Below are positions 1-32,441 of a stretch of 32,441 nucleotides of DNA, piece after piece. The position numbers and the translations under genes are program-made. Source of the DNA: Clostridia bacterium (GTDB taxonomy: Bacteria; Bacillota; Clostridia; Christensenellales; Aristaeellaceae); assembly GCA_017550745.1 (NCBI GenBank), contig JAFZOG010000178.1:1-32441 (forward strand), read 5' to 3'. Position 1 is the stretch's first letter; every line of letters starts with the position of its first letter. The notes beneath the pieces were generated by a model. That model was not told where the DNA came from and did not search any database. It saw only the letters and a list, made by a program, of their open reading frames with translations.

Positions 1-140
1 AGAGCTGATTCTGAGATGATTTTTCGTCAGGCAAGGCGCATTTCCGCAGGAATACTGGCGGTATTTCAAGGAAATGTAACGCAGCATGACGGAAAATCAA
101 CCAGAATTCAGCCTTTGAGCGGCAGTGTGAACACTCCCTA
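1..140. repeat. Family A palindromic repeat, left end cut by the window
   Basis: This is a second copy of the repeat at 29789-29953. Position 1 corresponds to 29814, and the two copies differ at only about two bases over 140. It ends in GTGTGAACACTCCC followed by TA. The outer parts are imperfectly self-complementary, so the element can fold into one long hairpin. It has no coding capacity. The left terminal repeat is outside the window. Confidence 0.85.
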
Positions 141-185
141 ACTTAAAGTGCCCATTCAGATTGATTGCAGCGAGGCAATCACCCG

Positions 186-881
186 TTAAAACTCCTCATA
201 AGAATCCATCCTGGTATACTTGCCCGACGAGTAGTGCGCCATCATTGCCTGGGCGAAGGCGAGGTAATCGTAGCGTTCCAGGGCGTCCACGATGCGCTCA
301 TGCTTTGTGACGGTATAAGCCAGGTGGGGCATTTTCGCTTCCAGCTGGAAGCCGGTGTCCGCGGCCCAGATAGCGTCCAGGACGGAATTGAGGATGGAAT
401 GGTTCAGGGACCGGAACAGGGCGGTATGGAAGCGGCGGTCAGCCTCCTCGAACATCTGCCCGTTTTCCCAGCGGCTGCGGATTTCATCCACGCAGGCGCG
501 CATTTCGGCGATGTCCTCTTTTGTGATGGAGTCGAAGGCCTGGCGCATGAAGTTCAGCTCCAGCGCTTTTCGGATGGAGAACATTTCCCGCACGTGCTTT
601 TCCTGGCCGTCCATGTGGAAAAACAGCACGTTCTGGAAAATGAAATCCAGGCTGAATTCCTGCACCTCCGTGCCCCGGCCCGGGCAGGCGCGCACCATGC
701 CCATCAATTCCATGCTCTTGATGGCCTCGCGCAGCACATTGCGGCTCACACCCACCTGGGCGCAGAGCTGCTGCTCGGTCGGCAGCAGGTCGCCGGGGCC
801 CAGCTTATGCTCCATGATGTAGCTGCGCACTTCACGGAACGCCTGGATATACAGCTTTTCGTTTTTGCTGATGTCCGTCAT
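186..881 (-). CDS. GntR-family (FadR/FCD type) transcriptional regulator
   Basis: A 231-residue regulator with an N-terminal winged helix of the GntR type (about residues 8-75, including LPTEQQLCAQVGVSRNVLREA) cannot be quoted in full; its core is TEQQLCAQVGVSRNVLREA. A C-terminal FCD ligand-binding domain follows (about residues 85-215). The FCD metal/ligand histidines are visible in FHTALFRSLNH, HERIVDAL and MMAHYSSG. I chose the ATG at 881 because AAAGGGCGGG lies six bases upstream; an in-frame ATG at 887 has no spacing to that site. The gene is divergent from the sugar-uptake operon starting at 1127, and the two have separate consensus promoters in the shared 245-bp gap. FCD regulators commonly sense small organic acids or sugar acids. 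I infer that it represses the neighbouring operon in the absence of sialic acid or a breakdown product; the ligand is not shown by the sequence. Confidence 0.9.
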   Translation of the reverse strand: MTDISKNEKLYIQAFREVRSYIMEHKLGPGDLLPTEQQLCAQVGVSRNVLREAIKSMELMGMVRACPGRGTEVQEFSLDFIFQNVLFFHMDGQEKHVREMFSIRKALELNFMRQAFDSITKEDIAEMRACVDEIRSRWENGQMFEEADRRFHTALFRSLNHSILNSVLDAIWAADTGFQLEAKMPHLAYTVTKHERIVDALERYDYLAFAQAMMAHYSSGKYTRMDSYEEF

Positions 882-927
882 TCGCATCCCGCCCTTTGCA
901 CAATTTGTAGGATGATTTGTCTTTTGT

Positions 928-956
928 ATTATAAACCTTTTGCTTATATCTGTCAA
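928..956 (-). promoter_or_regulatory. Promoter of the GntR regulator gene
   Basis: On the minus strand there is a perfect -35 TTGACA (951-956), a 17-bp spacer and a perfect -10 TATAAT (928-933). It points into the regulator gene at 881. A TTTGTAG heptamer lies just downstream (904-910) and recurs at the -10 of the divergent operon promoter, so it may be part of a shared operator. Confidence 0.85.
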
Positions 957-1014
957 CAATCAGATTATTCTGGTATAAAAATCGTCAGATCAGAAATTTA
1001 TTTTTCGAATGGTA

Positions 1015-1043
1015 TTGACATACGGATAAGTTTGTAGTACATT
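1015..1043 (+). promoter_or_regulatory. Promoter and candidate operator of the sialic-acid operon
   Basis: TTGACA (1015-1020), a 17-bp spacer and TACATT (1038-1043) form a strong promoter for the operon beginning at 1127. The palindrome TGTAGTACA (1033-1041) overlaps the -10 and comes close to the FadR-subfamily operator pattern TNGTNNNACNA, so it is the best candidate binding site for the divergent GntR protein. The leader also contains a hairpin, GAAGCT...AGCTTC, at 1056-1080. The ribosome site AAGGAGG is at 1111-1117. Confidence 0.75.
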
Positions 1044-1126
1044 TAGATCAGCAACGAAGCTTTCCCCTGCGGGGAGCTTCCAGACGGCAACCACTATTAG
1101 ACACTATTTGAAGGAGGATCTTTTCT

Positions 1127-2389
1127 ATGAAGAAGCTGCTTGCTCTGCTCCTGTGCATGATGCTGATGATCCCCGTCTTCGCGGTGGCTGAGGACGTGGA
1201 AATCACCCTGTGGACCTACCCCATCGGCAGCTGGGGCAACCAGGAAGTGGTGGATGGCATCATCGCCAACTTCAATGCCGTGCATCCTGAAATCAAGGTG
1301 AAGGTGCAGTACCTGGACTACAGCTCCGGCGACGACCAGGTGACCACCGCCATCGAAGCCAAGACCACCCCCGACATCGTGATGGAAGGCCCGGAACGCC
1401 TGGTGGCCAACTGGGGCGCCGCCGGCAAAATGCTGGACATCTCCGACCTGTGGGCTGACACCAAGGACGACATCATTGCCGCCAGCCCCGCCGTGGAGGC
1501 TGCCTGCCGGAATGCCGAAGGCAAATACTATGAGTATCCCCTGTGCATGACCACCCACTGCATGGTCATCAACTACAACGACTTTGAATTGGCCGGCGCC
1601 CTCCAGTATCTGGACGAAGCCACCCATACCTGGACCACCGAAGGCTTCCTGAACGCTCTTGACGCGCTGAACAACGCGGGCTTCCAGCCCACCGCTGTGG
1701 TCTACTGCGGCGGCCAGGGCGGCGACCAGGGCACCCGCGCGCTGGTGACCAACCTGTATTCCGGCCAGTTCACCAACGCCGACCACACCGCCTACACCAT
1801 GAACACCGAAGAAAACATCAAGGCCCTGACCCTGCTGCAGAACCTGGTGAACGAAGGCAAGCTGGACGCCGACCCCGGCATCGTGGCCGGCGACGAAATC
1901 GCCCTGTTCTGCAACAGCACCATCTCCATCGGCTTCTGCTGGAACGCCTCCGCGGCCGTGTCCAACAAGGCCAGCCTGGCGGATGACGTGAAGGTGTTCC
2001 CCATGGCCTTCCCCTCTGACGACGGCGTGCCCGAACTGCAGGGCGGCATCTGGGGCTTCGGCCTGTTCGACAATGGCGACGAAGCGAAAGCCGCCGCTGC
2101 CAAGACCTTCGTCAAGTTCGTCTGCGACGATCCCGCCCAGGCCGCTGCCAGCGTTTACGCTTCCGGCTTCTTCCCCACCCGCGCTTCCCTGGGCGACGTG
2201 TATGCCGGCACCGACAAGGCTGAGAACGGCGACTATGCCATCTTCATGCCTTACCTGGGCGACTACTACCAGGTGACGCCCAACTGGGCCGCGCAGCGCA
2301 CCGAATGGTGGAACCTGCTCCAGCGCGTGTTCGCGGGCGGCGACGCGGCGGCTGAGGTGGCCGTGTACGAAGCCAATGCCAACAAATAA
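1127..2389 (+). CDS. ABC transporter sugar-binding protein (family 1 extracellular solute-binding protein)
   Basis: A 420-residue exported protein of the family-1 (MalE/UgpB-like) sugar-binding proteins. The first 22 residues are a signal peptide: Lys-Lys, a leucine-rich core and an AVA-ED signal peptidase I site. There is no lipobox; the only cysteine in the leader sits in LLLC, which does not fit the lipoprotein pattern, so the usual lipid anchor of Gram-positive binding proteins seems absent. The mature protein begins EITLWTYP, the typical first strand of the fold, and is rich in aromatic residues that could stack on a sugar ring. The start is set by AAGGAGG nine bases upstream. It is the first gene of the operon with two permeases, a sialate lyase and an AGE epimerase, so the ligand is probably N-acetylneuraminate or a derivative. 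Ligand identity is inferred from context only. Confidence 0.88.
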   Translation: MKKLLALLLCMMLMIPVFAVAEDVEITLWTYPIGSWGNQEVVDGIIANFNAVHPEIKVKVQYLDYSSGDDQVTTAIEAKTTPDIVMEGPERLVANWGAAGKMLDISDLWADTKDDIIAASPAVEAACRNAEGKYYEYPLCMTTHCMVINYNDFELAGALQYLDEATHTWTTEGFLNALDALNNAGFQPTAVVYCGGQGGDQGTRALVTNLYSGQFTNADHTAYTMNTEENIKALTLLQNLVNEGKLDADPGIVAGDEIALFCNSTISIGFCWNASAAVSNKASLADDVKVFPMAFPSDDGVPELQGGIWGFGLFDNGDEAKAAAAKTFVKFVCDDPAQAAASVYASGFFPTRASLGDVYAGTDKAENGDYAIFMPYLGDYYQVTPNWAAQRTEWWNLLQRVFAGGDAAAEVAVYEANANK

Positions 2390-2420
2390 AAATCCCTTGG
2401 GCTGACGCAACAAAAAAACG

Positions 2421-2450
2421 CGCCCCTACCCTCCGGGGTGGGGGCGTTTT
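2421..2450 (+). terminator. Intra-operon terminator/attenuator between binding protein and permeases
   Basis: An 11-bp GC-rich stem (2421-2431 with 2436-2446, one U-G pair, loop TCCG) is followed by TTTT. It sits between the binding-protein stop and the first permease. Such partial terminators are a known way to make the binding protein in excess over membrane subunits. Confidence 0.8.
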
Positions 2451-2472
2451 CTTCCGAAAGGAGACGTGCTTC

Positions 2473-3393
2473 ATGCAAAAAACCGCCGCCCTCCACGTGA
2501 AAAACAGCGCCGCCATGAAGGAATCCCGCAGGCGGGAAAACATCGCGGGCTACCTGTTTATGGCCCCCAGCCTGCTGTTTTTCCTGGGGTTCGTTGTATT
2601 CCCCATGGTCATGTGCCTGGTATACAGCTTCACCGACTACACCATGACCAGCTTTTCCTTCTCCGGCATTGACAACTACAAGCGCATGTTTGGGGACGCC
2701 ATATTCGGCAAAGCGCTGTGGAACACCATCATCCTGGTGATCATCAGCGTGCCCGTCACCTGCTTTTTCTCCCTGTGGGCCGCGTCCATCATTTCCAAGC
2801 TCCACGACCGCACCACCTCCTTCTTCCGCTGCGTGTTTTACCTGCCGGTGGTCACGGGCTCCGTGGCCGTCACGGTGGTATGGAAGTGGATCTTCAACCG
2901 CTATTACGGCGTGCTGAACTATCTGTGCATGAACCTAGGCCTGATCAGCCGCAACATGAACTGGCTGGGCGACGCCAGCACCGCCCTGGGCTGCATCATC
3001 ACCATCCTGCTCACCACCTCCGTGGGCCAGCCCATCGTGCTGTATGTTTCCGCCCTCAACAACGTGGACCAGTCCCTGGTGGAAGCGGCCAGCGTGGACG
3101 GCGCCACGAACCTGCAGACCTTCTGGCGCATCAAGTGGCCCCAGATCATGCCCACCACCCTGTACATCCTGGTCATCACCACCATCAATTCCTTCCAGTG
3201 CTTCGCCCTCATCCAGCTGCTGACCTCCGGCGGGCCGAACCACGCCACGGAAACCATCATGTATTATATCTACTACAACGCCTTCAAGCTGCAAAGCTAC
3301 GGCTACGGCAGCTCCATGGGCATCATCCTGGCCCTGATCATCGCGGCGTTCAGCGCTTTGCAGTTCAGGATCGCCAAGACCGACAACGGCTGA
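2473..3393 (+). CDS. ABC sugar transporter permease, MalF/UgpA type
   Basis: A 306-residue inner-membrane permease with about six transmembrane helices, the first near residues 28-52 (LFMAPSLLFFLGFVVFPMVM region). The EAA loop that contacts the ATPase is present as EAASVDGATNLQTFWRIKWP. It forms the transport channel together with the next gene product. Length and topology are normal for the MalF/UgpA group without the long periplasmic loop of MalF. AAGGAG lies about nine bases before the chosen ATG; an in-frame ATG at 2515 would remove a basic N-terminal stretch and lacks a comparable site. Expression probably depends on read-through of the hairpin at 2421-2450. Confidence 0.9.
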   Translation: MQKTAALHVKNSAAMKESRRRENIAGYLFMAPSLLFFLGFVVFPMVMCLVYSFTDYTMTSFSFSGIDNYKRMFGDAIFGKALWNTIILVIISVPVTCFFSLWAASIISKLHDRTTSFFRCVFYLPVVTGSVAVTVVWKWIFNRYYGVLNYLCMNLGLISRNMNWLGDASTALGCIITILLTTSVGQPIVLYVSALNNVDQSLVEAASVDGATNLQTFWRIKWPQIMPTTLYILVITTINSFQCFALIQLLTSGGPNHATETIMYYIYYNAFKLQSYGYGSSMGIILALIIAAFSALQFRIAKTDNG

Positions 3394-3409
3394 GAAAGGA
3401 GGAGCATCC

Positions 3410-4303
3410 ATGAGCGACAACATCGCGGCCATCCAGAAAAAGATGCAGCGCAGGCAGGCCAACACCGGCGGCGACCACAGCGTGCACCAGATCACGCCCT
3501 ACGAGATCGCGGCGCTGGTGATCCTGATCATCATTGCCATCCTGTTCATTTTCCCGCTGTACTGGATCATTACCGGCTCCTTCAAGAACGCCCAGGACGT
3601 GATCGCCAAGGTGCCGGTCTGGTTCCCCATCCAGCCCACCATCGACAACTACCAGCGGCTGTTCGCCCGTCCCGCCGTCCGCTGGCTGTGGAATACGGTG
3701 TTCCTGTGCGCCATGAGCATGGCCCTCACCTGCGTTTCCGCATCCATGGGCGGCTATGCCCTGGCGAAAAAGAAATTCGCCGGGCGCACCATCGTGTTCT
3801 CCGTTTTCGTGTGCGCCATGGCCCTGCCCAAGCAGGTCATCCTGATCCCCCTGCTCAAGGAAATGGCGTTCCTGAAGCTGCATAACACCCTCTGGGCCGT
3901 CATCCTGCCCACCGTGGGCTGGCCCTTCGGCGTGTTCCTGATGAAGCAGTTTTCGGAAACCATCCCGGAATCCCTGCTGGAGGCCGCCCGCATCGACGGC
4001 GCCGGGGAGGCCCGCACGTTCGTTGAGATCGTGCTGCCCATCATCAAGCCCGGCATCGGCGCGCTGGCCATTTTCACCTTCATCACGGCCTGGAACGACT
4101 ACTTCCTGCAACTGATCATGCTCAACGATACGGACGTGCTCACCATTTCCCTGGGCATCGCCAAGCTGCAAAGCGAGCTGAGCAACGACTTTGGCCTCAT
4201 CATGGCCGGCGCGGCCCTGGGCTCCATCCCCATCATCATCATCTTCCTGCTGTTCCAGAAGTTCTTCACCCGCGGCATCACCATGGGCGCTGTCAAGGGA
4301 TAA
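3410..4303 (+). CDS. ABC sugar transporter permease, MalG/UgpE type
   Basis: A 297-residue second channel subunit with six predicted transmembrane helices. The first is around residues 33-57 (ALVILIIIAILFIFPLYWII). The EAA motif reads EAARIDGAGEARTFVEIVLP. It begins 16 bases after the preceding permease with GGAGG ahead of the ATG, so the two are translationally close. No nucleotide-binding subunit follows. This is common for carbohydrate ABC systems of Bacillota and Actinomycetota, which share one MsiK/MsmK-like ATPase encoded elsewhere. The pair resembles sialic-acid importers of the SAT2 kind in organisation, but the substrate is inferred from the downstream enzymes. Confidence 0.9.
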   Translation: MSDNIAAIQKKMQRRQANTGGDHSVHQITPYEIAALVILIIIAILFIFPLYWIITGSFKNAQDVIAKVPVWFPIQPTIDNYQRLFARPAVRWLWNTVFLCAMSMALTCVSASMGGYALAKKKFAGRTIVFSVFVCAMALPKQVILIPLLKEMAFLKLHNTLWAVILPTVGWPFGVFLMKQFSETIPESLLEAARIDGAGEARTFVEIVLPIIKPGIGALAIFTFITAWNDYFLQLIMLNDTDVLTISLGIAKLQSELSNDFGLIMAGAALGSIPIIIIFLLFQKFFTRGITMGAVKG

Positions 4304-4325
4304 CGGCTGCGGAAGGAGTGTGTCT

Positions 4326-5240
4326 ATGAAGAAAAAAACCATCCTGGGCATGCCCGCCCCCTGTTTCTGGGCAGCGGCCGCCGTATGCGTCCTGGGCATC
4401 ATCTGCGGTTCATTTTTCGATTTCTCCATCAATGCGGCCCTGGCGAACAAGACCGATCTGGGCGCGTTCTTCGCCACCTACGGCTCCTATTTTTCCTACT
4501 GCCTCTATCCCGCGGCGGGCGCCTGCCTGTTTGTGGGCTTGAAGAAACAGGGAAAGCAGTACCGCATGCTGGCCTGGACGCTGCTGCTGGCGGGCTGGTT
4601 CCTGGCGGTGTATTATTCCAACAGCTACAACGGAAAGGCCGTCCGCGCCCTGTTCGGCTATGTGGCGGGAGAATCCGATCCGCTTTTGTCCGTGCTCAGC
4701 TGGCTGTTCTGGGCGGTGCTGTACGCCTGGGTGCCTTTTGTGGCGGCGAAGCTCCTGGATGACAGGGACGCGGCCAAGCTGATCGCCATTGGCGCGGCCA
4801 TCCTGGTGGCGGGCATCCTGGCGGACAACGTGAACCTGTGGCTCAAGCAGGTGGGTTCCCGTCCCCGCTACAAATACCTGATCACCCTGGAGGACCCGAT
4901 TTCCCAGTTCCGACAGTGGTGGCAGATGGTGCCCAACCTGGCGGGCAGCAACGATAATTTCAAATCCTGGCCCAGCGGCAACATGACCATCGCCGCCATG
5001 ATGTTTTCCCTGCCCATGCTTGCGGACGCGGTGAAAAACCGGAGCGCAAAGAAAAACGCCGCTGCTTTTGCCATTGCCTGCGTGTTTGTGGTACTTTACG
5101 GTTATAACCGCATCCATATGACCAACCATTTTCTGTCCGACGTATGCTTCGGTACCCTCATCACCTATCTGATCTTCGCGGTGATCAGCGCGGCGTTTCT
5201 GAAAGCCGCCGGACACCCGGAAAAGAAAAATCCCGCTTGA
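4326..5240 (+). CDS. PAP2-superfamily integral membrane protein with altered active-site motifs
   Basis: A 304-residue, multi-helix membrane protein related to PAP2 lipid phosphatases. The three family motifs can be placed: K174-x6-R with RY where RP is usual; P216-S-G-N219 where the family has PSGH; and R262-x5-H268-x3-D272 intact. The histidine of PSGH normally acts as the acid in catalysis, so its replacement by asparagine may lower or change activity. AAGGAG precedes the ATG at 4326; a longer upstream frame only overlaps the permease and is rejected. It lies between the permeases and the sialate lyase in the same direction, with 22- and 26-base gaps. Its substrate is unknown; undecaprenyl-phosphate recycling or a membrane role in sugar handling are possible. 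Confidence 0.8.
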   Translation: MKKKTILGMPAPCFWAAAAVCVLGIICGSFFDFSINAALANKTDLGAFFATYGSYFSYCLYPAAGACLFVGLKKQGKQYRMLAWTLLLAGWFLAVYYSNSYNGKAVRALFGYVAGESDPLLSVLSWLFWAVLYAWVPFVAAKLLDDRDAAKLIAIGAAILVAGILADNVNLWLKQVGSRPRYKYLITLEDPISQFRQWWQMVPNLAGSNDNFKSWPSGNMTIAAMMFSLPMLADAVKNRSAKKNAAAFAIACVFVVLYGYNRIHMTNHFLSDVCFGTLITYLIFAVISAAFLKAAGHPEKKNPA

Positions 5241-5266
5241 ACCGTATCACGAAAGGAATGATTGAA

Positions 5267-6181
5267 ATGAACCTTGAAAAGTACCATGGTGTCATTCCGG
5301 CGTTTTACGCCTGCTATGACGGCAATAACGAAGTGAGCCCGGAGCGCACGCGGAAGCTGGCCCGGCATCTGGTGAACAAAGGCGTGAAGGGGCTGTATGT
5401 GGGCGGCTCCTCCGGCGAGTGCATTTACCTGGAGAAGGAAGAAAGGATGCTCACGCTGGAAAACGTGATGGCTGAGGTCAAGGGGGAATGCACCGTCATC
5501 GCCCACGTGGGCTGCAACAACACCAAAGAGTCCATGGAATTGGCCGCCCACGCCGAAAAGCTGGGGGTGGACGCCATCGCCTCCATCCCGCCGATTTACT
5601 TCCACCTGCCCGAATACGCCATTGCCCAGTATTGGAATGATATTTCCTCCGCCGCGCCCAACACGGACTTCATCATCTACAACATTCCCCAGCTGGCGGG
5701 CGTGGCGCTGACCCCCTCCCTGTTCGTGGAAATGCGGAAGAACCCAAAGGTAATCGGCGTGAAGAATTCCTCCATGCCCACCCAGGACATTGATACCTTC
5801 GTGCGCATCGGCGGCGAAAACTGCGTGGTGTTCAACGGCCCCGACGAGCAGTTCGTTTCCGGCCGGGCCATCGGCGCAGCCGGCGGCATCGGCGGCACCT
5901 ACGGGGCCATGCCCGAGCTGTTCCTGAAAATGGACGCGCTGGTGCGGCAAGGGAAGTATGCGGAAGCCGCCCCCATCCAGCATGAGGTCAACGCCATCAT
6001 TTCCCAGCTGTGCGCCTGCAGGGGCAATATGTACGCCGTCATCAAGGGCGTGCTGAAGATCAACGAGGGCCTGGAATTGGGCTCCGTCCGCAAGCCCCTG
6101 ACCGGCCTAAAGGAGGGCGACGGGCCCAAGGTGGAAGCCGCCGCGAAGCACATCAGGGAAGCGATTGTGAAATACTGCTGA
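5267..6181 (+). CDS. nanA: N-acetylneuraminate lyase (DapA/NanA family aldolase)
   Basis: A 304-residue class I aldolase of the DHDPS/NAL family that would split N-acetylneuraminate into N-acetylmannosamine and pyruvate in the cytoplasm. The substrate-carboxylate loop reads GGSSGE (family GSTGE). The catalytic tyrosine is Y138 in IIYNIP and the Schiff-base lysine is K166 in GVKNSS; both are one position from Y137 and K165 of the E. coli enzyme, and length matches the usual 300 or so. I chose the ATG at 5267 because AAGGA is nine bases upstream; an ATG at 5258 abuts that site. A dihydrodipicolinate synthase or another pyruvate aldolase is possible from sequence alone, but the following AGE epimerase and the transporter support the sialate assignment. 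Confidence 0.82.
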   Translation: MNLEKYHGVIPAFYACYDGNNEVSPERTRKLARHLVNKGVKGLYVGGSSGECIYLEKEERMLTLENVMAEVKGECTVIAHVGCNNTKESMELAAHAEKLGVDAIASIPPIYFHLPEYAIAQYWNDISSAAPNTDFIIYNIPQLAGVALTPSLFVEMRKNPKVIGVKNSSMPTQDIDTFVRIGGENCVVFNGPDEQFVSGRAIGAAGGIGGTYGAMPELFLKMDALVRQGKYAEAAPIQHEVNAIISQLCACRGNMYAVIKGVLKINEGLELGSVRKPLTGLKEGDGPKVEAAAKHIREAIVKYC

Positions 6182-6243
6182 GTCTGCGCCCCTTTCCAAG
6201 ACCGCTGTAATATGAATATTTCACCGTGATAGGAGAGATTCTT

Positions 6244-7449
6244 ATGAATAAGGAGCTGCTTGCGTCCCAGCAAGCCTGGATCCGGGACGAGCTGACCCGC
6301 TGCGCGGATTTCTGGCTCACCCATGGCTGGGATCAGGTGAACGGCGGCGTATACACCTGCCTGGACCGCTGGGGCAACATTTACTCCACCGACAAGAGCG
6401 TGTGGATGCAGGGCCGCTGCGCCTGGACGTACGCCTGGCTGTGCCATCTCTACGGCAAAAAAGCGGAATGGATGGCCTTCGCCAAATCCTGCCTGGACTT
6501 TATGGAAGCCCACTGCATCAACCGGGAGAAGGGCGGCCGCATGTACTTCACCGTCACCGCCGACGGAAAGCCCCTGCGCCAGCGCCGGTATTTTTTCTCC
6601 GAGAGCTTCTACGCCATCGCCAACGCGGAATACTACGCCCTCACCGGCGAAAAGGAATACCTGGACCGGGCGCGCTTCGCCTATGACCTGTACTGGAAGC
6701 TGTACCAGGGCCTGATGGAAGACCCGGTGGGCATGGGCCCCAAAACCTTCCCCGAGACCCGCACGGGCCGCGCCCTGGGCAGCCCCATGATCTACCTGAA
6801 CATCTGCTCCGTCCTGCGCCGCTGCGACCCCGCCCATACGGAGGAATACGACCGGCGCTCCCAGCAGTGCGTGGAGGAAATCTTCAAATACCACCGCAAG
6901 GCAGACATGCACTGCACCCTGGAAAACGTGGGCCCCAACGGGGAATTCCGCGGCGACGTGACCGAGGGCCGCATCGTGAATCCCGGCCATGACATCGAAT
7001 GCTCCTGGTTCCTGATGGAATACGCCAACCACAGGGGCGACAAGGAGCTGCACAGGCAGGCCGAGGCCCTCTTCAACGACGCCATCAACGCGGGCTGGGA
7101 CAAGGAATATAACGGGCTGCTGTACTTCATCGACTGCAAGGGCCTGCCCCCCGAAGCCTACGAGCACGACATGAAGCTGTGGTGGCCCCACAACGAGATC
7201 CTCATCGCCTCCCTCATGGCCTACCGGGACACCGGCGACGAACAGTATTACGCCTGGTTCTGCAAGACGCTGGACTATTGCAGGGAGGTGTTCGCCGACC
7301 CGGAGAACGGCGAATGGTACGGCTACCTCCGCCGCGACGGAAAGCCCACCATGCCCTCCACCAAGGGCTCCACCTTCAAAGGCCCCTTCCACCTGCCAAG
7401 GTGCCTGAGCATGGCTGACCAGATGATCACGCAGCTGCTGAGTAAATAA
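6244..7449 (+). CDS. N-acylglucosamine 2-epimerase (AGE family)
   Basis: A 401-residue (alpha/alpha)6-barrel enzyme of the AGE/renin-binding-protein family, which interconverts N-acetylmannosamine and N-acetylglucosamine. The expected catalytic residues are visible: H249 and E252 in NPGHDIECSW and H383 in KGPFHLPRCL. Length is typical. GGAGA lies before the ATG at 6244; an upstream in-frame start at 6226 overlaps this site and is not preferred. In sialate catabolism this enzyme takes the lyase product directly to GlcNAc, replacing the NanK-NanE kinase/epimerase pair. The GlcNAc would then need a kinase and NagA/NagB from elsewhere. A cellobiose-epimerase-like specificity is the main alternative. 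It is the last gene of the operon; no clear rho-independent terminator follows, only the repeat at 7490-7985. Confidence 0.88.
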   Translation: MNKELLASQQAWIRDELTRCADFWLTHGWDQVNGGVYTCLDRWGNIYSTDKSVWMQGRCAWTYAWLCHLYGKKAEWMAFAKSCLDFMEAHCINREKGGRMYFTVTADGKPLRQRRYFFSESFYAIANAEYYALTGEKEYLDRARFAYDLYWKLYQGLMEDPVGMGPKTFPETRTGRALGSPMIYLNICSVLRRCDPAHTEEYDRRSQQCVEEIFKYHRKADMHCTLENVGPNGEFRGDVTEGRIVNPGHDIECSWFLMEYANHRGDKELHRQAEALFNDAINAGWDKEYNGLLYFIDCKGLPPEAYEHDMKLWWPHNEILIASLMAYRDTGDEQYYAWFCKTLDYCREVFADPENGEWYGYLRRDGKPTMPSTKGSTFKGPFHLPRCLSMADQMITQLLSK

Positions 7450-7489
7450 CAATGATAGCATTCAGTAATGCAAAAACCAACAAAGGGAT

Positions 7490-7985
7490 CGCTGGGGCTG
7501 TTCGCCCCAGACCCGAACCAGGGGCCTGAGGCCCCTGGACCCGCATTAGCGGAAGTTACAACATAGGGAGAGCAGACTTTGTTTCCGCTGAAACTTGAGA
7601 GAAACAGACAAACGATTGACGTTGTGCTTCTGGACCGGCGGCTGAAAGCCGCCTCACCCGGACGCTTCGCGTCCGGGGAAAGCCAGGAAAAATCACCAGG
7701 GGAAAGCGAGCTTTCCCCTGGGATTTTCCCTGGCTTTCTTGGGCCAGAAGCCTGTAACTTCCGAATCTCCAAATCAACTGGCGAATGTTGTTGGTTCTAC
7801 CCAATGGAGTAATTTCGCCTATTGGGATGCAAGGGATGAAATCCCTTGCCGCAGGACGAACCGCCGATGACCGCCTGTGGCGGGTATCTCATCGGCGGTG
7901 AGATCAGCCGAAAGGAAGCAATCTCCCCATGAAGGGGAGTTGCGACCTTTGAGGCTGCGGATCTGGGCGCGCGGAGCGCCCAGCG
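7490..7985. repeat. Family E modular palindromic repeat, long copy (E1)
   Basis: A 496-bp non-coding element fills most of the gap between 7449 and 8046. It opens with the hairpin CGCTGGGGCTGTTCGCCCCAG and closes with TGGGCGCGCGGAGCGCCCA, and the two ends are inverted relatives of one another. Inside are several further hairpins, for example CCAGGGGCCTGAGGCCCCTGG (7518-7538 region), CCGGACGCTTCGCGTCCGG, a long imperfect stem at about 7679-7738, and GCAAGGGATGAAATCCCTTGC. GGAAGTTAC near 7551 pairs with GTAACTTCC near 7753. The 105-bp structured block at 7854-7958 is one module. A related copy is at 10885-11254 and a short one at 29963-30056. Confidence 0.85.
7854..7958 (-). other. 105-bp structured block, copy 1 (inverted orientation)
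   Basis: This block is the reverse complement of 10917-11021. Read on the minus strand it has a hairpin CTCCCC-TTCAT-GGGGAG and a longer arm CCGCCGATGA...TCATCGGCGG enclosing a small CCGCC-ACA-GGCGG hairpin. Comparison with the other two copies shows paired base changes (see findings). It is probably an RNA-forming or foldback-DNA module; no known RNA family is recognised. Confidence 0.7.
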
Positions 7986-8045
7986 TCTCCTCCTTTATCT
8001 GTCTTTGATCCCTGGATTAAAAAACACGAGAGCGGCCATTAACCG

Positions 8046-8088
8046 AAAAAACCGCCCCTGTTCCATGTTGCGGAACAGGGGCGGTTTT
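8046..8088 (-). terminator. Rho-independent terminator of the XRE-cupin-acyl-CoA synthetase gene
   Basis: A perfect 17-bp stem (8048-8064 with 8072-8088, 7-nt loop) is followed on the minus strand by six T residues, starting about 20 bases after the stop codon at 8107. It could also act on the plus strand, where TTTT ends the stem. Confidence 0.93.
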
Positions 8089-8106
8089 GCTTTGGAGAAA
8101 CATGGA

Positions 8107-10380
8107 TTACAGCAGATTCCTCTGAATCTTGCCGCTGATGGTCTTGGGCAGTTCGTCCTTGAACACCACGATGCGGGGGTACTTATAGGGGGCGGTGCGC
8201 TGCTTGACGTAGTTCTGGATTTCCTTCTTGAGCTCTTCGGTGCCTTCCTTGCCCTTGACCAGCACGATGCTGGCCTTGACCACCTGTCCGCGCACAGGGT
8301 CGGGGGCGGCGGAAACGCCGCACTCCAGCACGTAGGGCAGCTCCATGATGACGGACTCGATCTCGAACGGCCCGATGCGGTAGCCGGAGGACTTGATGAG
8401 GTCGTCCACCCGGCCCACGTACCAGAAGAAGCCGTCCTCGTCCCGCCAGGCGGTGTCGCCGGTGTGGTAGAGGCCGTCCGCGTGGTTGTCCTCGATGCCC
8501 ATGTAGCCCAGGTACAGGCCGCAGGCGGGCTTGCCGTCCCCCAGGCGGATGACGATCTCGCCCACCTCGCCCACGGGCACAGGATTTCCGCTGGGGTCAA
8601 CGATGTCCACGTCAAACAGCGGCGAGGGCTTGCCCATGGAGCCGACCTTGGGGGTCATGCCCACCAGGTTGCCCACGGACAGGGTGGTTTCGGTCTGGCC
8701 AAAGCCCTCCATGAGGGAAAGGCCCGTGGCCTTCTGGAACTGGTAGAACACCTCGGGGTTCAGCGCTTCGCCGGCCACGGTGGCGTGGTGGATGGAGGAA
8801 AGGTCGTACTTGCTCAGATCCTCCTTGATCAGCATGCGCAGCATGGTGGGCGGCGCGCAGAAGGTGGCGATATTGTACTGCTTGAACAGCGGCAGGATCT
8901 CTTCCGCGTGGAAGCGGTCAAAGTCGTAGACGAACACCGCGGCCTCGCACAGCCACTGGCCGTACAGCTTGCCCCACAGGGCCTTGCCCCAGCCGGTGTC
9001 GGAGATGGTCAGGTGCAGGCGGCCCGGCTCCACGCAGTGCCAGTATTTGGCGGTGATGAAGTGGCCCATGGGATAGGTGTGGGCGTGGGCCACCAGCTTG
9101 GGATAGCCGGTGGTGCCGGAGGTGAAGAACATCACCATGGGGTCGCGCCCGCAGGCGGTGTCCTCTTCCCGGGAGAAGCGGGAGGAGAAACGGGCGAAGT
9201 CCGCGTCAAAGTCGTGCCAGCCCTCGCGGCTGCCGCCGCAAAGGATCAGCGTCTTGACCGTCGGGCAGGCGGGCAGCGCTTCCTCCACGTGCTCCGCCGC
9301 CTTGCCGTGGGCGGTGCACAGCATGGCGCTGACCTCCGCCTTGTTGAAGCGGTATTCATAGTCGTGGGCCAGCAGCTGGTCGGTGGCGGGGATGGCGATG
9401 GCCCCGATCTTGCAAAGGGCCAGCATGCTCAGCCAGAAGTGGTATTGCCGCCGCAGCACCACCAGCACCTTGTCCCCCTTCTTGATGCCCAGGGAGCGGA
9501 AATAGTTGGCGGCGCGGTTGCTCTGCTTCTTCATATCCAGGAAGGTGAAGCGGCGCTCATGCTTGAATTCGTCCAGGTGCAGCATGGCCAGGGCCTCGGG
9601 CTTGGTATCGGCCAGGGCGTCCACCACGTCGAAGGCGAAGTTGAAGGTGTCCAGGTTCTGGAAGGAAATGGACTGAAGCGCCCCCGTCTCATCCTCCACG
9701 GGCCTGGCGAACTTTTCATAGATATAGTGGGCGTCCTCGGGGGTCTGGCTGGCCCGGATGGTCTGCATCACCTGGCGCTCTTCCACTTCCTCGCCCGGCA
9801 GCACCACGGCCAGGAACACGCAGTCCTGGCCCTCGGCGGCGATCATGCCGTGGGGGGTGGAGGAGTCGTAGTAAATGGAGTCGCCTTCCCGCAGCAGCTC
9901 GATGTTGTGGCCCACCTGCACTTTCATCGCGCCGGAGAGGATGTAGTCGAATTCCTGGCCGGAGTGGGTGGTGGTGTGGATGGGCTTGTCCTGCAAAGCG
10001 GGGTCGTAGGTATAGCGCACGAAATAAGGCTCGGAAATCTTCTTGCGGAACATGGGGGCCAGGTTGCGGATGTCGATGCCCTGCTCCCGGGCCGTCACTT
10101 CGCCCGCGCCCTTGCGGGTGATGGTGTAGGAAGACAGCATGGCGCTGCGGCCTTCCAGCAGGTCGATCATTTCCACCTTGAAGGTCAGGGCGCACTTGTG
10201 CAGGAATGTAAAGGGCAGGTCCATCAGGGCGGCTTCATACCCCCGGTAGGTTTCCTCGCTTACATCGGTCATCCGGGCCATTTCCGCCACGGTGTACCCG
10301 CTGATTTCACGCAGCTCCCGGATACGGGCCGCTACCTCCCGCACCTGGTCGGGAATGTGCTGGGCTTGGGTCATGTCCAT
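8107..10380 (-). CDS. XRE helix-turn-helix / cupin / acyl-CoA synthetase fusion
   Basis: A 757-residue three-part protein. Residues about 12-75 are an XRE helix-turn-helix; 115-195 a cupin_2 barrel with H135, H139, E143 and H177 as likely metal ligands; 225-660 an AMP-binding domain of the medium-chain acyl/acetyl-CoA synthetase kind with the P-loop FFTSGTTGYPK (from residue 418) and GFGQTETT near 557; and 665-757 the mobile C-terminal domain with the catalytic lysine K751 in TISGKIQRN. All ligase motifs look intact, so it should activate a carboxylic acid to acyl-AMP and acyl-CoA. XRE-cupin modules alone are common small-molecule-sensing regulators; joined to the ligase, the protein could regulate its own or other genes according to substrate. 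The start at 10380 has GGAGG upstream; the open frame extends farther but into the T-box. Expression is controlled by the T-box at 10436-10778. The acid substrate is unknown. Confidence 0.85.
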   Translation of the reverse strand: MDMTQAQHIPDQVREVAARIRELREISGYTVAEMARMTDVSEETYRGYEAALMDLPFTFLHKCALTFKVEMIDLLEGRSAMLSSYTITRKGAGEVTAREQGIDIRNLAPMFRKKISEPYFVRYTYDPALQDKPIHTTTHSGQEFDYILSGAMKVQVGHNIELLREGDSIYYDSSTPHGMIAAEGQDCVFLAVVLPGEEVEERQVMQTIRASQTPEDAHYIYEKFARPVEDETGALQSISFQNLDTFNFAFDVVDALADTKPEALAMLHLDEFKHERRFTFLDMKKQSNRAANYFRSLGIKKGDKVLVVLRRQYHFWLSMLALCKIGAIAIPATDQLLAHDYEYRFNKAEVSAMLCTAHGKAAEHVEEALPACPTVKTLILCGGSREGWHDFDADFARFSSRFSREEDTACGRDPMVMFFTSGTTGYPKLVAHAHTYPMGHFITAKYWHCVEPGRLHLTISDTGWGKALWGKLYGQWLCEAAVFVYDFDRFHAEEILPLFKQYNIATFCAPPTMLRMLIKEDLSKYDLSSIHHATVAGEALNPEVFYQFQKATGLSLMEGFGQTETTLSVGNLVGMTPKVGSMGKPSPLFDVDIVDPSGNPVPVGEVGEIVIRLGDGKPACGLYLGYMGIEDNHADGLYHTGDTAWRDEDGFFWYVGRVDDLIKSSGYRIGPFEIESVIMELPYVLECGVSAAPDPVRGQVVKASIVLVKGKEGTEELKKEIQNYVKQRTAPYKYPRIVVFKDELPKTISGKIQRNLL

Positions 10381-10435
10381 CTTCTTTTCCTCCGTTTTCT
10401 CATGGGGGGATCCTTTCCGTAAGGCGCTTGACCGC

Positions 10436-10778
10436 AAAGAAAAGCCCGCCCCAAAGCTGTTTTCTTTGAGACGGGCTGATTGCATCAACTCGCGGTACCA
10501 CTCAAATTGCGCGTTTCCGCGCCGCTCATGAAGCTCGTGTTCCAAGCCTCCCGCTCTGACGCGGCGTCACGGAAGACGATTACTCCCCATCCTTCCCTGC
10601 CCGCGAAACACGGCTCTCTCTCGCCGCCCCTTTGCGCAAGGCCCTTTCGGTTTCACCGCTTCGGCTCGGAAGGGATGGGCGTGTTGGGAAGCGTTCGCTG
10701 CCGGTTTTCAGCTGCCCCGGCTCTCTGGACGCGGCGCGTTCCCCGCCGTCTTCGTCATCGCCTTTAAAATATGGAATT
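10436..10778 (-). promoter_or_regulatory. T-box riboswitch leader of the XRE-cupin-acyl-CoA synthetase gene
   Basis: The leader has the conserved T-box sequence GAGTGGTACCGCG (core at 10491-10500 complement) followed by an intrinsic terminator: stem 10464-10476 with 10444-10456, loop AAAACAG, then TTTTCTTT (10436-10443). Stem I features are seen upstream: an AGAGAG bulge near 10727-10732 and a paired arm GGGAA/TTCCC flanking a specifier loop that contains AACACGCC. Uncharged tRNA would bind the leader and prevent termination. The specifier codon cannot be fixed by eye; ACG (Thr), CAC (His) and AAC (Asn) are all within the loop. Confidence 0.9.
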
Positions 10779-10784
10779 GCATGT

Positions 10785-10813
10785 AGTGTATCACCCGCCG
10801 CACGGTTTGTCAA
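10785..10813 (-). promoter_or_regulatory. Promoter of the T-box-controlled acyl-CoA synthetase gene
   Basis: TTGACA (10808-10813), a 17-bp spacer and TACACT (10785-10790) on the minus strand. The start of transcription would be near 10778, giving a leader of about 400 nt. Confidence 0.88.
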
Positions 10814-10884
10814 GCACGGAAAAATAAAAACAGGAGAAAAACAGCGCGACGGCAGTAAGTATTCGTGTGTCGAAAAGCGTGAGA

Positions 10885-11254
10885 GGGGGAACGCTGGGGC
10901 TGTTCGCCCCAGACCCGCAGCCTCAAAGGTCGCAACTCCGCTTCATGCGGAGATTGCTCCCTTTCGGCTGATCTCACCGCCGATGAGATACCCGCCACAG
11001 GTGGTCATCGGCGGTTCGTCCCCTGGACCCGCAACAGCGGAAGTTATCCCATACATAAAACAGGCTTTGTTCCCGCTGAAGCTTGAGAAAAACAGGCAGA
11101 CTTTCATGGGCCAGAAGCCGCTAACTTCCGTATCCCCAAATCGACTGGCGAATGTACTCTTTTCTACCCAACAGAGTAAATTCGCCTGTCGGAGTCCAGA
11201 GGGTGAAACCCTCTGGCGCAGGTCTGGGCGCGCGGAGCGCCCAGCGTATCCCCC
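10885..11254. repeat. Family E modular palindromic repeat (E2)
   Basis: A 370-bp element with terminal inverted repeats (GGGGGAACGCTGGG at the left, GGGGGATACGCTGGG at the right on the other strand). It shares the outer hairpins and the central segment with the copy at 7490-7985 (GCGGAAGTTA...CCAGAAGCCGCTAACTTCCG and the CAAATCGACTGGCGAATGT part). It carries the 105-bp structured block at the left side instead of the right, in the opposite orientation. It fills the gap between the T-box promoter and the end of the trp ABC operon; no gene is seen in 10814-11288. Confidence 0.85.
10917..11021 (+). other. 105-bp structured block, copy 2
   Basis: Read on the plus strand this copy has the hairpin CTCCGC-TTCAT-GCGGAG, an enclosing GCAA/TTGC pairing, and the arm CCGCCGATGA...TCATCGGCGG with an inner CCGCC-ACA-GGTGG hairpin, ending in GGTTCGTCC. 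It is the clearest copy for deriving a consensus. Confidence 0.7.
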
Positions 11255-11288
11255 TGTAACACTGCTCGTTCCCTAAAAGAATACACCC

Positions 11289-12098
11289 CTACTTTCCTTT
11301 GCTGTCAATACCCAGCAGCATCCGGTCGTTATCCAGGGCCTTGCCGCTGGCCTGGCGGAATTTATCGGTGAGGTCCCGGATGGTAAGTTTTTCCCGTTCC
11401 TCCCCGGTCACGTCGTAGATCACCCGGCCCTGATCCATCATCAGCGTGCGGTTGCCCAGGTCCAGGGCGGACTGCATGTTGTGGGTAATCATGAGGCAGG
11501 TGATTTTGTTTTCCTCCACGATAGAGCGGGTGAGGGCCAGCACCTTTTCGGCGGTGCCGGGATCCAGGGCGGCGGTGTGCTCATCCAGCAGGAGGAGCTT
11601 GGGGATATGGTAGGTGGCCATCAGCAGGGTCAGCGCCTGGCGCTGGCCGCCGGAGAGCAGGCCCACAGGCTGCTTCATCCGGTTCTCCAGGCCCATATCC
11701 AGCAGGGCCAGCTTATCCCGAAAGGCTTTCTTGTCCGCGCCCGTTACCCGGCTCAGCCAGCCGCCGTTGCCCGCGGCCAGGGCCAGGTTTTCTTCGATGC
11801 TCATATCCGGCGCGGTGCCGCGCATGGGATCCTGGAATAAGCGCCCGATCAGCCGCGCCCGCTGGTGCTCGGGCGTCCAGGTCACGTCCCGGCCGTCCAT
11901 GACCACCGTGCCGTGATCCGGGAAGAAGCTGCCGCAGACGGCGTTAAAGAGGGTGGATTTCCCCGCGCCGTTGGCCCCGATGATGGAAACGAAATCGCCC
12001 TTGCGGATGTGGAGGGACAGCTTGTCCAAAGCCAGTTTCGCGTTCACGGTGCCGGGATTGAAGGTCTTGGACACTTCGTTCAAAATCAGCATGGTCAT
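11289..12098 (-). CDS. trpZ: ABC transporter ATPase of a tryptophan-type importer
   Basis: A 269-residue cytoplasmic ABC ATPase. Walker A is GANGAGKST (near residue 40), the signature is LSGGQRQ, Walker B is LLLLDEHTAALDP, and the switch histidine is in MITHNMQ. It resembles the ATPases that pair with BPD_transp_2 permeases of the YtrF/TrpXYZ and branched-chain amino acid groups. Its ATG overlaps the TGA of the permease gene (ATGA at 12095-12098) and a GGAGGG site lies just upstream, so it is translationally coupled. It would power import of the ligand bound by the product of 13851-14879. The tryptophan assignment rests on the operon's T-box specifier, not on this protein. Confidence 0.87.
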   Translation of the reverse strand: MTMLILNEVSKTFNPGTVNAKLALDKLSLHIRKGDFVSIIGANGAGKSTLFNAVCGSFFPDHGTVVMDGRDVTWTPEHQRARLIGRLFQDPMRGTAPDMSIEENLALAAGNGGWLSRVTGADKKAFRDKLALLDMGLENRMKQPVGLLSGGQRQALTLLMATYHIPKLLLLDEHTAALDPGTAEKVLALTRSIVEENKITCLMITHNMQSALDLGNRTLMMDQGRVIYDVTGEEREKLTIRDLTDKFRQASGKALDNDRMLLGIDSKGK

Positions 12099-13039
12099 TT
12101 CCCTCCTTCCGGCAGGGGCTTTTTCCGCATCCGCACGGACTTGACCAGCAGCGGGAGCTGCTTTCTCAGGTAGGGCCCGGAAATGGCCAGCACCACGATC
12201 AGGGAGGAAACGGCCTTGAGCATGAACGCGGGCATGTTCAGCCGCAGCGCCAGGGCGTACACCAGCCGGAACAGGAACGCGCCGACCACCGCGCCGACAG
12301 CGCGCAGCGGCACGGAGCGGTGCTTGCTGATAATGACCCCGCCGATGAGCAGCGAGGCCAGCGCCACCGTGACCATGCCGCTGCCCATGTTCACCTCATA
12401 GTTTTTCTGCTGCTGGGCCATCAGGCACCCGGACAGGGCGGTGAACGCGTTGGAAACGCACAGGCCCACGGTGGTGGTGAAGGCGGGGTTGATGGAGGAG
12501 GAGCGCACCATGTCCGCGTTGCTGCCGGTGGCGCGGATGGCCAGGCCCAGCTTCGTGCGCAGGAAAAAGCACAGAACCGCCACCACAAGCGCCACCACGG
12601 CCAGCATCACAAACAGGGTGTACTGCCCGGCGAAGGGGGTGCCCTTCAGCAGGTCCTTTGCCATGGTGAAGATGGTGGGGGTCTTGTTCATGGGCAGGGT
12701 GGCCTTATTGCCGGTGATAGCCATATTCACCGAATACAGCCCCGTGTTCACCACGATGCCCGCCAGCAGGCTCTGGACGCCCATGCGCATTTGCAGCGTG
12801 GCCGTCAGGAACCCGGAGCACACCCCCGCCAGCATGGCCGCGGGCAGCGCCAGCCAGGGGTGGCCCGAAATGGCCACCAGCGCCCCCACCGCCGCGCCCA
12901 GGGTAAAGCACCCGTCGGTAGAAAGGTCGCACACGTTCAGCATGGAATAGGACAGGAACAGGGCCAGGACCGTCAGCGCGTTCACCAGGCCCAATTCCAG
13001 GGCTGTCTGGCCCAGGGCAAGAAGTTTGTCAGGTGTCAT
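12095..13039 (-). CDS. trpY: ABC transporter permease of a tryptophan-type importer
   Basis: A 314-residue membrane protein with eight to nine predicted helices, of the BPD_transp_2 (LivH/RbsC-like) group. The early sequence SYSMLNVCDLSTDGCFTLGA and the later segment RATGSNADMVRSSSIN are typical of the permeases found with ABC_sub_bind proteins. One permease gene only is present, so the channel is probably a homodimer. The ATG at 13039 has GGAG ten bases upstream. It follows the GNAT gene after 29 bases and overlaps the ATPase gene by four. Confidence 0.87.
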   Translation of the reverse strand: MTPDKLLALGQTALELGLVNALTVLALFLSYSMLNVCDLSTDGCFTLGAAVGALVAISGHPWLALPAAMLAGVCSGFLTATLQMRMGVQSLLAGIVVNTGLYSVNMAITGNKATLPMNKTPTIFTMAKDLLKGTPFAGQYTLFVMLAVVALVVAVLCFFLRTKLGLAIRATGSNADMVRSSSINPAFTTTVGLCVSNAFTALSGCLMAQQQKNYEVNMGSGMVTVALASLLIGGVIISKHRSVPLRAVGAVVGAFLFRLVYALALRLNMPAFMLKAVSSLIVVLAISGPYLRKQLPLLVKSVRMRKKPLPEGGK

Positions 13040-13068
13040 GATGGTTTGTCTCCGTTTTCCTTCCGTTT

Positions 13069-13512
13069 TCAGGAAAGCTGTCGCATATAGATCTTTTCTT
13101 CCGCTCCCCAGGAAGCGGTTTTGCGGTCGATGACGGTAAAGCCGTATTTTTCGTAGAGGTTCTCATGGTCGCTGGTGAGATATACCCGGTCAAAACCCAG
13201 GGATTTCAAGTAATCCATGGCGGCCCGGATCATTTTTTCGCTGAGCCGGTTTCCCCGGTACGCTTCGTCCACGAACACGAAGCCGATGTAGGGCGTGTAG
13301 GGCACGTCGGGAATGCAGTCCGTTTTTGTAACTGTGCAGTAGCCGCAGACGCGCCCTTCGTCCAGCGCCGCGATGACCCGCTCCCAGCCGGTAAAGGCTC
13401 CGCTTCGCATGTCCCGGGCCAGGGCTTGTCCCGCGCGCCAGGAGCAGGCGTCGGCGTAGTCCGCCACGCGCTCCCACAAAGGAGAGGAGGATGCGATGAT
13501 TTCGATGGCCAA
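13069..13512 (-). CDS. GNAT-family N-acetyltransferase inserted in the trp ABC operon
   Basis: A 147-residue acetyl-CoA-dependent acetyltransferase. The acetyl-CoA-binding segment is YRGNRLSEKMI (near residues 84-94), and the last strand YEKYGFTVIDR is typical of the fold. The reading frame begins with TTG at 13510-13512, which has AGAGG eight bases upstream; no ATG is available nearby, so a TTG start is likely and translation may be weak. It lies between the binding-protein and permease genes, separated from the former by a 338-bp repeat-filled gap. The acceptor substrate is not known; nothing in the sequence ties it to tryptophan. Confidence 0.8.
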   Translation of the reverse strand: MAIEIIASSSPLWERVADYADACSWRAGQALARDMRSGAFTGWERVIAALDEGRVCGYCTVTKTDCIPDVPYTPYIGFVFVDEAYRGNRLSEKMIRAAMDYLKSLGFDRVYLTSDHENLYEKYGFTVIDRKTASWGAEEKIYMRQLS

Positions 13513-13565
13513 TGTTGATGCCTCTTTTAAAAAAGTATAAACAAGCCAAAAGGCTTCCTTGTGCA

Positions 13566-13831
13566 GGCAATGTTGTCAACATAAAGCGAAACGATCCTGC
13601 CAAAACTCTGTTGAGAGAAAGCAACGATGTCATCCTGAGCGGAGTGGAGCGAAAGCGGAACGGAGTCGAAGGATCTGAGAGAAGCGTCATAAGCCAAGAT
13701 GACCTATTTCCAGCACCCAGATCCTTCGACTCCACTTCGCCTCTGGCTCCGTTTCGCTCAGGATGACAATGTATCTATTGCTCTTAAAAGTATCTTGGCA
13801 TAAACCGTTTCGTTTATGTTAAGACATTGCC
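13566..13831. repeat. Large inverted repeat enclosing a family C element
   Basis: GGCAATGTTGTCAACATAAA at the left end is matched, with gaps, by GGCAATGTCTTAACATAAAC read inward from the right end, and the similarity continues through CGAAACG and GCCAA. The two arms enclose the family C palindrome at 13628-13768. The whole structure lies between the binding-protein stop and the GNAT start, within the operon mRNA, and would fold as one long hairpin. Nothing else is seen in 13513-13850. Confidence 0.75.
13628..13768. repeat. Family C palindromic repeat, copy 1
   Basis: A 141-bp element with ends TGTCATCCTGAGCG and its inverse CGCTCAGGATGACA. The inner arms GAAGGATCT and AGATCCTTCGACTCC also pair. 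A diverged copy is at 24061-24185. Similar TGTCAT-CTGAGCG palindromes are widespread in bacterial intergenic DNA. It is non-coding. Confidence 0.88.
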
Positions 13832-13850
13832 ATCGCAGAGGCTTTTGGAT

Positions 13851-14879
13851 TCACTCCCCCAAATCGTCAAAGCTCTCGGCGGTGGTGATGGGCTGCACGG
13901 TGGTGCAGAAGGGGGCAAAGGCGGCGGCGATGGCGTCGTAGTCATAGCCGATCAGGGCGCAGGTTTCGGTGTTGACGGTGGCGGTGCCGTTGTCAAAGGT
14001 CTTGACGGGGGTCTTGGCGATGTCCGCGCCGTCCACCAGGATGTCCGCGATCATGTTGGCGGTTTCCTTGCCCAGATTGGCATAGTCCACGCCGTAGCCC
14101 AGGAACGCGCCGTTGAGGGCAAAGCTGTCCGCGCCGGTGTAGTGGGGGATCTTCGCCTCGGCCAGGGTTTCGTAAATCGCCAGCTCAGCGGCCATGATGG
14201 TATTGTCGGTGGGAGTGAACACGGCGTCCATTTCATCGGCTACGATGGCGTCCGCGGCCAGCATCACTTCGGAAATGCCGCTGCCGGAGTATTCCTTGTA
14301 GCTCACGCCCTTGGCGTCCAGGATTTCCTTGGCCGCGGCGATGGGGGCGGTGGAGGCGTCCTCGGAGGGGTTATAAAGCAGGGCGATCTTGCTGGCCTCG
14401 GGATTCGCGGCGAAGATCAGGTTGAACACAGCGTTGGTATCCAGGTAGTCGGAGGTGCCGGTGATGTTGGCGCCGGGGGCTTCCAGGCTGTCCACCAGGC
14501 CCGCGCCTACGGGGTCGCTGACGGCGGCGAACACCACGGGGATCTGGTTGTCCTCGGTCATGCCCTGCATGGTCATGGCTACGGGGGTGGCCACGCCCAC
14601 CATCAGGTCCACTTCCTCCGCGATGAAGTTGGCGATGATCTGCTGCATCACGCTGCCGTCCAGGTTGCAGTTGTCTTCAATGATTTCAAAGGTCACGCCC
14701 TTATCCGCTTCGACGGCCTTAAGCTGCTCGCGGATGTTGGCGATGATCTGGTTCAGGGAGGCGTCGTCGACAAAATTGCAGATGCCGATCTTGAAATTGG
14801 CCTTTCCTTCAGCCAGGGACAGGGAGCACATGGAAACCGCCAGAACCAGGGCCAGAACCAAAGCGATGATCTTTTTCAT
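13851..14879 (-). CDS. trpX: ABC transporter substrate-binding protein, TrpX type
   Basis: A 342-residue exported binding protein of the ABC_sub_bind family. Residues 1-23 are a signal peptide (MKKIIALVLALVLAVSMCSL then SLA-EG). The leader cysteine in VSMC does not fit the lipobox, so signal peptidase I cleavage at LSLA-EG is more likely than lipidation. The mature part begins FKIGICNFVDDASLNQI and contains the family's NCNLDGSVMQQIIANFI and GVDYANLGKETANMI segments. The frame runs upstream into the T-box, but the ATG at 14879 is chosen because it starts the signal peptide and has AAAGGA upstream. It is the first gene of the T-box-controlled operon and supplies the ligand to the permease and ATPase downstream. 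Tryptophan is the probable ligand, inferred from the UGG specifier. Confidence 0.88.
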   Translation of the reverse strand: MKKIIALVLALVLAVSMCSLSLAEGKANFKIGICNFVDDASLNQIIANIREQLKAVEADKGVTFEIIEDNCNLDGSVMQQIIANFIAEEVDLMVGVATPVAMTMQGMTEDNQIPVVFAAVSDPVGAGLVDSLEAPGANITGTSDYLDTNAVFNLIFAANPEASKIALLYNPSEDASTAPIAAAKEILDAKGVSYKEYSGSGISEVMLAADAIVADEMDAVFTPTDNTIMAAELAIYETLAEAKIPHYTGADSFALNGAFLGYGVDYANLGKETANMIADILVDGADIAKTPVKTFDNGTATVNTETCALIGYDYDAIAAAFAPFCTTVQPITTAESFDDLGE

Positions 14880-14937
14880 GGGGAATACCGTCCTTTCTTT
14901 CAGCGAGAAGTTTTTTTTTTGTGGGAAGCTTTGAATG

Positions 14938-15208
14938 AAAAAACGCCCCAGCGCACATATCCCGTGCGCTGAGGCGGAATTTCCCGCGGTGCCACTCAGC
15001 TTCGCTCCCATCAAAGGGAAGCACTCTCTGCCGCGTACCTGTGATACGCGCCGCCTGGATAACGGGTGCGGAATCCCGTCGCTGCCTACGCTTTCTTCGG
15101 AGCGCCCTCAGGAGCCCATTCACTTCCCGCCCACGCGCCGCCGTCCCACTCTCGGCGGCTCCCTTTGCCGCGGCTTTGGAAGCTACTCTTCTCCCTCGTC
15201 GGTTTACG
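14938..15208 (-). promoter_or_regulatory. Tryptophan T-box riboswitch leader of the trpXYZ-type operon
   Basis: The T-box sequence GAGTGGCACCGCGG (core 14984-14994 complement) is followed by a terminator with a 13-bp stem (14964-14976 with 14944-14956) and a T run. Stem I can be traced: a base helix GGGAG/CTCC, the AGAGTA loop-E stretch, an upper helix GCTTCC/GGAAGT, and an AGAGAG bulge. The 3' side of the specifier loop reads GAATGGG, placing UGG (complement 15116-15118) at the specifier position. Uncharged tRNA-Trp would relieve termination. Confidence 0.88.
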
Positions 15209-15214
15209 GGTGTT

Positions 15215-15243
15215 ATGATACAATCCGGCAAATGAATTGTCAA
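15215..15243 (-). promoter_or_regulatory. Promoter of the trpXYZ-type operon
   Basis: TTGACA (15238-15243), a 17-bp spacer and TATCAT (15215-15220) on the minus strand, about 30 bp upstream of Stem I of the T-box. Confidence 0.9.
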
Positions 15244-15301
15244 TAGATAAATTGTTTTCCCAATGTATTTATTCATCTTCGGCCCAGTTTCCGTCGTCCG
15301 T

Positions 15302-15743
15302 GTTACTGCTCAGCCACCCCTGGAGAACCAACGAAGAAACGGAACAAGAGGGGGATTGTCAAGGGATTCTCCCCTTGACGCAGGCTGTCGAAAAAGTTTT
15401 CGACAGCCTGCGAATGAAAGCGGAATCAGGATTCCTCTTTCATTCGATACATCCATTTCCTGCAAAAATGGGTTTTCGACCTCCAAAGGAGGCCGAAAAC
15501 CCTATTTTTACGGTCGGAAATGGATATAGGAAGCAACCTACGGTTGCTCCTCGGCGGCGTGTACGGCGCGAGGACGGAAAATTTTCTGTAAGGAGCGCAG
15601 ACGACTGAAAGATATTTTCCTTCCTTGCGGTTTTTCCGCCCGGAAATCCCACAGGGATTTTAGGAAAAACCGTAGGGCGTTCACGAAAGGGGGGAAGGAT
15701 TCCCCCTTTCGCGTTACTACGAAGCCGAAGGCTGAGTAGTAAC
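15302..15743. repeat. Family B mobile palindromic element, long copy (B1)
   Basis: A 442-bp element with terminal inverted repeats GTTACTGCTCAGCC and GGCTGAGTAGTAAC (13 of 14 match). It is flanked by TCGTCCGT (15294-15301) and GCGTCCGT (15744-15751), a target duplication of eight with one mismatch. Internal hairpins include CGCAGGCTGTCG pairing with its inverse around 15381-15413, CGAATGAAAG...CTTTCATTCG, GGGTTTTCG...CGAAAACCC and a conserved GGTTTTTC...GAAAAACC arm. The block from about 15380 to 15545 is absent from copy B2. It is non-coding and ends 29 bp before the rpoB -35. Confidence 0.9.
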
Positions 15744-15772
15744 GCGTCCGTTTGGAATTTTAGAAAAAATCG

Positions 15773-15801
15773 TTGACAATTCTTTCATTATATGCTATCA
15801 T
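15773..15801 (+). promoter_or_regulatory. rpoBC promoter
   Basis: TTGACA (15773-15778), a 17-bp spacer and TATCAT (15796-15801). It is the only strong promoter upstream of rpoB in the window, and the ribosomal rplKAJL genes that normally precede rpoB are not present. Confidence 0.9.
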
Positions 15802-15944
15802 CTAAAATTGCACCAGTATCGAATGGGGTGCGTCTTTTTCCCTATATACATATGCGCCTCCGCGGAAAACGCAGAGGGGGAATGGGGTAGGGGAAATATG
15901 CGCTTTTTTCGGCGTCTGGGCAGCAATAAAGGGGTGATAGCTAT
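15802..15944 (+). other. rpoB 5' leader of about 137 nt
   Basis: The leader is purine-rich in its second half. It can form a modest hairpin, CCTCCGCG-GAAAA-CGCAGAGG with two mismatched bases near 15856-15877. ATATGCGC occurs twice (near 15848 and 15896), the second followed by TTTTTT. No recognised L10 or riboswitch leader is present. AAGGGGTG precedes the ATG at 15945. Confidence 0.5.
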
Positions 15945-19661
<3,717 letters not shown>

Positions 19662-19671
19662 GGAGACCAGA

Positions 19672-19779
19672 GGGATTAGGGAATAGGGATTAGCTGGATA
19701 TTGTTTCAAGTATTCCAGCAGTCCGGTTCCGAACGCCCAGCCGCTTTTCCCTGATCCCTGATCCCTGATCCCTAAATCC
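19672..19779. repeat. Family D telomere-like palindrome between rpoB and rpoC
   Basis: The 150-bp gap between rpoB and rpoC contains GGGATTAGGGAATAGGGATT (from 19672) and, 55 bp on, tandem CCCTGAT units ending CCCTAAATCC (19749-19779). The two blocks are inverted relatives. A second small stem, CTGGATA/TATTCCAG, sits between them. The ribosome site GGAGGG for rpoC lies after it at 19795-19800. No gene is present. Confidence 0.85.
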
Positions 19780-19811
19780 TACCCGCGCCACAACGGAGGG
19801 AGTTTGTATCC

Positions 19812-22800
19812 ATGTTTGAACTGACAAATTTAGATTCCATCCAAATCGGCATGGCCTCTTCCGAGCAGATCCTCGCCTGGAGCTATGGCGAAGTGAGCAA
19901 GCCCGAGACCATCAACTACCGCACCCTGAAACCCGAGCGCGACGGCCTGTACTGCGAGCGCATCTTTGGGCCCCAGAAGGACTGGGAATGCTCCTGCGGC
20001 AAGTATAAGCGCGTCAAGTTCAAGGATAAGGACAAGGTGTGCGACAAGTGCGGCGTCCAGATCACCCGGGCCAAGGTGCGCCGCGAGCGCATGGGCCATA
20101 TCGCCCTGGCCGCGCCGGTGAGCCATATCTGGTATTTCAAGGGCATCCCTTCCCGCATGGGCATGCTGCTGGACGTGAGCCCCCGCGCCCTGGAAAAGGT
20201 GCTGTATTTTGCTTCCTATATCGTGCTGAACCCCGGCAACGAAGCGGTCACGAAGGTGGCCCGCAACGAGCTGATCACCGATTCCAAGTACCGCTCCATC
20301 ATGGCCATGACCGAGGAGGAGCGGGGCGAATTCAAGGCCGGCATCGGCGCGGAAGCGGTGAAGGAAATGCTGCTGGCGCTGGACCTGGAGGCGCTCAGCG
20401 AAAGCCTGAAAAAAGAGATCAACGAGCTGATCGAAAAGGAACGCGACCGCGAGGGCGAGGGCCAGAAGCGCACCCACGCGGTAAAGCGCCTGGAAGTGGT
20501 GGAGGCCTTCCGCCTGTCCCACAATAAGCCCGAATGGATGATCATGGACGTGGTGCCCGTCATTCCGCCGGACCTGCGCCCCATGGTGCAGCTGGACGGC
20601 GGCCGCTTCGCCACCTCCGACCTGAACGACCTGTACCGCCGCGTGATCAACCGCAACAACCGTTTAAAGCGGATGCTGGAGCTGGGCACGCCGGACATCA
20701 TCGTGCGCAATGAAAAGCGGATGCTGCAGGAGGCCGTGGACGCCCTGATCGACAACGGCCGCCGCGGACGGCCCGTCACCGGCCCCGGCAACCGGCCCTT
20801 AAAGTCCCTGTCCGACCTGCTGCGCGGCAAGCAGGGCCGTTTCCGCCAGAACCTGCTGGGCAAGCGCGTGGACTATTCCGGCCGTTCCGTGATCGTGGTA
20901 GGCCCCGAGCTGAAGCTGTACCAGTGCGGCCTGCCCAAGGACATGGCGCTGGAGCTGTTCAAGCCCTTCGTGATGGAAAAGCTGGTGTCCCTGCGCATCG
21001 CCCACAACGTGAAATCCGCCAAGCGCATGGTGGAAAAAGTGAAGCCCGAGGTATGGGATATCCTGGAAGACGTGATCAAGGAGCATCCCGTGCTTCTGAA
21101 CCGCGCGCCCACCCTGCACCGCCTGGGCATCCAGGCCTTTGAGCCCATCCTGGTGGAAGGCAAGGCCATCCGCCTGCATCCCCTGTCCTGCACCGCCTAC
21201 AACGCCGACTTTGACGGCGACCAGATGGCCGTGCACGTTCCCCTGAGCATGGAGGCCCAGGCCGAGGCCCGGTTCCTGATGCTGTGCGCCAACAACATCA
21301 TGAAGCCCCAGGACGGCCGGCCCGTTATTTCTCCCACCCAGGACATGGTCATCGGCTGCCACTACCTGACCATCACCCGGGACGACGCCAAGGGCGCGGG
21401 CCGCGTGTTCGCTTCCCCGGACGAGGCCATGATGGCCTACCAGTGCCGGCAGATCGACCTGCAGGCCCCCATCAAGGTGCGCATCGAACGCACCTGGGAG
21501 GGCGTCACCGAGCGCCGTGTCATCGACACCACCCTGGGCCTGCTGATCTTCAACGAAGTCATCCCCCAGGACCTGGGCTTCAAGCCCCGGGAGACCATGG
21601 ACGACCAGTTCGTGCTGGAAATCGACCACCGGGTGGTGAAAAAGCACCTGGGCCAGATCGTGGAAAAGTGCTTCCACGTACACGGCGAAAGCCAGACCGC
21701 CAAGGTGCTGGACGCCATCAAGAACCTGGGCTATAAATACTCCACCCGCGGCGCCATCACCGTGTCCGTGGGCGACATCATCATTCCCCCCGAAAAGCAG
21801 ACCTGGCTGAAAGAGACCGACGACCTGGTGGCCACCATCAACCGCAAATACCGCCGCGGCGAAATGAGCGAGGACGAGCGCTACCGCATGGTCATCGACG
21901 CCTGGCAGAGCACCACCAATAGGCTGAAAAACCGCGTGATGGAAGTGCTGCCGCCCTTCAACCCCATCAGCATGATGACGGGGTCCGGGGCCCGCGGTTC
22001 CGCCGGCCAGGTGGCCCAGCTGGCCGGCATGCGCGGCCTGATGGCTTCTCCTTCCGGACGCGCCATCGAAGTGCCTATCCGCGCCAACTTCCGCGAGGGC
22101 CTGAACGTGCTGGAATTCTTCATGTCCTCCCACGGCAGCCGCAAGTCCCTGGCCGACACCGCCCTGCGTACCGCCGACTCGGGTTACCTGACCCGCCGCC
22201 TGGTGGACGTTTCCCAGGAAGTGATCGTCCGGGAGATCGACTGCTTTGAGACCCGGGGCGAAAAGGTGCGCGGCATCGCCGTGCAGCCCATCGGCGAAAT
22301 CGAGGGCATCGACGACCGCGTGCGCGGACGCTACGCCGCCGAGGATGTGTACCATCCCATCACCGGCGAGCTGATCGTCCACTTGAACGAGCTGATCGAC
22401 TACGAAAAGGCCGAGCTGATCAAGAAGGCCGGCATCACGAAGATGAACGTCCGCTCCGTGCTGACCTGCCACAGCGAGCACGGCGTGTGCGCCCGCTGCT
22501 ACGGCATGAACCTGGCCCACGGCGGCATCGTGGACATCGGCGAAGCGGTGGGCATCATCGCCGCCCAGTCCATCGGCGAGCCCGGCACCCAGCTGACCAT
22601 GCGTACCTTCCACTCCGGCGGCGTGGCCTCCGCGGACGACATCACCCAGGGTCTTCCCCGGGTGGAGGAGCTGTTCGAGGCCCGCAAGCCCAAGCGCGAA
22701 GCCACCCTGTCCGAAATCAGCGGCAAAGTGCAGATCGTGGAGAGCAAGAAAAAGCGCGAGGTCATCGTGACCAGCGAGGACGACCCCAACGAAAAGAAGA

Positions 22801-23369
22801 CCTACCAGATCCACTACGGCGCGCGGCTCAAGGTGGCCGACGGCGACGTGATCCCCGCCGGCGCGGAACTGATCGAGGGCTCCGTCAACCCCCACGACCT
22901 GCTGCGCATCCTGGGCATCCGCGCCGTGCAGGAATACCTGCTGAAAGAAGTGCTTTCCGCTTACTATTCCTCCGGTGTTAAGATCGCCGACAAGCACATC
23001 GAGGTCATCGTGCGCCAGATGCTGCGCAAGGTCCGCGTGGAGGACGCGGGCGATACCGACCTGCTGCCCGGCGGCCTGGTGGACATCTACGAGTTCGAGG
23101 AAGCCAACGAAAAGACCATCATGGCCGGGGGACGCCCCGCCATCGCCAAGCGCATCCTGCTGGGCATCACGAAGGCTTCCCTGGCCACGGATTCCTTCCT
23201 TTCCGCCGCCTCCTTCCAGGAGACCACCCGCGTGCTCACCGAAGCCGCCATCAAGGGCAAGGTGGACCCGCTGCTGGGCCTGAAGGAGAACGTCATCATC
23301 GGCAAGCTCATCCCCGCCGGTACCGGCCTCAAGCGCTACAAGAACATCGAGCTTCAGGAAACCTATTGA
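19812..23369 (+). CDS. rpoC: DNA-directed RNA polymerase beta' subunit
   Basis: A 1185-residue beta' subunit, close to the roughly 1200 residues usual in Bacillota. The N-terminal zinc site is seen as [20 protein letters not shown] with a final CG (from residue 60). The catalytic magnesium loop is [12 protein letters not shown] near residues 464-475. The second zinc site is [11 protein letters not shown] near residue 886. Bridge- and trigger-helix regions (for example GSARGSAGQ-like [19 protein letters not shown]) are intact. GGAGGG lies 11 bases before the ATG. It follows rpoB after the family D palindrome and ends at a strong terminator. Confidence 0.98.
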
Positions 23370-23380
23370 TATCATGATGA

Positions 23381-23409
23381 GAACCCGTCGAACAGACGGG
23401 TTCTTTTTT
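23381..23409 (+). terminator. rpoBC terminator
   Basis: A perfect 9-bp stem, GAACCCGTC/GACGGGTTC with loop GAACA, is followed by six T residues, 12 bases after the rpoC stop. Confidence 0.95.
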
Positions 23410-23429
23410 GCGCAGCAACCATCAGTTGC

Positions 23430-23458
23430 TTGCCCAGCCGGCTTTTACGGGATATAAT
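23430..23458 (+). promoter_or_regulatory. Promoter of the XRE/zinc-ribbon gene
   Basis: TTGCCC (23430-23435), a 17-bp spacer and a perfect TATAAT (23453-23458). GGGGAGG precedes the ATG at 23492. Confidence 0.75.
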
Positions 23459-23491
23459 GCTGTCAGATAAAACGATGGGGAGGAAACCACC

Positions 23492-23941
23492 ATGGAAGTG
23501 CACCTGATTCTCAAAGACCTGCGGGAAAAGAACCATCTGACCCAGGAACAGCTGGCGGAGCGCACCCTCGTCACCCGCCAGGCGGTGAGCCGCTGGGAAA
23601 CCGGCGAAACCCAGCCGAATACCGAAACGCTGAAAATCCTGTCGCGGGAGTTCAACGTGTCCATCAACACCCTGCTGGGCTCCCCCCGGCAGCTCTACTG
23701 CCAGTGCTGCGGCATGCCCCTCAGCGAGGACGATTACATCAGCCGGGAGCCGGACGGCAGCTTCAACGAGGACTACTGCAAGTGGTGCTACACCGACGGC
23801 AGCTTCGTCTATGCCACCAAGGATGCGCTGATCGATTTCTTCCTCAGCCATCTGCCCAACCCGGAAATCCTTTCGGATGCGGAGCGCCGCACCCAGTACG
23901 GCAGCCAGCTTTCACAGCTGAAGCATTGGAAGGAAAGCTAA
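23492..23941 (+). CDS. XRE-family regulator with C-terminal zinc ribbon
   Basis: A 149-residue protein. Residues 5-62 are an XRE/HTH_3 helix-turn-helix with the recognition part LVTRQAVSRWETGETQPN. Residues 70-100 carry a putative zinc-binding domain with C70, C73, C96 and C99 (CQCCGMPL and YCKWCY), of the kind often annotated as a putative zinc ribbon in small gut-bacterial proteins. The rest is helical. It is a monocistronic gene between two strong terminators, with its own promoter. It probably binds DNA; the target and the signal are not visible from the sequence. Confidence 0.85.
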   Translation: MEVHLILKDLREKNHLTQEQLAERTLVTRQAVSRWETGETQPNTETLKILSREFNVSINTLLGSPRQLYCQCCGMPLSEDDYISREPDGSFNEDYCKWCYTDGSFVYATKDALIDFFLSHLPNPEILSDAERRTQYGSQLSQLKHWKES

Positions 23942-23950
23942 AGCGGCGCC

Positions 23951-23995
23951 ATGCAAAAAACGCTGGAGGCATTAAGTCCCCAGCGTTTTTTGCAT
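23951..23995. terminator. Bidirectional terminator after the XRE/zinc-ribbon gene
   Basis: A perfect 16-bp stem (23951-23966 with 23980-23995, 13-nt loop) has six A on one arm and six T on the other, so it can end transcription from both sides. Confidence 0.92.
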
Positions 23996-24009
23996 GATGT
24001 GTTTTTATT

Positions 24010-24224
24010 GGCTCTTCACGAATTGATAGGGAAATGTTCCATCAAACTGCAACCCTGCGATGTCATCCCGAGCGAAGCCGAGCCAGAGGGGAGGCATAGC
24101 CGAGGGATCTGTCAGTGAATCGTTAAGCCAACCTACAGATCTTTCGGCTCCGTTCCGCTCTCGCTCCACTCCGCTCAAGATGACAATGAAGGCTCACTTT
24201 TTCCCTAACTTTCCGTGAAGAACC
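24010..24224. repeat. Inverted repeat enclosing a second family C element
   Basis: GGCTCTTCACG...TAGGGAAA at the left is matched by GGTTCTTCACGG...TAGGGAAA read inward from the right end. The arms flank the family C palindrome at 24061-24185, as at 13566-13831, though the arm sequences differ between the two sites. The structure fills the gap before the Mrp stop codon at 24228 and may serve as its terminator; no better one is seen. Confidence 0.7.
24061..24185. repeat. Family C palindromic repeat, copy 2
   Basis: A 125-bp element with ends TGTCATCCCGAGCG and CGCTCAAGATGACA (inverse with mismatches). GAGGGATCTGT pairs with ACAGATCTTTC internally. It is related to the copy at 13628-13768 but clearly diverged. 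Confidence 0.85.
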
Positions 24225-24227
24225 TTT

Positions 24228-25049
24228 TTATTTCATAATATCCTTCAGCGCGCCGTCCAGCCAGTCGCCCTCAAAGAGCTCGATGAGGCCCGCGTCGCAG
24301 GCGGCGGTGAGCTTGGGGTTGATGGGCAGCTTGCCCAGCACGGGCACGCCGAAACGCCGGGCGGTCTCTTCGGCGTGGCTTTCGCCGAAGACGGGAACGT
24401 GCTTCCCGCAGTCCGGGCACACCGCGTAGCTCATGTTTTCCACCAGGCCCTTGACGGGGATCTTCATCATGTCCGCCATGTTCATGGCCTTTTCCACGAT
24501 CATCCCCACCAGCTCCTGGGGGGTGGTGACCACCACGGCGCCGTCCACGGGCACGGACTGGAACACGGTCAGCGGCACGTCGCCGGTTCCCGGAGGCATG
24601 TCAATGAACATGAGGTCGATATCGCCCCAGAGCACGTCCGTCCAGAACTGCTTCACCGTGCCCGCGATGACCGGGCCGCGCCACACCACCGGCGCGGTCT
24701 CGTCGTCCAGCAGCAGGTTCAGGCTCATCATTTTGATGCCGGTCTTGCTCTCCACCGGCAGAATGCCTTCCTCGTTGCCCATGGCGTTCTGCTTGATGCC
24801 GAAGGCCCGGGGAATGGAGGGGCCGGTGATATCGGCGTCCAGGATGGCGGTCTTTAAGCCCGCCCGCTGGGCCAGCACAGCCAGCATCGCCGTCACCAGG
24901 GACTTGCCGACGCCGCCCTTGCCGCTCATGACGGCGACGGCTTTCTTGATATTTGTGCCCTCGTGGGGCTTTTCCAGCAGGCTCTGGGGCTGTTCGCGGC
25001 TGGAACAGTTGGCCCCGCAGGTGGAACAGTCATGGGTGCATTCGCTCAT
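24228..25049 (-). CDS. mrp: Mrp/ApbC (NBP35-type) iron-sulfur cluster carrier ATPase
   Basis: A 273-residue P-loop ATPase of the Mrp/NBP35 group. The deviant Walker A is SGKGGVGKS near residue 42; the DADITGPSIPRAFG and DMPPGTGD motifs follow. The CPDC pair that binds a bridging Fe-S cluster lies near residue 201. An N-terminal cysteine cluster (C4, C8, C11, C15) resembles the NBP35-type extension. It would assemble or hand on Fe-S clusters in the cytoplasm. AAAGGAG precedes the ATG. It starts 33 bases after the stop of the ligase-ACP-oxoamine synthase gene, so it is probably cotranscribed; whether it serves that pathway is unclear, as Mrp genes occur in many contexts. Confidence 0.92.
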   Translation of the reverse strand: MSECTHDCSTCGANCSSREQPQSLLEKPHEGTNIKKAVAVMSGKGGVGKSLVTAMLAVLAQRAGLKTAILDADITGPSIPRAFGIKQNAMGNEEGILPVESKTGIKMMSLNLLLDDETAPVVWRGPVIAGTVKQFWTDVLWGDIDLMFIDMPPGTGDVPLTVFQSVPVDGAVVVTTPQELVGMIVEKAMNMADMMKIPVKGLVENMSYAVCPDCGKHVPVFGESHAEETARRFGVPVLGKLPINPKLTAACDAGLIELFEGDWLDGALKDIMK

Positions 25050-25082
25050 GGATCTATCTCCTTTATGTTTTTGTTTTCTTTC

Positions 25083-28000
25083 TTATGCCGTAGGCGGCAA
25101 TTGAATGCCCGCTTCCCTGGCGCATTCCTTGAGCTTGTCCAGGGCCTCCACGATTTCCTCGGGCCGGTGCTCGCTGATGACGCAGAAGCGGAGGCGCGCC
25201 TTGTTTTTCGGCACGGCGGGGTACACGGCGGGGGGCACGATGACGCCCTTCCTGCGCAGGCGGTTGCTCAGCTCCCAGGCGTCCTCGTCCCTGCCCACCA
25301 GGATGGGCACCACGGCGGTCTCTCCCGCCAGGCAGGTATTGAAGTTGCGCTTATGGGCTTCCTCAATGAAGCACCTGATGTTGCGCCGCATGCGCTCCAT
25401 GATGGTGGGGTCGCTGCGCAGGAGCCTGATGGCCTCCAGGCTGGCCGCGGCCAGGGGCGGGGAAATGCCCACGGAGAACACGAAGCCGGGCAGGTTATAG
25501 CGCATATAATCAATGATGGCATGGCTGCCCGCCAGATAGCCGCCGCACGTGCCAAGGCCCTTGGAGAGGGTGCCGTACTTGATGTCGATGTCGTCCGGGG
25601 CCAGGCCGAAGTATTCGTCCACGCCGCCGCCGGTCTTGCCGATGACGCAGGCGGAGTGGGCCTCGTCCACCATCAGGAAGCAGCCGTACTTCTTTTTCAG
25701 CTTCACGAACTCCGGCACCGGCGCGATGTCGCCGTCCATGGAATAGGCGCCCTCGATGACGATCAGCACCTTGCCGAACTTGTGGCGCTGGGTGCGCAGG
25801 ATGCTTTCCAGGGCGTTCACGTCGCTGTGGGGGAAGGGCTTGGCGGTGGCCTGGGAGAGGCGGCATCCCTGCTCGATGGAGTTATGGGCGATGGCGTCGT
25901 ACACGATCAGGTCGCCCTTGCCGCAGAAATTGCCCACGAAGGTCACGTTGGTGGAGTGGCCGCCCACCAGCACCAGGGCGGTTTCGGTGTGCTTCCATTC
26001 CGCGATGGCGGCTTCCAGCTCCTTGTGGATGCTCTTTTCCCCCGCCAGCAGGCGGCTGCCGGAGGCGGAGGTGCCGTACTTGTCGATGGCGGCTTTGGCG
26101 GCGGCCTTGGTTTCCTCCCGGCCGCTCATGCCCACGTAGTTGTAGGAGCCGAAATCCAGCATCCACTGGTTGTCCACAAAGCTCTTGTCCAGCAGCGGCG
26201 AATCGTGGGCCACAAAATAGGGGTTCTCCTGGCCCTCGCCCATGAGGGACTGGTAGCGCTTCTCAAACGCCTTGTATTCCGGCGCGTCCTCGAAGCGGGT
26301 AATGGGCGTCACCGGCTCCTGATTCTCCGGATTCGCGCTCTCATAGGCCACGTCGCCGCGGACTTTGGCGTACAGCAGGGCGGACAGGTCGTTCACCGTG
26401 GTACACTTGCCGTACTCCTCGGTGGGGATCAGCACGTTGAACTGCTCCTCGATTTTCAGGCTCATGCCCAGCACCTGCAGGCTGTCGCCCCCCAGCTCGT
26501 CGATGAAGTGGGCGTCGTCCCGGATCTGGTCGGGGGATACGTCCAGGGTTTCGGCGTACACCCCCCGGACCTTCTGCTTGATTTCTTCCAATTGCAGGTC
26601 GGAGGGCGTGTTTTCCTCCTGGACGATGGGCGTGTTTTCCTCAGCGGCCACCTCGTCCCGGCGGTTGAAGTCGATCTCCCGGTAGGCCAGCTTCTTTTCC
26701 TCGATCTGCTTTTTCAGCGCCAGGCGCTTGACCTTGATGCCCCCGGCGGTCTGGAATTTTTCGCTGGTCACCAGCACCCGGTTCACCCGCTTTAAGGCGG
26801 GCAAAACGCTGTTGATGCGCCGCACCTGGGCCATGAGGGAAGCGATGTAATCATCGTCCTTATAGTGCTGGCCCAGGTTCAGCACCAGCGTGATATCCTC
26901 ATAATCCACCGCGCCTTTCTTTTTCAGGTGGGGCAGGTGGGACAAAAAGCCCTTTTCCTCTTTATTTTCCCTTTTTTCCCGGGCCTTCACGCCCAGCACG
27001 CAGAACTGCTCCGCCCCCTCCAGCGCGCCGAAGGCGTCCTCGATCTCGTCGGGATACACGTTCTCGCCGGACTCGTTGATGATCACGTCCTTGGCCCGGC
27101 CCTCCACGTACATGCGGCTGCCCTTTTCCAGCCGCACGATATCCCCCGTGCGGAACCAGCCCTCGTCGTCCAGGACGGGGGGCAGCAGCTTTCCGTCCAC
27201 CAGGCGGCCCGTGTGGATGGTGTCGCCCCGGATGTACATTTCGCCCCGGTTGCTCTTTTCCCCGTCGCTCTGCACCCGGTATTCCGCGCTGATGAGGGGC
27301 CGGCCCACGGACCCGGAGGTGCGGGTGATGACGTTCATTTTGGTCTCCACGGAGGTGACGCCCGTTTCCGTCATGCCAAAGCCCGACACCGTGAAGTAGC
27401 CCAGGGCGGACAGGGTGCGCATATGCTCCTTGGGGGTATGGCTGCCGCCCAGGATGATGCACCGCACGTCGGACCCCAGCATCTGGTCGGTGATGGACTT
27501 GAACAGCACGTTCCGCGCGAAATCCAGCCCGAAGCCGGGGGCGATGGACTGGAGCGCCAGGGAAACGCCCCGCAGGGTCTTGAAGCCCGCCCGTTTCAGT
27601 CTGCTCTCCTTGGCCACCCGCTTATTCAGCGCCACGGAAAGATTATTCGCCAGCAGCGGCACGGCCATCAGATGGGTGATCTTAAAGCGCTGGGCGGTTT
27701 TCTGGATGCACTGGGGGCTGCGGTCGTGGAGGTAGACGGTCTCGTACCCCAGGAAATGGATCCATTGCAGGCACACCATGAACCCGAAAATGTGGTGGTA
27801 GGGCAGGAACGCCAGCTGCCGCCTGGGCTCGTCGCAGATGATGCGCCGGTTGGCCCGGTACAGCATTTCCGCGTTCAGCACCTGGCTGCACACAGCCTGT
27901 TCGTTGTACACAAAGACCCGGCTGGTGTCCGTGGTGCCGGAGGTACACAGGGCCACCATGTCGCCGAAGTCGGGCTGAAAGCCCTTTGCTTCCTGGGCCA

Positions 28001-28427
28001 TGGCAAGCTGCCCCAGGGTGAACTGGGCGATGTTTCCCGGCAGGCTCCGGGGGCTTTTGCCGATCAGGGCCACCGCCCCGGCCTGCCCCAGAATGTAGGC
28101 GGTCATTTCGTCGGACAGCGTAAAATCCATCAGCACGGCGTTATATCCCGCCGCCGTCACGCCCCAGAACAAATAAAACCATTCCGGGCAGGTGTCCGCC
28201 TGGATGCCGATGAATCTGCCCTTGTTTTTTCCGCCCAGCGCGGAACGCAGCAGCGCCGCCACGGCATAGGTTTTCGATTTGTATTCCGCGAAGGTGATGG
28301 ACTTTTCCTCGTCCTTCTCCAGCCACCGCGCCGCCACCCGGCTTCCGTCGCCGCAGATCAGCTCAAACAGGTTTTTCAGCGTCATCTTCTCCCGCAGCTT
28401 CTCACTGCGGGCGAGCACTTCACTCAT
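25083..28427 (-). CDS. Acyl-adenylating ligase / acyl carrier protein / alpha-oxoamine synthase fusion
   Basis: A 1114-residue three-domain enzyme. Residues 15-600 are an AMP-binding ligase with CTSGTTDTSR as a divergent P-loop (no G-x-P-K), GFGMTETG near 347, RTGD, and a C-terminal segment with GGIKVKR. Residues about 617-700 are an acyl carrier protein with GGDSL; S649 would carry phosphopantetheine. Residues about 730-1105 are a PLP-dependent alpha-oxoamine synthase: GSRLLAG, DEAHSACVIG and the PLP lysine K956 in TLSKGLG. The expected chemistry is to adenylate a carboxylic acid, load it on the ACP, and condense it with an amino acid by decarboxylation to an alpha-amino ketone. This is the reaction type of serine palmitoyltransferase and of KAPA synthase. 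AGAGGA precedes the ATG at 28427. A reductase gene lies upstream and mrp downstream. The amino acid and acyl chain cannot be told from the sequence. Confidence 0.88.
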   Translation of the reverse strand: MSEVLARSEKLREKMTLKNLFELICGDGSRVAARWLEKDEEKSITFAEYKSKTYAVAALLRSALGGKNKGRFIGIQADTCPEWFYLFWGVTAAGYNAVLMDFTLSDEMTAYILGQAGAVALIGKSPRSLPGNIAQFTLGQLAMAQEAKGFQPDFGDMVALCTSGTTDTSRVFVYNEQAVCSQVLNAEMLYRANRRIICDEPRRQLAFLPYHHIFGFMVCLQWIHFLGYETVYLHDRSPQCIQKTAQRFKITHLMAVPLLANNLSVALNKRVAKESRLKRAGFKTLRGVSLALQSIAPGFGLDFARNVLFKSITDQMLGSDVRCIILGGSHTPKEHMRTLSALGYFTVSGFGMTETGVTSVETKMNVITRTSGSVGRPLISAEYRVQSDGEKSNRGEMYIRGDTIHTGRLVDGKLLPPVLDDEGWFRTGDIVRLEKGSRMYVEGRAKDVIINESGENVYPDEIEDAFGALEGAEQFCVLGVKAREKRENKEEKGFLSHLPHLKKKGAVDYEDITLVLNLGQHYKDDDYIASLMAQVRRINSVLPALKRVNRVLVTSEKFQTAGGIKVKRLALKKQIEEKKLAYREIDFNRRDEVAAEENTPIVQEENTPSDLQLEEIKQKVRGVYAETLDVSPDQIRDDAHFIDELGGDSLQVLGMSLKIEEQFNVLIPTEEYGKCTTVNDLSALLYAKVRGDVAYESANPENQEPVTPITRFEDAPEYKAFEKRYQSLMGEGQENPYFVAHDSPLLDKSFVDNQWMLDFGSYNYVGMSGREETKAAAKAAIDKYGTSASGSRLLAGEKSIHKELEAAIAEWKHTETALVLVGGHSTNVTFVGNFCGKGDLIVYDAIAHNSIEQGCRLSQATAKPFPHSDVNALESILRTQRHKFGKVLIVIEGAYSMDGDIAPVPEFVKLKKKYGCFLMVDEAHSACVIGKTGGGVDEYFGLAPDDIDIKYGTLSKGLGTCGGYLAGSHAIIDYMRYNLPGFVFSVGISPPLAAASLEAIRLLRSDPTIMERMRRNIRCFIEEAHKRNFNTCLAGETAVVPILVGRDEDAWELSNRLRRKGVIVPPAVYPAVPKNKARLRFCVISEHRPEEIVEALDKLKECAREAGIQLPPTA

Positions 28428-28455
28428 GTTGTTTCCTCTTTCTTTGTGATAAAAA

Positions 28456-28500
28456 GTGGGGGAAACCGCTCTTTGGAGGCCAAAGAGCGGTTTCCCCCAC
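28456..28500 (-). terminator. Perfect 21-bp hairpin with T run ahead of the fusion gene
   Basis: 28456-28476 and 28480-28500 are perfectly complementary with a 3-nt loop, and on the minus strand the stem is followed by TTTTT (28451-28455), 23 bases before the ATG at 28427. It has the form of an intrinsic terminator between the reductase and the fusion gene. It could be a partial terminator, an attenuator or an mRNA-stability element. A weak promoter (GATAAT near 28535) may exist in the 72 bases upstream. Confidence 0.8.
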
Positions 28501-28572
28501 ACCCCCTTCCGAGAAAGCCATAAGGGCTGGGGTATTATCAATCGTTCTTTGGTTAAAGCGGAAGAAAATCGT

Positions 28573-29379
28573 CTACGAATAATACGGCCCGATGATCCGA
28601 TCAAACAGCGCGGGGGGGAGAATATCGTGCAATATCACCGCCAGATGCTGGTCGGGCTTCGCCACGCGGAGGCGGCGGGGCAGGCGCTTTTTTTTCAGCG
28701 CCTGTACGATCTTTTCCCCCAGCGCGTCCGGGTCGCTGCCGTTCTGTTCGTCCTGGGCGATCCGGGCGGTGCCCGCGTCAAAGGCGGCTTTGTAGGGGGA
28801 ATCGCTGGTCATGCCCGCGGCGTGCTTTCGGTACGCGCTGCTGCCGCTGCGGTGGTCCCCCGGCTCCACCAGCATGATTTCGATGCCGAAGCGCTTGACC
28901 TCATAGCTCAGGCACTCCGAGTATCCCTCGATGGCGTGCTTGCTGGCGGTGTACGCCCCCTCAAAGGGGATCCCCAGCAGGCCGTTGATGGAGGAAAAGT
29001 TCACGATGCGGCCCTTGCCTTTTTCCCGCATGAAGGGCAGCACCCTGGAAATCATGGCCGCCTGGCTGAAAAAGTTGGTTTCCATTACCTGGCGAAGCTC
29101 CTCCGGGCTGTAGCTTTCGCACGCCCCGAGGATCAGCATGCCGGCGCAGTTCACCAGGATGTCCGGCGGGCCGTATGCTTTCAGCGCCTGGGAAACGAAA
29201 GCGTCGATGCTCTCCGGGCTGGTCACGTCCAGCGGCAGGCAGAGGCAGCCCGCCGCCGTTTTTCCCCTGCCAAAGGAGCGCGCCCCCGCCGCCACGGTGA
29301 ACCCGTGCCGGGCCAGCGCCTGGGCCGTATGCAGCCCCAGCCCGCTGGACGCGCCGGTGATCCAAACCACCTGGGCCAT
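28573..29379 (-). CDS. Short-chain dehydrogenase/reductase
   Basis: A 268-residue classical SDR. The dinucleotide site is TGASSGLG (8-15), the structural motif is NCAG (77-80), and the catalytic residues are N102, S130, Y143 and K147 (YTASK). AGGAGG lies a few bases before the ATG at 29379; a longer frame upstream overlaps the promoter and is rejected. It is the first gene of a minus-strand operon with the ligase-ACP-oxoamine synthase. A 3-ketosphinganine-reductase-like role, reducing the ketone made by the fusion enzyme, fits the context. The sequence alone would also fit other SDR substrates. Confidence 0.87.
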   Translation of the reverse strand: MAQVVWITGASSGLGLHTAQALARHGFTVAAGARSFGRGKTAAGCLCLPLDVTSPESIDAFVSQALKAYGPPDILVNCAGMLILGACESYSPEELRQVMETNFFSQAAMISRVLPFMREKGKGRIVNFSSINGLLGIPFEGAYTASKHAIEGYSECLSYEVKRFGIEIMLVEPGDHRSGSSAYRKHAAGMTSDSPYKAAFDAGTARIAQDEQNGSDPDALGEKIVQALKKKRLPRRLRVAKPDQHLAVILHDILPPALFDRIIGPYYS

Positions 29380-29413
29380 ACTGCCCCCTCCTTCCATACG
29401 CGCATACATTTTT

Positions 29414-29442
29414 ATTATACGCCATTTCCCATGAGATTGCAA
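29414..29442 (-). promoter_or_regulatory. Promoter of the SDR / ligase-ACP-oxoamine synthase operon
   Basis: TTGCAA (29437-29442), a 17-bp spacer and a perfect TATAAT (29414-29419) on the minus strand. It begins 29 bp from the end of the family B element at 29472. Confidence 0.87.
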
Positions 29443-29471
29443 ACTATTACGGCCCATAAACAAAATAAATA

Positions 29472-29752
29472 GTTACTACTCAGCCTCCGGCTTCGTAGTA
29501 ACACGCGGGCGGGTATTGCATACCCCCCGCGTGCCCCCCGCACGGTTTTTCCTAAAATTCCTACGGAATTTCCGGGCGGAAAAACCGCAAGGTAGGAAAA
29601 TTTCATCTGGTCGTCTACGCTCCCGTCTGAAATTTTCCGTCCTCGCGGCGTACACGCCGCCGCTGCGGATCTCCGTCAAGGGGTGTGCCCCTTGACAATC
29701 CCCCTCGCAAACCGTTTCTTGTCGTCTCTCTCGGGGTAGGCTGAGTAGTAAC
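29472..29752. repeat. Family B mobile palindromic element, short copy (B2)
   Basis: A 281-bp element with perfect 14-bp terminal inverted repeats GTTACTACTCAGCC and an exact 8-bp target duplication AATAAATA (29464-29471 and 29753-29760). It is inverted relative to B1. It shares the terminal hairpin, the GTCAAGGGG/CCCCTTGAC stem, the GGCGGCGTGTACGCCGC hairpin and the CGGTTTTTCC arm. It has no coding capacity, so it would need a transposase acting in trans. Confidence 0.93.
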
Positions 29753-29788
29753 AATAAATACCCTGCTCTCCCGTTATCATTCAGCTAT

Positions 29789-29953
29789 TAGGGGGTGTTC
29801 ACACTACCCGAAAAGAGCTGATTCTGAGATGATTTTTCGTCAGGCAAGGCGCATTTCCGCAGGAATACTGGCGGTATTTCAAGGAAATGCAACGCTGCAT
29901 GACGGAAAATCAACCAGAATTCAGCCTTTGAGCGGCAGTGTGAACACTCCCTA
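29789..29953. repeat. Family A palindromic repeat, complete copy
   Basis: A 165-bp element including a TA at each end. Terminal inverted repeats are GGGGGTGTTCACACTACC and its near inverse GGCAGTGTGAACACTCCC. Inner arms pair from GCTGATTCTG...GATTTTTCGTCA with TGACGGAAAATC...CAGAATTCAGC. The TA borders suggest insertion at a TA dinucleotide. Confidence 0.88.
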
Positions 29954-29962
29954 GTAACCAGA

Positions 29963-30056
29963 CAAGGGTTACGCTGGGGCTGTTCGCCCCAGACCCGAAC
30001 CAGGGGCCTTTGAGGCTGCGGATCTGGGCGCGCGGAGCGCCCAGCGTAACCCCTTG
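29963..30056. repeat. Family E repeat, minimal copy (E3)
   Basis: A 94-bp copy with ends CAAGGGTTACGCTGGG and, inverted, CAAGGGGTTACGCTGGG. It keeps only the two outer hairpins plus AACCAGGGGCC joined to TTTGAGGCTGC, as if the interior of an E1-like copy had been deleted. It lies 43 bp upstream of the CIRCE element. Confidence 0.85.
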
Positions 30057-30099
30057 CAGCTTTCCTCGATACCTGAATCGTTACGCTCTCCATATGTTG

Positions 30100-30126
30100 T
30101 TAGCACTCTTTTTGATTGAGTGCTAA
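30100..30126 (+). promoter_or_regulatory. CIRCE operator (HrcA binding site) of htpG
   Basis: A perfect CIRCE inverted repeat: TTAGCACTC, nine bases, GAGTGCTAA. It places the downstream gene in the HrcA heat-shock regulon. It ends seven bases before the -35 of the promoter at 30134-30162, that is upstream of the promoter rather than in the 5' UTR. Confidence 0.96.
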
Positions 30127-30133
30127 AATTGTC

Positions 30134-30162
30134 TTGCATTTTGGTTTTCGGCGTGCTATAAT
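30134..30162 (+). promoter_or_regulatory. htpG promoter
   Basis: TTGCAT (30134-30139), a 17-bp spacer and a perfect TATAAT (30157-30162). A GGGAGG ribosome site follows near 30212, 11 bases before the ATG at 30229. Confidence 0.85.
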
Positions 30163-30228
30163 ATGGCAAGACGCAACGGCGGCAAGCCGTTTGCGGCTTT
30201 ATCACCCACACGGGAGGCTGAAAGTATC

Positions 30229-32088
30229 ATGGAAAATAAGGGCAATATTTCGATCCACGCGCAAAATATCATGCCGGTGATCAAGCGCTGGCTGTATTCC
30301 GATAAGGACATCTTCATCCGCGAAATGGTCAGCAACGGCTGCGACGCCATCACCAAGTACAAGATGCTCCACGCCGACACGGACGAGGACCTGCGGGTCA
30401 CCGTCACCGTGGACAAGGAAGCGGGCGAATTGCGCTTCACTGACAACGGCATCGGCATGACCGCCGAGGAAGTGGAAAAGTACATCAACCAGGTGGCCTT
30501 CTCCAGCGCCGAGGAATTTTTGAAGAACTACACCGGCGACGACAAGGGCGGCATCATCGGCCATTTCGGGCTGGGCTTCTATTCCGCGTTCATGGCGGCG
30601 GACAAGGTGACCATTGACACCCTTTCCTATCAGGAGGGAGCTGCGCCCGTGCTGTGGGAGAGCGAGGACGGCATGGCCTTTTCCATGCGGGACGGCGGAC
30701 GTACCGAGCGGGGCACCACCATCATCCTGCACATCACCGACGAAGAAAAGGAATTCCTGGACGGCTACCGGGTGCGGGAAGTGCTGAACCGCTACTGCGG
30801 CTATATGAGCGTGCCGATCTACCTGGAGAACCTGACCGGGGACGAAACCAAGAAGGACACCGACGAGCCCACCGGCACCGAGGAAGAGGAAAAGGCGAAG
30901 GCGGAAACCCCCATCAACGACGTGCATCCCCTTTGGCTCAAAAACCCCAAGGACTGCACCGAGGAGGAATACAAGGAAACCTACCGCAAGCTGTTCCACA
31001 CCTTTGAAGAGCCGCTGTTCTGGGTGCATCTGAATGTGGACTACCCCTTCAACCTCAAGGGCATCCTCTACTTCCCCCGCATCAAGCGGGACTTCGGCGG
31101 CCAGGAGGGGGAAATCAAGCTGTTCAACCGCCAGGTGTTCGTGGCGGACAACATCAAGGAGGTCATCCCCGAGTTTCTGATGCTGCTCAAGGGCGTCATC
31201 GACTGCCCCGACCTGCCCCTGAACGTATCCCGTTCCTTCCTGCAGAACGACGGGTACGTAAAGAAGCTCTCCGCCCACATCACCAAGAAGGTGGCGGACA
31301 AGCTGAACGGCCTGTTCAACACCGAGCGCAAGCAGTATGAAACCTACTGGGACGACATCCATCCCTTCGTCAAGTACGGCTGCGTGCGGGACAGCAAGTT
31401 CTACGACATGGTGAAGGGCAGCCTGCTGTTCAAGACCACCAAGGGCGAATACCTGACCCTGGACGAGTACCGCGCCCGCAACGAGGGCAAGGCGGAAAAG
31501 AAGGTCTATTACACCACCGAACAGAACCGCCAGGCCGCGGCCGTGGCGCTGTACACCGACAAAGGCATCGACGTGGCGGTGATGGACACCCTGATCGACA
31601 TGAACTTCATGAGCTTCATGGAGTTCGGCGGCGGCAACGACGGGCTGCAGTTCGCCCGGGTGGACGCGGACGTGTCCGGCCTCACCGAGGAAAGCGAAGA
31701 GGGCAAGGACATCGACCAGCATCAGATGGAAACCCTCTTCCGCAACGCGCTGAACGACCAGGAGCTGACGGTGAAGATCGAGGCCCTCAGCGACCGCAAT
31801 CTGCCCGTGATGCTCACGGAAGAAGAACAGGTGCGCCGCTACAAGGAAATGAGCGCCATGTACGGCCAGGATTTCGGCTTCCCCACCAAGTATACCCTGG
31901 TGCTGAACCGCCTCTGCCCCACTGTCCGCGCTCTGGCCTCCATGGAGGAAGGCGACGTGAGCCACCTGCTGTGCAAGCAGCTCTTTGACCTGGCCCGCCT
32001 CTCCAGCCGTCCCCTGGAAGCGGAGGACCTCAAGGACTTTATCGCCCGCAGCAACGAGCTGGTGGCCATGATGGCGGAGAAGGGATGA
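30229..32088 (+). CDS. htpG: Molecular chaperone HtpG (Hsp90)
   Basis: A 619-residue cytosolic Hsp90. The N-terminal GHKL ATPase domain shows IFIREMVSNGCDA (the catalytic glutamate and Mg-binding asparagine), DNGIGMTAEEV and GHFGLGFYSAFMAADKV (lid and glycine loops). The middle domain includes SRSFLQND with the conserved arginine. The C-terminal dimerisation domain is present and there is no eukaryotic MEEVD tail. A charged linker (about residues 205-225, TKKDTDEPTGTEEEEKAKAE) is longer than in E. coli HtpG. The open frame extends upstream to 30163, but that would start inside the -10/start region, so the ATG at 30229 is preferred. Control by HrcA through the CIRCE element is expected. Confidence 0.97.
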   Translation: MENKGNISIHAQNIMPVIKRWLYSDKDIFIREMVSNGCDAITKYKMLHADTDEDLRVTVTVDKEAGELRFTDNGIGMTAEEVEKYINQVAFSSAEEFLKNYTGDDKGGIIGHFGLGFYSAFMAADKVTIDTLSYQEGAAPVLWESEDGMAFSMRDGGRTERGTTIILHITDEEKEFLDGYRVREVLNRYCGYMSVPIYLENLTGDETKKDTDEPTGTEEEEKAKAETPINDVHPLWLKNPKDCTEEEYKETYRKLFHTFEEPLFWVHLNVDYPFNLKGILYFPRIKRDFGGQEGEIKLFNRQVFVADNIKEVIPEFLMLLKGVIDCPDLPLNVSRSFLQNDGYVKKLSAHITKKVADKLNGLFNTERKQYETYWDDIHPFVKYGCVRDSKFYDMVKGSLLFKTTKGEYLTLDEYRARNEGKAEKKVYYTTEQNRQAAAVALYTDKGIDVAVMDTLIDMNFMSFMEFGGGNDGLQFARVDADVSGLTEESEEGKDIDQHQMETLFRNALNDQELTVKIEALSDRNLPVMLTEEEQVRRYKEMSAMYGQDFGFPTKYTLVLNRLCPTVRALASMEEGDVSHLLCKQLFDLARLSSRPLEAEDLKDFIARSNELVAMMAEKG

Positions 32089-32099
32089 TACGCTCCATG

Positions 32100-32157
32100 G
32101 GTGTCGACTTTGTCGACACCATGCCATCGAAAGCCAGCAAAAGCTGTCTTTCGATGG
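32100..32157. other. Two successive hairpins after htpG
   Basis: GGTGTCGAC-TTT-GTCGACACC (32100-32120) is a perfect 9-bp stem, and CCATCGAAAGCCAGC with GCTGTCTTTCGATGG (32124-32157) is a 14-of-15 stem. Neither has a T run. They may protect the 3' end of the htpG transcript. Confidence 0.7.
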
Positions 32158-32181
32158 AGGCATCAATTTCCTGTAATATGA

Positions 32182-32216
32182 GCGATTCCGGACCGAAAAA
32201 CCGGAATCGCATTTTA
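32182..32216 (+). terminator. htpG terminator
   Basis: A perfect 10-bp stem, GCGATTCCGG/CCGGAATCGC with a 9-nt loop, is followed by ATTTTAT. It is the third hairpin in a row after the htpG stop and the only one with a T-rich tail. Confidence 0.8.
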
Positions 32217-32327
32217 TACTTCTCCCAAGTTAGATAAGCAATTTAGAATAATCGTAACTGTTCAGTCGATGGAATATTGGGCACTTTAAGTCGCTAATGG
32301 AACGACGGGGCGAGGGCCTCTGCGATC

Positions 32328-32432
32328 CGCACGCTCAAAAGTCGCAAGTCCGCTTCATGCGGACATTGCTCGTTTCGCGTGATCTCACCACCGATGAGAA
32401 ATCCGCCGCAGGCGGTCATCGGTGGTTCGTCC
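32328..32432 (+). other. 105-bp structured block, copy 3
   Basis: This copy is diverged but keeps the structure: hairpin GTCCGC-TTCAT-GCGGAC, arm CCACCGATGA...TCATCGGTGG and inner CCGCC-GCA-GGCGG. It ends GGTTCGTCC like copy 2. The surrounding family E context is poor here and runs off the window. In the stretch 32217-32327 before it I see no gene; a 13-base string GGGCACTTTAAGT (32279-32291) is the exact inverse of 141-153. Confidence 0.65.
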
Positions 32433-32441
32433 CTCGTGCAC

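Follow-up and report, generated by a model that had tools for sequence, protein, structure and literature searches.

Which product could arise from a Clostridia locus in which an adenylating ligase, an acyl carrier domain (ACP) and an alpha-oxoamine synthase (AOS) are joined in one protein, directly beside a gene for an SDR? Among gut bacteria, it is mainly Bacteroidota whose sphingolipids have been studied, and these lipids have seldom been linked to Clostridia-type bacteria. The locus lies in a stretch of DNA of 32,441 nucleotides, here called the window, and an earlier note marked off positions 24228..29442 as a candidate aminolipid locus. That span does hold the SDR and fusion genes, although it also takes in a Mrp/NBP35-type ATPase gene. 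The features discussed below are as follows.

29414..29443, minus strand: promoter-like site (TTTGCA or TTGCAA, spacer 18 or 17, TATAAT), 10 of 12 matches
28573..29379, minus strand: SDR, 268 aa, putative 3-keto long-chain-base reductase (PF00106, 6.8e-43; NF049977 as best NCBIfam model; co-occurrence)
28456..28500, minus strand: hairpin with a 20-pair stem and a T run, between SDR and fusion
25083..28427, minus strand: ligase-ACP-AOS fusion, 1114 aa (single open frame, Pfam domains, 27 full-length aligned relatives)
27213..28340, minus strand: AMP-binding (adenylating ligase) domain, residues 30-405 (PF00501, 2e-39)
26373..26576, minus strand: acyl carrier domain, residues 618-685, S649 codon at 26483-26481 (PF00550, 4e-12)
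25131..26162, minus strand: AOS domain, residues 756-1099, K956 codon at 25562-25560 (PF00155, 1.9e-47; active-site columns; trees)
24228-25049: Mrp/NBP35-type ATPase gene

A ligase, carrier and synthase in one chain

The fusion is read from an ATG at 28427 to a stop that ends at 25083, with no internal stops, and its Pfam domains follow in the order AMP-binding (2e-39), PP-binding (4e-12) and Aminotran_1_2 (1.9e-47). Residues are counted from the ATG, and the Pfam numbering is shifted by one accordingly. In an alignment of 27 fusions, which excludes a degenerate relative (L136) that has lost its PLP lysine, D648, S649 and L650 are invariant, S649 being the phosphopantetheine serine within GGDSL. 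The PLP lysine K956, within GTLSKG, is likewise invariant. The constancy of S649 and K956 places the fusion well beyond a chance observation. The earlier claim that a single protein combines ligase, ACP and AOS, with these two residues in place, is thus confirmed by the frame, the domain order and the alignment.

Conserved ligase sequence continues to about residue 570 and includes K565, an invariant residue in the same alignment that we take to be the catalytic lysine of this domain. Profile searches matched the ligase domain to FadD13 (4.8e-45), 2-succinylbenzoate-CoA ligase (1.8e-43) and acyl-ACP synthetase (1.9e-24). Because the domain resembles CoA ligases as well as aryl-acid ligases, these matches do not fix the acid that it uses.

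Having AMP-binding, PP-binding and Aminotran_1_2 domains in one chain, the fusion conforms to the A-CP-PLP2 architecture, a ligase-carrier-AOS order that was tabulated without a function in 2013 (PMC3870968, Table 2). Two such proteins, Microscilla marina A1ZVW4 and Blastopirellula marina A3ZWL3, are likened to the fusion here by Pfam order alone. The passages of that paper that treat them place them under NRPS/PKS systems with neither product nor cluster type, and mention no SDR, Clostridia or sphingoid reading (PMC3870968). Among the matches listed from the open-access literature, we found no paper that places a ligase-carrier-AOS fusion in Clostridia or describes one as an SPT.

Phylogenetic place of the synthase

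In a tree of 60 AOSs, the 27 fusion and stand-alone rows formed one group (100/100). Its sister (100/97) consisted of eight AOSs, five of which are embedded in or beside type I PKS, and the two groups together were joined to eukaryotic SPT2 (99/95). As regards an SgaB-like placement, the fusion AOS is therefore sister to the PKS-linked group and not nested within it; the genes read between 23.4 and 32.1 kb include no type I PKS. This tree omits L136 (PLP lysine lost) and L127 (gapped), was thinned by another 12 rows, and was built without PfSgaB, PigH/RedN, SxtA, cysteate acyltransferase, A1ZVW4 and A3ZWL3.

The groups for the AU tests were named once a tree had been seen. Placing the fusion AOSs in one clade with Kbl was rejected at 3.5e-49, the same placement with BioF at 9.7e-35, and that with canonical bacterial SPT at 1.6e-4. 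Trees and AU tests together reject membership of the fusion AOS in BioF, Kbl or HemA, so that the firm position inside BioF or Kbl that the earlier note had set against its own reading is not what is found. Membership in canonical bacterial SPT is rejected by the last of these tests.

The fusion AOS fell short of the cut-offs of all three NCBIfam SPT models (284 of 640, 269 of 500 and 223.5 of 670 bits), and among the BioF and Kbl models TIGR01822 (232.6 of 493) and PRK06939 (285.3 of 460) were also below cut-off. The best NCBIfam model was bioF (TIGR00858), at 332.7 bits and again under its cut-off (426). Two canonical-SPT-like AOSs from the family to which the window belongs (L166 and L174) also fell below NF047600, at 542 and 504 of 640 bits.

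The active site of the fusion AOS has the PLP lysine and the PLP- and substrate-contact residues of SPT. In the alignment, H848, S896, D921, A923, H924, T953, S955, K956 and R1080 correspond to His138, Ser185, Asp210, Ala212, His213, Thr241, Ser243, Lys244 and Arg366 of Sphingobacterium multivorum SPT, the first eight of which are described as site residues in PMC10196870 and Arg366 in PMC3870968. At the position of Asn52 in that SPT the fusion has Y762; Sphingomonas SPT and eukaryotic SPT2 show the same replacement. The fusion AOS and eukaryotic SPT2 also have GSYNY and CGGYxAG motifs in common, but YNY is not diagnostic because it is absent from S. multivorum and Roseomonas SPT.

The SDR and its association with the synthase

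The SDR gene starts with an ATG at 29379, just upstream of the fusion, and its product matches adh_short (6.8e-43). TGASSGLG and S...YxxxK were found by eye, giving an SDR fold with the NAD(P) motif and the S-Y-K residues, and the earlier description of an SDR with an intact active site ahead of the fusion is borne out. Its best NCBIfam model is NF049977 (3-ketodihydrosphingosine reductase), at 226.8 bits, which does not pass the cut-off of 400. In its own genome the window SDR scores 226.7 bits with this model, versus 98.1 for the next of 8. NF049977 was the best model for six of seven fusion-adjacent SDRs scanned and second best for that of L135; its cut-off was missed by all 8 scanned SDRs that adjoin an AOS, and 13 of 14 control genomes also had matches below cut-off. 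In L194, where the AOS is canonical-SPT-like, the neighbouring SDR shares 46-49% identity with fusion-adjacent SDRs of Treponema, Lachnospiraceae and Oscillospiraceae MAGs. The SDRs that accompany the PKS-linked AOSs L201 and L203 are distant from the window SDR (29-32% over part).

Genome-wide presence of the SDR was assessed within the window's family (120 genomes), with an ortholog threshold of E<=1e-45. Orthologs occur in 53 of the 63 AOS-bearing genomes, the other 10 being without one, versus 4 of the 57 genomes without an AOS (Fisher p 6e-19, kinship not corrected for). Counted by genus, the association is 20/24 versus 2/26 (p 6e-8). An SDR lies within 500 bp of the fusion, upstream or downstream, in 34 of 67 named fusion loci, compared with a single match farther away in 919 kb of flanks; adjacent SDRs are favoured in this count, since three of its four SDR queries came from fusion-adjacent genes. 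Of these 34 SDRs, 28 lie upstream on the strand of the fusion, five lie downstream and one is divergent, so that the pairing is not tied to a single inherited order. The 33 loci that lack an adjacent SDR include those of Planctomycetota (4), the Burkholderiales one and those of Bacteroidota except L127. Thus, conservation of the SDR beside the AOS in related genomes, which the earlier note had made a test of its reading, stands as an association but not as universal adjacency.

The 63 AOS-bearing genomes comprise 45 with a fusion, including fragments cut by contig ends, and 18 with a stand-alone AOS. Another stand-alone type, which groups with Sphingobacterium SPT, is present in about 16 of the 120 genomes, four of which were placed in a tree; the 63 and the 16 were sorted by hand from the match table. 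Other SPT-like enzymes, present in 18 and about 16 of 120 genomes, are thus not lacking from this family, which qualifies the earlier statement that stand-alone Spt is not typical. A fusion-type AOS is co-resident in one of the 16 SPT-like genomes (p 6e-5, uncorrected), as would be the case if the two were alternatives in the same role. The cultured Clostridium sp. N3C (L109) is among the carriers of the locus. Outside Clostridia, fusions are scattered among Planctomycetota, Treponema, Bacteroidales and Burkholderiales.

Candidate products of the locus

Judging from its sequence, the locus probably encodes a self-loading sphingoid-base synthase together with its ketone reductase. The ligase domain would convert a free fatty acid to acyl-AMP and load the acyl group onto the phosphopantetheine of S649 in the fused carrier, an arrangement that could remove the need for acyl-CoA. 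The AOS domain, with K956 and PLP, would then join the acyl thioester to an amino acid, most likely L-serine, to yield a 3-keto long-chain base and CO2. Reduction of the ketone by the SDR would give a sphinganine-like amino alcohol, and other enzymes would convert this base into membrane lipids. An SPT-like sequence is not proof of sphingolipid synthesis, because Nostoc punctiforme has an SPT homologue that yielded no sphingolipid (PMC8895605). The amino-lipid reading of the earlier note has come through both the tree test and the SDR-association test, although adjacency is not universal and the AOS lies outside the canonical bacterial SPT clade.

Eukaryotic SPT is a membrane heterodimer that uses acyl-CoA, whereas the window protein has a fused carrier. 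Eukaryotic SPT2/LCB2 and KDS reductase resemble the window pair, in that the AOSs are tree neighbours (99/95) with shared motifs and an SDR-type reductase then acts. In Caulobacter crescentus, AasR, AcpR and SPT supply the same three functions (acyl-ACP synthetase, dedicated ACP and SPT-type AOS) and make 3-oxo-sphinganine with the acyl group on the carrier rather than on CoA (PMC9386255). There the functions reside on three separate genes instead of one polypeptide, and the window AOS falls outside that SPT clade and is partnered by a KDSR-like SDR. E. coli BL21 also has spt, acpR and aasR genes (PMC9386255). PfSgaA-SgaB-SgaC, which make PKS-derived sphingolipids, are similar in that the AOS groups with PKS-linked AOSs and an SDR is the proposed ketone reductase. 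In that system separate genes are used and an iterative PKS provides the acyl chain (PMC12134224), whereas the ligase domain of the window would load a ready-made acid. In that paper, C18 3-ketodihydrosphingosine is listed at m/z 300.29. By description, the gut bacterium Bacteroides also reduces its condensation product with an SDR, the 3-ketosphinganine reductase BT_0972, and its SPT stands alone instead of being fused (PMC9278070).

There is a modest chance that the same chemistry operates on a different amino acid, either L-alanine or glycine (1-deoxy or desmethyl bases) or an acidic one such as cysteate, to form a deoxysphingoid-like or capnine-like amino lipid. AOS enzymes are permissive, and S. 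multivorum SPT takes L-alanine, glycine and L-homoserine too (PMC10196870). The fusion also has a loop, PPAVYPAVP, unlike the PPATP of most SPT rows, in addition to its position outside the canonical clade. L-serine is favoured by the sister group, which includes PKS-linked AOSs of the PfSgaB type; PfSgaB itself strongly prefers L-serine over alanine and glycine (PMC12134224). It is also favoured by S791, which sits in a GSR common to bacterial SPT rows where HemA has GTR, Kbl SVR and BioF GSG.

We consider it improbable that the locus makes a specialised secondary metabolite, in which a short or unusual acyl chain would be built into an amino ketone or amino alcohol leading to a signal, pyrrole or pyrazine. 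The SDR scores best with a ketodihydrosphingosine reductase model, no neighbour besides the SDR is widely conserved (the next same-region clusters reach at most 10 of 80 loci, antisense frames aside), and an AOS in 63 of 120 genomes of one family is as expected of core metabolism. These points outweigh, in our view, the occurrence of ACP-AOS proteins in natural-product clusters (PMC3870968, Table 2), the patchy distribution of the fusion, and the desaturase and second ligase genes beside the fusion of L120. Very little credence attaches to the idea that a BioF- or Kbl-type enzyme, serving biotin or threonine metabolism, gained a ligase and a carrier. Such an origin would suit the best-scoring bioF model and the window's own genome, where AOS matches at E<=1e-20 are two fusions and nothing else; one of the two, on contig C163, is 98.9% identical to the fusion of G066, from another genus, and its contig is probably a contaminant. 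It is opposed by the AU tests, by the neighbours read around the fusion (SDR, Mrp and HtpG), and by close relatives that have a separate Kbl-like gene alongside the fusion (for example G069, with fusion L003 and Kbl-like L169).

Returning to sphingoid-base synthesis, we advance a broader proposal with some reservation. Many uncultured gut and rumen Clostridia, along with the scattered Planctomycetota, Treponema, Bacteroidales and Burkholderiales, might make sphingolipids by a single-chain synthase (acyl-ACP synthetase-ACP-SPT) whose AOS neighbours eukaryotic SPT2, with eukaryote-like ketone reduction. This enzyme might replace canonical SPT in the lineage, canonical SPT being mostly in genomes without it. 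If the locus works as proposed here, a widespread group of Clostridia would add to the sources of sphingoid bases in the gut and rumen, and the compact SDR-fusion gene pair would suit heterologous production. For eukaryotic SPT2, the fusion AOS also provides a neighbouring bacterial enzyme to compare it with.

Surroundings of the gene pair

The "consensus promoter" that the earlier note placed before the SDR does show 10 of 12 matches, but it is weak over background, with 4 promoter-like sites in 6.5 kb versus 2.3 (sd 1.7) in shuffles. The hairpin region is a copy of a dispersed repeat, a 135-base query giving 85 matches in its own genome, including the query itself and opposite-strand palindrome matches. 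The hairpin is therefore not necessarily a terminator of an SDR-fusion operon, and its candidacy for that role is weakened. An operon of the fusion with the Mrp gene was also rejected, as this gene was seen beside the fusion only in near relatives (L052 and L071).

No conserved downstream lipid gene emerged when the neighbours were clustered: apart from the SDR and its antisense frames, no family reached more than 10 of 80 loci. The selected neighbours scanned with Pfam belonged to mixed families with no common theme. In L120, a Burkholderiales MAG, the neighbours of the fusion include two desaturase genes and a second ligase. In L190 and L191, a gene for a CDP-alcohol phosphatidyltransferase is located upstream of the ligase-less ACP-AOS.

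Locus organization

The source genome (88.8% complete, 7.45% contamination) carries the fusion on contig C38, the window, in an interval bordered by rpoB/rpoC and htpG:

15945-23369, rpoB/rpoC, one border
24228-25049, minus strand, Mrp/NBP35-type ATPase gene
25083-28427, minus strand, fusion gene (1114 aa; AMP-binding, PP-binding and Aminotran_1_2 domains)
28573-29379, minus strand, SDR gene (268 aa)
30163-32088, htpG, the other border

The positions that the earlier note gave for the carrier serine (S649) and the PLP lysine (K956) are right if numbering starts at the ATG. Among the loci listed, most relatives with an upstream SDR have the two genes overlapping or separated by at most ~30 bases, whereas the 145-base gap in the window holds a dispersed-repeat hairpin. 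This hairpin (28456-28500) is a short palindromic repeat, and the surrounding 135-base query gave 85 matches, counting those on the opposite strand. Another dispersed intergenic repeat lies at 29470-29800, with inverted ends (by eye) ttactactcagcct and aggctgagtagtaa, further copies at 15552-15743 and 15301-15383, and 30 matches in the source genome including itself.

Relationships of the AOS domain and the SDR

Among NCBIfam models, bioF ranked top for the AOS domain yet under its cut-off, and the SPT models fell far under theirs. Two AOS trees were built with IQ-TREE (65 and 60 rows). In the 60-row tree, 27 AOSs, both fused and stand-alone, form one group (support 100/100) whose sister (100/97) comprises eight AOSs: that of Planktothrix lies within a type I PKS, those of Pseudomonas, Paraburkholderia, Caballeronia and Shinella adjoin such a PKS or its next gene, and there are three others. 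Eukaryotic SPT2 attaches to these two groups together (99/95), and canonical bacterial SPT (99/93), Kbl, BioF and HemA are placed elsewhere. AU tests rejected joint clades of the fusion AOS with Kbl, BioF or canonical bacterial SPT. Membership in BioF or Kbl, which the earlier note had set against its proposal, is thus contradicted by tree and AU tests alike.

Active-site columns in the alignment are consistent with SPT (residue roles from excerpts of PMC10196870 and PMC3870968). The YNY motif, common to the fusion AOS, Sphingomonas SPT and SPT2, can only suggest SPT, because S. multivorum SPT lacks it. One ligase-ACP-AOS relative (L136, 9986-13177) has no PLP-lysine motif, GSLCGAF replacing the GTLSKGL of others, and may be an inactive or regulatory partner, or one resembling LCB1.

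The earlier note's expectation that the SDR is conserved beside the fusion holds across genomes but only in part for adjacency. With kinship ignored, an SDR ortholog (E<=1e-45) occurs in 53/63 family genomes bearing a fusion or fusion-type stand-alone AOS versus 4/57 without (by genus, 20/24 versus 2/26). Among the matches listed, it lies within 500 bp of the fusion in 34 of 67 named loci (same-strand and upstream in 28, downstream in 5, divergent in 1), and in 29 of the 55 having both flanks >=900 bp. The flanks of the loci listed (919 kb) hold one non-adjacent match, a count biased by query choice toward adjacent SDRs. In some genomes the SDR sits apart from the fusion, for example on another contig (relative genomes G066 and G112) or ~6 kb away (G091).

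Among NCBIfam models, NF049977 (3-ketodihydrosphingosine reductase) scores highest for the window SDR and for those of five relative loci (L066, L109, L112, L117, L125) and ranks second for that of L135; none of the scanned SDRs reaches its cut-off. A canonical-SPT-like AOS occurs in ~16 of 120 family genomes, only one of which also has a fusion-type AOS. At one such locus in the window's own family (L194, genome G005; 6186-8197), it shares a strand with a KDSR-like SDR. That SDR shares 46-49% identity with those beside the fusions in L112, L117, L125 and L135. A single reductase subfamily is therefore predicted to work with both kinds of condensing enzyme, which is our best argument that the fusion has SPT-like chemistry. 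Sequence kinship alone may mislead on function, because a Nostoc punctiforme SPT homologue made no sphingolipid, according to an excerpt of PMC8895605.

Proposed route and precedents

The ligase domain would convert a free acid and ATP to acyl-AMP and pass the acyl group to S649 as a thioester. Decarboxylative condensation with a PLP-bound amino acid at K956 would yield a 3-keto long-chain base, which the SDR would reduce with NAD(P)H to an amino alcohol. The carrier arm may reach the ligase and AOS of its own chain or of a dimer partner. Profile searches of the ligase ranked FadD13, 2-succinylbenzoate-CoA ligase and 4-coumarate-CoA ligase first and also matched an acyl-ACP synthetase (1.9e-24), which fits a carboxylate-activating ligase. 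We infer a fatty acid as its substrate from the AOS kinship and from AasR-AcpR-SPT, where SPT and its dedicated acyl-ACP synthetase and ACP are separate genes rather than fused (PMC9386255, excerpt). L-serine is the favored amino acid, given that the PKS-adjacent AOS PfSgaB shows a strong preference for it (PMC12134224, excerpt); PfSgaB itself is absent from the rows of both trees.

A 2013 table already gives this domain order for Microscilla marina and Blastopirellula marina, with no function assigned (PMC3870968, Table 2, excerpt). AOS, PKS and SDR combinations are already known, but the fusion has a ligase domain. In searches of the open-access literature, no paper among those listed described a ligase-carrier-AOS fusion as a synthase of sphingoid bases or reported one paired with a KDSR-like SDR in Clostridia.

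Distribution and variants

Some match (E<=1e-20) occurs in 92 of 120 family genomes. Hand sorting assigned a fusion to 45 (counting fragments at contig ends) and to 18 a stand-alone AOS ~65-72% identical to the fusion's C-terminal domain. Stand-alone AOSs nest within the fusion group at two or more places (65-row tree), suggesting that ligase and carrier were lost more than once; no separate ligase for them, nearby or close in sequence, was seen in family genomes (E<=1e-20).

In a phylum sample of 398 genomes, 30 match at E<=1e-80, the source genome included. By coverage and identity rather than by tree, three others resemble the fusion family (G155 and G459, ACP-AOS without ligase; G431, ligase-ACP without AOS), and 26 are AOS-only (35-41% identity). 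A pattern scan of named genomes, with the best 80 loci retained, found a fusion frame in at least 67: 55 from Bacillota, 5 from Bacteroidota, 4 from Planctomycetota, 2 from Treponema and 1 from Burkholderiales. Because nearly all of these genomes, among the matches listed, are MAGs (many from rumen or gut), the scattered occurrences across phyla are to be treated with care. The record of one carrier, Clostridium sp. N3C (L109), has no MAG label. A second fusion in the source genome (L051) is 98.9% identical to that of G066, from another genus; its contig, C163, is probably a contaminant.

Two ACP-AOS loci without ligase (L190, 6621-8204; L191, 7145-8719) each have a CDP-alcohol phosphatidyltransferase gene directly upstream. 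Streptomyces plasmids (L153, L205) have a cluster in which distinct genes encode an AOS, an SDR, ketosynthases, an AMP-binding enzyme and a carrier protein; this is the unfused counterpart of the fusion, in a natural-product context. Downstream of the fusion in a Burkholderiales MAG (L120, 13370-19532) come two genes of the fatty-acid-desaturase family, one for an amidohydrolase and one for a second AMP-binding enzyme.
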